Part shown: piece by piece, positions 1 through 64,000 of the stretch
Layout of the letters: every line of letters starts with the position of its first letter
Position numbering within the stretch: position 1 is the stretch's first letter
DNA from: Nocardioides ginsengisegetis
GTDB lineage: Bacteria > Actinomycetota > Actinomycetes > Propionibacteriales > Nocardioidaceae
NCBI RefSeq assembly: GCF_014138045.1
Contig: NZ_JACGXA010000001.1
Span: forward strand, 865,501 to 929,500
Reading direction: 5' to 3'
Length of the DNA: 64,000 bases
Notes under the pieces: generated by a model
What the model was told of the DNA's origin: nothing
The model's database searches: none
What the model saw: the letters and a program-made list of their open reading frames with translations, nothing else
Program-made: the position numbers and the translations under genes

Positions 1-1
1 C

Positions 2-433
2 GTGGTCATCATGTTCCCGATCCTGTTCGGGCTCTCGATGGACTACGAGGTGTTCCTGCTGTCCCGGATCCGCGAGGAGTACGTCCGCACCGGTGACAAC
101 ACCGAGTCGGTCGCCCGCGGCCTGGCCGGGACGGGACGGGTGGTCACGTCCGCGGCGCTGATCATGGTCGTGATCTTCCTCAGCTTCGTGGCCAGCCCGA
201 TCCCGTCGCTGAAGATGGTCGGGCTGGGGCTCGCGGTCGCGATCCTCGTCGACGCCACGATCGTCCGGCTGGTGCTGGTGCCCGCCGCGATGGCGCTCCT
301 CGGCGACCGGAACTGGTGGCTCCCCGGCTGGCTCGACCGGATCCTGCCGCACGTCACCGTCGAGGGCTCCGCTGTCGAGGCGGCGTACGACGAGCTCGCC
401 GGCACCACCGAGGAGGAGCTGGTCGGCCGCTGA
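2..433 (+). CDS. MMPL/RND-family transporter, C-terminal part (cut by left edge)
   Basis: Only the last ~143 residues are in the window and the reading frame is open to the left edge. The fragment carries the family signature FGLSMDYEVFLLSRIREEY, followed by three hydrophobic segments and a short hydrophilic tail. The same stretch occurs near the C-terminus of the complete MMPL protein at 15327-17474, so the two are paralogs. MMPL proteins are inner-membrane, proton-driven exporters of lipids or hydrophobic compounds; the substrate here cannot be told. The gene ends at TGA 431-433, just before a strong hairpin. Confidence 0.9.
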   Translation: MVIMFPILFGLSMDYEVFLLSRIREEYVRTGDNTESVARGLAGTGRVVTSAALIMVVIFLSFVASPIPSLKMVGLGLAVAILVDATIVRLVLVPAAMALLGDRNWWLPGWLDRILPHVTVEGSAVEAAYDELAGTTEEELVGR

Positions 434-444
434 CGACCGCGTGG

Positions 445-480
445 CAGAGGCCCCCACCGGGTGGACGGTGGGGGCCTCTG
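445..480. terminator. Bidirectional hairpin terminator between convergent genes
   Basis: A perfect 15-bp GC-rich stem (445-459 with 466-480) encloses a 6-nt loop. It lies between the end of the rightward MMPL gene (433) and the end of the leftward hemerythrin gene (493), so it can serve both. There is no clear U tract, as is usual in high-GC actinomycetes. Confidence 0.85.
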
Positions 481-492
481 GTGACGCAGGGG

Positions 493-993
493 TCAGGAGA
501 TGATCGCGTCGATCGTCTTCTTGAGCGCGCTGGGCTGGGAGGGACGCTTCGGGGCCGTCTTGCGGGCCTCGATCATCTCGGCCCCGATCTCCTGCAGCAC
601 CGTCCGCCCCAGGCCCTCCCGGACCTTCGGGAACCACTCCTGCTCCTCCTCGTCCATGTGGTGCCGGACGTTCTCGATGAGCACGGTGGTCTTGGCGACG
701 AAGCGCTCGCTGTCGGGCTTCATGGCGGCCAGCTCGACCACGAGAACATCGGCGACGTGGTGCTCCTCGTAGGACTCCAGGACGTCGTCCTCGACCTCGG
801 GGAGCAGCTCGCGGACGCGGGGATACATCACCTCGTTCTCGAGGTAGGTGTGGACCGTCAGCAGCTCGATGATCCGGTCGACGGCGGCGCCCTTCGCGGC
901 GTACGCCTTGTCACCGGCCTCCTCGAAGTCGGTGAAGGCCTTGCGGATCAGCTGGTGCTCGTCCTTGAGCAGGACGATGGCATCGGTGGACAT
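493..993 (-). CDS. Hemerythrin HHE cation-binding domain protein
   Basis: The 166-residue cytoplasmic protein is an all-helical HHE protein. Metal-ligand motifs are in order: KDEHQLIRK near residue 12, HTYLENEVMYP near 52, EEHH near 78, and NVRHHMDEEEQEWFP near 115, which matches the H-HxxxE-H-HxxxE pattern of non-heme di-iron hemerythrin-like proteins. Such proteins bind O2 or NO, or sense iron and redox state; the exact role is unknown. The start is the ATG at 993, preceded by GGGAGA at good spacing. The gene stands alone and ends at the shared hairpin. Confidence 0.88.
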   Translation of the reverse strand: MSTDAIVLLKDEHQLIRKAFTDFEEAGDKAYAAKGAAVDRIIELLTVHTYLENEVMYPRVRELLPEVEDDVLESYEEHHVADVLVVELAAMKPDSERFVAKTTVLIENVRHHMDEEEQEWFPKVREGLGRTVLQEIGAEMIEARKTAPKRPSQPSALKKTIDAIIS

Positions 994-1097
994 GGGGTCT
1001 CCCTGGATCGGCTGCGGGGGAGCGGGTGCTCCGGGAGTCCCGTACCCCGCAGCGGCGAAGGTGACCTCGCCCCTCCGGGTGAAGCCGACGCACGCCG

Positions 1098-1388
1098 TCA
1101 GCCCGGACGCACCGGCTCGTCCACGTCGATGGTCGGACGCCGGCCGGGGCTGTTGGCCTCGATGTCGGCGATCGTCGACTCCATCAGGTCGTGGACCAGG
1201 CCGTTGAGGGCGCGGCAGACCGCGAGCTCGTCGCCGATCTCGGGTACCTCGGGGTCGCTCGGGTTCCGTCGGGCGGCTCCGACGTTGCGCAGCTCGGTGC
1301 CGAGACCGGTCCGCAGGACGGCCTCCGCCCTGGTGCGCGGCCCGTCCTCGAACAGGAAGAGGTCGATGGTCCACTTCGCCGTGTGCAT
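1098..1388 (-). CDS. DUF1876 domain protein
   Basis: This small protein (96 residues) starts with MHTAKWTIDLFLFED, the typical beginning of DUF1876 proteins, which have a dsRNA-binding-like alpha/beta fold and are common in actinobacteria. The N-terminal half alternates strands (TAKWTIDLFLFE, RTRAEAVLRT) and the C-terminal half is helical. GGAAGGA lies 6 nt before the ATG at 1388, which decides the start. No function is established. It sits between prfC and the hemerythrin gene, with ~90-nt gaps, so it is probably monocistronic. Confidence 0.8.
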   Translation of the reverse strand: MHTAKWTIDLFLFEDGPRTRAEAVLRTGLGTELRNVGAARRNPSDPEVPEIGDELAVCRALNGLVHDLMESTIADIEANSPGRRPTIDVDEPVRPG

Positions 1389-1475
1389 GGCTGGTCCTTC
1401 CGTCGCTCCGTGCTCCGACTCTCGTCGTTGCGGGGCGCGGCCGACAGGGGCCAAGGTCCGCCGGTGCGGGGCCGG

Positions 1476-3041
1476 TCAGCTCCCGCCGGCGGGCAGGGCC
1501 TCGAGCAGGATGTCGGGGTTGTCCCGGGCGGTGACCATGGCGCGCCACTGGTCGACGAACAGCGCCAGCCGCGTGCCGTCGCTGCGCTGGAGGACCTCGA
1601 TGCCGCGCATCCCGGACAGCTTCGCGGCGCCGGCGGCGTCGGTGATCCGGGCGACCTGGTAGTCGAGCCGGGAGAAGCGGATCGGGGCGTTGAACTCGTT
1701 GGTCATCCGGTCCTCGACGACCTCGAACTGCATCGGACCGACCGCCGCGAGCACCGGGGTCTGGTCGCCGCGCAGGTCGGAGCGCAGCACCTGCACCACG
1801 CCCTCCTGGTCGAGCTGCTCGATGCCCTTGCGGAACTGCTTGTAGCGGCCGATGTCGCCGGCGCTGGCGGTCACGAAGTGCTCGGGGGCGAAGGTCGGGA
1901 CGGGCGGGTACTCGATGGCGTCGCCGACGTACACCGTGTCCCCGACGCGCAGCGCCTGCGCGTTGACGAAGCCGATGATGTCGCCGGGCTCGGCGTTCTC
2001 GACCGAGGTCGTCTCGCGGCCGAAGACCGCCTGGGCGAACTTCGTCGCGAAGGGGCGACCGGTGGAGGCGTGGGTGACGACCATGCCGCGCTCGAACGTG
2101 CCGGAGACGACCCGCGCGTAGGCGAGCCGGTCGCGGTGGGCGTTGTTCATGCCGGACTGGACCTTGAACACGAAGGCACTGAACTCGTCGTCGACCTGGC
2201 GGAGCGAGCCGTCGACGCCCGCCGTCGCGCCGGGCTCCGGGGCCAGGTCGAGCAGCAGGTCCAGCAGCTGCGCGACGCCGAAGTTCTGGAGCGCCGAGGC
2301 GAACATGACCGGCGTCGTCTCGCCGGCCAGGAAGCGCTCCTGGTCGTGGTCGGCCTCGTCGAGGCCGAGCAGGTCGTGCTCCTCGACCGCGGCCGCCCAC
2401 ACCTGCGCGTCGTTCTCCTCGACCTCGTCGGCCGTCATCCGCCGCTCGGGGGCCCGCGTGGCTCCACCGGCGGTGCGGGTGTACTTCACGAACTCGCCCG
2501 TACGTCGGTCCAGGACCCCGCGGAAGTCGCCGGCCTCGCCGACGGGCCAGGTCAGGGGAGTGGGGCGGAGCTTGATCTTCTCCTGGATCAGGTCCATCAG
2601 CTCCAGGGCTGACAGGCCGGGCCGGTCCCACTTGTTGATCACGGTGATCACCGGGATGCCGCGCAGCGCGCAGACCTTGAACAGCTTGAGGGTCTGCGGC
2701 TCGAGCCCCTTGCCGGCGTCGACCAGCATCACGGCCGAGTCGACCGCGGACAGCACCCGGTAGGTGTCCTCGGAGAAGTCGCTGTGGCCCGGGGTGTCGA
2801 CCAGGTTGATGACGTGGTCGCGGTAGACGAACTGCAGCGCCGCGGAGGTGATCGAGATGCCGCGCGCCTTCTCCATCGCCATCCAGTCCGACACCGTGGC
2901 GCGCCGGTCGCCCTTGCCGTGGACGGCGCCCGCCTCGGTGATCACGCGCGCGTGCAGCGCGAGCGCCTCGGTCAGGGTCGACTTGCCGGCGTCGGGGTGG
3001 CTGATGACGGCGAAGGTACGGCGGGGGCGGGTGTCGGGCAC
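1476..3041 (-). CDS. prfC: Peptide chain release factor 3
   Basis: This 521-residue translational GTPase recycles RF1/RF2 from the ribosome after termination. Visible motifs are the P-loop SHPDAGKST (residues 14-22), the switch II motif DTPGH, NKWD for guanine recognition, and the RF3-specific domain order with VYVGDAIEYPPVPTF and the C-terminal QVARITDA region. Length matches the family (~525). The start is GTG 3041; there is no Shine-Dalgarno, but TAGATT lies 6 nt upstream, so the mRNA is probably leaderless. The gene is monocistronic; the upstream gene ends at its own hairpin. Confidence 0.95.
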   Translation of the reverse strand: MPDTRPRRTFAVISHPDAGKSTLTEALALHARVITEAGAVHGKGDRRATVSDWMAMEKARGISITSAALQFVYRDHVINLVDTPGHSDFSEDTYRVLSAVDSAVMLVDAGKGLEPQTLKLFKVCALRGIPVITVINKWDRPGLSALELMDLIQEKIKLRPTPLTWPVGEAGDFRGVLDRRTGEFVKYTRTAGGATRAPERRMTADEVEENDAQVWAAAVEEHDLLGLDEADHDQERFLAGETTPVMFASALQNFGVAQLLDLLLDLAPEPGATAGVDGSLRQVDDEFSAFVFKVQSGMNNAHRDRLAYARVVSGTFERGMVVTHASTGRPFATKFAQAVFGRETTSVENAEPGDIIGFVNAQALRVGDTVYVGDAIEYPPVPTFAPEHFVTASAGDIGRYKQFRKGIEQLDQEGVVQVLRSDLRGDQTPVLAAVGPMQFEVVEDRMTNEFNAPIRFSRLDYQVARITDAAGAAKLSGMRGIEVLQRSDGTRLALFVDQWRAMVTARDNPDILLEALPAGGS

Positions 3042-3047
3042 CGAGCG

Positions 3048-3053
3048 AATCTA
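3048..3053 (-). promoter_or_regulatory. -10 box TAGATT of prfC, leaderless type
   Basis: TAGATT on the minus strand ends 6 nt before the GTG start of prfC. With this spacing, transcription would begin at or next to the start codon. No ribosome binding site is visible. The assignment is by pattern only. Confidence 0.5.
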
Positions 3054-3095
3054 CCCGCCGGACGCCCGGACCCGGGCATCCGCCGGAGCACACGA

Positions 3096-3129
3096 ACGCC
3101 GCCCGGAGCCGGGTGGCCTCGGGCGGCGT
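3096..3129 (-). terminator. Hairpin downstream of the 3152-3748 gene
   Basis: A perfect 10-bp stem (3096-3105 with 3120-3129) with a 14-nt loop lies directly after the stop at 3152 and before prfC. It probably ends the membrane-protein transcript and insulates prfC. Confidence 0.65.
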
Positions 3130-3151
3130 CGCTGTGCTGAGTGGTGCCGGG

Positions 3152-3748
3152 TCAGACCGGCTGCGCCACCGGCTGCGTGGCGCCCTGGTCCGCGGCGACC
3201 GCAGTGCGGCGGGCGTGCCACAGGCCGAGCGCGACGAGCAACAGCAGGATGGCCCCTCCGGCGAAGGACGCGATGGCGGCGATGCCGGCGATCGTCCCGA
3301 CCGTCGCGAACGCGTAGCCGTAGAGCAGCAGGCCGCGCAGGGTGTTGCCCATGAAGAGCGTCTGGCGCAGCTGGCCGAGGGCCTGGCCGTCGGCGGAGGC
3401 CTTGTCGGCGTCGGACAGCCCGATGTACTCACCGCTGACGTCCTCGTAGGTCCGGTTGCCGCTCGCCTCGTTCATGTGCACGAGGATGTAGTGGTCGGCG
3501 AAGGCCTTGGCCTCCGGGCCGGTGTCCAGCTTGCTGCCGGAGTACTTCTTCAGCGCCGAGGCGTCGGCGGACGGGAGACCGGTCAGGGCGTCGCCGCCGG
3601 GCATCGTGATGTCCTGCATGACCAGCTGGGTGTGTACCTGGTCGCCGATGAAGCCGTTGGCCCAGGTCAGCAGCCCTCCCGCGATCAGCAGGAAGCAGGC
3701 CAGGGCCAGGCCGATCCACGAGACGAGCTTGTCGAGTACCGAGCGCAT
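3152..3748 (-). CDS. Two-to-three-TM membrane protein often misnamed LigA
   Basis: This 198-residue protein has an N-terminal membrane segment (about residues 8-30), a polar stretch of ~110 residues outside the membrane, and two hydrophobic segments near the C-terminus (about 137-180) before a short basic tail. The opening MRSVLDKLVSWIGLALA and the central YGYAF region resemble a conserved actinobacterial family that databases often label aromatic ring-opening dioxygenase LigA; nothing in it looks like a dioxygenase. The start is ATG 3748 with GAGGAAG 6 nt upstream. Function is unknown. Confidence 0.72.
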   Translation of the reverse strand: MRSVLDKLVSWIGLALACFLLIAGGLLTWANGFIGDQVHTQLVMQDITMPGGDALTGLPSADASALKKYSGSKLDTGPEAKAFADHYILVHMNEASGNRTYEDVSGEYIGLSDADKASADGQALGQLRQTLFMGNTLRGLLLYGYAFATVGTIAGIAAIASFAGGAILLLLVALGLWHARRTAVAADQGATQPVAQPV

Positions 3749-3879
3749 GTTGATCTTCCTCACGTCAGTCCGGGTGGGCTGTCCACCCGAGGACGACGCT
3801 AGGGACGCGGGCAGGGTGCGCCACAGGGCACAGCGACCGCACTCGCGGGGCCGTAGGTCCCGTCGCGGCGGGACGTCCG

Positions 3880-4242
3880 TCAGCCGAGGACGAGGGTGGC
3901 GACGTACGAGAGCAGGTTCACCCCGATGAAGGACAGGGCGATCACGGCGCCGATCACGGCCGGGACCCGTCCGTCCGGACGGCCGAGCCGCATCGCCCGG
4001 CGTCCCTGGGTGACCGCGAGGATCCCGGGGACGGCGAAGACGACGAGCGCGGGTACGCCGGCGACCAGCACCTGCCACAGGGCGGGGTCGGCGGGGTCGT
4101 CGGTGAGCGCCGCGTAGAGGCCCTCGCCGATCACGAAGGCGACGATCGAGGAGACGGGGTAGAACGCGAGCGACCACCAGGCGCGCCGGGCGGCCGTGTC
4201 GGCCGGTGACCGGGGTCGAGACGCGTGCTGCTGGGCCGACAT
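3880..4242 (-). CDS. Small three-TM membrane protein
   Basis: The 120-residue protein has a short hydrophilic N-terminus rich in Arg and Ser, then three hydrophobic segments (about residues 24-42, 58-75 and 92-118). It resembles small DUF4190-like membrane proteins in layout (TM, linker with basic GRRAMRLGR, TM), but this is only a similarity of pattern. The ATG at 4242 has a perfect AGGAGG 7 nt upstream. It is separated by ~130 nt from the next gene on the same strand. No function is proposed. Confidence 0.72.
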   Translation of the reverse strand: MSAQQHASRPRSPADTAARRAWWSLAFYPVSSIVAFVIGEGLYAALTDDPADPALWQVLVAGVPALVVFAVPGILAVTQGRRAMRLGRPDGRVPAVIGAVIALSFIGVNLLSYVATLVLG

Positions 4243-4340
4243 CGGTGGCCTCCTGACCTGGGGTCTCACCTCGAACCTAGGTGCCCGGAGCCCGGTGCGC
4301 CGCCCTCGAAGGTCCCGGGCGGGCAGGCGTTGGTCCCGCC

Positions 4341-5093
4341 TCAGCGGCCGCCCGAGACGTCGAGGAAGGCGCCGGTGGTGAAGGACGCGGCCGGGCCCAG
4401 GAGCCAGGCGATCGCCTCGGCGACCTCGGCCGGCCGGCCCGCGCGGCCCATCGGCTGGGTCGGCCCGAGGCGGGCGGCCCGCCCGGGGTCGCCGCCGCTG
4501 GCGTGCATGTCGGTGTCGATGATGCCGGGCCGCACGACGTTGACCCGGATGCCCTCCGCGGCCACCTCGAGGGCCAGCCCGCGGGACAGGGTGTCCAGGG
4601 CCGCCTTGCTCGCCGCGTAGTCGACGTACTCGTTCGGGGAGCCGAGCTCGGACGCGCGGGAGGAGACGTTGACGATCGCGCCGCCGGCGCCGCCGCGGGC
4701 GGTCGACATCCGGGCGACCGCCTCGGCGCAGCTGGCCGCCGCCCCGAACACGTTGACGGCGAAGACGCGCTCCCAGCGCGCCCGGTCGACGGCGTCCATC
4801 CGGCACTGCTGCTCGAGGACCGCCGCGGCGTTGACGAGGGCGACGACGCGGCCCATCTCGTCGGCTGCGGCGAACAGGGCCCGGACGTCGTCGGGAATCG
4901 CGACGTCGCAGCTCACCACGCGCACCTCCGTGCCGGCGCCGGCCAGCTCGGCCGCGAGCGCGTGGGCGGTGTCGTGCTGCGACCGGTAGCCCAGGCAGAG
5001 CGCCTGCCCGGCGGCCGCGAGCCGGCGGGCGGTGGCCGCGCCGATCCCGCGCGTGCCGCCCGTGATGACGACGACGCCCTGGTCAGCGCTCAT
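4341..5093 (-). CDS. SDR-family NAD(P)-dependent oxidoreductase
   Basis: A classical short-chain dehydrogenase/reductase of 250 residues. Visible: the Rossmann glycine motif TGGTRGIG (residues ~10-17), the NAA motif (about 87-89), catalytic Ser in NVSSRAS, and YAASK with catalytic Tyr and Lys (about 154-158), then PGIIDTDM. It ends with the usual GAFLDVSGG of family members close to FabG/glucose dehydrogenase. The substrate cannot be assigned. The start ATG 5093 has GGGG upstream; a longer frame reaching 5135 lacks an RBS. It is divergent from the STAS gene across a palindromic region. Confidence 0.92.
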   Translation of the reverse strand: MSADQGVVVITGGTRGIGAATARRLAAAGQALCLGYRSQHDTAHALAAELAGAGTEVRVVSCDVAIPDDVRALFAAADEMGRVVALVNAAAVLEQQCRMDAVDRARWERVFAVNVFGAAASCAEAVARMSTARGGAGGAIVNVSSRASELGSPNEYVDYAASKAALDTLSRGLALEVAAEGIRVNVVRPGIIDTDMHASGGDPGRAARLGPTQPMGRAGRPAEVAEAIAWLLGPAASFTTGAFLDVSGGR

Positions 5094-5107
5094 GCCAGCC
5101 CCCGATC

Positions 5108-5133
5108 GCGAGTGTGGTTCTCCGAACACTCGC
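5108..5133. promoter_or_regulatory. 26-nt inverted repeat in the SDR/STAS divergent region
   Basis: GCGAGTGT (5108-5115) and ACACTCGC (5126-5133) are perfect 8-bp inverted arms with a 10-nt centre, 14 nt upstream of the SDR start codon. The position fits a repressor operator of TetR or LacI size. No regulator gene is adjacent. The 173-nt region holds nothing else apart from a small hairpin at 5172-5191. Confidence 0.4.
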
Positions 5134-5266
5134 ACGCCTCCCGGACTACCTGCACGGGAGATACGTAGTCGCCTCCGTAGTCCCTCGGAGGCCCCGACGC
5201 GCCGGAGACGTCACGATCGAGGTACGACATCGCAGTCGTACTGGAGCTCTTGGGAGGGATGCCCCG

Positions 5267-5617
5267 ATGCACGAACCGTCACCACTGCCCACGCTGTTGA
5301 AGATCTCGCTGGTCCCCGACGCGCCGTACCTGTTTCTCGACCTGGGGGGAGAGCTCGACCTGAGTGGAGTGGGAGAGGTGCCGATGCACGCGTACGCCGA
5401 GCGCCGGGACATCACGACGGTCCTGGTCGACCTGGGCGAGCTCACGTTCTGCGACGCGACCGGACTCCGGACGCTGCTGTCCTTCCAGCGTGCGCAGGAG
5501 GAGCTCGGCCGGACCGTCTCCGTGGTCCGGGCCAGCCCGCTCGTGTGGCGGCTGATGCGGATCTGCGGGCTCACCGAGCGGCTGGAGTTCGCGCCCCAGC
5601 TGGACACGGCAGTCTGA
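5267..5617 (+). CDS. STAS-domain protein, anti-sigma factor antagonist type
   Basis: This 116-residue single-domain STAS protein matches RsbV/SpoIIAA-type antagonists in length. Strand-helix pattern is typical: FLDLGGELDLSGV near residue 25, TVLVDLGELTFCDATGLRTLL near 48 with the conserved D-[ST]-x-G region (here DATGL, where a phosphorylatable Ser is commonly found, Thr in this protein), and a C-terminal WRLMRICGL helix. It likely binds an unlinked anti-sigma kinase. GGGAGGG lies 7 nt before ATG 5267. No kinase is nearby, so the partner is elsewhere. Confidence 0.85.
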   Translation: MHEPSPLPTLLKISLVPDAPYLFLDLGGELDLSGVGEVPMHAYAERRDITTVLVDLGELTFCDATGLRTLLSFQRAQEELGRTVSVVRASPLVWRLMRICGLTERLEFAPQLDTAV

Positions 5618-5639
5618 GCACGTGGCGCGGAGAATCGTC

Positions 5640-5870
5640 ATGACCTGCGACCTGTGCGGCCTGACCCCGACCGACGAAGTGCAGCACCGGCAGTGGCACG
5701 GTGACCTGACGGCGAGCCAGCGCCTCGGCGCCGCGGCCCGCGGCACCTACACGTGTGACCGCTGCTTCGCCCAGGTGAAGCGCGCCCACCGGGACGCGCA
5801 CACGCACTGGCACGCGGTGCTCATCGAGCTGGCGCGCGCCGTCGACCGCAGCCACCACACCCGGGCCTGA
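5640..5870 (+). CDS. Small Cys-rich putative zinc-binding protein
   Basis: A protein of about 76 residues with two CxxC pairs, CDLCG near the N-terminus and CDRC near residue 46, plus several His residues, so probably a treble-clef or zinc-ribbon-like fold. GGAGA lies 6 nt before ATG 5640; an in-frame GTG at 5622 would add six residues but has no RBS. It follows the STAS gene by 22 nt and may share its transcript. It ends 6 nt before the convergent regulator gene. I do not recognise the family. Confidence 0.65.
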   Translation: MTCDLCGLTPTDEVQHRQWHGDLTASQRLGAAARGTYTCDRCFAQVKRAHRDAHTHWHAVLIELARAVDRSHHTRA

Positions 5871-5876
5871 GGCCCG

Positions 5877-8120
5877 TCAGGGGCGCCGGGCCGCCAGCTC
5901 GACCACCCAGGCGGCGACCTGCGTGCGCGACCCGAAGCCGAGCTTGCGCAGGATGTTGTCGACGTGGGTCTCCACGGTGCGCTGCGAGATGAACAGCTCC
6001 TCGGCGACCTCCCGGTTGGACAGTCCGCGTCCGACGAGCTGGGCCACCTCGAGCTCGCGCCGGGTCAGCGGGACCTGCTCCTCCGCCGGGGTGGTCGCCT
6101 CGACCGTCCGGTCCAGGGCCAGCGCCAGCACCTCGTCCTCGGGCAGGGCGGCGCCGCGGGCGAACGCGGTGCGGAAGGCGGGAGTGCCTCGGTCGATCCC
6201 CGCGCGCTCCTCGCTCAGCCGGCGGTTGGCCGACAGGTAGGGCACGGCGTCCGGGTCCACCCCGAGGTGGCGCCAGTGCGCGTCCGCCGCGCCCAGCAAC
6301 GTCGCAGCACGCTCGGTGCGCCGCTCCGCGGCCGCCACCCACGCGAGCACCTCCAGCACGAACGCCGTGGCCGAGCGGTCGCCGAGCTCGGCGCTCATCA
6401 CGAGCGCCCGCCGCTCCAGGTCGGCGGCCGTGTCCGCGTCGGCCCGCAGCAGCGCGAGCATCCCCAGCGCGGACAGGGCGTAGGAGCGGACGTGCACCTC
6501 GCCGACCGGCTCGGTGAGGTCCACGCAGGCCTGGAGGGTCACCCCGGCCCGGTCCAGGTCGCCCACGAAGGCGTGGGACAGACCGAGCACGAGCACGGCC
6601 GTCACCTCGAGCATCCGGTCGCCGGACGCGTGGGCCGCGGCCACCGCCTGCTCCAGCGACACCAGCGCCTCGTCGGGGGCGCCCCGCCAGCTCGCCTCGA
6701 GCGAGCGGGCCACCAGCAACCGGCCGCGCGTGGCGTCGTCAACGGGGTGCTCCGCGACCACCGCGTCGGCCTTCTCGAGCAGTGACCGACCCGCGTCCGG
6801 GTCGCCCTGCAGGGTCGCGGTCCAGCCGGCGAGGGCCAGGGCGCGGACCCGCGTGTCCGGCCGGGCGTCGGCGGCGTCGCAGGCCCGGGCCAGCCAGTGC
6901 CGGGCCTCGCTCACGCGCCCGGTCACCGCCCACCAGGGCTCGAGCGCGGCCACGATCTCCAGGGCCTGCGCCGCATGCCGTGGGTCGGCGACGGCGTACC
7001 GCAGCGCCTCGCGGAGGTTGGCGTGCTCGCGTCGCAGGGTGCGGTAGGACGTGGCCTGTCCGGGACCGAAGAAGCCGGCGGCCGCGGTGCCGACGAGGTC
7101 GGCGTACCAGGCCAGGTGCCGGGCGCGGGCCGCCTGCACCTGGTCCTCGGTGAGCGTCTCGCGGGCGTACTCCCGGAGCGAGTCGAGCATCCGGAACCGG
7201 ACGTAGGACGCCCCGTCGTCCTCGCGGGTCAGCACCGACTTGTCGAGCAGCCCGTCGACGAGGTCGAGCACGTCGCCGGCGTCGAGGCCGTCGCCGGCGC
7301 AGACCTCCTCGGCCGCCTCGAGGGGGAAGCCGCCGGTGAACACCGACAGCCGCGCCCACAGCAGCTGCTCGTCCGGGGTGCACAGCTCGTGGCTGGCCTC
7401 GAGCGAGGCCCGGAGCGAGCGCTGCCGGGCCGGGGCGTCGCGGGCGCCCTTCACCAGCAGTCGCTGCCGGTCGTCGAGGCGCTCGAGGATGCCCTGCGGG
7501 GAGAGCACCAGGATCCGGGCGGCGGCCAGCTCGACCGCCAGCGGCACCCCGTCGAGCGCCTCGCAGAGTCGCGCGATCGCGACGGCGTTGTCGTCGGTGA
7601 GCCGGAAGGACGGCAGGGCGGTCGCCGCCCGGGTCGCGAACAGTGCCTGGGCGTCCTCGGCCGGGAGCGGTCCGACGGGGACGACGACCTCGCCGGTCAC
7701 GCCGAGCTGCTGGTGCGAGGTGGCCAGGACGCGCAGCCTGGGGGCCGCGGCGAGCAGCGCCGCGACCAGTGACACGGCGGCATCGAGCATTGCCTCGCAG
7801 CCGTCCAGGACGAGCAGGCCGGCGCGGTCGGCCACCGCGGCGGCGACCTCGTCGGCCGACGCACCCCGGGCCTGGACGCCGATCACCCCGGCGACCGAGT
7901 GCCCGAGCAGGTCGGCGTCGACCAGGTCGGCCAGGTCGAGCACCCACGTCTCCTCCCGGCGCGCCCGGCCGTGGTCGGCGGCGGCGGCGCGGGCGAGCGT
8001 GGTCTTCCCGATCCCGCCCGGACCCGTCAGGGTGACCAACCGTGCGGAGCCGAGGGTGCTCCGCAGGTCGGCCAGCTCCTGGCGGCGTCCGACCAGGTCT
8101 CCGTGACGCGAGGTCACCAA
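5877..8120 (-). CDS. ATPase/TPR-type LuxR-family transcriptional regulator
   Basis: A large regulator (~747 residues). The N-terminal NTPase domain has the P-loop GPGGIGKTTLA (about residues 32-42), LLVLDG as Walker B, and a GVPLAVELAAARI motif of STAND ATPases. Then comes a helical TPR-like region (about 350-640). The C-terminal LuxR-type HTH (about 680-745) contains LTRRELEVAQLVGRGLSNRE and TVETHV. It probably activates target genes on binding a ligand and ATP. AGGAGG lies 10 nt before TTG 8120, the chosen start; GTG 8117 is the alternative. That AGGAGG overlaps the stop codon of the upstream DUF5995 gene, suggesting coupling. Confidence 0.87.
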   Translation of the reverse strand: MVTSRHGDLVGRRQELADLRSTLGSARLVTLTGPGGIGKTTLARAAAADHGRARREETWVLDLADLVDADLLGHSVAGVIGVQARGASADEVAAAVADRAGLLVLDGCEAMLDAAVSLVAALLAAAPRLRVLATSHQQLGVTGEVVVPVGPLPAEDAQALFATRAATALPSFRLTDDNAVAIARLCEALDGVPLAVELAAARILVLSPQGILERLDDRQRLLVKGARDAPARQRSLRASLEASHELCTPDEQLLWARLSVFTGGFPLEAAEEVCAGDGLDAGDVLDLVDGLLDKSVLTREDDGASYVRFRMLDSLREYARETLTEDQVQAARARHLAWYADLVGTAAAGFFGPGQATSYRTLRREHANLREALRYAVADPRHAAQALEIVAALEPWWAVTGRVSEARHWLARACDAADARPDTRVRALALAGWTATLQGDPDAGRSLLEKADAVVAEHPVDDATRGRLLVARSLEASWRGAPDEALVSLEQAVAAAHASGDRMLEVTAVLVLGLSHAFVGDLDRAGVTLQACVDLTEPVGEVHVRSYALSALGMLALLRADADTAADLERRALVMSAELGDRSATAFVLEVLAWVAAAERRTERAATLLGAADAHWRHLGVDPDAVPYLSANRRLSEERAGIDRGTPAFRTAFARGAALPEDEVLALALDRTVEATTPAEEQVPLTRRELEVAQLVGRGLSNREVAEELFISQRTVETHVDNILRKLGFGSRTQVAAWVVELAARRP

Positions 8121-8134
8121 CGTCCGGGCACCTC

Positions 8135-9109
8135 CTAGTAGCCGAAGGGCTTGGCCCACCCGAAGTCGTAGGCCTCCGGGGGAGCGTCGGCGTAGTGCGC
8201 GCGGCAGAACCGGTCGCGGGCGACAGGTGAGCTGAGGCCCGGGACGTAGGACTGAGTGGCCAGGATGCCCTTCGCCGCCTGGGTGGCCGCCGCCTCGATG
8301 GAGGCCGCGACCTGGGCGCGCGCGTCCGCCGTCGGCGCCGAGACCAGGGCCTCCGCGTTGCGCCAGGCGGTCTCGCGCCACTGCGAGACCAGCTGGAAGA
8401 GCGCGAGGTTGCTGATGCCGTAGGGGTCGTCGCCGTCGTCGACCGTGGGGTCGAAGCGCGCTGCGAACTCGGCGATCAGCGGCTCGGTGGCGGTGTAGAG
8501 CCACCGCTCGACCGCGTCGTAGTCGGGCTTGCGGGAGGACCCGTCCGGGGCGACCAGCCCGACCGCGGCGAGCACGAACGGCAGGTCGCGGTTGATGTGG
8601 GCGTTCATGCCGAGCAGCAGGCTGCCGGTGCCGGTGACGCGCTCGTCGCGCGAGGCGTCCAGGGCGATCTGCCAGGCCTCCGGCACGGCGGCGCGGTTGC
8701 CGGACTGGTAGTTGTAGTAGGAGTCGGTGAAGTACTTCGCGAAGACCGCGTCCTGGTGGTTGGCGAACGGCACGTCCGCGTAGTAGCCCGGGATCGCGCG
8801 GCTCCAGCCGTAGGTCTGCGTCATCCGCAGGTAGGCGCGCGCGAAGATCGCGTTGTGGGAGCAGCTCGTCGCGGTGTCGTCCGCGACCCGGGCCAGCTCC
8901 CTGAGCGTCGCCTTGAGGCACTTGTCGCGACCCGCCACGCAGTCGTTGTCGCTGGTCGGGATGTACTGGTCGGTCCACCCGGAGAGGTACGCCGACCACG
9001 GGACGTTGGGCTGTGTGGTGCCCGCAGACGCGGGCGGGCCGGTGGCCGCGAGCGCGGCGACCAGCGCTCCCGTCAGGACCGTCCCGATCCAGCGGGTCGT
9101 GCGGTGCAT
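8135..9109 (-). CDS. Secreted DUF5995 family protein
   Basis: A 324-residue exported protein. Residues 1-29 form a Sec signal peptide (basic MHRTTRW, hydrophobic core, PASA cleavage site). The mature part holds the DUF5995 signature GMNAHINRDLPFVLAAVG and RFCRAHYADAP, a mostly helical family with conserved His residues and no firm function. ATG 9109 is preceded by GAGAAG; a TTG further upstream near 9138, behind GGGAGGGAG, is an alternative start that would extend the N-terminus. It is followed without gap by the LuxR regulator gene and probably shares a transcript with it. Confidence 0.82.
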   Translation of the reverse strand: MHRTTRWIGTVLTGALVAALAATGPPASAGTTQPNVPWSAYLSGWTDQYIPTSDNDCVAGRDKCLKATLRELARVADDTATSCSHNAIFARAYLRMTQTYGWSRAIPGYYADVPFANHQDAVFAKYFTDSYYNYQSGNRAAVPEAWQIALDASRDERVTGTGSLLLGMNAHINRDLPFVLAAVGLVAPDGSSRKPDYDAVERWLYTATEPLIAEFAARFDPTVDDGDDPYGISNLALFQLVSQWRETAWRNAEALVSAPTADARAQVAASIEAAATQAAKGILATQSYVPGLSSPVARDRFCRAHYADAPPEAYDFGWAKPFGY

Positions 9110-9207
9110 GGACTTCTCGAGCATGTGCTTGCTCAACAACGTGGCTCCCTCCCCAGGCAGCGTTGTGCGCCTTCGATCATGCGCAGGGAGAGGGACCCGG
9201 CGCCGCA

Positions 9208-9252
9208 GCACGTGACGTGCGCTACACGCCAACCTGCAATGGTCTAGTCCAC
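9208..9252. promoter_or_regulatory. Two palindromes upstream of the DUF5995 gene, one dre-like
   Basis: GCACGTGACGTGC (9208-9220) is a perfect palindrome around a central G. ATGGTCTAGTCCAC (9239-9252) differs by one base in the core from TGGTCTAGACCA, the known core of DasR (dre) operators of GntR-family GlcNAc regulators. Both lie in the 145-nt space between the second LuxR gene and the DUF5995 start. Binding is inferred from pattern only. Confidence 0.4.
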
Positions 9253-9254
9253 CC

Positions 9255-11576
9255 TCATTCCGCGGGGTGCTGGGCGGCCACCCACGCGGCGACCTGGGAC
9301 CGCGAGGTGAGGCTGAGCTTGCCGAGGATGTGCGCGACGTGGCCCTCCGCGGTGCGGCGTGCCATCACCAGCCGCTCGGCGATCTCTCGGTTGGTCAGCC
9401 CCTCGGCAACCAGCGTCGCGATCTCGGCCTCCCGACGGGTGAGCCGGACCCCGTCGGCCTCGGGGTCGGCGGCAGCCGGCGTACGGCGTCCGACGGCGAG
9501 CGCGACCGCCTCGTCGAAGCGCAGCGCCGCCCCCTCCTCGAAGGCCCGCGCGAAGGCGAGCTCGCCGAGCGCCTCGCGGGTCCGGGCCAGGCACCGGTCG
9601 TGGTCCTCGTGGAGGTGGCCGAAGAGGGTCGCGCCGATCGAGTCGAGGGCCGACTCCACCGCGCCCAGCAGCCGCGCGGCCTCGGCGGCGTGCCCGGCCT
9701 CGGACTCCGCCCACGCGACGACGGCGAGCGACATCGCCATCCCCATCCGGTCGCCGAAGGGCTCCTTGAGACGGAGCACGTCGCGTGCGTAGGTCCGCGC
9801 GCGGGTGCCGCGACCGAGCCGCCACTGCACGAGCGCCTGGACCCAGCGGGCCATCGCGGCGCACCAGCGCTCGGAGGCCGCCTCGCTCAGGGCGATGCAC
9901 TCCTCCGCGCGGGCCATGGCCCGGTCCGGGTCGTCGAGGGCCGCGTGCACCGTGGCGACCTGGACGAGCGCCAGCGGGACGCCGAAGGGGTCGGTGCCCT
10001 CGCGGTGCAGGTCGAGCGCCTGCTCGAGGAGCGGCAGGGCGGCGGCCGGCTCGCCCCAGAAGGCCGAGGCCAGGGCGAGGCCGTGCAGCGAGTGTGCGCG
10101 CCAGGTCGCGTCGCCGGCCGCCGTCGCGGTGGCCAGCGCCTCCTCCAGCAACGGCCGGCCCACCTCGATCTGTCCCTGCAGGACCGCCAGCCGGCCGGCC
10201 ACCTCGAGCCCGGCCGCCCGTGTCGTGCCGGCCGCGTCCTGCTCGCCGAGCTGGGCCAGCAGCCGCTCCACCCAGGCCCGTCCCTCGCCGAAGCGGCCGA
10301 CCATCACCCAGTGGTGCTGCATCGCGCAGGCCATCCGCAGGCCCTCGGCCGCGTCGGCCGGGTCGTGGGCGAGGCGCTCGAGGGCGGACCGCAGGTTGTC
10401 GTGGTCGGCGCGCATCCGGTCGAACCAGTCGACCTGCGCCGGCCCGAAGAGCTCCCGGGCGGCCCGTGCCGCCCGCTCGGCGTACCAGTGGCGGTGGCGC
10501 TCGGCGTGCTGGGCCGTGCCGCCGGCCTCCGCCAGCCGCGCGGCGCCGTACTCACGCAGTGAGTCGAGCATGTGGAAGCGGGCCGCGCCGCCCACGTCGG
10601 ACGGCTCGCGCACGAGCACCGACTTGGCGACCAGCCGGTCGACGACGTCGGGCAGCGCCTCGACCGGCAGGTCGTCGTCGCACGCCACGGCCTCCAGTGC
10701 GGCGAGGTCGAAGCCGCCGCTGAAGACCGACGTGCGGGCCCACGCCATCCGCTCGCGCGGCTCGAGCTGGTCGTGGCTCCAGTCGAGCAGCGCCTGCAGG
10801 GTCTGCTGCCGCGGCGACGCCGCCCGGCTGCCCCGGGTGAGCAGGGCGAAGCGGTCGTTGAGCCGTTCGAGGATCTGCTCGACCGTCAGCGACCGGACCC
10901 GCACCGCCGCCAGCTCGATGGCGAGGGGCATCCCGTCGAGGCGGCGCACGAGCTCGGCGAGCGCGTCCTGGTTGTCCGCGGTGACCTGGAACGACGACCA
11001 GCTGGCGGCGGCCCGGTCGACGAAGAGCCGGACCGCGTCGAAGTGCATCAGGGCCTCGGGCGACGCGACACCGCGCCCGGGCATCGGCAGCGGCGGCACC
11101 GGCAGCACCAGCTCGCCGGGCAGCGCCAACGCCTCCCGGCTGGTCGCGAGGATCCGGAGGGCGGGGCAGGCGTCCAGCAGCTCGGCCGCCAGCGCCCGGG
11201 CCGCGTCCTGCACGTGCTCACAGTTGTCGAGGACCAGCAGCAGGTGCCGCTCGCGCAGGTGCGCGACGAGCCGCTCGGTCGGGCTGCCGGAGGCGGACCG
11301 GAGCCCGAGCGCCGCCACCACGGTGTCCGGCACCAGCTCGGGCAGGGGCACCGGGGCCAGCTCGACCACCCAGGCCCCGTCGGCCAACCGGCGCTCCTGG
11401 TCAGCCGCGGCGCGGTAGGCCAGCCGCGTCTTGCCCATCCCGCCGGGCCCGAACAGGGTCACCAGCCGGTGCGAGGCCAGTCCGCTGCGCACCGAGGCGA
11501 GCTCGTGCCGCCGTCCCACGAAGCTCGACAGCTCCGCGGGCAGGTTGCTCCGACGTTCCGCGGCGGTGGCGCCCAT
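9255..11576 (-). CDS. ATPase/TPR-type LuxR-family transcriptional regulator (paralog)
   Basis: Same architecture as the protein at 5877-8120, 773 residues. It has the P-loop GPGGMGKTRLAYRAAA (about residues 39-54), LLLVLDNCEHV (Walker B), GMPLAIELAAVRVRSL, a long TPR-like helical middle, and a C-terminal LuxR HTH with RLTRREAEIATLVAEGLTNRE and SRSQVAAWVA at the very end. The start ATG 11576 aligns with the paralog just before the conserved FVGRRHEL; an in-frame ATG at 11675 has no better RBS. Its transcript runs toward the DUF5995 gene, with 145 nt in between. Target and ligand are unknown. Confidence 0.87.
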   Translation of the reverse strand: MGATAAERRSNLPAELSSFVGRRHELASVRSGLASHRLVTLFGPGGMGKTRLAYRAAADQERRLADGAWVVELAPVPLPELVPDTVVAALGLRSASGSPTERLVAHLRERHLLLVLDNCEHVQDAARALAAELLDACPALRILATSREALALPGELVLPVPPLPMPGRGVASPEALMHFDAVRLFVDRAAASWSSFQVTADNQDALAELVRRLDGMPLAIELAAVRVRSLTVEQILERLNDRFALLTRGSRAASPRQQTLQALLDWSHDQLEPRERMAWARTSVFSGGFDLAALEAVACDDDLPVEALPDVVDRLVAKSVLVREPSDVGGAARFHMLDSLREYGAARLAEAGGTAQHAERHRHWYAERAARAARELFGPAQVDWFDRMRADHDNLRSALERLAHDPADAAEGLRMACAMQHHWVMVGRFGEGRAWVERLLAQLGEQDAAGTTRAAGLEVAGRLAVLQGQIEVGRPLLEEALATATAAGDATWRAHSLHGLALASAFWGEPAAALPLLEQALDLHREGTDPFGVPLALVQVATVHAALDDPDRAMARAEECIALSEAASERWCAAMARWVQALVQWRLGRGTRARTYARDVLRLKEPFGDRMGMAMSLAVVAWAESEAGHAAEAARLLGAVESALDSIGATLFGHLHEDHDRCLARTREALGELAFARAFEEGAALRFDEAVALAVGRRTPAAADPEADGVRLTRREAEIATLVAEGLTNREIAERLVMARRTAEGHVAHILGKLSLTSRSQVAAWVAAQHPAE

Positions 11577-11680
11577 CCCGCGTCCAGCGTAGCGGCGCGA
11601 GACGGCTTCCCCGGGTCGGGGCGTGCTGCTCAGGGAGCGCCCGGGCGCACTCTGGGCAGCACGACTGCGCGGCATGTGCG

Positions 11681-11723
11681 GCCTGGTCGTCCCGGGAGGG
11701 TGGGGGGCCCGGGACGACCAGGC
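11681..11723. terminator. 16-bp hairpin terminator after the copper protein gene
   Basis: A perfect 16-bp stem (11681-11696 with 11708-11723) encloses an 11-nt G-rich loop, 18 nt after the stop of the leftward copper protein gene. It separates the globin/DivIVA/copper operon from the LuxR gene. Confidence 0.85.
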
Positions 11724-11741
11724 AGTCGAGGGGTCGGGCTC

Positions 11742-13136
11742 CTAGTTCGTCACCTCGAAGAGCCCGTGCGCCCCACGCTCGGCGTCGGTCATCACGTGCG
11801 AGACGAAGGGGTAGTGGCCCGGCTCGGGGAACGTCATCTCCACGAAGCCGCCCTGGGCCGGCATCAGGCCGAGCGCCTGGCTTCCCCCGCTCCCGGTGGC
11901 CCCACTGTCACCGCCACCGCCGAGCAGGTAGGCCCCCTCGGAGTAGACCGTGTCGAACTGCGTGCCCACGACGTGGAAGGCGGTCCCACGACTCGGGCCG
12001 GCGTCCAGCACCCACACCCGGACGCGCTCGCCGACCTTGGCGGGCAGCGGGAAGTGGTCGTACTGGCGGGGATAGCCGTTGAAGTCCACGGTGTCGGGGA
12101 CCCCGGCCATCACCTTGTCGGGATCGGCGCTGCCGCCCTGCGGGCCGAAGTACTGCTCGGACTGGACCACGACGTAGCTCCGGTCCACCTTGGGCAGGTC
12201 GGGCGGCTCGATGACCACGGCGCCGAACATGCCGTTGGCGATGTGCACCGACATCGGCATCGAGGAGCAGTGGTACATCCAGATCCCGGCCCGCTCGGCG
12301 GTGAAGCGGTAGACCACGGACCCGCCGGGCGGGATGGGCTTCATGACGGTGTCGGGGGCCAAGGACCCGGCGTGGAAGTCGATGCCGTGTGCCTCGGTGC
12401 CGTGGTTGACCAGGGTGACCTCGAAGGTGTCGCCGACCTGCCCGTGCAGCACCGGCCCGGGCATGGTGCCGCCGAAGGTCCACACCTTCTGCTCGACCCC
12501 GGGCGCCACCTCCTTCGTCGACTCCTCGATGGTGATCGTCGACTTGCGGACCTCGCCGCCGGACAGGGGCTTGAGGGGCGGCAGCACCGCGTCGTACGGC
12601 GTGAAGTCCGGGCCGGGATCGGCCATCAGGTCCATGTCGTCCGCGGCCGACCCGTCGTGGCCGGACATCGCGGCCATGTCGTGGCCCGACATCGCGCCGT
12701 CGTCGGAGGAGGCGCCCCGCGGCACGACCTCCAGCTCCATCCCCATCTGGCGGTGCCCGCTGATGGAGCACCAGCCGTGCAGGGTGTGGTCGACGACCCC
12801 GACGTCCACCTGCGCCGACTGACCCGGGGCCAGCCGCTCGCTGTGGGCGCCGTTGTCCAGGACCAGGTCGTGGACCATGTCCTCGTCGTCGTTGCGGAGG
12901 TTGATGACCAGCCGGTTGCCGGCGGGCACCTCGATGGTCGGCAGGGAGTAGCGCATGTGCTGCATCGACACGTCGACGTACGTCGTCTCGCCGGTGCCGG
13001 CCTTGCCGGTGAGGCCCATGGCGGTGCCGGCGGCCACGACGACGACCACCAGGAAGAGGGCGAGGGCGACCGCCGCCCCCTTCGTGCCCAGCCGCTTCGC
13101 GACCGCGCAGCGAACGCGGAGGAGCCGACCGATCAC
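11742..13136 (-). CDS. Membrane-anchored NirK-like copper protein with extra N-terminal cupredoxin
   Basis: A 464-residue protein with a TM anchor at residues ~18-40, then a cupredoxin domain with candidate ligands H89, C123, H128 and M131/M133, a Met/His/Asp-rich linker (~146-175), and two cupredoxin domains as in copper nitrite reductase. In the latter, H250, C290, H298 and M303 fit a type 1 site, and H255, H289 and H388 fit the type 2 site (motif MYHCSSMPMSVH). It may reduce nitrite to NO or oxidise another substrate outside the membrane. GTG 13136 overlaps the DivIVA-like stop by 4 nt (GTGA), so the two are co-translated. Confidence 0.85.
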   Translation of the reverse strand: MIGRLLRVRCAVAKRLGTKGAAVALALFLVVVVVAAGTAMGLTGKAGTGETTYVDVSMQHMRYSLPTIEVPAGNRLVINLRNDDEDMVHDLVLDNGAHSERLAPGQSAQVDVGVVDHTLHGWCSISGHRQMGMELEVVPRGASSDDGAMSGHDMAAMSGHDGSAADDMDLMADPGPDFTPYDAVLPPLKPLSGGEVRKSTITIEESTKEVAPGVEQKVWTFGGTMPGPVLHGQVGDTFEVTLVNHGTEAHGIDFHAGSLAPDTVMKPIPPGGSVVYRFTAERAGIWMYHCSSMPMSVHIANGMFGAVVIEPPDLPKVDRSYVVVQSEQYFGPQGGSADPDKVMAGVPDTVDFNGYPRQYDHFPLPAKVGERVRVWVLDAGPSRGTAFHVVGTQFDTVYSEGAYLLGGGGDSGATGSGGSQALGLMPAQGGFVEMTFPEPGHYPFVSHVMTDAERGAHGLFEVTN

Positions 13137-13774
13137 ACGGAGCCCCAGGGGTCCAACCCGGCGCTCGGACGCGGCTCGAGCCGCGCCACCTGCGCGGCGA
13201 AGGCCTCCATGATCGACTGCATCTGTGCCGTCGCCGCCTGGGCGAAGGACCGCACCTGGTCGACGTCGCCGCCCAGCGGCGCCTCCAGCTGGGCGTAGCC
13301 GGCCGAGGGGCCCGGGCCGGTCCGCATCACCATCGCCTGGGCGTCGCGCAGCGTCCGCTGCGCGGTCTGCATCGCCTCCTCGATGATCTTGCGCTCCTGC
13401 TCGCGGGCCTGGCCCAGCCGCTGCCGGGCCTCCCGGCTGACGTCCTCGACCATCTCCTCGGCGACCAGCTGGGCCTGGCTGAAGAGCTCCACGACCTGGT
13501 CGTTCACGCGCTCCTCGGCCGGGGTCCGGTCGGCGAGCTCACGCAGGGGCCCGATCTCGGCCTGGAGCCGGTCGAGCTCGGCGCGGAGCCGGTCGTTGTC
13601 GGCCTGGAGCTCCTGCATGTGGCGCTCGGTGCCCTGCACCTGGTCGGCCAGCAGGTCGAGGTAGTCGCGGACCTCGTCCTCGTCGAGGCCGCGCAGCCGG
13701 CGCGAGAAACCCTCGTTGCGGATGGCGGTGGGCGTCTGGTGGCGCTGCCAGGCCTGCTCGGTGTTGGTCTTCAC
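13133..13774 (-). CDS. DivIVA-domain coiled-coil protein
   Basis: A 213-residue protein starting with a DivIVA-like motif, RNEGFSRRLRGLDEDEVRDYL (split here: FSRRLRGLDEDEV then RDYLD), followed by a long coiled coil (about residues 40-150) and a less ordered C-terminus. Such proteins organise polar or septal membrane complexes; here the location between a globin and a copper oxidase hints at a scaffold, which is inference. The start GTG 13774 has GGTGAG upstream and lies 2 nt after the globin stop; the stop overlaps the copper gene start. Confidence 0.82.
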   Translation of the reverse strand: MKTNTEQAWQRHQTPTAIRNEGFSRRLRGLDEDEVRDYLDLLADQVQGTERHMQELQADNDRLRAELDRLQAEIGPLRELADRTPAEERVNDQVVELFSQAQLVAEEMVEDVSREARQRLGQAREQERKIIEEAMQTAQRTLRDAQAMVMRTGPGPSAGYAQLEAPLGGDVDQVRSFAQAATAQMQSIMEAFAAQVARLEPRPSAGLDPWGSV

Positions 13775-13776
13775 TG

Positions 13777-14946
13777 CTAACTCACCTGCTCGTTGAGGGC
13801 TGCGTCGGCGTTCTGCTCGCTCGCGGCCGCGTAGTAGAAGTGTTCGTACTTGATCTGCTCGGTCGGCATCCCCGCAGCGGTCAGCTGCTCGAGGGTGTGG
13901 GCGACCATCTGCGGCCCGCCGCACACCATCGCCGTACGTCCGCCGAGGTGCTGGCGGGACGCGATCGAGCCGACCTTGCCCCGGGTGCCCGGGAAGGACG
14001 GGTCGTCGGAGACGACCTCGGTGTACTCGAACCACGGCCGGTCCTTGGCGAGCTCGCGCAGGACCTTGCGGTCGTAGAGGTGCCAGGGCATGCGTACGCC
14101 GTGGAGCAGGTGCACCCGCGGGGCCGCACCGAGGCGCTGCCACTCGCGGTCGATCTGCTCCAGGACGCCGCGCAGGGGCGCCAGGCCGGTGCCGCCCGCG
14201 ACCATCAGGAGGTCGGTCGGGTCGTTCTCGGTACGGGTCAGCCGCTCACCGACGGGGGCGCCGAGCTTGACCGTGTCACCGGCCTTCAGGGACCGGGTCA
14301 ACGCGGTGCTGACCTGGCCGCCGTCGATCTGCTGCACGTGCAGGTCGATCGACCAGTCCTGGCGCGGCGCGTTGGCCGGGCTGAAGTAGCGCCACAGCCG
14401 GGGCCGTTGCGGGATCTCCATCGACAGCGACTGGCCGGGCAGGAACTTCAGCTCACGCTTCGGCTGGAGCCGGACCAGGGTGAGGTCCATCATCCGTCGC
14501 TCGACCTTGACCACGTCGGCGTCCCAGAAGTCCGGGGTGGTCTCCTGCGACATGTCGGCCGCCTCGACCATGATCCGGGCGATCACCTGGTAGGCCATCG
14601 CCCAGTCGGCCGCGAGGTCCTCGTCCCACTCGTCGCCCAGGAAGTGCGCCAGGGTCGCGCACAGCGAGGCGCCGACGGCGTTGTAGTGCTCGGTGATCAC
14701 GCCGTACTTGCGGTGGTCCCGCGCCAGGTGCTGGAGGAACGCCTCGTCGGTCTCGAGCTGGTCGACGTGGCTGACGACCCGACCGAGCGCGCTGACGAGC
14801 TTGTCCCGCTGGTTGGCCATCGACAGCGGGAACATCGACCGCACCTCAGGGTGCGCCAGGAACAGGTGCGAGTAGAAGTACAACGGCACGGCGTGCCCGT
14901 GCTTCGTCACCTGGTCCCAGCTGCGCTGCAGGGCAACTGTGTCCAT
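13777..14946 (-). CDS. Flavohemoglobin-like globin/FAD/NAD reductase
   Basis: This 389-residue protein has a globin domain (about residues 1-140) with a Tyr at the B10-like position (Y25 in LYFYSHLF) and proximal His H78 in LARDHRKYG. A ferredoxin-reductase FAD domain (~150-240) shows RYFS in place of the usual RxYS. The NAD domain has VAGGTGLAPLRG (~249-260) and MVCGGPQM. Flavohemoglobins turn NO plus O2 into nitrate using NAD(P)H. First gene of a three-gene operon with the DivIVA-like and NirK-like genes. ATG 14946 has only a weak RBS. Confidence 0.87.
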   Translation of the reverse strand: MDTVALQRSWDQVTKHGHAVPLYFYSHLFLAHPEVRSMFPLSMANQRDKLVSALGRVVSHVDQLETDEAFLQHLARDHRKYGVITEHYNAVGASLCATLAHFLGDEWDEDLAADWAMAYQVIARIMVEAADMSQETTPDFWDADVVKVERRMMDLTLVRLQPKRELKFLPGQSLSMEIPQRPRLWRYFSPANAPRQDWSIDLHVQQIDGGQVSTALTRSLKAGDTVKLGAPVGERLTRTENDPTDLLMVAGGTGLAPLRGVLEQIDREWQRLGAAPRVHLLHGVRMPWHLYDRKVLRELAKDRPWFEYTEVVSDDPSFPGTRGKVGSIASRQHLGGRTAMVCGGPQMVAHTLEQLTAAGMPTEQIKYEHFYYAAASEQNADAALNEQVS

Positions 14947-15326
14947 GACCGGGGCCCTATCGGTCGTGTCCGGTGGGCCCCTCGATGCCGACGGGCGGCC
15001 CCCAGGTGGACCGTGCGTGCTCCCTGCGATGGACGGCGTCGGCCGTCGCGAAATACATGGACAAGGGTTTCCCTCCCACTTGTTAGACCCCCGTCTCCCG
15101 CGGCCCTGATACCCGCGGGCCCGGGGCTCAAACCTGGTCTTCCCGAAACGTGACGAGGTGTCCTCCGGAGCGGACGCGCGCGCCCGATCTGCGTCGCTCA
15201 GCGGGCAGTCGCGCCGACGCGACCCAGGTCTGGACCGCCCCCAAGATCATTGCGATCGAGGACGCGGGAGGCGGCCGGGGTCACTAGCGTCGTGCTGATG
15301 CGTCCCCGCACGACAGGAGCCGTTCG
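14947..15326. other. 380-nt divergent intergenic region with an inverted repeat
   Basis: The region separates the leftward globin operon from the rightward MMPL gene and must hold both promoters. ACAAG (15061-15065) and CTTGT (15079-15083) form an inverted repeat that extends as GGG/CCC with one unpaired base, and a CCCGCGG/CCGCGGG hairpin lies near 15097-15120. No credible gene is visible; reading frames here lack coding character or an RBS. Confidence 0.5.
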
Positions 15327-17474
15327 ATGCGTCGCTGGGCCGAGTTCGTGCTGCGGCACCGCAGGTGGGTCGGGGTGTTCTGGCTGCTCGTCCTGGTGGC
15401 CGGCGGCGCGTCGGCGAGCCGGACGAGTGACCGCCTGACCGTCGACTTCTCGCTGCCGGGGCAGCCGGGCACCGAGGCGACGAGCCTGATCGTGCAGGCC
15501 GTGCACAACGGCGGCAACACCACGCCGATGCTGGCGACGGTCACGATGCCCGAGGGCCAGACGATCACCGGCAACGAGGACGCGGTCGCGCAGGCGTTCG
15601 CGGCCATCGAGCAGGGCGTGCCGGACACGCGGGTCGTCGACGAGGCCAACACCGGGGACACGGCGTTCCGGACCGACGACGACCGCACGGCGTACGCCAT
15701 GGTCTTCTACCCCTTCCCGCAGACGTTCGACGCCAAGCCGCCCACGGAGCCGATCCGTACGGCGGTCGAGGGGGCCGTGCCGTCCGGGGCCGTGGTGGGG
15801 GTCACCGGCATCGACGCGCTCGCGATCGGCGACGACTCCGGCGGTCCCGGGGTGCTGACCGAGACCCTCCTCGGCGGACTGGGTGCGCTCCTCGTGCTGG
15901 CGTTCGTCTTCGCCTCGATGCTGGCGCTGCTGCCCCTGGCGGTCGCGGCGGTGTCGATCCTGGCGACGTTCCTGATGCTGCTGCCCCTGACCTACCTGAC
16001 CGACGTGTCGTTCATCGTGCAGTTCCTGGTCGCGCTGGTCGGGCTGGGCGTCGCGATCGACTACTCGCTGATCCTGGTCACCCGGTGGCGGGAGGAACGC
16101 GACCACGGCAAGAACAACCACGAGGCGGTCGTCGCGGCGATGGAGACCGCCGGGCAGGCCGTGCTCTTCAGCGGCCTGACCGTGGCGATCGGTCTCCTGG
16201 CGCTGATCGTGCTGCCGGTGCCCTTCATGCGCAGCATCGGCATGGGCGGCGCGCTGATCCCCTTCGCCAGCGTGATGGTGACGCTCTCGCTGACCCCCGC
16301 GATCCTCGGTGGCATCGGGCCGCGCGTGGACTGGCCCAAGATCCGCCACGAGAACAAGGCGAGCAAGGGCTGGACGAAGTGGGCCCGCCTCGTCGTACGC
16401 CGTCGCGTGGCCGCCCTCCTCGTGGCCCTGCTGGCGCTCGGCCTGCTGTTCGTGGCGTTCCTCGGCATCAAGATCGGCGCCGCCTCCTCCGACTCCCTGG
16501 CCCAGAGCGGCCCGGCGGTGACCGCGCTCCACACCCTCGAGGACGGCGGCATCACGACCGGGGCGCTCACGCCCATCGAGGTGCTGACCGAGAGCGACCA
16601 GGCGTCGTCGGTCGCGGCGGAGCTCGGCAAGATCCAGGGCATCGACGCCGCGCTGGTGTCGACCGGCGCGACGAGCACCGCCGACGGCCGGACCGTGGTG
16701 GTGCTGATCCCCGACGGCGAGACCGTCAACTCGCGCAGCGTCGAGGTGGTGCGGCGCGTCAAGGACGCCGCCGACGGCATGCCGGGCGTGCTCGGGGTGG
16801 CCGGCCTCGGCACCGCCCAGGTCGACTTCCTGCACGCGGTCTACGGCAACTTCCCGCTGATGCTCTCGCTGATCGCGCTGCTGACCTACGTGCTGCTCGT
16901 TCGGGCGTTCCGATCGCTGCTGCTGCCGCTCAAGGCGGTGATCCTCAACCTGGTCTCGCTCACCGCCGTCTACGGCGCGATGGTGCTGTTCTGGCAGGAC
17001 GGCCACGGCTCCGACGCGCTCTTCGGCATCTCCGAGACCGGCGCGGTGACGTTCTGGGTGCCGCTGATGGTCTTCGCGTTCCTCTTCGGGCTGTCGATGG
17101 ACTACGAGGTCTTCATCCTGGCCCGGATCCGGGAGGAGTACGACGCGGGGCACCCCACCGACTCCGCCGTCATCGAGGGCATCGGGCGCACCGGCCGGCT
17201 CGTCACGAGCGCCGCGCTGATCCTGTTCCTGGCGTTCGCGGCCCTCGCGTCGGGCCCGGGCACCGACCTGAAGGTGATGGCGACCGGCCTCGGCTTCGGC
17301 ATCCTGCTCGACGCGACCGTCGTCCGGTCCCTCCTGGTGCCGTCGCTGGTGTCCCTCTTCGGCCGGTGGAACTGGTACCTCCCCGACGGCGTCGCCCGCC
17401 TCCTGCGGGTCGAGCCGTCGCACGCCCACACCGAGCGGCCGGATCAGTCCACGTTCTCGCAGGTGGGGAAGTAG
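15327..17474 (+). CDS. MMPL family transporter
   Basis: A full-length 715-residue RND-type transporter: TM1 near residue 16, a first extracytoplasmic domain (~35-165), a six-helix bundle (~175-345), TM near 365, a second extracytoplasmic domain (~380-505), and the last helices up to ~690. The family motif FLFGLSMDYEVFILARIREEY sits near 590. Family members export lipids or hydrophobic drugs by proton motive force. AGGAG lies 8 nt before ATG 15327. Its last 31 nt overlap the convergent kinase gene. It is paralogous to the truncated gene at the left edge. Confidence 0.93.
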   Translation: MRRWAEFVLRHRRWVGVFWLLVLVAGGASASRTSDRLTVDFSLPGQPGTEATSLIVQAVHNGGNTTPMLATVTMPEGQTITGNEDAVAQAFAAIEQGVPDTRVVDEANTGDTAFRTDDDRTAYAMVFYPFPQTFDAKPPTEPIRTAVEGAVPSGAVVGVTGIDALAIGDDSGGPGVLTETLLGGLGALLVLAFVFASMLALLPLAVAAVSILATFLMLLPLTYLTDVSFIVQFLVALVGLGVAIDYSLILVTRWREERDHGKNNHEAVVAAMETAGQAVLFSGLTVAIGLLALIVLPVPFMRSIGMGGALIPFASVMVTLSLTPAILGGIGPRVDWPKIRHENKASKGWTKWARLVVRRRVAALLVALLALGLLFVAFLGIKIGAASSDSLAQSGPAVTALHTLEDGGITTGALTPIEVLTESDQASSVAAELGKIQGIDAALVSTGATSTADGRTVVVLIPDGETVNSRSVEVVRRVKDAADGMPGVLGVAGLGTAQVDFLHAVYGNFPLMLSLIALLTYVLLVRAFRSLLLPLKAVILNLVSLTAVYGAMVLFWQDGHGSDALFGISETGAVTFWVPLMVFAFLFGLSMDYEVFILARIREEYDAGHPTDSAVIEGIGRTGRLVTSAALILFLAFAALASGPGTDLKVMATGLGFGILLDATVVRSLLVPSLVSLFGRWNWYLPDGVARLLRVEPSHAHTERPDQSTFSQVGK

Positions 17475-19984
17475 CGGTTGTCCTCCAGGTGGGCCCGGAG
17501 GATCGGGTCCGCGCGGTGCCGGCCCAGGTTCCACGCCAGCCAGTCGTCGTCGGAGCCGGTCCCGTGGCCGGCGAGGGCGCACGGCACGGCGTCGCGCGGC
17601 AGCGTCGCGAGCACCGGCACGGCGTCCGCGGACAGGCCCTCGAGGTAGGACCAGTCGACCTTGCCGGTCGCGGCGTACCGGTCGATGTTGTGCTGCGCGA
17701 TCCACGCGTCCGGGTTGACGGCGGCCAGGGCCAGCAGCAGGCCGGCGCCGCTGAGCAGCGCGGCACGCGGCAGCCAGGCGGCCCTCAGGGTGATCCCGGC
17801 GGCGAGCAGCCCGACCACGAGCAGGCCCAGCCAGCCCTCGAACACGTCGACGAGCAGGCGCAGCCGGGTGAAGCCGTAGGCCTCCTGGTAGAGGTGCATC
17901 CGGTGCACCGCCGAGGCCACGACGACGAGCGTCAGCACGCACAGCAGGCCGAGCGAGCCACGCAGCCAGGCCACGTCGGACGGGGTCGCACGAGGTGCCT
18001 TGCGGGCGGCGGCGCCGACCACCAGCAGGGTCAGTGCGGTGGCGACGGTGAGCTGGCCGAAGCCCTGGTGGACGTACTCGGCGTAGGTCAGGCCGGTCGT
18101 GCGCTCGAGGTAGCCGTGGCCGCCGAAGATGACCGTCGCCTGCGCGGCGAGGAAGAGGAGGAAGACCGCGTCGACCAGCAGCACCGGCGCGAGCCACTCG
18201 TAGCGCTGGGCGACCGGTCGCGCCGGGCCGCTGCTCGTGTCGACCGAGGGCGGGTTGACGGCGAGGTACGCCGCGGCGAGCACCATGCCGCCGACGGCCA
18301 CCGCCAGGAACGCCCGGAAGACGAGCGTGTCGTGGTGGAAGTTGGGGACGAGCACGTCGACCCACGAGGCGAAGAGCGCGTCCGCGGAGGCGAAGAGCAG
18401 TCCGAAGACGAGCACGGCGAGGACCGACAGCGCGACCGTCCGGACGGCCGCCGTGGACCGCCCGGGACCACCGGTGCCGCGCAGTGACCGGCCGAGCCAG
18501 GGCAGGCCGCGCAGCCCGGCGAGCGGCCAGGCGATGCCGGCGAGCACGAAGCCCCGCAAGGTCCGGCCGTCGACCAGCCCGGCCATGCACACGGCACCGC
18601 CGGCGAACAGGCAGAGCGCCACGATCCACTGGGCGTCCCGGACGACCACGGTGCCGGCCAGGAGCAGGCAGAGCCCGGCGCAGGTCAGCGTGAACGGCGA
18701 GCGGCGGTGCACGCTCGAGGCGAGCAGGACAGCCCCGGCGGCCAGCAGGACCAGGAAGGTGCCCAGCCCGAAGCTGCGGAAGGGCAGGACCACGCTGGCG
18801 AGCAGGCCGACGCCCGCGCTCGCGAGCAGCGTGCGCCGGCTGCCGGGGACGCCGGCGTCGGGCCAGAAGCGGCCGAAGAGCGCGTCCAACGTCGGCTCGG
18901 GGACCCGGACGGCGGGCGGTGTCGGGGCGGGGATCGACATGGCCGGCTCCTCGGTCTCGGTTGTCCGGGTGGTGGTGGGGGTCAGGACGGCGGGCAGCTC
19001 GGCGCGCACGCGGGCGCCGGTGCGGCCCGGCTCGGGGTCGACGACGTGGATGGTGCCGCCGTGCAGGTCGGTGACCCAGCGGGCGATGGCCAGCCCGAGG
19101 CCGGTGCCGCCGCCACCCTCGGCGTCGGAGAGCGTGCCGAACCGCTCGAACACCCGGTCCCGGTCGGCGGCCGCGATCCCGGGCCCGTCGTCGTGGACCT
19201 CGAGCCGCCAGCCACCGTCCGTCCCTGCCGCGGTGACCCGGACGACGCCGCCCGTGGAGCTGTGCCGCGAGGCGTTGTCCAGGAGGTTGGCGACGAGCTG
19301 GTGGAGCCGCGCCGGGTCGGCCGGGACGCTGAGCGCGGGCGGGGTGACGCGCACGTCGTAGGTCACCTCGCGGCCGGTCGCCCGGGCCTCGGCCACGGCC
19401 CGGTCCAGGAGGTCTCCGACAGAGACGTCGGTGGGGGAGAGGTCGGTCTGCCCCGCGTCCACGCGGGCCAGGTCGAGCAGGTCCGAGGCGAGGGCCGAGA
19501 GCCGCTCGGCCTGGTCGAGCGCGGTGCGGAGCGCGACGGGGTCCGGCTCGGCGACCCCGTCGACGAGGTTCTCCAGCACCGCACAGAGCGCCGCGAGCGG
19601 GGTCCGGAGCTCGTGGCTGACGTTGGCCACCAGCTCGCGCCGCTGGCGGTCGACCTGTGCGAGGTCGGCGGCCATCCGGTTGAAGGCGCGGGCCAGCTCG
19701 CCGACCTCGTCACTCGAGGTGGCGGTGACGCGTACGTCGTGGTCGCCGCGGGCCATCCGGCCGGCGGCCGCGGTCATCTCGCGCAGCGGTGAGGTCATGC
19801 CGACGGCCAGCAGCTGGGTCACGCCCAGGGCCAGCGCCACGGTGACCGGGACGGCCAACCAGATGGGTACGCCGCCGCCGGAGCCGATCGCGCCGACCAC
19901 CGACGCGACCGTGACGCTGACCGCGACGAGGACGCCGAGCTTGACCTTGACCGAGCTGACGCGGTCGAGCACGGGCGTGCTCAT
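17444..19984 (-). CDS. Sensor histidine kinase fused to a DUF4173-like multi-TM domain
   Basis: One unbroken frame of 846 residues. N-terminal half: two TM helices (~15-36, 39-62), HAMP (~60-112), HisKA with H124 in NVSHELRTPL, and HATPase with N237, DDGPGI and GTGLGLAI up to ~330. From residue ~385 on it is a membrane protein with ten or more TM segments and a short soluble C-terminus, like DUF4173/DUF4153 proteins. The junction contains Met349 (codon at 18940) with GAGGAG 6 nt upstream, so a second product may be made. ATG 19984 overlaps the response regulator stop (ATGA). Signal and output are unknown. Confidence 0.87.
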   Translation of the reverse strand: MSTPVLDRVSSVKVKLGVLVAVSVTVASVVGAIGSGGGVPIWLAVPVTVALALGVTQLLAVGMTSPLREMTAAAGRMARGDHDVRVTATSSDEVGELARAFNRMAADLAQVDRQRRELVANVSHELRTPLAALCAVLENLVDGVAEPDPVALRTALDQAERLSALASDLLDLARVDAGQTDLSPTDVSVGDLLDRAVAEARATGREVTYDVRVTPPALSVPADPARLHQLVANLLDNASRHSSTGGVVRVTAAGTDGGWRLEVHDDGPGIAAADRDRVFERFGTLSDAEGGGGTGLGLAIARWVTDLHGGTIHVVDPEPGRTGARVRAELPAVLTPTTTRTTETEEPAMSIPAPTPPAVRVPEPTLDALFGRFWPDAGVPGSRRTLLASAGVGLLASVVLPFRSFGLGTFLVLLAAGAVLLASSVHRRSPFTLTCAGLCLLLAGTVVVRDAQWIVALCLFAGGAVCMAGLVDGRTLRGFVLAGIAWPLAGLRGLPWLGRSLRGTGGPGRSTAAVRTVALSVLAVLVFGLLFASADALFASWVDVLVPNFHHDTLVFRAFLAVAVGGMVLAAAYLAVNPPSVDTSSGPARPVAQRYEWLAPVLLVDAVFLLFLAAQATVIFGGHGYLERTTGLTYAEYVHQGFGQLTVATALTLLVVGAAARKAPRATPSDVAWLRGSLGLLCVLTLVVVASAVHRMHLYQEAYGFTRLRLLVDVFEGWLGLLVVGLLAAGITLRAAWLPRAALLSGAGLLLALAAVNPDAWIAQHNIDRYAATGKVDWSYLEGLSADAVPVLATLPRDAVPCALAGHGTGSDDDWLAWNLGRHRADPILRAHLEDNRYFPTCENVD

Positions 19985-20703
19985 CGGCTGTCCGCGGACG
20001 GGGTCTCGAGGGCGTAGCCGACGCCGTGCACGGTGCGCACCCGGTCGGCGCCGATCTTGCCGCGCAGCGCCTTCACGTGGCTGTCCACCGTGCGGGTCCC
20101 CGTCGCGCCCTGCCAGCCCCAGACCTCGGCGTACAGGTGCTCGCGCGTCAGCACGGTGCCCGGGCTGGCGGCCAGGCAGAGCAGCAGGTCGAACTCGGTC
20201 GGGGTCAGGTGCACCTCGTCCCCGGTGACCCAGACGCGGCGGGCGGCCGCGTCGACCCGCAGGTCGCCGAGCCGGTCCAGGGAACCGGCCGAGCGGGTGG
20301 CGAGCTCGGCGGCCCGCTCGACACGGCGGAGCAGGGCCGCGACCCGGGCCACGAGCTCACGCATCCGGAAGGGCTTGGTGAGGTAGTCGTCGGCGCCCAC
20401 GCCCAGGCCGACCAAGATGTCCGCCTCGTCGTCGCGGGCGGTGAGCATCAGCACCGGGACCGGCCGGTCGGCCTGGATCCGGCGGCAGACCTCGTGGCCG
20501 TCGAAGCCGGGGAGCATCACGTCCAACAGCACCAGGTCCGGCGCCGTCTCCGCGCAGAGCCGCACGGCGCCGGGGCCGTCGAAGGCCTGGACGACCTCGT
20601 AGCCCGACGAACGGAGCCGGTCGGTGACGGCCTGGTTGATGACCGGCTCGTCCTCCACCACGAGGATGCGCGGCGCGGCGACGGCGGTCCCGGTGACTGG
20701 CAT
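19981..20703 (-). CDS. OmpR/PhoB-type response regulator
   Basis: A 240-residue two-component regulator. The receiver domain (~12-122) has acidic DE near 17-18, phospho-acceptor Asp in VLLDVMLPG (near 56), and Lys in YLTKPF; the C-terminal winged helix (~145-235) has LTPTEFDLLL and TVDSHVKALRGKIG. The cognate kinase follows with a 4-nt ATGA overlap. No RBS is visible, but TACGCT lies 6 nt before ATG 20703, suggesting a leaderless message. Confidence 0.93.
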   Translation of the reverse strand: MPVTGTAVAAPRILVVEDEPVINQAVTDRLRSSGYEVVQAFDGPGAVRLCAETAPDLVLLDVMLPGFDGHEVCRRIQADRPVPVLMLTARDDEADILVGLGVGADDYLTKPFRMRELVARVAALLRRVERAAELATRSAGSLDRLGDLRVDAAARRVWVTGDEVHLTPTEFDLLLCLAASPGTVLTREHLYAEVWGWQGATGTRTVDSHVKALRGKIGADRVRTVHGVGYALETPSADSR

Positions 20704-20709
20704 GCAGCG

Positions 20710-20715
20710 AGCGTA
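20710..20715 (-). promoter_or_regulatory. -10 box TACGCT of the response regulator, leaderless type
   Basis: On the minus strand TACGCT ends 6 nt before the ATG of the response regulator gene. No Shine-Dalgarno is present, which fits a leaderless transcript for the two-component operon. Confidence 0.45.
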
Positions 20716-20767
20716 GGAGTCGAGGAGGGGGTGAGTGGGGGACGACTCGTGAAGGTTCTGTGCAGGT

Positions 20768-21376
20768 CTACCCCTGCGCGGCCAGCGCCGCTCCTTCGGC
20801 GAAGAACGCCGCCAGGTCCGGGATCTCCGACAGGGGGTGGGCCGCCCCGAAAGGGGCGTTCCAGAACGGCCCGGTGTGCTGGTCCGGCCTCCACGGACCG
20901 ACGTAGGCGTAGGGGACGCCGAGGAAGTCGTCGCCGGGGGAGACGCCGTAGTTCACCTCGTCGCGGGTGATGCCCAGGTCGAAGTGCTCGGGCCAGAGCA
21001 CCCGGTCGAGGTCCGGGGCGAACGCGGTCATGGCCTCCGCCCCGGCCCTGAACCCCTCCGCGATCTCGGCGGCCGCCGCCGGGTCGAGCCGGAGCGGGTG
21101 CTCCGCCGTCAGGCCCCAGCCTCCGGAGTAGACGTCGTCCAGGGAGTGCGGGACCACCCCGGCCCCGGCCCCGACCTCGGCGATGGTGCGCCCGTCGAGG
21201 GGGACCGCCCAGCCGCCGACGACCAGGGACGTGCCCTCCACCCGCACGGAGGGCTCGGCGACCGTGCCGAACCCTCCGGGGGTGACGCGCAACCTGATCG
21301 TCCCGCTCACGACGTGCTGCGGTCCGGCGAGCAGCAGCTCGGCGACGGCGTGGAGCGACAACCGGGTGGTCTGCAC
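20768..21376 (-). CDS. Conserved hypothetical protein
   Basis: A soluble 202-residue protein with no signal peptide. The N-terminal third is strand-rich (VSGTIRLRVTPGGFG, SVRVEGTSLVVGGWAVPLDG), the middle is helical, and the C-terminus has many aromatic and Pro residues (VGPWRPDQHTGPFWNAPFG). I do not recognise a named domain; the composition is like proteins annotated only as hypothetical in related actinomycetes. Start GTG 21376 lies 4 nt after the protease stop, so both are probably in one operon. It is followed by 64 nt of spacer before the response regulator. Confidence 0.7.
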   Translation of the reverse strand: MQTTRLSLHAVAELLLAGPQHVVSGTIRLRVTPGGFGTVAEPSVRVEGTSLVVGGWAVPLDGRTIAEVGAGAGVVPHSLDDVYSGGWGLTAEHPLRLDPAAAAEIAEGFRAGAEAMTAFAPDLDRVLWPEHFDLGITRDEVNYGVSPGDDFLGVPYAYVGPWRPDQHTGPFWNAPFGAAHPLSEIPDLAAFFAEGAALAAQG

Positions 21377-21380
21377 GATG

Positions 21381-23126
21381 TCACCGTACGGCGGCTCCGG
21401 CGTTGACCATGCCCGCGCCGTAGGCGTCGGCGAAGCGGATCGGGTGCCGGAAGTCGAGGTGGCACCAGCCCGTCGGGCACGGCCCGGCGGTCGTCGAGTC
21501 GGTCTTGTTCGCCGGGTCGTTCGGGCCCGTCAGGTTCACCATGTCGGTCCGGGCGGTGGCCCGGAGCTTGGCGAGCAGCCCGTTCGGGTTGCCCTGGAGC
21601 TCGGGGTGGGCCGCCAGGGTCAGCGCGGCGACGCCCGTCGCGTTGGGCGAGGACATCGAGGTGCCCTGCAGCCACCCGAACGCCGAGCCGTTGACCTTGA
21701 AGCAGGCGAAGGTCAGGAAGCTCGCGAGCGACGGATCCTGGCAGATCTCCCCGTTGGCGGTCAGCGCGCCGAGGGTGCCCCACCCGCCGTAGAGGATGTC
21801 ACCGGCGCCACCGTCGTAGCGCGGGATGTTGAACTTCCGCGCGCCGCCCGGGGCGGCGATGTCCACGCGCGACCCGTAGCTGGAGTAGTAGGTCAGCTGG
21901 TCGCGTGCGCCGACCGCCGAGGCCGGCCACTTGATCGCCGGGTCGACCGAGGCCGGTTGCGGGGCGATCGCGTTGTTCGTGGCCGAGACCATGACGACCC
22001 CGGGCACGCCGGCCGGCACCTCGAGGAGGCCGCGGTAGTCGTTCTCGGCGACCGAGGTCCCGGGGATGATGTCCGCGATCCCCTCGGGTCCGCTGTCGAC
22101 CCGGCCGACCCCGGCCAGGCCGTTCCAGGTGACCCGGTTGACCCGGACGTGCTCGTTGCCGGCGGAGGCGAAGATCGCCGTGCCGTTGGCACGGCAGTAG
22201 TTCGTGGCGTCCACCCAGAGCTGGTAGTCGCCGGTGTCGAGGACCGGGTCGTCGTAGCCGCCGATCGACATGTTGATCACGTCGGCGTCGGCGTCGCAGG
22301 CGCGGATCATGCCGTCGACGATCCAGGTGGTCAGCCCACCACCGAGCGTCGTCGACAGCGTCTTGAAGCCCATCACCGTCACGTTCGGCGCGACGCCGTT
22401 GGAGGCGAAGCCGTTGACGGCGCCGGCGATCCGGCTGCCGACCCACGTGCCGTGGCCCTCGGTGTCCCCGCTCGAGCAGTCCTTCTCACCGAGGCCGGGT
22501 CCGAACTGTCGCGTCAGCACGTTGCAGGGGATCGTGTTGGCCGAGTCCTGGCCGTCGTAGTTGGCGGCAAGCTCCTTGTGCGAGCCGTCCAGGCCGCTGT
22601 CGACCACCGCCACCCGCACCGTGCGGTCGCCCAGGGTGGTGGCCCAGGCGGCCGGCACGTTCATCCGGTTGTCGTCCCACTGGAGGATGCCCTCGGGGTT
22701 GGTCTCGCCCGCGAACGACGACAGGTTGTGCCACGGGTCGGGGACCGGGTCGGTGCCGGGGCTGCCCAGCTGGGGGCTCCCCGTGGTGGCCGCCGCACCC
22801 GACGAGTCGGGCTCACCGACGCTGATCCACTTGTCGAGCCAGACGCTCTTGACCTTCGAGTTGCCCTTCACGTCCGAGCGGAACGCCCCGTTGGTGGAGA
22901 CCACCGCGAGCGCGCCGATCTTGCTGAGGTCGGTCGTGACGACGCCGCCGCTCGCCTTCACGGCGGCGTACATCTGGTCACGCGTGGTGCCCGGGGCGAA
23001 CCGGACCACGGTGACGTTCCAGGGGTTCGTCGACGACGTGGGCTGGGCCTGGGCCACGGTGGTGGCGGCGGCCGGCATCCCGATCGCGGCGACGGCGATG
23101 GCCGAGGCCAGGAGGAATCTGCGCAT
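21381..23126 (-). CDS. Secreted subtilisin-like serine protease (S8)
   Basis: A 581-residue exported subtilase. Residues 1-28 are a signal peptide ending near AQAQ; ~35-100 resemble an I9-type inhibitory propeptide. Catalytic residues are D176 (VAVVDSGLDGSH), H225 (EGHGTWVG) and S490 (GTSMSSPNATG), with oxyanion Asn N324 (SAGNEH). A ~100-residue C-terminal part contains Cys. ATG 23126 is chosen because the signal peptide follows at once; GTG 23132 is an alternative. It likely degrades proteins outside the cell or processes surface proteins. It reads away from the hybrid kinase operon and is followed by the hypothetical gene. Confidence 0.93.
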   Translation of the reverse strand: MRRFLLASAIAVAAIGMPAAATTVAQAQPTSSTNPWNVTVVRFAPGTTRDQMYAAVKASGGVVTTDLSKIGALAVVSTNGAFRSDVKGNSKVKSVWLDKWISVGEPDSSGAAATTGSPQLGSPGTDPVPDPWHNLSSFAGETNPEGILQWDDNRMNVPAAWATTLGDRTVRVAVVDSGLDGSHKELAANYDGQDSANTIPCNVLTRQFGPGLGEKDCSSGDTEGHGTWVGSRIAGAVNGFASNGVAPNVTVMGFKTLSTTLGGGLTTWIVDGMIRACDADADVINMSIGGYDDPVLDTGDYQLWVDATNYCRANGTAIFASAGNEHVRVNRVTWNGLAGVGRVDSGPEGIADIIPGTSVAENDYRGLLEVPAGVPGVVMVSATNNAIAPQPASVDPAIKWPASAVGARDQLTYYSSYGSRVDIAAPGGARKFNIPRYDGGAGDILYGGWGTLGALTANGEICQDPSLASFLTFACFKVNGSAFGWLQGTSMSSPNATGVAALTLAAHPELQGNPNGLLAKLRATARTDMVNLTGPNDPANKTDSTTAGPCPTGWCHLDFRHPIRFADAYGAGMVNAGAAVR

Positions 23127-23308
23127 GCGCACATCAGAGCACCGGAGTGGGGCCTCTCCATCGCCTCAATTGGGGTGCCTCGGACCGACGCCCGCCGACG
23201 CGCATTTGAGCCACCTGGGCGATTGCCCCCTCCGGCGAACCTGAGGAAACTCGAAGGGTCGTCGACACGGCGTCACCGGTGACCGAGGTCGACGGTGGGG
23301 AGGAAGCG

Positions 23309-25555
23309 ATGGTCGAGCCAGCCACGGCCCCGGGTGCCGTCAGCGCCGCGGACCACGAGCGCCTCCTGCAAGACCACGCCGCCCTCCTGGACCAGTTCGA
23401 GGCGGCCAACGAGGTCCTCTCGGCCATGGGGCGCTGGGCCGGCGACCCCGACGCCGTCCTGACCACCCTCGTCGAGAGCGCCCGCCGGTTGTGCTCGGCA
23501 CAGGCGGCCCACCTCTACGTGCTGGAGGACGGGGTCTACCGGCTGATCAAGGCCGTCGGGCTCAGCGAGGAGTCGATCGCCTACATCGCCGAGCACCCGA
23601 TGGCGGTGGACCGGGAGACCCTGATCGGGCGGGTGGGGCTGGACCGCACCACCCAGCAGATCGCCGACGTGCTGGCCGACCCCGACTACGGCGCCCACGA
23701 CCTCCAGCGCGTGGCCGGCTTCCGCACCACCATGGGTGCGCCGATGCTGCTCGACGAGCGGGTGGTGGGGGCGCTCACCGTGTGGCGCGACGTCGTGAAC
23801 CCCTTCGACGAGCGGGAGATGGCCATCGTCTCCGCGTTCGCGGCGCAGGCCGCGCTGGCGGTCAACGGCGTGCAGCTGGTGCAGCAGCTCGAGGCACGGA
23901 GCGCCGAGCTGGCGCGCAAGGTGGAGGAGCTCGAGGCGCTGCGCCAGGTGGGCGAGGCCGTCAACTCGAGCCTGGACGTCGAGAACGTGCTCGCCACGAT
24001 CGCCATGCACGCGGTCGAGCTCTCCGGCACCGACGGCGGCTCGATCATGGAGTACGCCGACCGGGACCGCTGCTTCGTGGTGCGCAGCGTCTACCGGACC
24101 GAGCCGGCCGTGGTCGAGCGGCTCCGCTCCATCCGCATCGGCCTCGACGAGACGCTCGTCGGTCGCGCCGCCCGCGAGCGGCGACCGCTGGCGGTGACCG
24201 ACCTGGCCCGGGTCGACCTCGACCCGCACCTGCAGATCCTCTTCGACGACGGCTGGCGGTCGCTCGTCGCGGTCCCGATGCTGCGCGAGGGGCAGGTCGT
24301 GGGCTCGCTGATCGTGCGACGCAAGCGCCCCGGCGACTTCACCGAGGAGGTCCTCGACCTGCTGGAGACCTTTGCCGACCAGTCCAGCCTGGCTCTCGTC
24401 AACGCCCAGCTCTACCGCGAGCTGAAGCAGCAGAGCGCCGAGCTGGAGCTGGCGAGCCGTCACAAGTCGGAGTTCCTCGCGAGCATGTCCCACGAGCTGC
24501 GGACGCCGCTCAACGCCGTCCTCGGCTTCTCCGAGGTGCTCCTCGAGCGGATGTTCGGCGACATCAACGAGCGTCAGGAGGAGTACCTCCGCGACATCCA
24601 CGGCTCGGGCCGGCACCTCCTCGAGCTGCTCAACGAGATCCTCGACCTGTCCAAGGTCGAGGCCGGGCGGATGGAGCTGGAGTACTCGGCCCTCGAGCTG
24701 CGGCCGCTGCTGGAGGACGCCGCGGCCATGTTGCGCGAGCGGGCCGCCGGACACGCGATCACGCTCACCGTCGACGTCGCCGACGACGTCGACCCGCTCT
24801 TCACCGACGGGCTGCGGCTCAAGCAGGTCGTGCTCAACCTGATGACCAACGCCGTGAAGTTCACCGGCGACGGGGGCTCGGTGACCGTGCGCGCGGTGCG
24901 CGGCCCCGCCGAGGTCGACATCTCCGTGACCGACACCGGCATCGGGGTCCCCGAGGAGGACCGTGAGCGGATCTTCGAGTCCTTCCAGCAGGGTGGGCGC
25001 GGCAGCTCGCGGGAGGAGGGCACCGGGCTGGGCCTGACGCTCTCGCGGCGCCTCGTGGAGCTGCTGGGCGGCCGGATGTGGCTGGTCACCGAGGTCGGCG
25101 TCGGGAGCACCTTCGGCTTCTCGCTCCCCGATCGCACCGGCGGGGCCGTCGGGGCCGTGGGGGGACGTGATCCGGCCGGGCTCGCGGGGGACGTCGTGGT
25201 CATCGAGGACGACCGGCCCTCCCTGGACCTGCTCACGGCCTACCTCTCCGGCGCGGACCTCCAGGTCACGGCGGCCCGCGACGGGCAGTCCGGCCTCGAG
25301 GCGGTCCGGCGGGTGCACCCTGCCGCGGTGCTGCTGGACATCCGGCTGCCCGGCATCGACGGCTGGTCGGTGCTCGAGGCCCTCAAGTCCGAGCCGGAGA
25401 CCCGGGACATCCCCGTCATCGTGGTCTCGATCGTCGACGAGCGGTCGAGGGGCGTCGCGATGGGCGCCGCGGCGTACCTCGTCAAGCCGGTGCGCCGCGA
25501 CGACCTGCTGTCCGCCCTGGCCTCGGTGGGCGCGCCGGTGGGGGAGCCGTCGTGA
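23309..25555 (+). CDS. GAF-GAF hybrid sensor histidine kinase with receiver
   Basis: A cytosolic 748-residue hybrid kinase with no TM segment. Order: GAF 1 (~45-185), linker coiled coil (~185-218), GAF 2 (~222-370), HisKA with H395 in MSHELRTPLN, HATPase (~498-607) with N514, DTGIG and GTGLGL, and a C-terminal receiver (~628-740) with D677 and K726. It senses an intracellular ligand through GAF and may pass phosphate to the next two receivers. GGGGAGGA lies 4 nt before ATG 23309. The stop overlaps the next start as GTGA. First gene of a chained operon. Confidence 0.92.
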   Translation: MVEPATAPGAVSAADHERLLQDHAALLDQFEAANEVLSAMGRWAGDPDAVLTTLVESARRLCSAQAAHLYVLEDGVYRLIKAVGLSEESIAYIAEHPMAVDRETLIGRVGLDRTTQQIADVLADPDYGAHDLQRVAGFRTTMGAPMLLDERVVGALTVWRDVVNPFDEREMAIVSAFAAQAALAVNGVQLVQQLEARSAELARKVEELEALRQVGEAVNSSLDVENVLATIAMHAVELSGTDGGSIMEYADRDRCFVVRSVYRTEPAVVERLRSIRIGLDETLVGRAARERRPLAVTDLARVDLDPHLQILFDDGWRSLVAVPMLREGQVVGSLIVRRKRPGDFTEEVLDLLETFADQSSLALVNAQLYRELKQQSAELELASRHKSEFLASMSHELRTPLNAVLGFSEVLLERMFGDINERQEEYLRDIHGSGRHLLELLNEILDLSKVEAGRMELEYSALELRPLLEDAAAMLRERAAGHAITLTVDVADDVDPLFTDGLRLKQVVLNLMTNAVKFTGDGGSVTVRAVRGPAEVDISVTDTGIGVPEEDRERIFESFQQGGRGSSREEGTGLGLTLSRRLVELLGGRMWLVTEVGVGSTFGFSLPDRTGGAVGAVGGRDPAGLAGDVVVIEDDRPSLDLLTAYLSGADLQVTAARDGQSGLEAVRRVHPAAVLLDIRLPGIDGWSVLEALKSEPETRDIPVIVVSIVDERSRGVAMGAAAYLVKPVRRDDLLSALASVGAPVGEPS

Positions 25556-25935
25556 GTGCGCCGCGGATCCTCGTCGTCGAGGACAACCCGAAGAACCTCA
25601 AGCTGGTCCGCGACGTCCTGGAGCACTTCGGCTACGAGGTCATCGAGGCGACGACCGGCGAGGACGGCGTGCGCCTGGCGGTGGAGGCCACGCCCGACCT
25701 GGTGCTGATGGACCTCCAGCTCCCGGGCATCGACGGCACCGAGGCGCTGCGGAGGATCCGCGCCGGCGCGGACAACCAGGACGTCCCGGTCGTGGCGGTG
25801 ACGGCGTTCGCGATGAACGACGACCGTGACCGGGCCTTCGAGTCGGGCTTCAACGGCTACGTCGAGAAGCCGATCAGCGTGCGGTCCCTGCCCCAGCAGG
25901 TCAGCGACTACCTCCGGCTGGGGCGGGCGCCGTGA
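25552..25935 (+). CDS. Single-domain response regulator (DivK/CheY type)
   Basis: The 127-residue protein consists of a receiver alone: acidic E10-D11, phospho-acceptor D54 in VLMDLQLPGIDG, Thr in VTAFA and K106 in YVEKPIS. It lacks an output domain, so it likely relays phosphate or regulates the kinase, as DivK does. Start GTG 25552 and stop at 25933-25935 both overlap neighbours by 4 nt. Confidence 0.93.
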   Translation: MSAPRILVVEDNPKNLKLVRDVLEHFGYEVIEATTGEDGVRLAVEATPDLVLMDLQLPGIDGTEALRRIRAGADNQDVPVVAVTAFAMNDDRDRAFESGFNGYVEKPISVRSLPQQVSDYLRLGRAP

Positions 25936-27065
25936 CCGGCGAGGGCGGGGCCCGGGTGCTGGTGGTCGACGACCAGCCGGCCAACATCCGGCTGCTCGAG
26001 GCGATCCTCGTGCCGCGGGGCTACACGGTGTTGACGGCGGTGTCCGGCGAGGAGGCGCTCGAGGTCATCGCCACCTCCGACGTCGACCTGGTGCTGCTGG
26101 ACATCGTGATGCCGGGCCTGGACGGCTACGAGGTGTGCCGGAGGATCCGCGAGCAGGCGGACACGGCCTACCTGCCGGTCGTGATGGTCACGGCCAGCGG
26201 CGACGAGCAGAAGGTGCGGGCGCTCGAGGCGGGCGCCGACGACTTCCTGGGCAAGCCGGTCAACCAGAGCGAGCTGCTGGCCCGGGTCGCCTCGCTGGCG
26301 CGGATCAAGCGCTACCAGGACACGATCAGGCGCCAGGCCGCGGAGCTGGCCGCGTGGAACCGCGAGCTGGAGTCCCGGGTGGAGACCCAGGTCGCGGAGC
26401 TCGAGCGGATGGGCCGGCTGCGGCGCTTCCTCTCCCCGCAGCTGGCCGAGCTGATCGTGGACTCCGGCGACGAGTCGTTCCTCGAGAGCCACCGGCGCGA
26501 GATCGTCGTGGTCTTCTGCGACCTGCGCGGCTTCACGACCTTCGCCGAGGCGAGCGAGCCGGAGGAGGTGATGGGTGTCCTGAAGGACTACCACGAGGCC
26601 CTCGGCGACCTGATCTTCCGGTTCGAGGGCACCCTCGAGCGGTTCGCCGGCGACGGGTTGATGGTCTTCTTCAACGACCCGGTGCGTTGCGACGACGGCC
26701 CGCTGCGCGCCATCCGGATGGCGCTGGCGATGCGGACCCGGGTGCGGGGCCTGGCCGAGGCGTGGGCGCGGCAGGGGCACGACCTCGCCCTGGGGATCGG
26801 CATCGCGCAGGGCTACGCGACGCTCGGCAAGATCGGCTTCGACGGCCGGCTCGACTACGCCGCGATCGGCAGCGTCACCAACCTGGCCTCGCGGCTGTGT
26901 GACGCCGCCGAGCCCTGGCAGGTCCTGGTCTCCGAGCGCGTCTTCTCCGCGGCCGGGCCGCTCGTGGTCGGGGAGGACGCCGGCGCCCGCGAGCTGCGCG
27001 GCTTCAGCCGGCGGGTCACCACGTTCAGTGTCCGGGGCGTCGACAACTCACGGACCGTGTCGTGA
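25932..27065 (+). CDS. Response regulator with class III nucleotidyl cyclase output
   Basis: A 377-residue fusion of a receiver (~7-120; D57 in VLLDIVMPGLDG, K108), a coiled-coil linker (~128-160) and a class III cyclase domain (~188-345). In the cyclase the two metal-binding Asp are D197 (FCDLRGFT) and D241 (FAGDGLMVFF), and the transition-state Asn and Arg are N317 and R321 (VTNLASRL), so it looks active. It probably makes cAMP or cGMP when phosphorylated; which one cannot be told from sequence. GTG 25932 overlaps the receiver stop by GTGA. Confidence 0.92.
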   Translation: MTGEGGARVLVVDDQPANIRLLEAILVPRGYTVLTAVSGEEALEVIATSDVDLVLLDIVMPGLDGYEVCRRIREQADTAYLPVVMVTASGDEQKVRALEAGADDFLGKPVNQSELLARVASLARIKRYQDTIRRQAAELAAWNRELESRVETQVAELERMGRLRRFLSPQLAELIVDSGDESFLESHRREIVVVFCDLRGFTTFAEASEPEEVMGVLKDYHEALGDLIFRFEGTLERFAGDGLMVFFNDPVRCDDGPLRAIRMALAMRTRVRGLAEAWARQGHDLALGIGIAQGYATLGKIGFDGRLDYAAIGSVTNLASRLCDAAEPWQVLVSERVFSAAGPLVVGEDAGARELRGFSRRVTTFSVRGVDNSRTVS

Positions 27066-28651
27066 CCGGCGACCTGTGGACCGCGCCGGTCGCCGCTCCG
27101 GCTGTGCTCTCCGACCTGTCCGAGGAGGAGCGCTACCGCCGCTTCGACGAGCTGCAGGCCAGGATGGCCGGGGTCTGGGAGGCGATGCGTCTCAACCACG
27201 ACGACGAGTCGGTGGTCGTGGTCCCCTCGATCACGCTGGACCGGGCGGTCGCCGCGAGCGGCAGCCTGACGCAGGCCTACGAGGAGCGCTTCCTGTTCCT
27301 GCTCGTGCTGCTGCGCCAGCCGCGGCTCCGGATGGTCTACGTGACCTCGATGCCGATCGCCCCCGAGATCATCGAGTACTACCTCGCGCTGCTGCCCGGG
27401 GTGATCCCCAGCCACGCCCGGGCCCGGTTGACGCTGGTGAGCGTCAACGACGCGTCGCCGCGGTCGCTGAGCGAGAAGCTGCTCCAGAGGCCCCGGCTGC
27501 TCGCGCGGATTGCGGCCCTGGTGCCCAACCCGGCCCGGTCGCACCTGCTGCCCTACAACACCACCGAGCTCGAGCGCGACGTGGCGCTCTCGCTCGGCAT
27601 CCCGATGTACGGCGCCGACCCCCGCCTGGCCCCGCTGGGCAGCAAGAGCGGCTGCCGGCGGATGTTCGCGGAGATCGGCGTACCCCATCCGCTGGGCGTG
27701 GAGGACCTGCGCACCCTCGACGACCTGGCCGACGCCGTCGTCACCCTGCGCGCCGAGCGGCCCGCGATGGACAGCGTGATCGTCAAGCTCAACGAGGGGG
27801 TCTCGGGCGCGGGCAACGCGGTCGTCCGCCTGGGTGGCCTGCCCCCGCCCGGGTCTGCGGAGGAGCGCGCGGAGGTGGTGCAGCGGCTGCACGCGATGGA
27901 GCTGGAGTCGCCGGACACGCCGCTCGACGTCTACCTGGCCAAGCTGGCCGAGGGCGCCGGGATCGTGGAGGAGCGGATCGTCGGGGCCGAGCTGCGCAGT
28001 CCCAGCGTGCAGCTGCGGGTGCTGCCCGGCGGTGATGTCGAGCTGCTCTCGACGCACGACCAGCTGCTCGGCGGCGCCAGCGGACAGAGCTACCTGGGCT
28101 GCGTCTTCCCGGCGGCGCCGGAGTATGCCCGGACGATCACGCGGCACGCCGAGACGATCGGGCACCGCCTCGCCCGGAGCGGTGCGCTCGGCCGGTTCGC
28201 GGTCGACTTCGTGGTCGTGCGCAGCGTGACCGGCGAGTGGACGGCGTACGCGATCGAGCTGAACCTGCGCAAGGGCGGCACCACCCACCCGTTCCTGACG
28301 CTGCAGTTCCTCACCGACGGGCGCTACGACCCGGGGACCGCGCTGTTCCTCACCCCGCGCGGCCACGAGAAGCACCTCGTCGCCACCGACCACCTCGAGT
28401 CCGAGCAGCTGTGCGGCCTCGTGCCGGCCGACCTGTTCGACATCGTCGCCCGCCACGGGCTGCACTTCGACCCCTCGCGCCAGGTCGGGATCGTCTTCCA
28501 CATGATCAGCTGCCTGACCGAGCACGGCCGGATCGGCCTCACCGCCGTCGGCGACACCGCGGCCGAGGCGGACCGCCGCTACCGCGACGCACAGCGGATC
28601 CTGCTGGAGGAGGCGCGCCTGTCCCTCCGGGAGCCGGCGCTCCCCGGGTGA
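27062..28651 (+). CDS. PGM1-related ATP-grasp peptide ligase-like protein
   Basis: A soluble 529-residue protein. The N-terminal part (~1-190) is an alpha/beta region with conserved VYVTSMPIAPEIIEYYL. The ATP-grasp fold follows: GSKSGCRRMFAE (~196), the nucleotide loop VIVKLNEGVSGAGNA (~239-253), VEERIVG, and a metal-binding ELNLRKGGTTHP (~399-410). The C-terminal 90 residues match the PGM1-type end. PGM1 is the ligase that joins a carboxylate to peptides in pheganomycin biosynthesis; this protein likely forms amide bonds, but its substrates are unknown. It overlaps both neighbours by GTGA. Confidence 0.85.
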   Translation: MTGDLWTAPVAAPAVLSDLSEEERYRRFDELQARMAGVWEAMRLNHDDESVVVVPSITLDRAVAASGSLTQAYEERFLFLLVLLRQPRLRMVYVTSMPIAPEIIEYYLALLPGVIPSHARARLTLVSVNDASPRSLSEKLLQRPRLLARIAALVPNPARSHLLPYNTTELERDVALSLGIPMYGADPRLAPLGSKSGCRRMFAEIGVPHPLGVEDLRTLDDLADAVVTLRAERPAMDSVIVKLNEGVSGAGNAVVRLGGLPPPGSAEERAEVVQRLHAMELESPDTPLDVYLAKLAEGAGIVEERIVGAELRSPSVQLRVLPGGDVELLSTHDQLLGGASGQSYLGCVFPAAPEYARTITRHAETIGHRLARSGALGRFAVDFVVVRSVTGEWTAYAIELNLRKGGTTHPFLTLQFLTDGRYDPGTALFLTPRGHEKHLVATDHLESEQLCGLVPADLFDIVARHGLHFDPSRQVGIVFHMISCLTEHGRIGLTAVGDTAAEADRRYRDAQRILLEEARLSLREPALPG

Positions 28652-29295
28652 GGTCCGAGGTGCTCCGGGTCTGGTACGTCGCCTACGGGTCCAACCTCGG
28701 GTTCGCCCGGTTCCGCTGCTACCTCGCGGGCGGCCGGCCGCACGGTGGCTCCCGGGTCTACGCCGGCTGCCGGGACCCCGCCGATCCCGCCGAGGTGGCA
28801 GCCCTGGAGGTGCCCGGCGGGCTCGTGTTCGCGGGGGAGTCCGGCGTGTGGGGCGGCGCGATGGCCTTCTACGACCCGCACGCACCGGGCCGGGTCGCCT
28901 GCCGGGCCTACCTGGTCACCGCCGAACAGCTCGCGGACGTCGCGGCGCAGGAGATGCGGCGGCCCCCGGGCGGCGACTTCGCGCGCGACCTGTCGGGGAT
29001 CCTCGCGGACGTCGAGTCCGTGCACACGATGGGGCCGGGGCGCTACGAGACGATCACCCGGCTGGGGGAGCGGGCCGGGGCGCCGATGTTCACCGTGACC
29101 CACCACGACGCCGGGGGACTGGATCCCGCGGCGCCGAGCGTGGCCTACCTGCGCAGCATCGCGGCGGGTCTGCGCGAGGCCCACGGCTGGGACGCGGCGC
29201 GGATCGCCGCCTATCTGGAGCCCGCCCCGGGGATCGCTGCCGGCTGGAGCCGGGAGGAGCTGACGGCGCTCGCAGGCGAGGGCGCGCCACGGTGA
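28648..29295 (+). CDS. Gamma-glutamylcyclotransferase-like protein
   Basis: A 215-residue protein with the GGCT substrate-loop motif YGSNL (VWYVAYGSNLGFARF) near residue 12, then CYLAGGRPHGG and GGLVFAGESGVWGGAMAFY, the usual order of this actinobacterial family, which is often labelled histone deacetylase without support. GGCT enzymes cleave gamma-glutamyl compounds to 5-oxoproline. Start GTG 28648 overlaps the ligase stop by 4 nt. Its place directly after an ATP-grasp ligase suggests a role in making or breaking a glutamyl conjugate; this is inference. Confidence 0.78.
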   Translation: MRSEVLRVWYVAYGSNLGFARFRCYLAGGRPHGGSRVYAGCRDPADPAEVAALEVPGGLVFAGESGVWGGAMAFYDPHAPGRVACRAYLVTAEQLADVAAQEMRRPPGGDFARDLSGILADVESVHTMGPGRYETITRLGERAGAPMFTVTHHDAGGLDPAAPSVAYLRSIAAGLREAHGWDAARIAAYLEPAPGIAAGWSREELTALAGEGAPR

Positions 29296-29348
29296 CCGGC
29301 GTACGCTCGGAGTGAGGCTCCGGGCCCATGGAGCCCGCGGAGGTCGCC

Positions 29349-30155
29349 ATGGATGCGCTGCTGTTGACGCTCGGTTCGCTGGGGGTGCTGGCGGGTGTGG
29401 GCTGGGCGACCAGCGTGCGCGTCGTCCAGCAGATCGAGCGCGGTGTGGTGTTCCGGCTGGGCCGCGCCCAGGACGACGTACGCCGCCCTGGCCTCACGTT
29501 CCTGGTGCCGGTCGTGGACCGGATGAAGCGGGTCAACATGCAGGTCGTGACCATGCCGGTCCCCGCCCAGGACGGCATCACCCGCGACAACGTGACGGTG
29601 CGCGTCGACGCCGTCGTCTACTTCCGGGTGGTCGACCCGATGCGGGCGGTGATCCAGGTCCAGGACTACGTCTTCGCCATCTCGCAGGTCGCGCAGACCT
29701 CGCTGCGCTCCATCATCGGCAAGAGCGAGCTCGACGACCTGCTGTCCAACCGGGAGCGGCTCAACCAGGGCCTCGAGGTGATGCTCGACAACCCCGCTGC
29801 CTCCTGGGGGATCGAGATCGACCGGGTGGAGATCAAGGACGTCGCCCTGCCCGAGACGATGAAGCGGTCGATGTCCCGCCAGGCCGAGGCCGAGCGGGAG
29901 CGCCGGGCCCGGATCATCACCGCCGACGGCGAGTTCCAGGCCTCGCAGCGGCTCTCCGAGGCCGCCGCGGCGATGGAGTCCACACCCGCCGCGCTCCAGC
30001 TGCGGCTGCTCCAGACCATGGTGGAGGTGGCGGCCGAGAAGAACTCCACGCTGGTGCTGCCCTTCCCCGTCGAGATGCTGCGCTACTTCGAGGCCGTCGC
30101 GACCGGCGTGCCCGCCGCCCAGCGGGTCGACGGCGTCGCCCACGAACCCGGGTGA
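29349..30155 (+). CDS. SPFH/band 7 (stomatin-like slipin) membrane protein
   Basis: The 268-residue protein has one N-terminal hydrophobic segment (~3-22), an SPFH domain (~25-190) with VVQQIERGVVFRLGR and DAVVYFRV, and a helical C-terminal region (AEAERERRARIITADGEF) that typically oligomerises. Slipins assemble rings at membranes and protect or scaffold membrane proteins. Start ATG 29349 is chosen for GGAGG 5 nt upstream; ATG 29328 is in frame but lacks an RBS. It is 53 nt downstream of the GGCT-like gene and may belong to the same transcript. Confidence 0.9.
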   Translation: MDALLLTLGSLGVLAGVGWATSVRVVQQIERGVVFRLGRAQDDVRRPGLTFLVPVVDRMKRVNMQVVTMPVPAQDGITRDNVTVRVDAVVYFRVVDPMRAVIQVQDYVFAISQVAQTSLRSIIGKSELDDLLSNRERLNQGLEVMLDNPAASWGIEIDRVEIKDVALPETMKRSMSRQAEAERERRARIITADGEFQASQRLSEAAAAMESTPAALQLRLLQTMVEVAAEKNSTLVLPFPVEMLRYFEAVATGVPAAQRVDGVAHEPG

Positions 30156-30229
30156 TGCAGGGTGGCCACCGGCGTGGCACGCTCTCCCCACCACTCAGCT
30201 GACAGGGAGCCGACACGGAGGAGCGACCC

Positions 30230-30733
30230 ATGAGCGAGGCCACACCCGACCAGGACGCCCTGGCCCGGCGCCGCGCCGAGCTGCGTGCCGCCCACCTCGT
30301 CCCCGTGGACGACCGCCCCGCCTCGACGGCCCGCGGCCTGCACCACACCGCCCTCGTCAGCAGCGACGTCGAGACGACGATCCGCTTCTACCAGGACGTG
30401 CTCGGCTTCCCGCTGACCGAGCTGATCGAGAACCGCGACTACCCCGGCTCCTCGCACTTCTTCTTCGACATCGGCAACCAGAACCTCCTGGCCTTCTTCG
30501 ACTTCCCGGGCCTCGACGTCGGTCCGTACGCCGAGGTGCTGGGCGGCCTCCACCACCTGGCCATCTCGGTGGACCCCGAGCGCTGGGCACAGCTCGTCTC
30601 CCGGCTCGACGCAGCCGGGGTGGAGCACGAGGTGCACAGCGGGGTCTCGGTCTACTTCCGCGACCCCGACGGCGCGCGGATCGAGCTGATCGCCGACCCG
30701 CTCGGCGAGATGTACGGCCACCACGTCCTGTAG
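30230..30733 (+). CDS. VOC-family (glyoxalase/dioxygenase fold) protein
   Basis: A 167-residue cytosolic protein with a helical N-terminal extension (~1-35) and one VOC domain of paired beta-alpha-beta-beta-beta modules. Candidate metal ligands are H39/H40 (GLHHTALVSSDVE), H104-H105 (GGLHHLAISVD) and E143 (DGARIELIADP). The family includes glyoxalases, ring-cleavage dioxygenases and resistance proteins; the substrate is unknown. GGAGGAG lies 6 nt before ATG 30230. Confidence 0.88.
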   Translation: MSEATPDQDALARRRAELRAAHLVPVDDRPASTARGLHHTALVSSDVETTIRFYQDVLGFPLTELIENRDYPGSSHFFFDIGNQNLLAFFDFPGLDVGPYAEVLGGLHHLAISVDPERWAQLVSRLDAAGVEHEVHSGVSVYFRDPDGARIELIADPLGEMYGHHVL

Positions 30734-30813
30734 CGACCCCCGCCGTGACTTCACCAGCATGAGGGATGGCCGGACCTCCCGGCGGGCCTAGCGTCCGCAG
30801 GGAGGAGGCAGCC

Positions 30814-31101
30814 ATGCCCTACGCCATCGTCCACCACTTCCCTGGGGGCACCCAGGAGCAGTACGACGCGTCGATCGCCGCCGTCCACCCGGGTCCCGAC
30901 ACCCTCCCGGACGGACAGATCTTCCACGCCGCCGGCCCGGCGCCGGGCGGCTGGACGATCGTGGCGGTCCACGAGACCCAGGAGAGCTGGGAGCGGTTCC
31001 GCGACAGCATCCTGATGCCGAGGATGCAGGCCGGCATCGAGGGCGGGTTCGCCAGCCCGCCCGAGGAGACGGCGGTCGACCTCTACAAGCTGCTGCCCTA
31101 G
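30814..31101 (+). CDS. Small dimeric alpha/beta-barrel-like protein
   Basis: A protein of 95 residues, with strand-helix-strand pattern YAIVHHFPGGTQEQYDASIAA then WTIVAVHETQESWERF, as in ABM/EthD-like ferredoxin-fold proteins. The motif HVHPGP-like region (AAVHPGPDTLPDGQIFHAAG) is common in small actinobacterial proteins of unknown function. GGAGGA lies 7 nt before ATG 30814. It ends 19 nt before the convergent small gene. Confidence 0.75.
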   Translation: MPYAIVHHFPGGTQEQYDASIAAVHPGPDTLPDGQIFHAAGPAPGGWTIVAVHETQESWERFRDSILMPRMQAGIEGGFASPPEETAVDLYKLLP

Positions 31102-31120
31102 CAGCAGCCCGGCGTCGGAC

Positions 31121-31354
31121 TCAGCCGGTCAGGCTCGTCGGCGACCCGCGCAGCAGGTCGATCGCGTGGCGCTCGACCAGGATCGGGACGAAGTCGCGGA
31201 TCCGGTGGCCGTCGAACTCGTGCAGGGCACCGCGGACGACCCGGTCGATCGTCTCGGGTGTCGTGTCGGGGAAGCGCGTCCGCAGGCGCGCGGAGACCTG
31301 CGCGACGGCAGTCTCCTCGGGGGTCGTGGCCTCGGGGGTGGCCATGCTGTCCAT
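31121..31354 (-). CDS. Small protein with three-helix-bundle dimerization-like domain
   Basis: A 77-residue helical protein. Residues ~15-70 contain VAQVSARLRTRFPDTTPETIDR, split over helices, then HEFDGHRIRDFVPILVERHA, which resembles the three-helix-bundle dimerization module seen near ArsR-type regulators and low-molecular-weight phosphatases. It is too small to be an enzyme. Start ATG 31354 or ATG 31345 are both possible; neither has a strong RBS. Confidence 0.65.
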   Translation of the reverse strand: MDSMATPEATTPEETAVAQVSARLRTRFPDTTPETIDRVVRGALHEFDGHRIRDFVPILVERHAIDLLRGSPTSLTG

Positions 31355-31466
31355 GCCCAGCAGTGAACACCGCCGGCCCCGACTCCACCAGACCCCGTCT
31401 CGGCCATCAGCGGGTGGTTGAACCGATCCTCGCCCTGCCCCGTAGGACAGGTGAGGAGGTTCCACC

Positions 31467-31919
31467 ATGACCACGAAATCACTGACCACCCCGTCCCTGG
31501 CCGTCGCCTTCACGACGGCGCTCCTGCTCGCCGGGTCCGGTGCTGCGGTCACGAGCTCGGCCGCTGACCCCGCCCCGGCCCGGCTCGTGACCGTGAAGAC
31601 CCTGGAGGCCCAGCTCGGCCCGGGCGGCGACCCCGACGGCTCGGGGGAGGCGCACTTCCGGCTGATCCAGGCCACCACGAGGGTCTGCGCGAACGTCGAG
31701 TGGAGCAACATCGGCACCCCCGACGCCGCGCACATCCACAAGGTCAAGGACGGCAGCATCGTCGTGGACCTCACCGGCTCGGTCACCGGCGGCAAGCACT
31801 GCGCCCACGCGTCGAAGGCGCTGATCACCCGGCTGCTGGACCACCCGCGCCGCTACTACTTCAACGTGCACAACGCGACGTACCCCGCCGGGGCGATCCG
31901 GGGGCCGCTCCACCACTGA
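31467..31919 (+). CDS. Secreted CHRD-domain protein
   Basis: The 150-residue protein has a Sec signal peptide (residues 1-32, hydrophobic LAVAFTTALLLAGSGAAV, cleavage near SSA) and a CHRD domain: LEAQLGPGG, CANVEWSNIG, AAHIHKVKDG and the closing YYFNVHNATYPAGAIRGPL. CHRD domains were named for chordin and occur in bacterial exported proteins of unknown function. GAGGAGG lies 8 nt before ATG 31467. It is just upstream of an ECF sigma operon. Confidence 0.88.
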   Translation: MTTKSLTTPSLAVAFTTALLLAGSGAAVTSSAADPAPARLVTVKTLEAQLGPGGDPDGSGEAHFRLIQATTRVCANVEWSNIGTPDAAHIHKVKDGSIVVDLTGSVTGGKHCAHASKALITRLLDHPRRYYFNVHNATYPAGAIRGPLHH

Positions 31920-31952
31920 CCCGCGACAATGGTGATGACGGCAGGAGGTCGG

Positions 31953-32462
31953 TTGGCCGCGAACCAGGTCGAGCTGATGCAGCAGCTGCACGACGAGCAC
32001 GCAGCCGCGCTGTGGGGCTACTGCGTGCGCCTGACCGGTGACCGGACCCGCGCCGAGGACGTCGCCCAGGAGACCCTGCTCCGGGCGTGGCGCAGCTTCG
32101 GGGCGCTCGACGCCAAGCAGGGCTCGGTCCGGGCGTGGCTGTTCACGGTGGCGCGCAACATCGTCATCGACGAGTGGCGCACTCGCCGGACCCGGACCGA
32201 GACCGTCGTCGCCGAGCCCCCCGAGCCGGGGGACCCGGTCGACGACACTGACCGGCTGCTGGTCTCGTGGATGGTCGCCGACGCGCTGGACCGGCTCTCG
32301 CCGGAGCACCGGGCGGTGATCCTCGAGTGCTACTTCCGCGGCCTGCCGGTGGCCGAGGCCGCACATCGGCTCGGCGTGCCACCCGGCACGGTCAAGTCAC
32401 GCACGCACTACGCGCTCAAGGCACTGAGGCTCGCACTGGAGGAGATGGGGGTGGAGACATGA
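31953..32462 (+). CDS. ECF RNA polymerase sigma factor (SigK/SigL-like)
   Basis: A ~169-residue ECF sigma factor. Region 2 (~5-75) contains RLTGDRTRAEDVAQETLLRA and the -10 recognition helix VRAWLFTVARNIVIDEWR; region 4 (~110-165) contains LSPEHRAVILECYFRGLPV and the HTH GVPPGTVKSR. It directs polymerase to a stress promoter. TTG 31953 is preceded by AGGAGG with 4-nt spacing and is chosen; ATG 31929 in frame has no RBS and adds eight residues. The stop overlaps the anti-sigma start (ATGA). Confidence 0.88.
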   Translation: MAANQVELMQQLHDEHAAALWGYCVRLTGDRTRAEDVAQETLLRAWRSFGALDAKQGSVRAWLFTVARNIVIDEWRTRRTRTETVVAEPPEPGDPVDDTDRLLVSWMVADALDRLSPEHRAVILECYFRGLPVAEAAHRLGVPPGTVKSRTHYALKALRLALEEMGVET

Positions 32463-33145
32463 GCTGTGGATTCACCGGCCTGGACGGTTCCTACGTCCTC
32501 GGCGCCCTCGACCCCGCCGAGGCCCGGGAGTTCGAGGCACACCTCGCCGGCTGCGCTGCGTGCACCGCCGCCGTCAATGAGCTCGCCGGCCTCCCCGCAC
32601 TGCTCTCCCTCGTCGACTCCGACGTCCTCGAGCGCCCGCCGCCCCCGCTGCCCGAGACCCTGCTGCCCGCGCTGGTCGCGGCCGCGCGCAGCGCCCAGCG
32701 CCGGCGTACGGCGATCGTCGCCCTGCTCGGCGCGGCCGCCGCGGCCCTGGTGGCCGTCGTGCTCGTCGTGGGTGGTGCGGTGGGGGACCGGGGTGCCCCC
32801 GAGGCCGGGCCGACCGGAGGTCCCTCGGCGGCCGTGGCCCGGACCATGACGCCGATCGGCTACGAGCCGGTGCACGCCTCGGTCGGGCTGACCGGGGTCG
32901 CGTGGGGCACCCGCCTCGACCTGGAGTGCACCTACGAGTCGCTCCCGGACCCGGAGACCCGGCCGGGGAGCTACGTGCTCGTGGTCCGCACGCGCGACGG
33001 CCACGTCGAGCAGGTCGCCACGTGGCGGGCCCTGCCCGGCCGGACCATGCACCTGACCGGGGCCACGGCCGCGACGCCGGACCAGATCGTGTCGGTCGAG
33101 ATGCGCACCAGGTCCGGTGCCCCGGTCCTGAGGCTGGTCCTGTGA
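32459..33145 (+). CDS. Membrane anti-sigma factor
   Basis: A 228-residue partner of the upstream sigma factor. The N-terminal anti-sigma domain (~1-45) has a zinc-finger-like HLAGCAAC (H-x3-C-x2-C); one TM helix is at ~78-100 (AIVALLGAAAAALVAVVLVV); the ~125-residue exported domain has the strand-rich layout of RskA-type proteins. It probably holds the sigma factor until an extracytoplasmic or redox signal arrives. Coupled by an ATGA overlap. Confidence 0.88.
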   Translation: MSCGFTGLDGSYVLGALDPAEAREFEAHLAGCAACTAAVNELAGLPALLSLVDSDVLERPPPPLPETLLPALVAAARSAQRRRTAIVALLGAAAAALVAVVLVVGGAVGDRGAPEAGPTGGPSAAVARTMTPIGYEPVHASVGLTGVAWGTRLDLECTYESLPDPETRPGSYVLVVRTRDGHVEQVATWRALPGRTMHLTGATAATPDQIVSVEMRTRSGAPVLRLVL

Positions 33146-33194
33146 CCCGCCCCGACACGTCCCCCCGACCCGACACGACCCCAGGAGGTGGGCG

Positions 33195-33647
33195 ATGAGC
33201 CCCCAGGACAGCACCGAACCCACCAGCGGTCCCTCGCGCCGCACCCTCCTGGTCGCCGGCGCCGGCACGGCCCTGGGCGTCACGGTGGTGGCCGGCTGCG
33301 GCGGCGGTGGATCCGGCACCGCGACGGACACCCCCACGCCGTCCGGCGGAGGGAGCACCGGCCTGGCCAAGGTCAGCGACGTGCCGGTCGGCGGTGCGGT
33401 CTCGGCCCAGACCGCCGACGGCAAGCCGGTCATCGTCGCCCAGCCGAAGGCCGGCGACATCGTGGCCTTCTCCGCGATCTGCACCCACATGGGCTGCACG
33501 GTCGCCCCGCAGGGCGACATCCTCAAGTGCCCCTGCCACGGGTCGACCTACGACTTGGCCACCGGCGACAACACCGGCGGCCCGGCGCCGTCGCCGCTGG
33601 CGAAGATCGACGTACTGGTCAAGGGCGGGGAGGTCGTCCAGGCCTGA
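33195..33647 (+). CDS. Tat-exported Rieske [2Fe-2S] lipoprotein-like protein
   Basis: A 150-residue protein. The N-terminus has SRRTLLVAGAGTALG, a Tat-like twin-arginine, followed by a lipobox VVAGC. The Rieske motifs are CTHMGC (~96) and CPCHGSTYD (~113), giving two Cys and two His ligands for a [2Fe-2S] cluster. It is likely an electron-transfer protein anchored outside the membrane. AGGAGG lies 6 nt before ATG 33195. It follows the anti-sigma gene by 49 nt and may be in the same regulon. Confidence 0.9.
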   Translation: MSPQDSTEPTSGPSRRTLLVAGAGTALGVTVVAGCGGGGSGTATDTPTPSGGGSTGLAKVSDVPVGGAVSAQTADGKPVIVAQPKAGDIVAFSAICTHMGCTVAPQGDILKCPCHGSTYDLATGDNTGGPAPSPLAKIDVLVKGGEVVQA

Positions 33648-33672
33648 CCTCCCCACCCCGACCCGCGCCGCG

Positions 33673-34725
33673 CTAGAAGTCGTCGTCGAAGGCGACCTGC
33701 CCGGTCACGCCCATCTGGTAGGCCGAGACCCGGCGCTCGAAGAAGTTCGAGAGCTCCTGGACGTCCTGCAGCTCCATGAAGGCCAGCGGGTTGCGCGAGC
33801 CGTAGATCTGCGGGAGGCCGAGCCGCTCCATCCGCCGGTCGGCGACGAACTGGAGGTACTCCCGCATGTCCGCCACCGACAGCCCCGCCACGCCCTGCCC
33901 GAGGAGGTCCTCGGCGAACTGCGCCTCGGCGTCGACCGCCTCGACCAGCATCTGCCGGACGTCCGCGGCCAGCTGCTCGTCGAACAGGTCCGGCTCCTCC
34001 TGACGCACGGTGTCGACCACGTCGAAGGCGAACGCCATGTGCATCGACTCGTCGCGGAAGACCCAGTTGGTGCCGGACGCGAGCCCGTTGAGCAGGCCCC
34101 GCGAGCGCAGGAAGTAGACGTAGGCGAAGGCGCCGTAGAAGAACAACCCCTCGATGCAGGCCGCGAAGCAGATCACGTTCAGCAGGAACGCGCGACGGTG
34201 CTCCCTGGTGGTCAGGGCGTCGAGCTCGAAGACCTTGTCGATCCACGTGAAGCAGAAGTCGGCCTTGTTCCGGATCGAGGGGATGTTGTCGACGGCGGCG
34301 AAGGCCTCGTGCCGCTCGGCCTCGTCGGGCACGTAGGTGTCGAGCAGCGTCAGGTAGAACTGCACGTGCACCGCCTCCTCGAAGAGCTGCCGGCTCAGGT
34401 AGAGCCGCGCCTCGGGCGAGTTGATGTGCTGGTAGAGGTTGAGCACCAGGTTGTTCGCCACGATCGTGTCGCCGGTCGCGAAGAACGCCACGAGGCGCGA
34501 GACCAGGTGCCGCTCGGCCGCGGACAGCTTCGCCAGGTCCTTGAGGTCGGTGTGCAGGTCGACCTCCTCGACGGTCCAGTTGTTCTTGATGCCGTCGCGG
34601 TAGCGCTCGTAGAAGTGGGGATAGCGCATCGGCCGGAGGGTGAGGTTCATCCCCGGGTCGAGCAGCATCCGGGTCGGTCGCGAGTCGGTCGCGGTGCTGG
34701 GCTGGGTGTTCTGGTCGGTGGTCAC
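33673..34725 (-). CDS. nrdB: Class Ia ribonucleoside-diphosphate reductase beta subunit
   Basis: A ferritin-like radical protein of 350 residues that partners NrdA and holds the metal cofactor. Ligand motifs appear in order: the acidic FFATGDTIVANNLV, EEAVHVQFY (E-x2-H) and RDESMHMAFAFDV (E-x3-H). The C-terminal QVAFDDDF is the usual NrdA-binding tail. GTG 34725 overlaps the nrdA stop by 4 nt (GTGA), so translation is coupled. Both genes lie behind a cobalamin riboswitch. Confidence 0.95.
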   Translation of the reverse strand: MTTDQNTQPSTATDSRPTRMLLDPGMNLTLRPMRYPHFYERYRDGIKNNWTVEEVDLHTDLKDLAKLSAAERHLVSRLVAFFATGDTIVANNLVLNLYQHINSPEARLYLSRQLFEEAVHVQFYLTLLDTYVPDEAERHEAFAAVDNIPSIRNKADFCFTWIDKVFELDALTTREHRRAFLLNVICFAACIEGLFFYGAFAYVYFLRSRGLLNGLASGTNWVFRDESMHMAFAFDVVDTVRQEEPDLFDEQLAADVRQMLVEAVDAEAQFAEDLLGQGVAGLSVADMREYLQFVADRRMERLGLPQIYGSRNPLAFMELQDVQELSNFFERRVSAYQMGVTGQVAFDDDF

Positions 34726-37106
34726 TGGCAGGCCTCGCAGCTCTCGGGGTTCTCCAGGGAGCAGGCGACCGCCGCCTCGTCCCGGACGGGTTCGGTGACG
34801 GACACGGTCGCCTGCTGGATCCGGGTGGCCGGTCGCGACCGCAGGTAGTACGTCGTCTTCAGCCCGGACTTCCAGGCGTGGTTGTACATCGAGGAGAGCT
34901 TCCCGATCGTCGGCGACGCCAGGAAGAGGTTGAGCGACTGGCTCTGGTCGATGTACGCCGACCGCGCGGCCGCCATGTCGATCAGCGCGCGCTGGGGGAG
35001 CTCCCACGCCGTGCGGAACAGCACCCGGACGTCCTCGGGCAGGGACGCGATGCCCTGCACCGAGCCCTCGGCGCGCTTGATCGCCTCGCGGTTCTCGGGG
35101 GTCCACAAGCCGTGGGCCTTGAGCTCGTGCACGAGGGCGGAGTTGACCTGGAGGAACTCTCCCGAGAGCGTCTCGCGCTTGAACAGGTTGGACACCTGGG
35201 GCTCGATGCACTCGTAGCACCCGGCGATCGAGGCGATCGTGGCGGTCGGTGCGATCGCGATCAGCAGGGAGTTGCGCAGGCCGTGCTTCGCGATCCGCGC
35301 CCGCACGACGTCCCACCGCTCGGTCTGGGTCGGCGTCGCGTCCCAGAAGTCCGGCTGCAGCCTCCCCTGCGCGGCGCGGGTCCGGTCGAAGGTCGGGTGC
35401 GGACCCTGGCGCTCGGCCAGCTCCGAGGAGACCTCCAGCGCGGTCAGGTAGACCTCCTCCTGGATCCGCGTCGACAGCTCCAGCGCCTCCGCCGAGTCGA
35501 AGGGCAGCCGCAGGGCGAAGAAGACGTCCTGCAGCCCCATCAGACCGAGCCCGATCGGCCGCCACTGCGGGTTGGAGGCCGCCGCCTCGGCGCTGGGGTA
35601 GTAGTTCACGTCGATGACGCGGTCGAGCAGCGGCACCGCCGTACGCACCGTGGCGCGGAGCTTGTCCCAGTCGACGCCCGTCGGGAGCAGGTGTTGGCCC
35701 AGGTTGATCGAGCCCAGGTTGCAGACCGCCGTCTCGGAGTCCGAGGACACCTCGATGATCTCGGTGCACAGGTTGGACAGGTGCACGACGGGCTTGCCGG
35801 GGGCCTGGTCGTCCGAGGTCTGGTTGCACGTGCGGTTGGCGGCGTCCTTGAACGTCATCCAGCCGTTGCCGGTCTGCGCCAGCGTGCGCATCATCTTGGC
35901 GTAGAGGTCGCGCGCCTTCAGGGTGCGCACGACGTTGCCCTCCGCCTCGGCACGCCGGTACGCCGCGTCGAAGGCGTCGCCCCACAGGTCCACGAGCTCG
36001 GGCACCTGGTCGGGGTCGACGAGCGACCAGTCCTCGTCGGCCTCGACGCGCCGCATGAACTCGTCGGGGATCCAGTTCGCGAGGTTGAGGTTGTGCGTGC
36101 GTCGCGCGTCCTCGCCCGTGTTGTCGCGCAGCTCCAGGAACTCCTCGACGTCGGGGTGCCACGGCTCGAGGTAGACGCACGCGGCGCCCTTGCGACGGCC
36201 GCCCTGGTTGACCGCGGCCACCGACGCGTCGAGCGTCCGCAGGAACGGCACGATGCCGTTGGACTGCCCGTTGGTGCCGCGGATCAGTGCTCCGCGGCCG
36301 CGGACCCGGGAGAAGCCGATGCCGATCCCGCCGGCGAACTTCGACAGCTTGGCGACCTGGCCGTAGCGCGAGTAGATCGAGTCGAGGTCGTCGCGGGGCG
36401 AGTCCACGAGGTAGCACGACGACATCTGGGTGTGCCGGGTGCCGGAGTTGAAGAGGGTCGGGCTGCTCGGCAGGTAGGCCAGGCTCGACATCAGCCGGTA
36501 GAAGCCGATCGCCTCGGCCGGCGACTCCGACAGGCCGCAGGCCACGCGCAGCAGGAAGTACTGCGGCGTCTCGACCACCTGGCGCGTCCGGGGGTGCCGC
36601 AACAGGTAGCGGTCGTAGACCGTGCGCAGCCCGAAGTACTCGAAGCGGCGGTCGGCGTCCTCGTCGATCGCGAAGTCGAGCTTGCGGGCGTTGTCCTTGA
36701 CGAACCGTGCGGTCTCGTCGCCGATCAGTCCCTCGGCGTGCCCGAGCCCGACCGACTGGCTGAAGGAGGCGATGCCCTGGTTGCGGACCTCCTTCTCGAT
36801 GTAGCCGGCCAGCAGCCGCCCGGCCAGCCGGGAGTACTGCGGCTCCTCGCTGATCATCTCGGCGGCCGTCTGGATCGACAGGCGATCCAGCTCGGCGGTG
36901 GTGGCGCCGTCGTAGAGGCCCGAGATGGTCTTGGTGGCGACCCGCATCGGGTCCACGTCGGCCAGGTCGTCGGCCACGCGCTCGACGGCGCGCACGATCT
37001 TGTTGACGTCGACGGACTCACTGTCCCCGTTGCGCTTGCGCACCTGCATCGTCGTACGGCGTGCTTCGTGGGCGGGGACTGGTGGTGCTGTTTCGGTGAC
37101 CGTCAT
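34722..37106 (-). CDS. nrdA: Class Ia ribonucleoside-diphosphate reductase alpha subunit
   Basis: The 794-residue catalytic subunit reduces ribonucleoside diphosphates to deoxy forms. An ATP-cone (~20-110) begins at MQVRKRNGDSESVDVNKIV; active-site cysteines are in SSCYLVDSP, NLCTEIIEV (C-x-E) and the C-terminal redox pair in SCEACQ; the radical-transfer Tyr pair is in TTYYLRSRP. ATG 37106 is preceded by GAGGAGAGA. The 400-nt leader contains a cobalamin riboswitch and two NrdR-like boxes; B12 and dNTP state should lower expression when a B12-dependent class II enzyme can replace it. Confidence 0.95.
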   Translation of the reverse strand: MTVTETAPPVPAHEARRTTMQVRKRNGDSESVDVNKIVRAVERVADDLADVDPMRVATKTISGLYDGATTAELDRLSIQTAAEMISEEPQYSRLAGRLLAGYIEKEVRNQGIASFSQSVGLGHAEGLIGDETARFVKDNARKLDFAIDEDADRRFEYFGLRTVYDRYLLRHPRTRQVVETPQYFLLRVACGLSESPAEAIGFYRLMSSLAYLPSSPTLFNSGTRHTQMSSCYLVDSPRDDLDSIYSRYGQVAKLSKFAGGIGIGFSRVRGRGALIRGTNGQSNGIVPFLRTLDASVAAVNQGGRRKGAACVYLEPWHPDVEEFLELRDNTGEDARRTHNLNLANWIPDEFMRRVEADEDWSLVDPDQVPELVDLWGDAFDAAYRRAEAEGNVVRTLKARDLYAKMMRTLAQTGNGWMTFKDAANRTCNQTSDDQAPGKPVVHLSNLCTEIIEVSSDSETAVCNLGSINLGQHLLPTGVDWDKLRATVRTAVPLLDRVIDVNYYPSAEAAASNPQWRPIGLGLMGLQDVFFALRLPFDSAEALELSTRIQEEVYLTALEVSSELAERQGPHPTFDRTRAAQGRLQPDFWDATPTQTERWDVVRARIAKHGLRNSLLIAIAPTATIASIAGCYECIEPQVSNLFKRETLSGEFLQVNSALVHELKAHGLWTPENREAIKRAEGSVQGIASLPEDVRVLFRTAWELPQRALIDMAAARSAYIDQSQSLNLFLASPTIGKLSSMYNHAWKSGLKTTYYLRSRPATRIQQATVSVTEPVRDEAAVACSLENPESCEACQ

Positions 37107-37249
37107 TCTCTCTCCTCGCGAGCTCGGTCCGGGACCGGCCAGATGTGCGAGGGGGTGACGACGACGCCGGCGCGTCGTCCGACGAGCGCACCGTGGAGCC
37201 GTCAGCCGTCCCACGCGGCATCGGACCACCGCACCCGGCGGGTGCAGTG

Positions 37250-37452
37250 CGCTGGCAGGTCTTCGGACTCATGGGCTCGCCGCGACCGATCGCTCGGACT
37301 CGACCCCTACTGGACGTCGCTTCCCAGGTCCCGTGATGGCGACCCAGTGCTGGGTGACGTCGTTCGTTCCCACTCACCGCTGCGGGGCAGTCCCGGTCTC
37401 TCACCGGGTTCCCTGTTGCCTCGACGATCCTGGAGGGAGCGCCGAACCAGCT
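37250..37452 (-). ncRNA. Cobalamin riboswitch upstream of nrdAB
   Basis: On the minus strand the leader contains the conserved parts of a cobalamin aptamer in order: ACCCGGTGAGAGACCGGG, ACTGCCCCGCAGCGGTGAG, GGGAAGCGACG, and the B12-box-like GAGTCCGAAGACCTGCCAG. The pairing arms GCTGG (37447-37451) and CCAGC (37251-37255) could close P1. A 6-bp hairpin follows at 37231-37245 and may be part of the switching region. In related actinomycetes such switches shut off class I nrdAB when B12 is present. No gene is encoded within it despite an open frame. Confidence 0.93.
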
Positions 37453-37459
37453 GCGTGCG

Positions 37460-37475
37460 CCACCATATGTGGGGT
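37460..37475 (-). promoter_or_regulatory. Candidate NrdR box 2
   Basis: ACCCCACATATGGTGG on the minus strand matches 11 of 16 positions of the NrdR box consensus ACACWATATATWGTGT. It starts exactly 31 bp after box 1, the spacing seen for NrdR box pairs. NrdR represses ribonucleotide reductase genes when dATP is high. Confidence 0.6.
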
Positions 37476-37490
37476 CGACGGAAATCTCCG

Positions 37491-37506
37491 GGACTAGATG
37501 TTGTGT
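37491..37506 (-). promoter_or_regulatory. Candidate NrdR box 1
   Basis: ACACAACATCTAGTCC on the minus strand matches 12 of 16 positions of the NrdR consensus. It lies just beyond the end of the upstream DUF1254-type gene and, with box 2, frames the likely nrdAB promoter. Confidence 0.62.
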
Positions 37507-37525
37507 CGGCGTGTTGCGGTCGTCC

Positions 37526-39142
37526 TCAGTCCGCCCGTACGAACGGCGGGATCCGGTAGGTGCCGTCCAGCGCCGCCTTCTCGGGCAGGTAGAGCCGCAG
37601 GATCAGGTGGAACGCCCCGGCCGGCGCGGGCAACCAGTTGGCCCGGGCCTTCGCCCCGCGCGGCTCCGCGTGCTGCACGAAGATCGTCAGCGAGCCGTCC
37701 GCGTTGCGCCGCAGTCCCCGGTCGCGGTCGCCGACGGAGTAGCGGTCGATCTCGTTGTCGTAGAGGAAGTTGTCCTGGCGGTACATCGTCAGCGACCAGA
37801 ACGCGCGGACCGGCGGCAGGTGGCCCTGCGGGAACGTGATCGTGTAGCGGTGCTCTCCGGTGAGCGCGCGCCCGCGACCGTCGGAGTAGCTCGTGGGGTA
37901 GGTCGCGATCCGCGGCACGTTGGCGCCGAGCAGGTCGGTGGCGATGACGGCGCGCCCGAGGTACTGCCGGCCGAAGTCGCCGATCCACGGGTCGGTCATC
38001 ACGCTCCACCCGCGGTTGCCCGCCGAGGTGGTGGCGCGGTAGCGGTCCGCGGCGCCCGCGATGAGTCGTACGGCGGCCCTGGTGCCCGCACCGATCGCGC
38101 GGTTCTGCGGGGTGTCCTCGTCCGAGCCGGGCGGGTTGCCCACCGCGTTGGCCGAGTCGGCGGCCAGCACCGCTCCCGGCGTGGTGTCGGGCTGCTCGAC
38201 CCCGGCCGGGCCCAGCGCCTCGAGGACGCAACGCTGCGAGGACGGCGGCGGGTCGATCGTCGTCTCCTGGTTGAGCGCGGCGACGAAGTCGGTGCCCTGC
38301 GGGGTCGCGGGCTTCGGGGGCCGCGGGGGCGGGTTGTCGAAGACGACGGACTTGCCGCGAGCGCCCTGCCGCCAGGCCTCCAGCGGGGTGGCGGTGTACT
38401 TCTCGAGCAGCGGCTTGACGCGCTCCATGTCGGCGGTGTCGTCGACCAGCGTCCGGCCGAGCAGCCACATCGTGTTGGTCGGGCTGTGCACCAGGTGCAC
38501 GCCCTCCGGCACGTCGCCGGACCACCCGGGCGGCACGAAGAGGTAGGAGCCGGCCTTCGTGCCGGTGGCGCCCGACCCGACGTAGGTGAACGAGTTCGTC
38601 CAGGCGTCCATGAACTGGAACGTGTAGAAGCGACCGTCCGTGTCGGGCACGTCGATGACCAGCGGCCCCTGGGTCAGGCTCAGCCAGCCCACCGTGTAGG
38701 CGGTGTCGACGTTGGGGGAGACCACGCTGCGGGTCTCCGGGGTGCTCAGCGACGCGACACTGACCAGTGTGTTGCGGAAGCGGAACTGGCGGACCGTGTC
38801 GTGCAGGTCGACCAGCGGCAGGCCGTAGACGTAGCCGGCCTCGGCCGCGGCGAAGGTGCGGGCGGCCGCGAGACGCTCCGCCGACGAGGTGCCGGCCAGC
38901 CGGTCGGCGTACGCCCAGGCGTCGCGCTGGACCCGTGGCTCGAGACCGCTGAGGCCGGGAGCCGAGGCGCCGTACACGCAGTCGGGGAGCAGGTCGGGAC
39001 GTGTCGCCCCGGCCGCGACCGCGCCGGGCTGGCCGGCCACCACGGCCGAGGCCAGCGTCGAGGCCAGTGATCCGGTGAGCACCACGAGGGCGGCGCCCAG
39101 GCGGGTGCGGACGTGGCGGGGGCGTCGGTCTGCGGAGGTCAT
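37526..39142 (-). CDS. Exported DUF1254/DUF1214 domain protein
   Basis: A 538-residue protein with a signal peptide (~1-43; basic RRPRHVRTRLG, then hydrophobic, ending AVAAGA). DUF1254 (~85-215) has YVYGLPLVDLHDT and VVSPNVDTAYTVGWLSL; DUF1214 (~420-525) has RAFWSLTMYRQDNFLYDNE and the closing LRLYLPEKAALDGTYRIPPF. These paired domains are widespread and of unknown function. ATG 39142 is chosen; a TTG 18 nt upstream has no RBS. It runs toward the nrdAB control region, with 20 nt to the nearest NrdR box. Confidence 0.85.
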   Translation of the reverse strand: MTSADRRPRHVRTRLGAALVVLTGSLASTLASAVVAGQPGAVAAGATRPDLLPDCVYGASAPGLSGLEPRVQRDAWAYADRLAGTSSAERLAAARTFAAAEAGYVYGLPLVDLHDTVRQFRFRNTLVSVASLSTPETRSVVSPNVDTAYTVGWLSLTQGPLVIDVPDTDGRFYTFQFMDAWTNSFTYVGSGATGTKAGSYLFVPPGWSGDVPEGVHLVHSPTNTMWLLGRTLVDDTADMERVKPLLEKYTATPLEAWRQGARGKSVVFDNPPPRPPKPATPQGTDFVAALNQETTIDPPPSSQRCVLEALGPAGVEQPDTTPGAVLAADSANAVGNPPGSDEDTPQNRAIGAGTRAAVRLIAGAADRYRATTSAGNRGWSVMTDPWIGDFGRQYLGRAVIATDLLGANVPRIATYPTSYSDGRGRALTGEHRYTITFPQGHLPPVRAFWSLTMYRQDNFLYDNEIDRYSVGDRDRGLRRNADGSLTIFVQHAEPRGAKARANWLPAPAGAFHLILRLYLPEKAALDGTYRIPPFVRAD

Positions 39143-39209
39143 GCCCGACCCAACGGCCAATTCCCTACCAAGTTACTAGGGATTGAGCGAGAGGTGGGTC
39201 ACGGAGCCA

Positions 39210-41054
39210 CTACCCCTGGTCGGAGTCCGTCCCACCCTCGCCGGTGATCTCGTCCGGGCAGGCCGTGCCGCGGTGCAGCTGGTAGGGCGCGGCGATCCGG
39301 TAGGTGCCCGCGTGCGGGGCGTAGAGCACGGTCCAGTCGTCGGGCGTCTGGCCCTCGACGGTGACCGGCTGCACCTCGTGGCTGAGGCATCCCTCGACGT
39401 TGACCGGCGCCGCGTCGGGGGAGTCGGGGTCGCTCGACGGGGGCGGGATCGGGTCGCCCTCGGCGTCGAGCAGGCTCAGCCACGGCGACGCGGGGATGCG
39501 GACGAGCACCCGCCCCGGCGTCGGCATGTTGAGCACCAGCTCGGTGGCGTCGAAGCTGGTCACCACGGCCGGCGCGTCGGCCAGTGGGCGCGGGGCCTCG
39601 ACCTCGAAGAGGGTCCAGTTGGTGTCGGACCAGACGGCGTGCAGGTAGCCGAGCCCGCCCGCCACGAGGTCGTTCTCGGCCCGGGCGGCCGCGTCCGGCG
39701 TGCTCTTGGAGAGCACCACGTAGCTGACCGCCCAGCGGTCGAGCCAGGCGCGGTACGACGCCGGCGTGAGCAGCTCGTCGTCGTAGAAGATCGGGTTGCG
39801 CTCGGCGTCGGCCTGCCGGTTCCAGCCGCGGGCCAGGTTGACGTAGGGCGCCAGGGCCGACGCCTCGCGGTGGCTCTTGGCCGGGACGACCTCGACCCGC
39901 GCCTCGTTGGCCCCGCGGGCCTGGAGCTGGTGGACCAGCGGCCGCAGGTCGACCGACCACGCGGCATCGGGGCGGCCGCCGACGACGTCGCGGGCGGCCG
40001 TGGCGACCTGCCAGATGGAGGCCGTCACGATCGCGAGGACCAGGGCGACGACCGCGCGCCGGTTGCCCACCGGGCCCCAGCCGTGGCCGAGCGGTCCCGC
40101 CGAGGCGGCGCGCGCGGCGATGGCCACCAGCACGACGCCGCCGAACAGCAGCCCGAGCCGGGTGACGTTGGTGCCGACCTGGGAGGGGATCACCCAGGCG
40201 GCGAGCACGCCGGCGACGTACAGGACGGCTCCGACCCGGATGGACCGCCACGTGCGCGGCGCGAGCACGACGACGGCGACCGCCGTCACGACGGGCAGGA
40301 TCACCGAAGCGAGGGGCATCGGCTGGTGACCCGAGAAGGGGAAGAGCCAGGCCGAGAGCGCCACGACGACGACCGGAGGCAGACCCACGGCGTAGGCGGC
40401 GTTGCGCCGCCGCTGCAGCCAGAGCGCGGCCGCGATGACGCCGAGGAAGAGGCCGGCCACGGGGCTCGAGGCGGTGGCGGCGGCGGAGAACACCGCGGCC
40501 AGGATGGCGCGCGGCCAGCGGTGCCGCCGCTCGGGGGAGCGCCAGTGGGTGGGCCAGCCGTAGATCACCGAGACCGCCGCCAGTGCGAACATCATGCCGA
40601 GCCCGAAGGTCACCCGCCCCGACACCGCGTTGCCGGCGAGCGCGAGCGCGCCGTAGAGCGCGGGCCAGAGCGGCTTGTCGAGCGCCTTGCTGCGGGTCAG
40701 CACGAGGGCGAGCAGCCCGGCCGAGACGGTGCCGGCGAGCATCATCGTGGTGCGCACGCCCAGTGCACCCATGACGTAGGGGGCCAGGATGCTGTAGTTG
40801 ACCGGGTGCATGCCGCCGTACCACGCGAGGTTGTAGGCGCTCCCCGGGTGCGCCCTGGCGAACTCCGCCCAGGCGTCCTGGGCGGCGATGTCGCCGCCGC
40901 TGGAGGCGAGCAGCCACCACCAGAGGACGTGCAGGAGCGCGGCGAAGGCGGTGGCGACGGCGACAGGGTGGCGCGACAGGTCGCCCGGCGTGAACCGCGT
41001 CGGCCGACGCGGCACGGCCGGCTGCTCGACCCTCACGCGGTCGGTCACGCTCAC
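39210..41054 (-). CDS. Multi-TM membrane protein, GT-C-like layout
   Basis: A 614-residue membrane protein with about ten TM helices in the first ~400 residues and a ~200-residue extracytoplasmic C-terminal domain. The first loop has acidic residues (SSGGDIAAQDAWAEFARA) and GGMHPVNYSILAPYVMGA, which is the layout of GT-C glycosyltransferases such as those of arabinan or mannan assembly; no specific activity can be claimed. GTG 41054 has AAAGGGG 6 nt upstream; an in-frame ATG at 41078 has a weaker RBS. It is divergent from the PAP2 gene. Confidence 0.72.
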   Translation of the reverse strand: MSVTDRVRVEQPAVPRRPTRFTPGDLSRHPVAVATAFAALLHVLWWWLLASSGGDIAAQDAWAEFARAHPGSAYNLAWYGGMHPVNYSILAPYVMGALGVRTTMMLAGTVSAGLLALVLTRSKALDKPLWPALYGALALAGNAVSGRVTFGLGMMFALAAVSVIYGWPTHWRSPERRHRWPRAILAAVFSAAATASSPVAGLFLGVIAAALWLQRRRNAAYAVGLPPVVVVALSAWLFPFSGHQPMPLASVILPVVTAVAVVVLAPRTWRSIRVGAVLYVAGVLAAWVIPSQVGTNVTRLGLLFGGVVLVAIAARAASAGPLGHGWGPVGNRRAVVALVLAIVTASIWQVATAARDVVGGRPDAAWSVDLRPLVHQLQARGANEARVEVVPAKSHREASALAPYVNLARGWNRQADAERNPIFYDDELLTPASYRAWLDRWAVSYVVLSKSTPDAAARAENDLVAGGLGYLHAVWSDTNWTLFEVEAPRPLADAPAVVTSFDATELVLNMPTPGRVLVRIPASPWLSLLDAEGDPIPPPSSDPDSPDAAPVNVEGCLSHEVQPVTVEGQTPDDWTVLYAPHAGTYRIAAPYQLHRGTACPDEITGEGGTDSDQG

Positions 41055-41175
41055 TGTGCACCCCTTTGTCCACCCCATGCTGTCACCCGGAGGAGCCCAA
41101 CACCCACTGCGCGCGTTGATAGCATCCCTCCGCCGGGCCACAACGGCCGTGCGGAGGGAACACGAGGACGCGAAC

Positions 41176-42210
41176 ATGGAGCTCACGGCGCCACCGCCGG
41201 TCACGCGCAGACGGACCCCGACGGGAGTGCCCGCCGACGCGGGGCGCGGTCGCTGGCTGATCGGCGTCGGTGCCGTCGTCGTGGTCTTCGCGCTGGTCAC
41301 GGCCTACTGGTCGCACCACGTCGGCGTCCCGGTGCGCGACCCCGGCGGCGCGATGTTCCTGCGCCGGCTGCCGAGCGCGGTGGTGCTCTTCGGGCTGCTC
41401 GCCGTCGCCGACGCAGCCCTGCGCGCACCCGCCGGCCAGCGCTTCCGCGACACCCTGGCGACCCTGCGGGCGCGGTGGCCGCGCGAGCGGCTGGTGGTCG
41501 CGCTGGGCGGCCTGGTCGCCTACCACGTGGTCTACCTCTGCTACCGCAACATGAAGAGCTGGAACGCCTTCCGCGACCTCAAGGACACCGAGCTCCTGCG
41601 GCTGGACCGGGCCCTGTTCGGCGGGCACGACCCCGGGGCGCTGCTGCACAGCGTGCTGGGCCAGCACTGGGCGGCGTACGCCCTGATGGTCTTCTACAAG
41701 GCCTTCACCTACCTCGTGCCGCTCAGCGTGGTCGCGTCGCTGGTCTTCCTCGACCGGCTCCGCGACGGCTACGTCTTCCTCGTCGCGGCGATGTGGGTGT
41801 GGATCCTCGGCGTCGCGTCCTACTACCTCGCGCCGTCGCTGGGTCCCTACGTCTCCGACGCCCCCGACTTCGCGGGGCTCCCGCACACGGCGATCACCTC
41901 GACCCAGGCGGAGTACCTCACCGAGCGGGCCCACATGCTGGCCCACCCACAGGCGTCGGACGCGTTCGTGAGCCTGGGCGCCTTCGCGAGCCTGCACGTC
42001 GCCTTCACGTGCCTGGTCTTCCTGATGGTGCGCCACTACGGCTTCGCGCGGCTCACACGCGTGATGGGCGTCTACCTCGTGCTGGTCATGGTCGCCACGG
42101 TCTACCTCGGGTGGCACTACTTCGTCGACGACGTCGCCGGGCTGGTGATCGCCGCGACGGCGGTCGGGCTGGGCCGGCTGATGGTCTACCCGACCGGGCG
42201 ACCCGACTGA
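41176..42210 (+). CDS. PAP2-superfamily phosphatase-like membrane protein
   Basis: A 344-residue protein with about six to seven TM segments. The C-terminal half carries the PAP2 features FASLHVAFTCLVF (active-site His region) and YLGWHYFVDDVAG (H-x3-D), like inositol phosphorylceramide synthase-type PAP2_3 proteins; the canonical PSGH is replaced by SLH. Role could be dephosphorylation or transfer of lipid phosphates in envelope lipid synthesis. GAGGA is upstream of ATG 41176. Divergent from the GT-C-like gene with 121 nt between, which suggests a shared envelope role. Confidence 0.82.
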   Translation: MELTAPPPVTRRRTPTGVPADAGRGRWLIGVGAVVVVFALVTAYWSHHVGVPVRDPGGAMFLRRLPSAVVLFGLLAVADAALRAPAGQRFRDTLATLRARWPRERLVVALGGLVAYHVVYLCYRNMKSWNAFRDLKDTELLRLDRALFGGHDPGALLHSVLGQHWAAYALMVFYKAFTYLVPLSVVASLVFLDRLRDGYVFLVAAMWVWILGVASYYLAPSLGPYVSDAPDFAGLPHTAITSTQAEYLTERAHMLAHPQASDAFVSLGAFASLHVAFTCLVFLMVRHYGFARLTRVMGVYLVLVMVATVYLGWHYFVDDVAGLVIAATAVGLGRLMVYPTGRPD

Positions 42211-42234
42211 GGGCCCGACTGAGGGCCCGACTGA
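42202..42234. repeat. Short tandem repeat GGGCCCGACTGA at the PAP2 gene end
   Basis: The unit GGGCCCGACTGA is present twice in full (42211-42222, 42223-42234), preceded by a partial copy that contains the PAP2 stop codon (42202-42210). The repeat lies in the gap to the convergent ZIP gene. It probably arose by replication slippage. Confidence 0.8.
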
Positions 42235-42238
42235 AGGG

Positions 42239-43123
42239 TCAGACGCCCGCGGCGGTGACGATCGCGTCGGTGAGGAAGCCGGCGACCAGGCCGAGGAGCA
42301 GGCCGTAGGCCAGCAGGTCGCTGCGCTTGGACCGGGCGGCGACGCCGATCAGCTGGGTGATCACGTAGATCAGCGACCCGGCGGCCAGGGTCAGGAACGC
42401 GACGCTGACCGGCTCGTTGGTGAAGCCGTGCCCGATCAACGTGCCGATGAAGGTCGGGCCGCCGCCGATCGCGCCGAGTGCGAGCAGGAAGCCCCAGCTG
42501 GGGCGGCGGGTGGTGCCGTCGTGGTCGACGTCGGCGGCGAGCGGCGCGACGATGCCGAAGCCCTCGGTGGCGTTGTGGAGGCCGAAGCCGATCACCAGCA
42601 TCACGGCGAGGCCGATCTCGCCGGACGCCGCGGACTGGCCGATGGCCAGGCCCTCGGCGAAGTTGTGCAGGCCGATGCCGACGGCGATCAGCAGGGACAG
42701 GCGGCGCGCGGCCGACCACGAGGCGATGCCGCGCGGCGGGCTCACCTCGCCCAGCGACATGGCGCCGGGACCCTCGTGGCGGGGCGCGCCGGCCGGCGTG
42801 GCCCGGACCTGGCGGGCCATCCACGACTCGTAGAAGACCAGCGACACGAGGCCGACGGCGAGGCCGCCGACGAAGAGGGCGCCGTAGCCGAACGCGGAGG
42901 CGAGGCCACCGTCCCCCTCGTGGAACGAGCCCAGGGCGACGTCGATCGGCTCCCAGGCGGCGGAGAGGACGTCCCAGACGAGGAAGAGCAGGACGCCCAC
43001 CGCGGCCGCGTTGAGCAGCAGTCGCAGCGAGGGTGCGGGCTTGCGGAGGCGACCCACGGGCAGGCCGAGGAGGATGGTCGCGCCGGCGAGGAAGCCGAGC
43101 AGCAGCGTCGAGGAAAGGCTCAC
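42239..43123 (-). CDS. ZIP-family metal transporter
   Basis: The 294-residue membrane protein has eight predicted TM helices. Metal-site motifs are HNFAEGLAIG in TM4 and HNATEGFGIVAPL in TM5, as in bacterial ZIP transporters (ZupT/GufA type) that import Zn, Fe or Mn. A ~35-residue loop with His separates TM3 and TM4. GTG 43123 lies 7 nt after TAAACT, with no RBS, so a leaderless message is likely. An IdeR/DtxR box overlaps this promoter, which points to iron-dependent repression. Confidence 0.92.
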   Translation of the reverse strand: MSLSSTLLLGFLAGATILLGLPVGRLRKPAPSLRLLLNAAAVGVLLFLVWDVLSAAWEPIDVALGSFHEGDGGLASAFGYGALFVGGLAVGLVSLVFYESWMARQVRATPAGAPRHEGPGAMSLGEVSPPRGIASWSAARRLSLLIAVGIGLHNFAEGLAIGQSAASGEIGLAVMLVIGFGLHNATEGFGIVAPLAADVDHDGTTRRPSWGFLLALGAIGGGPTFIGTLIGHGFTNEPVSVAFLTLAAGSLIYVITQLIGVAARSKRSDLLAYGLLLGLVAGFLTDAIVTAAGV

Positions 43124-43128
43124 GGCAG

Positions 43129-43160
43129 TTAGTTTAGGCTCGCCTAACCTCACGTGCCAA
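43129..43160 (-). promoter_or_regulatory. IdeR/DtxR iron box over the ZIP promoter
   Basis: TTAGTTTAGGCTCGCCTAA (43129-43147) matches 16 of 19 positions of the DtxR/IdeR consensus TTAGGTTAGGCTAACCTAA. It covers the -10 TAAACT (43131-43136, minus strand), and a TTGGCA -35 lies 18 nt before it (43155-43160). Repressor binding here would block transcription when iron is sufficient. Confidence 0.82.
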
Positions 43161-43171
43161 GGTGGGGCCGG

Positions 43172-43432
43172 TCACCCCGGGCGGGTGATCGCCGACGCGG
43201 GCAGCCAGCGCTCGACGGTCGCCCAGCCCTGGCCGTCGAGCCACAGCACCGAGACCACCCGGCCCTCCCAGGCCCGCTCGCCCTGTCGCCACTCGACGAG
43301 CAGGGAGGGCGCCCCGTCCACGAGGCAGTGCCGCGCGGGCGACGGTGGTGTCGTGGGTGGTGTGGCGGGGGTGGGCCCGTGGATGCGGTCGTGGAGGGAC
43401 CCGTGACCGCTGCTGCCGTACCCACCTCGCAT
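43172..43432 (-). CDS. Small hypothetical protein
   Basis: An 86-residue frame with coding-like sequence in its C-terminal half: HCLVDGAPSLLVEWRQGERAW and the closing WATVERWLPASAITRPG, which resembles small conserved actinobacterial proteins of unknown function. The N-terminus is rich in Gly, Ser and Pro and may be over-extended; ATG 43432 has no clear RBS. It lies in the ~380-nt gap between the ZIP and MocR genes. Apart from the ZIP promoter and the likely MocR start signals, I see nothing else in that gap. Confidence 0.55.
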   Translation of the reverse strand: MRGGYGSSGHGSLHDRIHGPTPATPPTTPPSPARHCLVDGAPSLLVEWRQGERAWEGRVVSVLWLDGQGWATVERWLPASAITRPG

Positions 43433-43502
43433 GCGGTGAGGGTGTCAGGCTCCACCGACATCGGGCATCCCACCGACGGTGTGGGCGTGGGACATTGGGG
43501 AC

Positions 43503-44921
43503 ATGGATCTCGCGGTCGACCTGAGCGCGCGAGGTGACCGGGCGACGGCCATCTACCGGGCCCTGCTCGACGCGATCCGGAGCGGCCGGCTGGGCGCCGG
43601 CGACCGGTTGCCGCCCACCCGCACGCTCGCGCGCGACCTCGGCGTCTCCCGCAACACCGTCGCGGCGGCCTACGAGTCGCTCGTGGCCGAGGGGTTCCTC
43701 TCCTCCCACGTCGGCGACGGCACCTACGTGACCGCCCTGGCGGCGGCGGTCCCGAGCAACCCCAAGGGTGCGGCGCTCGCCCCGCGACGCGGGTGGACCT
43801 TCACGCCGTACGCCGTCAGCGGGCAGGCCCCCCGGCCCCCGCACGACTTCCGGGTCGGCATCCCCGACGCCTCGCTGTTCCCCTTCGACACCTGGCGCAA
43901 GCTGGTCGCCGGCGAGCTGCGGGCCGGCGCCCACCATCCCGGCACCTACGCCGAGCCCGCGGGGCACCCCGCGCTCCGGGCCGCCATCAGCCGCTACCTC
44001 GCGATCTCGCGCGGCGTCGCGGCCGACCCGGAGGACGTCCTGGTCACCCACGGCACCCAGCAGGCGCTCGATCTGGTCGCGCGGGTGCTCGTCGAGCCCG
44101 GGGACGTGGTCGCGGTCGAGGACCCCGGCTACCCCTTCGCGCGCGACCTGTTCGCCTCCCACGGTGCGCGTGTCGTCCCGGTGCCGGTCGATGCGCACGG
44201 CCTGGTCGTCGACGAGCTCCCCGGTCGGGTGCGGCTGGTGTTCACGACGCCGTCCCACCAGTTCCCGCTGGGCTCACCGCTCGCGCAGGAGCGGAGGCAG
44301 GCGCTGCTGGAGTTCGCGGCCCGGCACCGCACGGCGGTCGTCGAGGACGACTACGACAGCGAGTTCCGCTTCACCGAGCGGCCGATGGAGACGCTGCACG
44401 CCCTGGACCAGTCGGGGCACGTGATCTACGTGGGCACGTTCTCCAAGTCGCTCGTCCCGGCCCTGAGGGCGGGCTACCTGGTCGCTCCGCCGACCCTGCG
44501 GGAGGCGCTGCGCGGTGCCCGTCAGCTCGCGGACGGCTACGGCTCGCTGCCCGAGCAGGCCGCCCTCGCCCGATTCATCTCCGACGGCATGCTGGCCCGC
44601 CACCTCCGGCGGGCCCGGGCGGTGTACGCCGAGCGCCGCGACCTCGTCCTCGAGGGGCTGGCGACGCACCTCGCCGACCACCTCGAGGTGGTCCCCTCCG
44701 CAGCGGGCCTGCACGTCGCCGCGCTGTTCCGCGACCCGACCGTCGACGACGTCGCGCTCGTCGCCGAGGCGGCGGCGGAGGGGGTCGCGGTCGAGGCGCT
44801 CTCGGCCTACGGTCACGACGGGTGTGGTCCCTCCGGGCTGGTGCTGGGCTACGGCGCGGCCGAGACGCGGACGGTCACCCCGGGGCTGCTGGCGCTGGCT
44901 AGGCTGATGGGCGCCCGCTGA
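43503..44921 (+). CDS. MocR/PdxR-family transcriptional regulator (GntR-aminotransferase fusion)
   Basis: A 472-residue regulator: winged-helix GntR domain (~15-75) with LARDLGVSRNTVAAAYESLV, a linker, and a class I aminotransferase-like domain (~115-470) with THGTQQALDLVARVL, EDPGYPF, and the PLP-lysine region GTFSKSLVPALRAGYL. Such proteins bind PLP and often control vitamin B6 or amino-acid genes. ATG 43503 has GGGG only 2 nt upstream; GTG 43479 is in frame and lacks an RBS. No pdxST genes are nearby, so the target is unclear. Confidence 0.9.
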   Translation: MDLAVDLSARGDRATAIYRALLDAIRSGRLGAGDRLPPTRTLARDLGVSRNTVAAAYESLVAEGFLSSHVGDGTYVTALAAAVPSNPKGAALAPRRGWTFTPYAVSGQAPRPPHDFRVGIPDASLFPFDTWRKLVAGELRAGAHHPGTYAEPAGHPALRAAISRYLAISRGVAADPEDVLVTHGTQQALDLVARVLVEPGDVVAVEDPGYPFARDLFASHGARVVPVPVDAHGLVVDELPGRVRLVFTTPSHQFPLGSPLAQERRQALLEFAARHRTAVVEDDYDSEFRFTERPMETLHALDQSGHVIYVGTFSKSLVPALRAGYLVAPPTLREALRGARQLADGYGSLPEQAALARFISDGMLARHLRRARAVYAERRDLVLEGLATHLADHLEVVPSAAGLHVAALFRDPTVDDVALVAEAAAEGVAVEALSAYGHDGCGPSGLVLGYGAAETRTVTPGLLALARLMGAR

Positions 44922-44956
44922 GCCCATCCGTCGACGCCACTCGTGAGGACGCCGCC

Positions 44957-45817
44957 GTGTTCGACCTGATCCTGCACGCCATCCCGGTCTTCGTGGTCTG
45001 CCTGGTGCTCGAGGCGCTGTCGTTCCACTTCCTGCCCGACGACGACGGCATCGGCTACGAGCGCCGCGACTCGATGACCAGCCTGTCGATGGGGCTGGGC
45101 AACGTGGTGGTCAACGCGGGATGGAAGCTCGTCGTCCTGGCGGCGTACGCCGCGACGTACCTCCTCGCCCCCGTCCACCTGCCTGCCGACAACCCGCTCA
45201 CCTGGGTGGCGCTGTTCCTGGCCGACGACCTCGCCTACTACTGGTACCACCGCACCCACCACACGATCCGCGTCTTCTGGGCCAGCCACGTGGTGCACCA
45301 CTCGAGCGAGTTCTACAACCTCTCCACGGCCCTGCGACAGCCGTGGACGCCCTTCTCCTCGGTGGTCTTCTGGCTGCCGCTGGCGCTGGCCGGCTTCGCG
45401 CCCTGGATGATCCTGCTCCAGCAGTCGGTCAGCCTCCTCTACCAGTTCTTCCTGCACACCGAGCGTGTGCACCGGCTGTGGGCGCCGCTCGAGCTGGTGC
45501 TCAACACCCCGTCGCACCACCGGGTCCACCACGGCTCGCAGGCGGCCTACCTGGACCGCAACTACGGCGGCATCCTGATCGTCTGGGACCGGGTCTTCGG
45601 CACCTTCGAGCCCGAGGGCGAGCGCGTCGTCTACGGCCTGACCACCAACATCCGCACCTTCAACCCGGCCCGGGTGGCCTTCCACGAGTTCGCCGCCATC
45701 GCTCGCGACGTCCGTCGCGCGACCCGGTGGCGGGACCGGTGGGGCTACGTCGTCAGGCACCCGGGATGGTCGCCGGCGGAGTCACCACGCGACCCGATGA
45801 GCGACCTCGTGTCCTGA
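44957..45817 (+). CDS. Sterol desaturase/fatty acid hydroxylase-family protein
   Basis: A 286-residue membrane protein with about four TM helices and the histidine clusters of the integral di-iron family: HRTHH (~95), HVVHHSS (~109), and HHRVHHG (~190-196). These enzymes hydroxylate or desaturate lipids such as fatty acids or carotenoids; the substrate here is unknown. GTG 44957 has GAGGA 8 nt upstream. Its 3' end overlaps the convergent APC permease gene by 65 nt. Confidence 0.9.
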   Translation: MFDLILHAIPVFVVCLVLEALSFHFLPDDDGIGYERRDSMTSLSMGLGNVVVNAGWKLVVLAAYAATYLLAPVHLPADNPLTWVALFLADDLAYYWYHRTHHTIRVFWASHVVHHSSEFYNLSTALRQPWTPFSSVVFWLPLALAGFAPWMILLQQSVSLLYQFFLHTERVHRLWAPLELVLNTPSHHRVHHGSQAAYLDRNYGGILIVWDRVFGTFEPEGERVVYGLTTNIRTFNPARVAFHEFAAIARDVRRATRWRDRWGYVVRHPGWSPAESPRDPMSDLVS

Positions 45818-47048
45818 CCGTCCACGCCAGCGCGCCCAGCGAGATCAGGCCGGCCGCGAGGAGGTGGGTCCCGGTGAGGGCGAGCAGCCCCAGCGTGGAG
45901 ACGAACGACACCACGGCGCCGCGCCACACCCACGTGCCCCGCGGGAGCAGCCGGATCGCGGCGGCCGTGCCGACGACGTAGACCAGCGTGAACGCGCCGG
46001 TGACGAGCAGCAGCGAGGACTCCAGCGGGAGGCCGGTGGCGGCCACCACGAGCAGGCAGCCCAGGGAGTATCCGGTCACCACCATCAGGGAGCGGCGCGG
46101 GACCTCGCCGGCGAGCGAGCCGCGGGCGAACCACAGCGGCAGGGCGCCGTCGCGGCCCAGGGCTGCGCCGAGACGCGCACCGCCGGCGAAGTAGGCGTTC
46201 ATCGCGCCCACCGACAGCAGGACGGCCACCAGGGTCGTGACCGGACGGGCGATCTCGCCGAAGCCGAGGACGAGCAGGTCCGACAGCGGGGCCTTGCTGG
46301 CGCCGTCGCCGAGGACGGCCACGGTCGCGACGGCGATCCCGAGGTACATCACCGCCACGACCGTGACGGCGACGCCGGTGGCGCGGGTGATGTCCCGCGC
46401 GGGGTCGCGGTAGTCCGCGGACAGCGACGTCACGGCCTCCCAGCCGGCGAACGCCCACACGAGCAGGGCTGCCGCCGACCCGACGGCGAGCCAGCCGTGC
46501 GGCGCGAACGGCGTCAGGTGGGCGAGCGTGGCGTGGGGGAGCGAGACGGCGGTGGCCACGAGCAGGAGTGCGCCCAGCACGGCGGCAATCGCGAGCTGGG
46601 CCCGGCCGGACACGCGCACGCCGTACCAGTTCATGGCGGCGACGACCACGATGAGCAGGCCGGCCGTGAGCAGCTGGGTGTGGCGGCCGCCCCCGACGGT
46701 GTCCGCCACGTAGGCGCCGGCGAAGCCGGCCGCGGGCGGAGCCCCGATCGGGATCGCGAAGTAGAAGCACCAGCCGACGACCGTTGCGGCCCGGGTGCCG
46801 AAGGCGCGCCGGGCGTAGGTCGAGACGCCGCCGCCGTCGGGGTGCCGGGCGCCGAGCGCGGCGAACGTGGCGGCCAGCGGGACGGAGAGGAGCACGAGGG
46901 CGAGCCACGCCAGGAGCGAGGCCGGGCCGGCCTCGCGCGCGGCCAGGGCGGGCAACGAGATGACGCCGGTGCCGAGCACTGCGCCGACGGTGAGGGCCGC
47001 GCCCTGCGGCACGTTGAGCCCCGCTGGGGGAGCCTGGCTGATCGTCAC
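45753..47048 (-). CDS. APC-family amino acid permease
   Basis: A 431-residue transporter with 12 predicted TM helices. TM1 carries the unwound GAVLGTGVISLPALAA motif typical of APC (LeuT-fold) transporters; TM6 has VWAFAGWEAVTSL. It probably exchanges or takes up an amino acid or amine. GTG 47048 has no strong RBS. Its stop is inside the end of the convergent hydroxylase gene. A 17-bp hairpin just upstream ends the neighbouring transcript. Confidence 0.88.
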   Translation of the reverse strand: MTISQAPPAGLNVPQGAALTVGAVLGTGVISLPALAAREAGPASLLAWLALVLLSVPLAATFAALGARHPDGGGVSTYARRAFGTRAATVVGWCFYFAIPIGAPPAAGFAGAYVADTVGGGRHTQLLTAGLLIVVVAAMNWYGVRVSGRAQLAIAAVLGALLLVATAVSLPHATLAHLTPFAPHGWLAVGSAAALLVWAFAGWEAVTSLSADYRDPARDITRATGVAVTVVAVMYLGIAVATVAVLGDGASKAPLSDLLVLGFGEIARPVTTLVAVLLSVGAMNAYFAGGARLGAALGRDGALPLWFARGSLAGEVPRRSLMVVTGYSLGCLLVVAATGLPLESSLLLVTGAFTLVYVVGTAAAIRLLPRGTWVWRGAVVSFVSTLGLLALTGTHLLAAGLISLGALAWTVRTRGRSSGRVVTPPATIPGA

Positions 47049-47061
47049 CGGGCAAACGTAC

Positions 47062-47100
47062 GGCGCCCGATCGGCACTCTTGAAGTGCCAATCGGGCGCC
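47062..47100 (-). terminator. 17-bp hairpin terminator after the metalloprotease-like gene
   Basis: The arms 47062-47078 and 47084-47100 pair over 17 positions with one mismatch and a 5-nt loop. It lies 29 nt past the leftward stop at 47129 and just before the APC permease start. Confidence 0.82.
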
Positions 47101-47128
47101 GATTCGTTGGGCCAATGCCTCCGGCGGG

Positions 47129-48679
47129 TCAGCGCTTGAAGGCGGAGACCTTGAGGGTGAACTGCTTGTTGTTGTCGACCGGCTTGCCCTGGCAGGAGTA
47201 GGCGGTGCGGTGCCAGCACTGGAAGCGGGTCGAGGCGTTGGCCATCGTGACCGTCACGCTCCGCACCCCGCCGCTGCTGAACGGGACCTTGACCTTGCCG
47301 TAGCCGCCGCGGGTCAGGTGAACCGACCTCTTGATGGTCCCGCTCTTCTTCTTGATGATCACGACGATCCCCGGCGAGCTCTTGTGACCGGGCGCGTCGA
47401 TCGTGATCCGAGCCATCCAGCGCGGGCCCGACAGGCTGGCGTCGGGCTTGAGGAGCGCGTTGGCCGAGGCCATGTGGTCCACCGTGAAGGCGTGGTGGCG
47501 GTTGCGGCTGTCCTTGGACAGCTTCCAGCGCTGGGCGATGACCGCGTGCGGCCAGGCCTTGCCCTCGGGGTAGGTGCGCGCCGGCACGGTGTTGCCGGCC
47601 GCGTAGCTGCGGAACACCTTCGGGAAGCCGCCGTGGCTGCCCAGGACCGAGCGGATCGCCTTGGTGGAGTAGAGGTCGGGAGCACCCTTGAAGGCGCCGG
47701 CCCGGTTCCAGATCGTGCGGACCACGCCGTTGCCGTAGTGGGTCGAGAGGTACTCGAAGAACGGCCAGTTGCCGTACTGGTTGAAGCCGTCCTGGTTGAA
47801 GAAGTCCAGCTGCGAGCCGGCGAGCTTGACCTGGCCGTAGGGGAGGTACTGGCGGTTGTCGTTGACGTCGTCCGCGAAGCGCTCCTCCATCCAGGTGGCG
47901 GTCGCCTCCATGAACCAGGAGTCCTCGCCGTAGTCGTAGGCGAACTGGACCGCGTGGAAGAACTCGTGGGCGGCGGTCACCTTGAGGCTGTTGATCGGCG
48001 GGGCGCCGAACTGGCTCTGCGAGAAGTCGTTGTCGAGGACGCAGAAGCCGGAGGCGAGCCACTTGGTGCCGGGCTTGCGCTTCTCGGGGGCGCAGTAGCC
48101 GTAGAGCGACTTGGCGCCGACGTCCTTGAGGTAGACGTCGAACTTCTTGTTGCCGCCGCGGCTGCCGTCCTGGACCGGGGCGCGGTAGCCCATCTTCGTG
48201 ACGTGGTGGTGCCAGACCTTGTTCATGATGGCGAGGTTCCTGGTGACCCAGGCCTGACTCGGCGGCGCGTCACTGGTGGTCGGCACCCAGTGGATGCAGA
48301 AGTTGCCCTGGCACTTGCGCTTGGCCGGCACGGTGTAGCCGTCGCCGTAGGGGTCACCGGCTCCGTCGGTGGGACGTGCCAGCACCGCGTGCGCCTGCTT
48401 CTGCTGCGAGGCGTCGAGGTCGGGCAGTGCGGTGAACAGGTCGCGCATCGCCAGCGTCCCCTCGGGACGCTTGCCGGCGCTCGCACCGGCCGTGCCGGCG
48501 AGGACGGCGTGGGCCGTCGTGAGCGCCCGGGTCGCCTGCTGCTCCGCGAGCACGCGGGCCGACGGCGCGGCCGGCGCGCCGGGCGTCGGCTTCCCGTCGA
48601 TGGCGGACGACGTGGTCGCCGGCAGCACGGTCAGAGCCGTGGCCATGGCCACCACGGCGGCGGCGATCGAACGGCGCAT
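47129..48679 (-). CDS. Secreted metalloprotease-like protein (MXAN_6640 type)
   Basis: A 516-residue exported protein. Residues 1-27 are a signal peptide (MRRSIAAAVVAMATALTVLP). A zinc-protease motif is at ~230: TAAHEFFHAVQFAYDYG (HExxH) with a downstream Glu in WFMEATATWMEE, matching the gluzincin-like MXAN_6640 family. The C-terminal ~120 residues are basic and strand-rich and contain two Cys. ATG 48679 has AGGGGGA 6 nt upstream. It likely acts outside the cell, with unknown target. Confidence 0.87.
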   Translation of the reverse strand: MRRSIAAAVVAMATALTVLPATTSSAIDGKPTPGAPAAPSARVLAEQQATRALTTAHAVLAGTAGASAGKRPEGTLAMRDLFTALPDLDASQQKQAHAVLARPTDGAGDPYGDGYTVPAKRKCQGNFCIHWVPTTSDAPPSQAWVTRNLAIMNKVWHHHVTKMGYRAPVQDGSRGGNKKFDVYLKDVGAKSLYGYCAPEKRKPGTKWLASGFCVLDNDFSQSQFGAPPINSLKVTAAHEFFHAVQFAYDYGEDSWFMEATATWMEERFADDVNDNRQYLPYGQVKLAGSQLDFFNQDGFNQYGNWPFFEYLSTHYGNGVVRTIWNRAGAFKGAPDLYSTKAIRSVLGSHGGFPKVFRSYAAGNTVPARTYPEGKAWPHAVIAQRWKLSKDSRNRHHAFTVDHMASANALLKPDASLSGPRWMARITIDAPGHKSSPGIVVIIKKKSGTIKRSVHLTRGGYGKVKVPFSSGGVRSVTVTMANASTRFQCWHRTAYSCQGKPVDNNKQFTLKVSAFKR

Positions 48680-48807
48680 GTGTTTCCCCCTGAGTTCCGA
48701 GTCGTTGGGGCGACACCCGACGGCGCCGCTGGGATCCAGACTTCCCGGATCGTCGTTCACCCTAAACCGCTGCAGGGACAGGGGTTTCCGCGCCTCCCGC
48801 CGGCGGG

Positions 48808-49206
48808 TCAGCTGGTGGCGGAGATCTTCTCGATCAGCGCGGTCGTGGAGATCGCGGGCGTGCGGGTCAGGTAGACGACCTCACAGATGTCGCCGAACTC
48901 GTCGAAGCGGCCCTTCCAGTCGTCGCCCATGACGAGCACGTCGGCGGCGTACTTCTGGATGTAGTCGCGCTTGAGCTCCAGGCTCTCCTCGACGAAGACC
49001 TCGTCGACGGCCTTGAGGGCGGCCACGATGGCCAGTCGCTCGCCCTGGCTGAAGACCGGCTCGCGGCCCTTCTTGCGCAGGTTGAGCTCGTCGGCCGAGA
49101 CGCCGACGACGAGCCGGTCGCCCAGGGCGGCGGCACGCTCGATCACCCGGAGGTGGCCGACGTGGAAGACGTCGAACGTGCCGAAGGTGATGACGGTGCG
49201 CGACAT
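48808..49206 (-). CDS. TagD-like cytidylyltransferase
   Basis: A 132-residue nucleotidyltransferase of the glycerol-3-phosphate cytidylyltransferase type: GTFDVFHVGH with the HxGH motif (residues 15-18) and the C-terminal RTPAISTTALI with the RTxxISTT signature. It likely activates a polyol phosphate with CTP for teichoic acid or glycan synthesis. ATG 49206 opens the frame; the upstream is A/T-richer (CCAGAATC) than usual. It is divergent from the DUF445 gene. Confidence 0.9.
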   Translation of the reverse strand: MSRTVITFGTFDVFHVGHLRVIERAAALGDRLVVGVSADELNLRKKGREPVFSQGERLAIVAALKAVDEVFVEESLELKRDYIQKYAADVLVMGDDWKGRFDEFGDICEVVYLTRTPAISTTALIEKISATS

Positions 49207-49290
49207 GCGGGAGATTCTGGCACGTCACCCGCTGTTCACCCGAGCCCGCGCTCAGCAGCGGCCGACCACGCATGCGCGAGGATGGCCGCG

Positions 49291-50574
49291 ATGAGCACCC
49301 AGACGGCACCCACGAGCAGCACCCCCCTGATCACGCCCGCACCGGAGGCCGACGAGGCGCGTCGGCGCGGCCTGCGCCGGATGCGCACGCTCGCGGTCTC
49401 GCTGCTCGGCTTCGCCGCGGTCGTGTACGTCGCCACCCTCGGGCAGGACGGCTTCCTGGGCTACGTGAACTCCGGCGCGGAGGCGTCGATGGTCGGTGCG
49501 ATCGCCGACTGGTTCGCGGTGACGGCCCTGTTCAAGCACCCGCTCGGGCTGCCGATCCCGCACACCGCGCTGATCCCGCGGCGCAAGGACGAGCTCGGCC
49601 GCGGCCTGCAGGACTTCGTGGGGGAGAACTTCCTCCAGGAGGCGATCATCCGCGACCGGATCGCCGCTGCCACGATCGCCCGCCGGCTCGGGACCTGGCT
49701 GGAGGACCCCGCCAACGCCCGCCGGGTGGTCGACGAGGTCTCCGACGTGGCCTCGATCGCGCTCGGCAAGGTGCGCGACGAGCACGTCGCCGACCTGGTC
49801 ACCGAGGCGCTGGTGCCGCGCTTCCGGGAGGAGCCGATCGCGCCGTTGCTGGGTGGGCTGCTGACCGAGATCGTCCGCGACGACCTGCACCACGGGGTCG
49901 TCGACCTCGCGCTCGCCGAGCTGCACGACTGGCTGATCGAGAATCCCGACACCGTCGCCGACGTGCTGGGGGAGCGGGCCCCGTGGTGGACCCCGCCCCG
50001 CCTCAACGACGTCGTCACCTCGCGCATCCACGTCGAGCTGCTGCGCTGGGTCTCCGACATCCGCGACGACCCGCACCACCGCGCCCGGCACGCACTGGAC
50101 ACCTATGTGCACCAGCTCGCCGATGACCTGCTCCACGACCCCGAGACCCAGGGCCGCGCCGAGGCGCTGAAGGACCGCCTGCTCGAGCACCCGAGCGTCA
50201 TCGCGTCCGCGATCTCGCTGTGGAACGCGCTGCGCCGGGCCCTCCAGGGCTCGCTCACCGACCCCGGGGGCGCCGTGCGCCGCCGGATGCTGACCGAGGT
50301 CTGCCGCTTCGCCGAGCGGCTGGGCGCCGAGCCCGAGCTGCGCGCGCGCCTCGACGGCCTGGCCGCCGACGCCGCGGTGTTCGCCGTCGAGCGCTACGGC
50401 AAGGAGCTGACCGCCGTCATCACCCACACGATCGAGCGGTGGGACGGCAAGGAGGCCGCCCAGCGCATCGAGCTGCACGTGGGCCGTGACCTGCAGTTCA
50501 TCCGGATCAACGGCACCATCGTCGGCGGCCTGGTGGGTGTGGTGATCCACGCCGCCAGCGTGGTGATTCACTGA
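49291..50574 (+). CDS. DUF445 (YjiN-family) membrane protein
   Basis: The 427-residue protein has one TM near residue 40, a short EASMVGAIADWFAVTALF motif that marks DUF445, a long amphipathic helical middle with repeated RDD-type helices, and a C-terminal TM (GTIVGGLVGVVIHAASVV). Members are membrane-associated and of unknown function. ATG 49291 has GAGGA 8 nt upstream; the ATG at 49282 in frame is an alternative. Its TGA overlaps the next ATG by 1 nt. Confidence 0.88.
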   Translation: MSTQTAPTSSTPLITPAPEADEARRRGLRRMRTLAVSLLGFAAVVYVATLGQDGFLGYVNSGAEASMVGAIADWFAVTALFKHPLGLPIPHTALIPRRKDELGRGLQDFVGENFLQEAIIRDRIAAATIARRLGTWLEDPANARRVVDEVSDVASIALGKVRDEHVADLVTEALVPRFREEPIAPLLGGLLTEIVRDDLHHGVVDLALAELHDWLIENPDTVADVLGERAPWWTPPRLNDVVTSRIHVELLRWVSDIRDDPHHRARHALDTYVHQLADDLLHDPETQGRAEALKDRLLEHPSVIASAISLWNALRRALQGSLTDPGGAVRRRMLTEVCRFAERLGAEPELRARLDGLAADAAVFAVERYGKELTAVITHTIERWDGKEAAQRIELHVGRDLQFIRINGTIVGGLVGVVIHAASVVIH

Positions 50575-50834
50575 TGCCCGTGAGCGAACCCCCGAATGTC
50601 ATGGACGTGCCGATCCGCGACGAGTCGATCCGGCTGGGGCAGTTCCTCAAGCTGGCCAACCTCGTGGAGAGCGGGGCCGAGGCCAAGCCGGTCATCCAGG
50701 ACGGCGCGGTCCAGGTCAACGGCGAGGTCGAGACCCGCCGCGGCCGCCAGTTGGTCGTGGGTGACGTGGTCACCCTGGGCGGGCAGTCGGCCCGCGTCTC
50801 CGACGAGGACGCGGGCGACGACCTGCCCTGGTGA
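50574..50834 (+). CDS. S4 RNA-binding domain protein (RqcP/YlmH-like small)
   Basis: The 86-residue protein consists largely of an S4 RNA-binding module: IRLGQFLKLANLVESGAEAK (split into two helices) and VQVNGEVETRRGRQLVVGD. It resembles small S4 proteins annotated as RNA-binding. ATG 50574 overlaps the DUF445 stop (TGATG), so translation is coupled; an internal ATG at 50601 could also serve. Confidence 0.87.
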   Translation: MPVSEPPNVMDVPIRDESIRLGQFLKLANLVESGAEAKPVIQDGAVQVNGEVETRRGRQLVVGDVVTLGGQSARVSDEDAGDDLPW

Positions 50835-50843
50835 GGCCCCGGG

Positions 50844-51212
50844 TCAGCTGACGCCGAGCAGGTCCACCACGAAGATCAGCGTCTCCCCGGGCTTGATGAC
50901 GCCACCGGCTCCGCGGTCGCCGTAGCCCAGGTGCGGCGGGATCACGAGCTGGCGGCGGCCGCCGACCTTCATGCCCTGCACACCCTGGTCCCAGCCCGAG
51001 ATGACCTGGCCGATGCCGAGGCGGAACTGCAGCGGGGTGCCGCGGTTGTACGACGCGTCGAACTCCTCGCCGGTGGAGTGGGCCACGCCCACGTAGTGCA
51101 CCGAGACGGTCTGTCCGGCGCTGGCCTCGGCGCCGTCGCCCTCGGTGATGTCGGTGACCACCAGGTCGGTCGGCGGCTCGGGGTCGAAGAAGTCGATCTC
51201 AGGCTTGTCCAT
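50844..51212 (-). CDS. FKBP-type peptidyl-prolyl isomerase
   Basis: A 122-residue single-domain FKBP. Active-site and fold motifs are VSVHYVG, GEEFDASYNRG, FRLGIGQVISGWDQGVQGMK and VIPPHLGYGDRG, covering the whole FKBP core. It speeds proline isomerisation in protein folding. ATG 51212 is preceded by TAGGGT 7 nt upstream, consistent with leaderless expression, though GAGGG there could also be an RBS. It is convergent with the S4 gene, 9 nt apart. Confidence 0.95.
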   Translation of the reverse strand: MDKPEIDFFDPEPPTDLVVTDITEGDGAEASAGQTVSVHYVGVAHSTGEEFDASYNRGTPLQFRLGIGQVISGWDQGVQGMKVGGRRQLVIPPHLGYGDRGAGGVIKPGETLIFVVDLLGVS

Positions 51213-51285
51213 GGCCCTCACCCTAACGAGCCGGTGCCGCGCGATTCGACCGCGGTACGGCGCCCGCGGGTGCCACCATGGGCCG

Positions 51286-52338
51286 GTGACCACTCGCCGC
51301 GCCGGTCGGGCGCCCCTGGACATGGGGCTCGTGATCGGGCTCGGTGCACTCGCGGCAACGGTCGCGGTGTCCTTCCTCTCCGGGATCCAGCTCTCGGCGG
51401 GGTTCGGCGGGACGGCGATCGTCGCCAGCCTCCTGACCACGGTCCGGCGGACCGGGCTCGTCGCGGTCCTGGCCCTCGTCGCGGCCTTCGTGAGCGGCTT
51501 CCGCTTCGACACGTTCGGGACGCTGGACTGGAGCCTTCGGTGCGGGGTCACGCTGATCACGGGAGGCGTGGCCGTCCAGGCCGCCGTGCTCCGCGACCGT
51601 CGCGAGTCCCGGCTCCAGCGGATGACGATCATCGCCGAGACCGCCCAGCGGGCGGTGCTCCGGGCGATGCCGACCGCGATCGGCTCCGTGGGCCTGGCCG
51701 CGCGCTACGTCTCGGCCTCGGCCGAGGCCCTGGTGGGGGGTGACCTCTACGAGGTAGCGGCCACCCCGTTCGGCGTCCGCGTGATCGTGGGCGACGTGCG
51801 CGGCAAGGGACTGGAGGCCGTGCAGACGGCGGCGGCGGTCCTCGGTGCCTTCCGGGCCGCTGAGTTCACCGAGCCCGATCCGGCCACGCTGGCCCGTGCC
51901 ATCGACGTGACCCTGGCGCGGATGGTGGGCGACGAGGAGTTCGTGACCGCCATCGTGGGGGAGTTCCACGGGGACATGGTGAGCCTGGCCAACTGCGGCC
52001 ACCACCCGCCGCTGCTGGTGCTGCCCGACCCCACCGCCACGGTCAGCACCGTCGACACCGGAGAGCCGACCCTGCCGCTGGGGCTCGGCTCCGAGCCGGA
52101 GCTGTCGCACCACGCCTGGCCGGTGGGGGCCCGGATCCTCTTCTACACCGACGGCCTCATCGAGGCGCGCGACAAGCGCGGGACCTTCTTCCCGCTCGAC
52201 GACTTCTCGGCCGAGCTGGCCGAGGGCACCGTCGAGGAGGCACTGGACCGCCTGGTGGAGCACCTGCTCGACTTCGGCGGCCGGGTCATGGGTGACGACC
52301 TGGCCCTCGTCCTCGCCGAGAGCGAGCCCCGCGACTAG
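51286..52338 (+). CDS. Membrane PP2C/SpoIIE-type phosphatase
   Basis: The 350-residue protein has three to four TM segments in the first ~100 residues and a SpoIIE-type phosphatase domain (~140-345): GGDLYEVAATPFGVRVIVGDVRGKG with the DVxGKG metal site, NCGHHPPLLV, FYTDGLIEARD, and DDLALVL at the end. Such phosphatases commonly dephosphorylate anti-sigma antagonists (STAS proteins). GTG 51286 is taken as start; ATG 51322 is possible. The STAS protein at 5267 could be a target, but this is speculative. Confidence 0.88.
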   Translation: MTTRRAGRAPLDMGLVIGLGALAATVAVSFLSGIQLSAGFGGTAIVASLLTTVRRTGLVAVLALVAAFVSGFRFDTFGTLDWSLRCGVTLITGGVAVQAAVLRDRRESRLQRMTIIAETAQRAVLRAMPTAIGSVGLAARYVSASAEALVGGDLYEVAATPFGVRVIVGDVRGKGLEAVQTAAAVLGAFRAAEFTEPDPATLARAIDVTLARMVGDEEFVTAIVGEFHGDMVSLANCGHHPPLLVLPDPTATVSTVDTGEPTLPLGLGSEPELSHHAWPVGARILFYTDGLIEARDKRGTFFPLDDFSAELAEGTVEEALDRLVEHLLDFGGRVMGDDLALVLAESEPRD

Positions 52339-52344
52339 CCTTGC

Positions 52345-52776
52345 TCAGCTCTGGTGCACGTAGTGGTCGAGCTGGTCGCGCTCGAACTCGAGCTGGTCGA
52401 TGCGGTGCTTGACGACGTCGCCGATCGAGATGATCCCGACCAGGCGGTCGCCACTGACGACGGGCACGTGACGGATCCGACGCTCGGTCATGATCTTCAT
52501 CAGGTCGTCGACGTGGGTGGTCTCGTCGCAGGTCTCGACGTCCGCGGTCATGATCGTCGCGACGCTGTCGTTGAGGACGGTGCCGTTCTGGTGGAGCTGG
52601 CGGACCACGTCGCGCTCGCTGACGATGCCGTGGACGGTCGTGCCGTCGGAGCTGACGATCAGGGCGCCCACGTTGTGCTCGGCGAGCAGCGCGATGAGCT
52701 CGCGCACCCCCGCCTCCGGAGTGATCGTGACGACGTCCTGGGAGGACTTGGCCTTGAGTACGTCCGCGATGCGCAT
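52345..52776 (-). CDS. CBS-pair domain protein
   Basis: A 143-residue protein with two CBS motifs (~10-60 and ~75-125), with VGALIVSSDGTTVHGIVSERD and HVPVVSGDRLVGIISIGD as the repeated strand patterns. CBS pairs bind adenosine nucleotides and act as energy sensors. GAAAGGTG lies 6 nt before ATG 52776. No fused effector domain and no operon partner are apparent. It is convergent with the PP2C gene. Confidence 0.93.
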   Translation of the reverse strand: MRIADVLKAKSSQDVVTITPEAGVRELIALLAEHNVGALIVSSDGTTVHGIVSERDVVRQLHQNGTVLNDSVATIMTADVETCDETTHVDDLMKIMTERRIRHVPVVSGDRLVGIISIGDVVKHRIDQLEFERDQLDHYVHQS

Positions 52777-52875
52777 GGCTGCACCTTTCGAGGGTCCGAT
52801 CGTTCCACCTTCGAAGTTACCCGCGTCGCGGCGGCTCCGTACAGATACACGCGGGTCCGATGGGATCCGCTGTGA

Positions 52876-53766
52876 TCACTCCTCGTCCGTCCGCGGCCGG
52901 CGGGCCCGCAGCTCGCTGACCGAGCCCGGTCCGCTGCGCCGCCAGTCGGGGTCGTCGGTGTCGTCGGGCATCGAGCCGAGGAAGGACAGCGCCGCCTCGT
53001 GCAGGTGTCCGTTGGTGGCCAGCGCGTTGCCGCCGAAGGGCCCGTCGGTGCCCTGCAGCGAGGTGAACCGGCCGCCGGCCTCGCGCACGATCACGTCGAG
53101 CGCCGCCATGTCGTAGACCTCGAGCTCGGGCTCGGCGGCGATGTCCACCGCACCCTCGGCGAGCAGCATGTAGGACCAGAAGTCGCCGTAGGCGCGGGTG
53201 CGCCAGCAGCGCCGGGTCAGGGAGAGGAAGTCGTCGAGGCGGCCGCGCTCGTCCCAGCCGTGCAGGGAGGCGTAGGACAGCGACGCGTCCTCGAGGCGGC
53301 GTACGTCGCTCACCTGGCAGCGGGTCGCCTTGAGCAGGGACCGGCCGGTCCAGGCCCCGTTGCCGCGGGACGCCCACCAGCGTCGCTGCAGCTGCGGCGC
53401 GGAGACCACGCCGAGGACGACCTCGTCGTCGACGACCAGCGAGATGAGCGTCGCCCACACCGGGACGCCGCGGACGAAGTTCTTGGTGCCGTCGATCGGG
53501 TCGACCACCCAGCGGCGCTGGCTGTTGCCGGTCGTGCCCTGCTCCTCGCCGGTCACGGCGTCGCGGGAGCGGACCCGTGACAGCGTGCGCCGGATGCTCT
53601 CCTCGACGGCCTGGTCGGCATCGGTGACCGGCGTCAGGTCGGGCTTGCTCATCACGTGCAGGTCGAGCGCCTTGAAGCGGTCGGTGGTGATGGAGTCGGC
53701 GTCGTCGGCCAGGACGTGCGCGAGGCGCAGGTCGTCGGTGAAGTCGGTGGCACCCGGGGTCGGCAT
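52876..53766 (-). CDS. hisN: Histidinol-phosphatase of the inositol monophosphatase family
   Basis: A 296-residue Mg-dependent phosphatase. Metal-binding motifs in order: TPVTDADQAVE, TGEEQG, VDPIDGTKNFVRG, and near the C-terminus YDMAALDVIVREAGG. In actinobacteria this clade acts as histidinol-phosphatase in histidine biosynthesis, and the neighbourhood aroA-rsgA-hisN supports it. ATG 53766 is chosen: TAGCCT lies 6 nt upstream and no RBS exists, so the message is leaderless; an in-frame GTG 6 nt upstream overlaps that spacer. Confidence 0.9.
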   Translation of the reverse strand: MPTPGATDFTDDLRLAHVLADDADSITTDRFKALDLHVMSKPDLTPVTDADQAVEESIRRTLSRVRSRDAVTGEEQGTTGNSQRRWVVDPIDGTKNFVRGVPVWATLISLVVDDEVVLGVVSAPQLQRRWWASRGNGAWTGRSLLKATRCQVSDVRRLEDASLSYASLHGWDERGRLDDFLSLTRRCWRTRAYGDFWSYMLLAEGAVDIAAEPELEVYDMAALDVIVREAGGRFTSLQGTDGPFGGNALATNGHLHEAALSFLGSMPDDTDDPDWRRSGPGSVSELRARRPRTDEE

Positions 53767-53772
53767 GGGCAC

Positions 53773-53801
53773 AGGCTATGCCCCGGGTTCTGCGTTAACG
53801 T
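53773..53801. promoter_or_regulatory. Back-to-back leaderless promoters of hisN and the DUF2231 gene
   Basis: TAGCCT (53773-53778, minus strand) lies 6 nt before the hisN ATG, and TAACGT (53796-53801, plus strand) lies 6 nt before the ATG of the membrane protein. The two -10 boxes are 17 bp apart, so each falls where the -35 contacts of the other would be. Polymerases cannot both occupy the site. Confidence 0.55.
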
Positions 53802-53807
53802 TCAACC

Positions 53808-54245
53808 ATGGAGATCGCCGGTCTTCCGCTGCACCCACTCGTGGTGCATGCGGCTGTGGTGTTCGGTCCGCTGGGAGCGCTCGCCGCTCTCGCGTACGTC
53901 GTGCTGCCGGCCCGGCGCGACCAGCTCCGCTGGCCGATGATCGTGCTCGCCGCGGTGGCGACCGGCTCGGTCGTGGCCGCCTACGTCACCGGCCTGAGCT
54001 TCTACAACAGCAGGCCCGACCTCCATCAGCTGCCCAGCCTCCAGACGCACAAGACCCGGGCCACCGTGCTGTTCTACGTCACCCTGCCGTTCGGCGTCCT
54101 CGCCATCGTGACGGGTTGGCTGCACGCGCGCACGGGTGCCCTGCGACTGCTGCTCCACGGCCTGCTCCTCGTCGCCGCCGGCACGGTGCTGGTCCTCGTC
54201 GTGCTGACCGGTGACGCGGGGGCGCGCTCGGTCTGGGGCAAGTAG
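53808..54245 (+). CDS. DUF2231-like four-TM membrane protein
   Basis: A 145-residue membrane protein with four TM helices (~8-32, 40-64, 82-104, 112-134). The start LPLHPLVVHAAVVFGPLG and internal Q-x-HK resemble DUF2231 proteins, whose conserved His residues may bind heme or metal. It has no operon partner and ends 3 nt before the convergent rsgA gene. Translation starts at ATG 53808 without an RBS. Confidence 0.8.
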   Translation: MEIAGLPLHPLVVHAAVVFGPLGALAALAYVVLPARRDQLRWPMIVLAAVATGSVVAAYVTGLSFYNSRPDLHQLPSLQTHKTRATVLFYVTLPFGVLAIVTGWLHARTGALRLLLHGLLLVAAGTVLVLVVLTGDAGARSVWGK

Positions 54246-54248
54246 GCC

Positions 54249-55250
54249 TCAGTACGCCGGCTCGCTCCGCGCGGCGAGCAGCCGCCGGAACGACGCGACC
54301 CGCTCGGGGTCGGCGTGCCCGGCCTCGATGGCGTCGTCGAGCCCGCACTCCGGCTCGTCGGTGCCGTGCGTGCAGCCGCGCGGGCACTCCTCGGTCATCT
54401 CGTCGAGGTCGGGGAACGCCCCGATCAGGTCCTCGGGCTGCACGTGCGCCAGGCCGAAGGAGCGGATGCCGGGGGTGTCGATGATCCAGCCGTCCGGGCT
54501 CGAGCTCGGGCCCGGCAGCGCGAGCATGAACGCCGACGTCGACGTGTGCCGGCCACGACCGGTCACGGCGTTGACGATGCCGACGTCGCGGTGCGCGGTG
54601 GGCACGAGCGCGTTGACCAGCGTCGACTTGCCGACGCCGCTGGACCCCACGAGCACGCTGGTGCGGCCCCGGAGCAGCTCGCGCACCTCGGACAGGTCGC
54701 CGCCGCGTCGGGTGACGACCCACGGCACGCCCAGGGAGCGGTAGGTCGAGAGCAGGGTCTCGGGATCGGCCAGGTCGGACTTGGTCAGGCACAGCAGCGG
54801 CTGCATGCCCGCGACGTACGCCGCCACCAGCGCCCGGTCGATCAGCCGCGGCTGGGGATCCGGGTCGGCCAGGGCGGTCACGACGACCAGCTGCTCGGCG
54901 TTGGAGACGATCACCCGCTCGACCGGGTCGTCGTCGTCCGCCGTACGCCGCAGGGTGGTCGTGCGGGGAGTGACCTCGACGATCCGCGCCAGGGAGCCCT
55001 CGGCGCCCGACGTGTCGCCCACGACCCGGACCCGGTCCCCGACGACCACGCCCTTGCGGCCCAGCGGCCGGGCCTTCATGGCCATCACGGTGGTGCCGTC
55101 GATCAGCAGGGTGAAGCGGCCGCGGTCGACGGTGACGACCACGCCGTCGACGGCGTCGTCGTAGGTCGGCCGGTCCTTGGTGCGCGGCCGGGTGTGGCGC
55201 CGCGGCCGCTCGTAGTGCTCGTGGTCGTGCTCCGAGTAGCGACCGCTCAC
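54249..55250 (-). CDS. rsgA: Ribosome small-subunit GTPase RsgA
   Basis: A 333-residue circularly permuted GTPase for 30S maturation. After an OB-like domain (~25-100), the G motifs come in permuted order: TKSD (G4), then GSSGVGKSTLVN (G1), and DTPGIRSFGL (G3). The C-terminal zinc motif CPRGCTHGTDEPECG gives Cys and His ligands. GTG 55250 has GGAG 8 nt upstream and lies 16 nt after aroA, so they are cotranscribed. Confidence 0.94.
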   Translation of the reverse strand: MSGRYSEHDHEHYERPRRHTRPRTKDRPTYDDAVDGVVVTVDRGRFTLLIDGTTVMAMKARPLGRKGVVVGDRVRVVGDTSGAEGSLARIVEVTPRTTTLRRTADDDDPVERVIVSNAEQLVVVTALADPDPQPRLIDRALVAAYVAGMQPLLCLTKSDLADPETLLSTYRSLGVPWVVTRRGGDLSEVRELLRGRTSVLVGSSGVGKSTLVNALVPTAHRDVGIVNAVTGRGRHTSTSAFMLALPGPSSSPDGWIIDTPGIRSFGLAHVQPEDLIGAFPDLDEMTEECPRGCTHGTDEPECGLDDAIEAGHADPERVASFRRLLAARSEPAY

Positions 55251-55266
55251 GCTGCGTGCTCCGCTC

Positions 55267-56556
55267 TCACAGCAGGCCCGACCAGAAGGCGGCGAAGTCG
55301 GGGAACGTCTTGGCCGTGGTGGCGACGTTCTCGACCAGGACACCGTCGACCGCGGCACCGACGATGACGCCGGCGTGGGCCATCCGGTGGTCGGCGTAGG
55401 TGTGGAAGACGCCGCCGTGCAGGGCCGCCGGCCGGATCTCCAGCCCGTCGGGGTGCTCGGTGACGTCGGAGCCCAGGGCGCCGAGCTCGGTGGCCAGGGC
55501 CGCGAGCCGGTCGGTCTCGTGCCCGCGGATGTGCGCGATCCCGCGCAGGTGCGAGGGGGAGCCGGCCAGTGCGCAGAGAGCGGCCACGGCGGGGGCCAGC
55601 TCGCCGACGTCGTGCAGGTCCACGTCGATGCCCTCGAGCGTGCCGGTGCCGGTGACCCGCAGGCCCTCGTCGACGCGGGCCACGTCGCAGCCCATCCGCG
55701 CCAGGATCTCGCGGAGCGCGTCGCCGGCCTGGGTGGTCTCCCGGGGCCAGTCCCGCACCGTCACCGAGCCGCCGGAGACGGCGGCCAGGGCCAGGAACGG
55801 CGCGGCATTGGACAGATCAGGCTCGATGACGTGGTCGACAGCGCGGATCGGACCCGGGGCGACGGCCCAGCGGTTCGCGTCGGAGTCGTCGACCTCGACG
55901 CCGTGCTCGCGCAGCATCGCGACGGTCATGTCGATGTGGGGGAGCGAGGGGACGGCCCCAGAATTCGGACCCTGCCCGTCGTGGCGCACGTCGACCCCGC
56001 GGTCGTAGCGCGCCCCCGCCAGCAGCAGCGCCGAGATGAACTGCGAGGACGCCGACGCGTCGACCACGACCGTGCCGCCGGGGACCGCGCCCGTGCCGTG
56101 CACGGTGAAGGGCAGGGCACCGCGGTCCTCGTCCTCGACGGCCACGCCGAGGTGGCGCAGGGCTCCGAGGACCTCGCCGATGGGGCGGGTGCGCATGTGG
56201 GGGTCGCCGTCGAAGGCGACCGAGCCGGTGCTGAGCCCCGCCACCGGCGGGACGAAGCGCATCACCGTGCCGGCCAGGCCGCAGTCGACCTTCACGTCAC
56301 CGCCGAACGGTCCGGGCGTGACCGCCCAGTCCGCCCCGGAGGTGTCGACGTGTGACCCCAGCGCTGTCAGAGCGGCCGCCATCAGTGTGGTGTCACGCGA
56401 GCGCAGGGCCCGGCGGACGACCGAGGGACCCTCGGCGAGGGCGGCCAGCACGAGTGCGCGGTTGGTGAGCGACTTGCTGCCGGGCAGGGAGACGACGGCG
56501 TCGACGGGTGCGGAGGCACGCGGCGCGGGCCAGGGGTCGGCAGGGGCGGTCGTCAC
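55267..56556 (-). CDS. aroA: 3-phosphoshikimate 1-carboxyvinyltransferase (EPSP synthase)
   Basis: The 429-residue enzyme adds PEP to shikimate-3-phosphate in aromatic amino-acid synthesis. Typical motifs: [35 protein letters not shown] and the closing [12 protein letters not shown]. Length and motif order are complete. GTG 56556 follows TAGGGT by 6 nt with no RBS, a leaderless start. The operon continues with rsgA. Confidence 0.95.
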
Positions 56557-56562
56557 CCCCGC

Positions 56563-56568
56563 ACCCTA
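56563..56568 (-). promoter_or_regulatory. -10 box TAGGGT of aroA, leaderless type
   Basis: TAGGGT on the minus strand ends 6 nt before the GTG of aroA. No Shine-Dalgarno is present, so the aroA-rsgA message likely begins at the start codon. Confidence 0.5.
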
Positions 56569-56592
56569 TCGACGCGGGATGAACGGTGAGGT

Positions 56593-57123
56593 TCAGTGCA
56601 CCTGTGCGGCCACGAGCTTCGCCTCACGGCGTGCGGTGGCGGCGAGATGCTTCGCCTCGCGGCGTGCGTCCTTGGCGGCCCGACGGGTGCGCCACGCGAC
56701 GCCCGGCTTCCCCTCGGTGTCGACGCCGGCGAGGATCAGGCCGCCGACCATGGAGAGGTTCTTGAAGAAGTGCAGCTCCTGGGCCTTGCGGGCGGCCTTG
56801 TCCTTCTCCTTCCAGAAGGGGTGGCCCGCGAACGTGGTCGGGGCCAGCGAGGCCAGCAGGACGGTCGAGGCGGTCCGCGGGGCCTTGCCGGTGGCGAGTG
56901 CGGCGGCGGCGCCGAGCTGGATCGCGGCGTTGATCCGGACCAGCGTCACCGGGTCCTCCGGGATCGGCAGCTGGGGCAAGGCCTTGTGGGCGAGCGGCAC
57001 GATCTTCTCGGTGACCGGGGCGGCCTTGGGGCCGAGAGCCTGGGCGTTCTTGAGGGCGCTCACCGCGCCGACGAAGAAGGCGGAGGCGAGGAGCGGGCGT
57101 GCGATCAGTCGCGTGACGGTCAT
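56593..57123 (-). CDS. DoxX-family-like membrane protein
   Basis: The 176-residue protein has three to four hydrophobic segments and a very basic C-terminal tail (RTRRAAKDARREAKHLA). The FWKEKDKAARKAQELHFFKN segment and overall plan match DoxX-like proteins, which are membrane proteins linked to redox stress. ATG 57123 follows GAAGGGGG. Function is not established. It reads toward aroA with 36 nt between. Confidence 0.82.
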   Translation of the reverse strand: MTVTRLIARPLLASAFFVGAVSALKNAQALGPKAAPVTEKIVPLAHKALPQLPIPEDPVTLVRINAAIQLGAAAALATGKAPRTASTVLLASLAPTTFAGHPFWKEKDKAARKAQELHFFKNLSMVGGLILAGVDTEGKPGVAWRTRRAAKDARREAKHLAATARREAKLVAAQVH

Positions 57124-57162
57124 GCCCCCTTCCTACACGATGCGTCGGAAGGCCTGCTCGCC

Positions 57163-58845
57163 TCAGCGGGTGAGGACGACGGTCGCGGTGTTGTCCGACG
57201 GGTCGCTCTCGACGGCGTCCCCGTCGGGCACGACCGTGAACGTGAGCGCCACCGACGACAGCTGCAACGGCACGACGTGGAACTTGTACGACGTCGAACC
57301 CGGCGTCACCGCGCAGGTGGCCTCGCCCAGCTCGAGCGGCGAGCACCCGTGGTCCAGCACCAGCGTGACGGCCGCGCCGTCCGAGGTGAGCCGCAGGGTG
57401 GCGGTGTGGTCGGACGGCAGGCCCGCCACGTCGACGTACACGTGGAAGGCGGCGCCACCCGACTTCACCGACGCCTGCACCGACAGGTCCATCGACGGCG
57501 GACCCGGCTCGCTGGGCGGCGGGCTGGTCGGCGGGCTGGTGGGTGGCGACGAGGGCGGCGACGAGGGCGGGTGCGACGGGGGAGAGGAGGGCGGGTGCGA
57601 CGGCGGGTTGGACGGCTGGCCCGACGGACCTCCCGAAGGACCGCCCGAAGGACCGCCCGACGGCCCACCCGAGGGCGGGGTCATGGGCGGGACGCCCGGC
57701 ACGGTGCCCGGTGGCACGCCGGGCGTGGGCAGGGTGACCGGGGGCAGGACGGGCACGCCGCCCACGACCCCGACCGGCGACCCGCTCGACGAACCGGACG
57801 GCCCGCCAGACGGCGCGGCAGCGGTCTTCCCGGCCGGGCTCCCGGCGCCCGCGCTCGCGGACGCACCCGGGCCTGTCGTGACCACGTCGCCGGCCTGCAG
57901 GCTCGCCGGTCCGGTGCCGTGCTGCAGCGTCACGAAGGCGGCACCCCCGATGACCACGGTCGCGGCCACGCCGGCCACCGCGGTCGCGGCACCGTTGCCG
58001 GCCACGGTGTGGCGGACCCGGCCGAGCAGCACCGCCACCGCGCCCTTCGCGGCCACGGTGCCGGCCGAGCCGACGTACGCCGCTGCGGCACCGCCGAGGA
58101 CCAGCGGGCCGAGGATGCCGGCGAGGTTGGAGTTGACCTCGGTGAGCTCGAGGTAGATCGCCATGCACCGGCGGCAGTCCTCGAGGTGGCCCTCGACCTT
58201 CGTGGCGTCGCGGCGCGAGACGCCGCCGCGGATGTAGGCGCCGAGGTGCTCGTGGGTCCAGGTGCAGGTGCCGTCCTCGGTCTCCTGGACGTGCATCGAC
58301 AAGAAGGCCTGCCGCAGGCCCTCACGGGCCCGGTAGGCGAGCGCGGAGACGGAGTTGGGGCTCATGCCGAGCAGGAGGGCGATCTCCGCCGGCTTCGAGC
58401 CCTCGACCTCGGTGTGCCACAGCACGGTCTGCCACCGCTCGGGCAGCGACGCGAAGGCCCTGGCCGCGGTGGCGTTCTCGAAGCCCTCGACCGCCGTGTC
58501 GCGGAAGGGTACGCCCGGGTCGAAGGGCGTCAGGTCGTCGGTGCTGTGCAGCCGGGAGGTGGCCCGGATCCGGTCGACGTGCAGGCGGCGTACGGCGGTG
58601 AGCAGGTAGGCGCGGAACGCGAGGTCGGGCCCGCCGCCGCGCTGCAGGACGCCGAGCACCTTGGCGAAGGCGTCCGAGACGAGGTCGTCGACCTCGCCGG
58701 CGCTGACGATCTGCCGGGCCAGTCGGCGCGCGGCCTCGACGTGGCGGGACCACAGCATCCCGTAGGCGTCGACGTCGCCCCCGCGGACGGCCGAGATCAG
58801 CTCGGCGTCCCCGGGCTCGTCGAGCAACGGGAGCAGGTGGCTCAT
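57163..58845 (-). CDS. ECF-like sigma factor fused to zinc finger, TM and extracellular domain
   Basis: A 560-residue protein whose N-terminal ~180 residues are a sigma-70 ECF module (region 2 ~15-90, region 4 ~125-180 with LLLGMSPNSVSALAYRAREG). Then a zinc-finger-like HLEDCRRC (H220, C224, C227), one to two hydrophobic segments (~235-262, ~286-307), a low-complexity Pro/Ser/Gly stalk (~340-470) with repeated SGGP and SPP units, and a CARDB-like beta domain (~475-560). The layout implies a sigma factor tied to the membrane with an outside sensor. ATG 58845 is chosen over an in-frame start at 58908. Single frame without stops. Confidence 0.85.
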   Translation of the reverse strand: MSHLLPLLDEPGDAELISAVRGGDVDAYGMLWSRHVEAARRLARQIVSAGEVDDLVSDAFAKVLGVLQRGGGPDLAFRAYLLTAVRRLHVDRIRATSRLHSTDDLTPFDPGVPFRDTAVEGFENATAARAFASLPERWQTVLWHTEVEGSKPAEIALLLGMSPNSVSALAYRAREGLRQAFLSMHVQETEDGTCTWTHEHLGAYIRGGVSRRDATKVEGHLEDCRRCMAIYLELTEVNSNLAGILGPLVLGGAAAAYVGSAGTVAAKGAVAVLLGRVRHTVAGNGAATAVAGVAATVVIGGAAFVTLQHGTGPASLQAGDVVTTGPGASASAGAGSPAGKTAAAPSGGPSGSSSGSPVGVVGGVPVLPPVTLPTPGVPPGTVPGVPPMTPPSGGPSGGPSGGPSGGPSGQPSNPPSHPPSSPPSHPPSSPPSSPPTSPPTSPPPSEPGPPSMDLSVQASVKSGGAAFHVYVDVAGLPSDHTATLRLTSDGAAVTLVLDHGCSPLELGEATCAVTPGSTSYKFHVVPLQLSSVALTFTVVPDGDAVESDPSDNTATVVLTR

Positions 58846-59003
58846 GCAGGTCCAACGGTCGAGTCGGCGAAAGATCACGCCTGTGGGATCACCTCTCTGT
58901 CCTACCACTGGTCCAGACCTTCACCAAGACAAGAAAAACCGCGTCATGGACGACGGGGAGGTCCGTCCCTCATGTGTCGACGGGACCAGTGGAGGAGCAG
59001 CCG

Positions 59004-59726
59004 ATGGGGATCTTCGCGACGCGCACGCGTCCGGGTGACCCGGGCGGCACCGAAGCAAGGGAGATGTCGCTTCGTTTCGAAGCGGTCGGGGATGCCCTTG
59101 CTTCGGGCTCGTCCCCTGTCGACGCATGCACGGTCGTGGGCCAGGGACTGGCCCAGGACGGGATCTCGCTCGCGGAGGCCCTGGACGGCCTGCGTGCGAC
59201 GTACCGCCGGTTCAGGAGAGGGGACCCGGACTACGTCGCCACGCAGGCCGTCGCCGTGGCCTGGAGCGAGGCGACGCTCGGCTACCTGCACACGCTCTCC
59301 TGCGAGGACCCGATGACCGGGCTCGCCAGCCACGCGCACCTGCGCAGCCGGCTGACGGAGGTCTACCGCGCCCGCAGCCACGGCCATCCCGAGGTCCGCG
59401 ACACGCACGCGCTGGTCATGCTCGACGCGCCATGGGGGCCGGACGGTGGTCCCGGGGACGTGCTCACGCACGCCTTCCGGGCCCACCGTCTCGGCGTGGC
59501 CGCCCGCACCGTCTTCGCCGGCGGCGAGACGGTGGCCCGTCTCGGGTCGAGCCGGGTCGTTACGCTCGCCTCCCGTGACGGGCACCTCGGCCAGCGGGTC
59601 GGGCTGCTCAAGCGCCTGCTCGTCGGCTCCGCCGGCGTCGGGGACGGCGTCCGGGTCTGGATCGAGGGACTGCCGGGCGACGACGACGCGGCCGCGCTGC
59701 TGCTCGACGAGCTCACCCGCCACTGA
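59004..59726 (+). CDS. Hypothetical protein with degenerate GGDEF-like segment
   Basis: A 240-residue soluble protein. In the middle, CEDPMTGLASHAHLRSRLTE resembles the start of GGDEF domains (DxLTGLxNRxxL), but the GGDEF signature and most of the domain are absent. The C-terminal half has repeated V/A-rich strands (ALVMLDAPWGP, ARTVFAGGETVARLG). Probably not an active cyclase. GGAGGAG lies 6 nt before ATG 59004, which decides the start. It is divergent from the sigma fusion gene, with 158 nt between. Confidence 0.75.
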   Translation: MGIFATRTRPGDPGGTEAREMSLRFEAVGDALASGSSPVDACTVVGQGLAQDGISLAEALDGLRATYRRFRRGDPDYVATQAVAVAWSEATLGYLHTLSCEDPMTGLASHAHLRSRLTEVYRARSHGHPEVRDTHALVMLDAPWGPDGGPGDVLTHAFRAHRLGVAARTVFAGGETVARLGSSRVVTLASRDGHLGQRVGLLKRLLVGSAGVGDGVRVWIEGLPGDDDAAALLLDELTRH

Positions 59727-59764
59727 CCCGGCACTGACCAGCCCTCACCGGGGGCGGCGGTCCG

Positions 59765-59770
59765 TAGGCT
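59765..59770 (+). promoter_or_regulatory. -10 box TAGGCT of the SRAP gene, leaderless type
   Basis: TAGGCT ends 6 nt before the ATG of the SRAP gene and no RBS is present, so the message is likely leaderless. Confidence 0.5.
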
Positions 59771-59776
59771 GGCCCC

Positions 59777-60541
59777 ATGTGCGGCCGCTACGCCTCCAGC
59801 AGGCGCCCCGAGGACCTCATCGAGGAGTTCGAGGTCGTCGAGTCGCGGGTCCCGACCCCGCTCGAGCCCGACTACAACGTCGCCCCCACCAAGGAGGTGT
59901 ACGCCGTCGTCGAACGGCCGCCGTCGAAGGAGAGCGAGGAGCCTCCCGAGCGCCAGCTCCGCGTGCTGACGTGGGGTCTGGTCCCGTCGTGGGCCAAGGA
60001 TCCCTCGATCGGCAACCGGATGATCAACGCCCGCATGGAGACCGTGGCCGAGAAGCCGGCCTACAAGCGCGCCTTCGCCCGACGGCGCTGCCTGCTCCCC
60101 GCCGACGGCTACTTCGAGTGGTACCCCACCTCGCAGCTGACCCAGGCGGGCAAGCCCCGCAAGCAGCCCTTCTTCATCCGCCCGAAGGACCACGGCGTCC
60201 TGGCGATGGCAGGGCTCTACGAGATCTGGCGCGACCCGTCGAAGGCCGACGACGACCCCGACCGGTTCCGCTGGACCTGCACGGTGATCACGACCGACGC
60301 CGAGGACTCCGTGGGCCACATCCACGACCGGATGCCGCTGATGGTCGAGCGCGACCGCTGGCACGAGTGGCTGGACCCGACCGTCGAGGGACAGGGCAAC
60401 CTGCTCGACCTGCTGGTGCCGGCGGCCCCGGGCCAGCTCGAGGCCTACCCCGTCTCGACCCTGGTCAGCAACGTGCGCAACAACGGGCCGGAGCTCGTCG
60501 AGCCGCTGCCGCTCGACGACGTCCCGGAGCAGCTCCGGTGA
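59777..60541 (+). CDS. SRAP-family (HMCES/YedK) abasic-site shielding protein
   Basis: A 254-residue SOS response-associated peptidase-type protein. Catalytic Cys2 (MCGRYAS) becomes the N-terminal residue after Met removal and crosslinks to abasic sites in ssDNA. Other conserved parts are YNVAPT, WGLVPSWAKD, NARMETV, RCLLPADGYFEWY and the C-terminal HDRMPLMV. The mRNA is likely leaderless. The stop overlaps the next start by GTGA. Confidence 0.94.
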   Translation: MCGRYASSRRPEDLIEEFEVVESRVPTPLEPDYNVAPTKEVYAVVERPPSKESEEPPERQLRVLTWGLVPSWAKDPSIGNRMINARMETVAEKPAYKRAFARRRCLLPADGYFEWYPTSQLTQAGKPRKQPFFIRPKDHGVLAMAGLYEIWRDPSKADDDPDRFRWTCTVITTDAEDSVGHIHDRMPLMVERDRWHEWLDPTVEGQGNLLDLLVPAAPGQLEAYPVSTLVSNVRNNGPELVEPLPLDDVPEQLR

Positions 60542-61200
60542 CCCGCGTCGAGCGGGTCGTGGCCACCCCGCACGGCGACGCCCGGCTCGTCACCGACCGG
60601 GCCCGCAGCCCCGTGGCGACGCTGCTGCTCAGCCACGGTGCCGGCAACGGCATCGACACCCGCGACCTCGAGGCGCTCGCCCACCACCTGCCGCGCAACG
60701 GCGTGACCGTGGTGCGGCTCGAGCAGCCGTGGAAGGTCTCCGGCCGCAAGGTCGCCACCCCGCCGGCCACCCTCGACGCGGCGCTGGTCGCGGCGTCCGA
60801 CCAGCTCCGCGTCCGCACCCCCCTCGTGGTGGGAGGGCGCTCCGCCGGCGCACGCTCCGCGGCCCGCTGTGCCAAGGGCCTCGGTGCCGTCGGCTGCCTC
60901 GCACTCGCCTTTCCGCTGCACCCGCCCGGCAGGCCGGAGAAGTCGCGGCTGGCCGAGCTCGAGGGCGCCGGCGTGCCGATCCTGGTCATCCAGGGGGAGC
61001 GCGACACGATGGGCCGCCCCGAGGAGTTCCCCGCCTCGCTGCGCCACGGCCTGGACCTCGCCGTCGTCCCCGGCGGCGACCACGGGCTGAAGGTGCCGGC
61101 CCGCGGCCCGGTCAGCCAGGACGAGGCGCTGGAGATCGTGGTCGAGGCGACGCTGGAGTGGATCGTGCGCGAGGTCGCCGGGAATGGCCGCTCCACCTGA
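60538..61200 (+). CDS. Alpha/beta-hydrolase (KANL3/Tex30 type)
   Basis: A 220-residue hydrolase: the oxyanion-loop motif LLLSHGAGNGIDT (~30), the nucleophile elbow GGRSAGARSAA (GxSxG, Ser ~103), Asp in IQGERDTMG (~157) and His in GGDHGLKV (~180) complete the triad. Substrate is unknown. Coupled to the SRAP gene by a GTGA overlap. Its 3' end contains the -35 of the SigR promoter. Confidence 0.9.
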   Translation: MTRVERVVATPHGDARLVTDRARSPVATLLLSHGAGNGIDTRDLEALAHHLPRNGVTVVRLEQPWKVSGRKVATPPATLDAALVAASDQLRVRTPLVVGGRSAGARSAARCAKGLGAVGCLALAFPLHPPGRPEKSRLAELEGAGVPILVIQGERDTMGRPEEFPASLRHGLDLAVVPGGDHGLKVPARGPVSQDEALEIVVEATLEWIVREVAGNGRST

Positions 61201-61206
61201 GGTGTT
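61181..61206 (+). promoter_or_regulatory. SigR-type (sigma-R/sigma-H) promoter of sigR
   Basis: GGAAT (61181-61185), 18 bp, GTT (61204-61206) is an exact match to the SigR consensus GGAAT-N18-GTT of Streptomyces. It is 10 nt before an in-frame GTG at 61216, so transcription would start close to that codon. It predicts autoregulation of sigR-rsrA under disulfide stress. Confidence 0.82.
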
Positions 61207-61290
61207 CCAGATGTCGTGCTAGCCGTCATCGAACACCCGATCGCCAGCGTCCCGGCGTCGCGTCTGGACCCCGCCCTAGACTGGGACGCG

Positions 61291-61935
61291 ATGACTGACT
61301 CCCTGAACGCGACGCCGGACGACGAGGCCGTCGTCGACCCCGCGACCGAGACCGACGAGGAGCGCTCGCTGCGCTTCGAGCGCGACGCGCTGCCCTTCCT
61401 CGACCCGCTCTACTCGGCGGCGATGCGGATGACCCGCAACCCCGCCGACGCCGAGGACCTGGTCCAGGAGACCTTCGCGAAGGCCTACTCGTCGTTCCAC
61501 CAGTTCCGGCCCGGCACCAACCTCAAGGCGTGGCTGTACCGGATCCTCACCAACACCTTCATCAACACCTACCGCAAGAAGCAGCGCCAGCCGCAGCAGT
61601 CGATGTCCGAGGACGTCGAGGACTGGCAGCTGGCTCGTGCCGAGTCGCACTCCTCGACGGGCCTGAAGTCCGCCGAGATGGAGGCCCTCGAGCACCTGCC
61701 CGACTCGCAGGTCAAGGACGCCCTGCAGCGGCTCCCCGAGGAGTTCCGCCTGGCCGTCTACCTCGCCGACGTCGAGGGCTTCGCCTACAAGGAGATCGCC
61801 GAGATCATGGACACCCCCATCGGCACCGTGATGAGTCGCCTGCACCGCGGGCGACGCCAGCTGCGCGACATGCTGTCGGACTACGTCCGCGCCAACGACC
61901 TCCTCCCCATCGGCCGGGACGGAGCGGACAAGTGA
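61291..61935 (+). CDS. sigR: SigR/SigH-type ECF sigma factor
   Basis: A 214-residue ECF sigma factor of the thiol-oxidative stress group (Streptomyces SigR, Mycobacterium SigH). Region 2 has [18 protein letters not shown] and [16 protein letters not shown]; region 4 has [18 protein letters not shown] and the [16 protein letters not shown] 61291 lies 8 nt after TAGACT, giving a second promoter. The frame is open upstream to GTG 61216, adding 25 residues from the SigR-dependent transcript, which may give a long isoform. Overlaps rsrA by GTGA. Confidence 0.93.
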
Positions 61936-62213
61936 CCCACAGCCACGGCTCCGACGAGCCCACCAGCACCGAGTGCGCCGAGTACCTCGAGCGCATCGTC
62001 TACTTCCTCGACAACGAGCTCGACGAGGCCGACTGCTCGGTCGTCCGGGCCCACCTCGACACCTGCAACCCGTGCCTGGAGAAGTACGACCTCCAGCGCA
62101 CCGTCAAGGCCGTCGTCGCCCGCTCCTGCTCGGAGGCCGCGCCCGACGACCTGCGCCAGCGCGTGATGTTCCGGCTGCGCGAGGTGCAGGTGCAGATCAC
62201 CCGCGAAGGCTGA
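61932..62213 (+). CDS. rsrA: Mycothiol-system zinc anti-sigma factor
   Basis: A 93-residue ZAS-family anti-sigma factor. Zinc ligands C15, H41, C45 and C48 ([10 protein letters not shown]-x3-C-x2-C) match RsrA in spacing. Under disulfide stress the Cys oxidise, zinc is lost and SigR is freed. GTG 61932 overlaps the sigR stop by 4 nt (GTGA), giving near-equal amounts. Confidence 0.94.
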
Positions 62214-62248
62214 TCGACTCGGCGCAACTGCCGGGCCCGACATGCAAC

Positions 62249-62279
62249 GAGCCCCCTCACCGTGACGGTGTGGGGGCTC
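62249..62279. terminator. Bidirectional hairpin between rsrA and bL37
   Basis: The arms 62249-62262 and 62266-62279 pair over 14 positions with one T-T mismatch and a 3-nt loop. It lies between convergent rsrA and the bL37 gene and can stop both. Confidence 0.8.
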
Positions 62280-62308
62280 AGTGCATTGCTGCGTGGTGCA
62301 GCTGGCGC

Positions 62309-62383
62309 TCAGGCGTTGGGGCGCTTGCCGTGGTTCGCGCCCTTCTTCTTCCGAGCGCGGCGCTTGCGGCCGGTCTTGCCCAT
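62309..62383 (-). CDS. Ribosomal protein bL37
   Basis: A complete 24-residue basic protein, MGKTGRKRRARKKKGANHGK plus RPNA, the actinobacteria-specific bL37 of the large subunit. GGAGGAG lies 6 nt before ATG 62383. It is often missed by gene finders because of its length. It stands alone between a terminator and a hotdog-fold gene. Confidence 0.92.
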   Translation of the reverse strand: MGKTGRKRRARKKKGANHGKRPNA

Positions 62384-62466
62384 GGTGTTCTCCTCCGAAT
62401 CGGTGTCGACCCGCGAGAGGGCCACGGGTCAGTCTCTCAAAGGTTCGGCGATCAGGCGAAATCGGG

Positions 62467-62835
62467 TCAGAGTCGACCCAGGAATCGCTCGGCGTCGACG
62501 ACCACGCGGGTGACCTCGCCGGAGGCGACGACCTTGCCGCCCTGCCCGTGCCGCGCCGCCACCACGAAGCGCACCAGCCGGCCGTCGGCGTACGACGCCG
62601 TCGCGGTCACCTCGACCTCGGCCCCGACCGGGCTCGCGGCGAGGTGCTCGAGCTGGATGCGGGTGCCCACGCTGGTCGATCCGTCGGCCAGCGTGGGGTC
62701 GATCGCGGCGCAGGTGGCCGCCTCGCACCAGGCGAGGAGCCGCGGCGTGCCGAGCACGGGCAGGCTGCCCGAGCCGACGGCGGCGGCCGTGTCGTCGTCG
62801 GTGACCGTGAACGTCAGCGTCGCGGCGAGATCCAT
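62467..62835 (-). CDS. Hotdog-fold thioesterase-like protein
   Basis: The 122-residue protein has the strand-helix pattern of hotdog folds, with GTPRLLAWCEAATCAAIDP as the central helix and a GxxVEVTATA strand, like the fluoroacetyl-CoA thioesterase-type family. Catalytic residues are not certain. ATG 62835 overlaps the GNAT stop by 1 nt (TGATG), so it is translated with it. Confidence 0.82.
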   Translation of the reverse strand: MDLAATLTFTVTDDDTAAAVGSGSLPVLGTPRLLAWCEAATCAAIDPTLADGSTSVGTRIQLEHLAASPVGAEVEVTATASYADGRLVRFVVAARHGQGGKVVASGEVTRVVVDAERFLGRL

Positions 62836-63347
62836 CAGGGCCTCCCGTGCGCGACCGGGACGAGGGGGACCCGGAAGGCGATCAGGTGCACGCCCGGGAT
62901 CGGGTCGAAGTCGCGCTCGGGGAGCCGGGTGAAGCCGAGGCGGTCGTAGAGGCGGTGGGCGGCGGTCATCTGGGGGAGGCTGGAGATCGCGACGCCGCGG
63001 CAGCCCTCGCCGGCGAACCGGTCCAGGCAGAGCCGGACCAGCGCCTCGCCGACGCCCTGTCCCTGGGCCTGCGGCGCCACCGCCAGCATCCGGAACTCGC
63101 CCTCGTCCTCGGTCGAGATCTCGCGCCAGGGCGAGCCCGGGGGACAGAGCGTCACGCAGCCGAGCAGGTCGGCGTCGTCGCTGTCGGCGGTGGCGACCCA
63201 GAGCTCGGCCTCGCGGTCGCGGGTCCCGGCGTCGCGCAGCCGGGCGATGTAGGGGTCGGCGGGTCCGAGCGTGAACGGGGCGTACGCCGCGACGGTGACG
63301 TCGCCGGCGCGCTCGTGGTCGGCCGGGGTGGCCCTCCTGATCCGCAT
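62835..63347 (-). CDS. GNAT-family N-acetyltransferase
   Basis: The 170-residue enzyme has the acetyl-CoA-binding loop VAPQAQGQGVGEALVR (motif A, Q-x2-G-x-G/A) near residue 93 and C-terminal AAHRLYDRLGF. It acetylates an amine of unknown identity. GAGG is upstream of ATG 63347, which is 7 nt after the stop of the upstream ThDP enzyme. Confidence 0.93.
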   Translation of the reverse strand: MRIRRATPADHERAGDVTVAAYAPFTLGPADPYIARLRDAGTRDREAELWVATADSDDADLLGCVTLCPPGSPWREISTEDEGEFRMLAVAPQAQGQGVGEALVRLCLDRFAGEGCRGVAISSLPQMTAAHRLYDRLGFTRLPERDFDPIPGVHLIAFRVPLVPVAHGRP

Positions 63348-63354
63348 GCCGGCC

Positions 63355-64000
63355 TCAGATCCCGAAGGTCGCGCGGGGGTAGGCCGCCTCGACGTCGGTG
63401 ATGACGTTGACGAGGTAGGGCACGCCGGAGGCGAACGCGCGGTCGAGCGCGGGCCCGACGTGGCGCGGGTCGGTGACGGTCTCCCCGGCGCCGCCCAGGG
63501 CCTTCACCACCTCGTCGTAGCGGGTCCGGGGCGCCAGGTCGGCGGCCACGTCGTAGCCGTAGAGCATCTGCATCGGGCCCTTCTCCAGGCCCCACGCGGA
63601 GTTGTTGCCCATCACCATCACGACCGGCAGGCCGTGGCGGACCAGCGTGTCGACGTCCATCAACGAGAAGCCGGCGGCTCCGTCGCCGAGCAGCAGCACG
63701 ACCTGGGCGTCGGGGCGGGCGATCCGGGCGGCGATGGCCGAGCCGAGGCCGGCGCCGAGGCAGCCGTAGGGCCCGGGGTCGAGCCAGCCGCCGGGCCTCT
63801 TCGGCTCGACGAACTTGCCGGCGAAGGAGACGAAGTCGCCGCCGTCGCCGATGACCACGGCGTCCTCGGCCAGCCGTGGCACCAGCTCGCCGTAGATCCG
63901 GGCGGGGTGGATCGGGTCGGCCTCGGCCCGGAGCAGGGCGAGGTCGCGCTCGGTCGCGGCGCGGACGGTGTCCTGGAGCCCCGTGACCCACGCGGACCAG
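63355..64000 (-). CDS. ThDP-dependent enzyme (acetolactate synthase-like), C-terminal part
   Basis: The frame stays open to the right edge (64000), so only the C-terminal ~215 residues are seen. The ThDP motif is complete: LLLGDGAAGFSLMDVDTLVR (GDG) and then VMVMGNNSAWGLEKG (NN), with GPYGCLGAGLG upstream. This is the C-terminal pyrophosphate-binding domain of acetolactate synthase/benzoylformate decarboxylase-type enzymes. It might be an ALS-like or 2-oxoacid decarboxylase; the full gene is needed. Cotranscribed with the GNAT gene. Confidence 0.85.
   Translation of the reverse strand, partial: WSAWVTGLQDTVRAATERDLALLRAEADPIHPARIYGELVPRLAEDAVVIGDGGDFVSFAGKFVEPKRPGGWLDPGPYGCLGAGLGSAIAARIARPDAQVVLLLGDGAAGFSLMDVDTLVRHGLPVVMVMGNNSAWGLEKGPMQMLYGYDVAADLAPRTRYDEVVKALGGAGETVTDPRHVGPALDRAFASGVPYLVNVITDVEAAYPRATFGI

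Follow-up and report, generated by a model that had tools for sequence, protein, structure and literature searches.

Gene Organization

Five forward-strand genes follow one another in the window (the whole 64,000-nucleotide stretch of DNA analysed), downstream of a divergent subtilase gene:

21381-23132, - strand: subtilase gene, divergent from the operon
23133..23278, no strand: short gap between the subtilase gene and the first operon gene
23279..25555, + strand: hybrid sensor kinase, 758 aa (GTG start at 23279, or in-frame ATG at 23309)
25552..25555, + strand: kinase/receiver junction, GTGA overlap
25552..25935, + strand: single-domain response regulator, 127 aa (Asp54 and Lys106 conserved)
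25932..25935, + strand: receiver/receiver-cyclase junction, GTGA overlap
25932..27065, + strand: receiver-class III nucleotide cyclase, 377 aa (Pfam domains, catalytic residues)
27062..27065, + strand: cyclase/ligase junction, GTGA overlap
27062..28651, + strand: ATP-grasp amide ligase of the BesA/PGM1/IQCH superfamily, 529 aa (domains, conserved residues)
28648..28651, + strand: ligase/GGCT-like junction, GTGA overlap
28648..29295, + strand: GGCT-fold protein, 215 aa, optional fifth gene (YGSN loop, Trp68, Gln101-Glu102)

The five-gene chain with a GTGA at all four junctions, as originally noted, is present. These overlaps exceed chance, since the same junctions recur as 4-nt overlaps across 46 loci (window included): kinase to receiver in 25 of 29, receiver to cyclase in 25 of 32, kinase to cyclase in 8 of the 10 loci without a separate receiver, cyclase to ligase in 40 of 46, and ligase to GGCT-like gene in 10 of 20.

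The gap at 23133-23278 is the likely seat of the operon promoter; a sigma-70 consensus scan of this gap found no promoter. A forward-strand ORF (21183-23282) that also ends in a GTGA overlap was set aside as a shadow of the subtilase gene, outside the chain, and the SPFH gene at 29328-30155 was rejected as a sixth operon member, having a homologue in just two relatives (L047 and L194).

Signalling Proteins

The first product has the Pfam architecture GAF-GAF-HisKA-HATPase_c-receiver, with the HisKA histidine, HATPase boxes, and receiver aspartate of a hybrid two-component kinase. His405, Asn524, Asp552, and Gly581 are kept in 39 of 39 loci and the receiver Asp687 in 36 of 39, with Glu in the other three. 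The hydropathy maximum is 1.62 (19-residue window), and because no strongly hydrophobic stretch is present, the kinase is predicted to be probably cytosolic. The second product is a lone receiver domain (Pfam) in which Asp54 and Lys106 are kept in 32 of 32 loci.

The third protein combines a receiver with a class III cyclase domain (Pfam). Intact catalytic residues had been noted in all three enzymes; they are found in the kinase, in the ATP-grasp enzyme, and at the metal-binding Asp197/Asp241 and transition-state Asn317/Arg321 of the cyclase (kept in 46 of 46 loci), but the base-selecting pair of the cyclase is Arg237/Ala310, not Lys with Asp or Thr. The first of these positions is Arg in 38 loci, His in 7, and Gln in 1, and the second Ala in 39, Ser in 6, and Thr in 1; neither the Lys of adenylate cyclases nor the Glu of guanylate cyclases (the latter according to PMC4215837) occurs at the first position in any of the 46. 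This unusual base pocket makes the cyclase product a real question. GAF-GAF-cyclase fusions number 22 among the best 120 of 7,932 significant proteins and 0 in 384 class genomes, the latter by a weak screen (E <=1e-110, best three candidates per genome scored). Locus L029 is the only such fusion with known genomic context.

Ligase and GGCT-Like Protein

The fourth gene encodes a protein with ATP-grasp and PGM1_C domains (Pfam), the latter at 44 bits against a cut-off of 22.5; a PreAtp-grasp domain falls below its cut-off of 27.5, at 21.5 bits (22.7 bits in the genome search). Lys195, Lys242, Glu303, Asp382, Glu399, Asn401, and Arg403 are conserved in all 46 operon ligases and in each of the 35 rows of alignment A2. 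The description of the enzyme as PGM1-related is borne out by the PGM1_C domain and fold, but the glutamate ligase BesA is a better match: in a structure comparison (VIA-align 2) covering Foldseek's own top 1000 chains, the structural Z is 41.8 for BesA and 30.5 for the second-best entry, 3wvq (which, with 3wvr, we take to be a PGM1 structure). The ligase and BesA (PDB 8yi6) have a common fold over near full length, with 26% identity in the structural alignment, and the ligase is predicted to join, probably, glutamate to another amino acid. Its substrates may differ from those of BesA, given the low identity, the missed BesA equivalog cut-off (NCBIfam NF042917; 117.4 vs 750 bits), and two family-invariant residues, Asp130 and Lys139, that are not kept in BesA by alignment. 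The overlapping genes leave no room between them for a ribosomal precursor peptide gene. Relatives abound (7,983 of 7,999 scored candidates are significant) and occur in many phyla; no known product was found for them beyond the distant BesA and PGM1, and no description of the ligase or of the gene set was found in open-licence papers, so this absence is weak.

The fifth protein is GGCT-like, as anticipated: it adopts the fold of GGCT, and a Glu stands at the spacing of the catalytic residue. Foldseek relates it to human GGCT (3cry/2rbh/2i5t) and B. subtilis YkqA (2qik) with TM-scores on the query of 0.35-0.51 and identities of 15-19%; apart from DUF6457 (E 0.17), no Pfam family was matched at E <=10, and no NCBIfam model at E <=0.001. 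Asn16, Gln101, and Glu102 are invariant in the 48 rows of the GGCT-like alignment, and Tyr13, Gly14, and Ser15 occur in at least 90%. The Trp-to-Glu spacing is 34 in both human GGCT (W64-E98) and this protein (W68-E102). Human E98 is presumably the catalytic residue; its equivalence to Glu102 is drawn from fold and spacing, the family profile matching human GGCT weakly (E 0.005) in an alignment that does not pair the two Glu.

Conservation of the Gene Set

Operon-type ligases form a clade of single origin, comprising 46 loci in seven named families, every member of which pairs the ligase with the cyclase. Comparison of these loci supports the kinase, receiver, receiver-cyclase, and ligase as one conserved unit. 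The suggestion that all five genes make up one system survives for these four; the GGCT-like gene lies outside the core, being next to the ligase at 20 of the 44 loci where this could be assessed. The set is found in soil actinobacteria as a tight group of sensing-kinase, cyclase, and ligase genes, to which about half add the GGCT-like enzyme. Distribution is patchy: in the family sample of 198 genomes, a close ligase occurs in 6 and the GGCT-like gene in 48, adjoining a close ligase in only 5. No GGCT-like gene at all was found in 18 of 22 ligase-bearing genomes without an adjacent copy, some genomes being incomplete. Because the gene is optional and mostly not found elsewhere in such genomes, the proposed making and breaking of a conjugate can apply to some lineages at most. 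One genome (G358) has the kinase, receiver, and cyclase and no ligase.

Of the 44 rows of GGCT-like proteins, 27 make up a subgroup to which the operon proteins belong and which includes every one of the 23 adjacent ones. Four stand-alone genes also belong to this subgroup, and their scanned neighbours (three loci) are of unrelated families; in 20 neighbourhoods of stand-alone genes, of 43 genomes, no partner was common beyond related genomes.

The neighbourhood check proposed at the outset keeps the ligase with the signalling genes inside the clade, but in the wider ligase family they are apart, as are most GGCT-like genes. The remaining 80 of the tree's 128 rows lack the operon kinase and cyclase, which are therefore not required by the ligase. 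Near the ligase, 11 of these 80 show only weak matches (25-44% identity) to domains of the receiver, kinase, or cyclase type; closest to it lie a divergent cyclase-domain gene at 488 bases (L075) and a receiver at 0.9 kb (L182), and in L078 a receiver-HATPase gene directly precedes the ligase. Clustering of flanking ORFs gave no convincing neighbour common to different phyla: in Verrucomicrobiota, genes for a DEAD-box helicase and an AI-2E transporter lie upstream, which was taken as local synteny, and one large cluster with an apparent link between phyla was, outside the actinobacterial operon loci, just ORFs over the ligase gene itself. In two tree sisters (L045 and L046), a GATase_4 gene directly follows the ligase; this family presumably includes the gamma-glutamyl-cleaving EgtC, and the arrangement at most hints that it substitutes for the GGCT-like gene. 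No GATase_4 homologue was found in the other loci of 81 (L001-L081), and 46 further loci gave one weak match (L143, 24%), on the opposite strand ~340 bases from the ligase.

Proposed Function

The best explanation, to which we give a probability of roughly 0.55, is a co-inherited, translationally coupled operon for signalling and synthesis. The sequence shows the order of the four core genes to be constant and their ends to overlap, and the phospho-relay, cyclase metal, and ATP-grasp residues are intact. A small cytosolic ligand would bind the GAF pair of the hybrid kinase, which would pass phosphate via its internal receiver and the stand-alone one, or straight to the receiver-cyclase; once phosphorylated, the receiver would switch the cyclase, the presumed source of a cyclic mononucleotide of some kind. 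In parallel, the BesA-like ATP-grasp enzyme may link a carboxylate, for which the glutamate gamma-carboxyl is the likeliest candidate, through an amide bond to the amino group of either an amino acid or an amine. In operons that include it, the GGCT-like protein could break these gamma-glutamyl amides down, releasing 5-oxoproline and the free amine, and so limit or recycle what the ligase makes. The cyclic nucleotide may control the ligase, or both may independently serve one response. A bolder version, which we consider improbable, would make a dedicated gamma-glutamyl-type conjugate itself an intracellular signal, made by the ligase, read by a GAF pair (of the kinase or of a GAF-GAF-cyclase fusion), relayed by the Arg/Ala-pocket cyclase as a second signal, a possibly non-canonical cyclic nucleotide, and erased by the GGCT-fold enzyme in half of the lineages.

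The cascade might instead act on genes elsewhere via cyclic-nucleotide receptors, the ligase sharing its transcript only. Targets for a cyclic nucleotide exist elsewhere, given the five cNMP-binding domains and ten further class III cyclase domains in the same genome, and both the outside-clade ligases without the cascade and the cascade without ligase in G358 fit such pure co-regulation; the ligase-cyclase tie across seven named families, with its 40 of 46 4-nt overlaps, is tight for mere co-regulation, and we regard this account as a tentative possibility. It is rather doubtful that the ligase makes another amide (a peptide or an amino-acid-specialised-metabolite conjugate, as with PGM1), the GGCT-like protein acting on an unrelated gamma-glutamyl compound in an operon grown by accretion. 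The PGM1_C score above the Pfam cut-off, the second place of 3wvq, the missed BesA cut-off, and a GGCT-like gene that is optional and usually elsewhere in the family sample speak for it; the large Z margin of BesA speaks against it, as do the subgroup containing all adjacent GGCT-like proteins and the correlation between GGCT-like and ligase distances (r 0.917, 20 loci), which plain vertical descent predicts too.

The cyclase domain is hit by PycC models of PADLOC (best E 6.5e-20), and Arg237 sits four residues before the second metal Asp, like Arg142 of EaPycC, which makes cCMP and selects CTP through F100/R142/Q144 (according to PMC11224242); a Pycsar-like phage defence, with a pyrimidine cyclase and the ligase as effector, would draw on both. 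Phe195 and Arg237 are spaced from the metal Asp as in EaPycC, a pairing by spacing only, but the position of EaPycC Gln144 is Ala239 here (Ala in 15 and Thr in 31 of 46 loci), the closest solved structure is CyaB (3r5g, E 3.2e-35), far better than PaPycC (6yii, E 0.0002), and in PADLOC neither PycTM nor PycTIR was matched by the kinase, the cyclase, the ligase, the GGCT-like protein, or the SPFH protein, further flanking ORFs being scanned with Pfam only; nor does the ligase form a family of its own in PADLOC there. Input from a receiver and a kinase is, to our knowledge, not a Pycsar feature, which also counts against such a defence, and we judge it very unlikely. An accidental five-gene cluster in this one genome would suit the patchy occurrence of close ligases and is next to negligible; for the four core genes it is refuted by conserved order, overlaps, and single origin across the 46 loci.

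Relation to Known Systems

This operon is the clearest context found here tying such a ligase to a sensor and an intracellular messenger, and as such gives a way into the purpose of these ligases; each of its small molecules (GAF ligand, cyclic nucleotide, and ligase product) can be assayed. BesA, the L-propargylglycine--L-glutamate ligase of Streptomyces (PDB 8yi6, NF042917), acts in beta-ethynylserine biosynthesis, whereas the operon ligase is coupled to a kinase and a cyclase. PGM1, the peptide ligase of pheganomycin biosynthesis, has the PGM1_C domain and fold in common with the operon ligase; human GGCT and YkqA have their fold in common with the GGCT-like protein, at the low identity given above and with no Pfam match for the operon protein. 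In butirosin biosynthesis, the ligase BtrJ adds a gamma-glutamyl group, which is taken off again by BtrG, a GGCT-superfamily cyclotransferase. For this pathway, a passage of PMC8430323 names just BtrH and BtrG. BtrJ and BtrG handle a protecting group in an antibiotic cluster, whereas the operon described here has no carrier protein or antibiotic gene and may lack the removing enzyme. Receiver-fused class III cyclases under two-component control, such as cyanobacterial CyaC, have the kinase-receiver-cyclase logic in common with the operon, which differs in its Arg/Ala base pair (in place of Lys with Asp or Thr) and in its ligase.

Gene Set in the Window

Five genes lie on the + strand from 23279 to 29295 of the window, and every junction is a GTGA overlap, as originally noted; the source genome comprises 4.46 Mb in six contigs.

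Kinase gene, +, GAF-GAF-HisKA-HATPase_c-receiver (Pfam)
Second gene, +, receiver (Pfam)
Third gene, +, receiver-cyclase (Pfam)
Ligase gene, +, IQCH-type ATP-grasp plus PGM1_C (Pfam)
28648-29295, +, fifth gene, GGCT-like (no Pfam match)

Every part of the operon belongs to known kinds; no description of the combination was found in the literature searched (open-licence papers only), and this combination is conserved across seven named families. Among named relatives of the ligase, the closest comes from Nocardioides sp. LS1, at 97% identity. A further overlap upstream of the kinase gene is only apparent, the ORF being a shadow over a divergent subtilase gene. Shortly downstream is an SPFH/Band 7 protein (29328-30155) that is not conserved with the operon. 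Public records name the GGCT-fold protein and its homologs "histone deacetylase," which looks like a propagated misannotation. Elsewhere in the window, a single 846-aa ORF (17444-19984, - strand) is an unusual kinase fusion, with HAMP-HisKA-HATPase_c and a DUF4153 domain in one protein; it has a 4-nt overlap with an OmpR-type regulator (19981-20703, - strand).

Conservation of the Operon

A genome scan with the ligase as query supplied 80 loci (the best 80 of 103 relatives); homologs of the five operon proteins were mapped onto these and onto loci from further genomes, with duplicate contigs dropped. Cyclase and ligase genes, cyclase first, are found together at 46 loci (window counted), and a kinase homolog is present at 43 of them (39 above threshold). 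The conservation of all five genes in order, proposed as a check, holds for this core but not for the GGCT-like gene, which follows the ligase at 20 of the 44 loci having more than 900 bases downstream. Four-base overlaps (window included) couple kinase to receiver in 25 of 29 cases, receiver to cyclase in 25 of 32, kinase directly to cyclase in 8 of 10, cyclase to ligase in 40 of 46, and ligase to GGCT-like gene in 10 of 20. All ten Mycolicibacterium-group loci with a kinase are without a separate receiver.

The hosts named for these loci are Nocardioidaceae, Kribbellaceae, Mycobacteriaceae, Microbacteriaceae, Intrasporangiaceae, Propionibacteriaceae, Jiangellaceae (a locus whose kinase side is cut off), and one unplaced Pseudonocardiales; many loci come from metagenome assemblies. 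Contig ends truncate the kinase of L002 and cut off the operon at L017 and L019, and the kinases of L020 and L041 apparently have one GAF each. At L040 (6866-14248; same contig as L127), kinase and receiver are inverted downstream of cyclase, ligase, and GGCT-like gene, so the set is kept together despite the broken order. The phospho-acceptor Asp of the kinase receiver (residue 687) is replaced by Glu in 3/39 kinases, a change that could leave that receiver locked or bypassed.

An Optional Fifth Gene

The fifth gene is optional, and the core exists without it. Genome-wide searches covered 23 genomes: 21 of the 24 assessable loci without an adjacent GGCT-like gene (L002, L003, and L012 were left out), the non-assessable L032, and G358, a genome without the ligase. 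The gene was at another place in four and was not found in 19 (18 of the 22 with ligase), several of these genomes being incomplete (e.g., that of L019, 1.7 Mb). L003 has a GGCT-like fragment, and in the L012 genome (contig G295) the gene lies on a different contig. Within the window's family, 48/198 genomes carry it, adjoining a close ligase in five.

Where present, the gene is probably functionally tied to the operon, because all 23 adjacent GGCT-like proteins compared fall in one subgroup (27 of 44 rows), shared by 4/21 sampled stand-alone proteins, and because their distances track those of the ligases (r 0.917). Adjacency requires seven state changes over 45 operon rows, 23 having it (three states set by hand). 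At L045 (2626-3438) and L046 (9528-10319), a GATase_4 (class II amidotransferase-like) gene stands right behind a ligase that has no kinase gene around it, and may take the place of the GGCT-like gene.

Cyclase and Proposed Mechanism

The receiver Asp57 of the cyclase is conserved in 44/44 and the catalytic set in 46/46; the original observation of intact catalytic residues is upheld to that extent, but the canonical Lys is replaced by Arg, His, or Gln, and the position usually held by Asp or Thr has Ala, Ser, or, in a single case, Thr. According to PMC4215837, Lys and Asp are retained in adenylate cyclases, and Glu is found at the first position in guanylate cyclases; judged by these residues, the operon cyclase fits neither pattern. 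The cCMP-making EaPycC has F100, R142, and Q144, with metal-binding D102 and D146 (PMC11224242). Phe195 and Arg237 of the window cyclase match the F100/R142 spacings, whereas Ala239 stands in place of Q144. The Arg signature also occurs in 22/22 GAF-GAF-cyclases inspected and is therefore not special to this operon.

The best evidence that the cyclase is the intended target of the GAF signal is a 613-aa single ORF at L029 (Mycobacterium sp. MAG, 6118-7959) containing both GAF domains and the cyclase. This fusion replaces kinase and receivers, all absent, and lies in front of ligase and GGCT-like gene, the two junctions being ATGA and TTGA overlaps. The architecture is no isolated product of misassembly, since 22/120 of the homologs listed are GAF-GAF-cyclases without kinase domains, in two groups (72-97% and 50-51% identity); a weak screen of 384 class genomes found no such fusion.

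The analysis shows the gene set with its order and coupling, the common descent, the folds, and the catalytic residues. In the proposed mechanism, a GAF ligand would act through the kinase on the cyclase, the ligase would form a gamma-glutamyl-type product, and the GGCT-like protein would remove the conjugate. Besides the operon cyclase, the source genome encodes ten class III cyclase domains, and it has five cNMP-binding domains, so the cyclic nucleotide may act elsewhere in the cell.

Single Origin and Distribution

The operon has one origin. In a ligase tree of 128 rows, chosen by similarity to the query (quick method, SH-aLRT support, certain long branches uncertain), all 48 rows that have the operon context group in a single clade with support of 100, and the context changes state once (states of five duplicate rows, and of L026, without upstream DNA, set by hand). 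The sources of the other 80 ligases include Verrucomicrobiota, Chloroflexota, Acidobacteriota, and other Actinomycetota. In the flanking DNA examined, these ligases are accompanied neither by an ortholog of the operon kinase or cyclase nor by a GGCT-like gene; rough gene calls suggest that most of them stand alone, and 11/80 loci have weak matches (25-44%) to such signaling domains, the nearest 488 bases away. The refuting condition set at the outset, ligase and GGCT-like genes usually apart from kinase genes, applies to the other 80 ligases and to most GGCT-like genes but not to the ligases inside the clade.

Ligases (E <= 1e-30) occur in 13/198 genomes of the window's family, close ones (at least 60%) in 6/198, and the cyclase in 7/198, adjoining the close ligase in 6/6; ligases of any kind occur in 15/246 genomes of the class sample (E <= 1e-30) and 44/346 of the phylum sample (E <= 1e-60). 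These counts make the operon patchy, with much loss or movement between lineages.

L130 (G358) has kinase, receiver, and cyclase without ligase, the next gene being convergent by rough gene calls. Two loci outside the clade hint that other lineages may link such ligases to signaling too: L078 has a receiver-HATPase gene (7140-7991) immediately before its ligase, and in L075 a divergent cyclase-domain gene (4115-7723) lies 488 bases away from the ligase. The contig carrying the L045 ligase is labelled Bifidobacterium breve and is probably mis-binned, the ligase grouping with that of an Acidimicrobiia MAG; L146 is one short contig with two convergent ligase paralogs.
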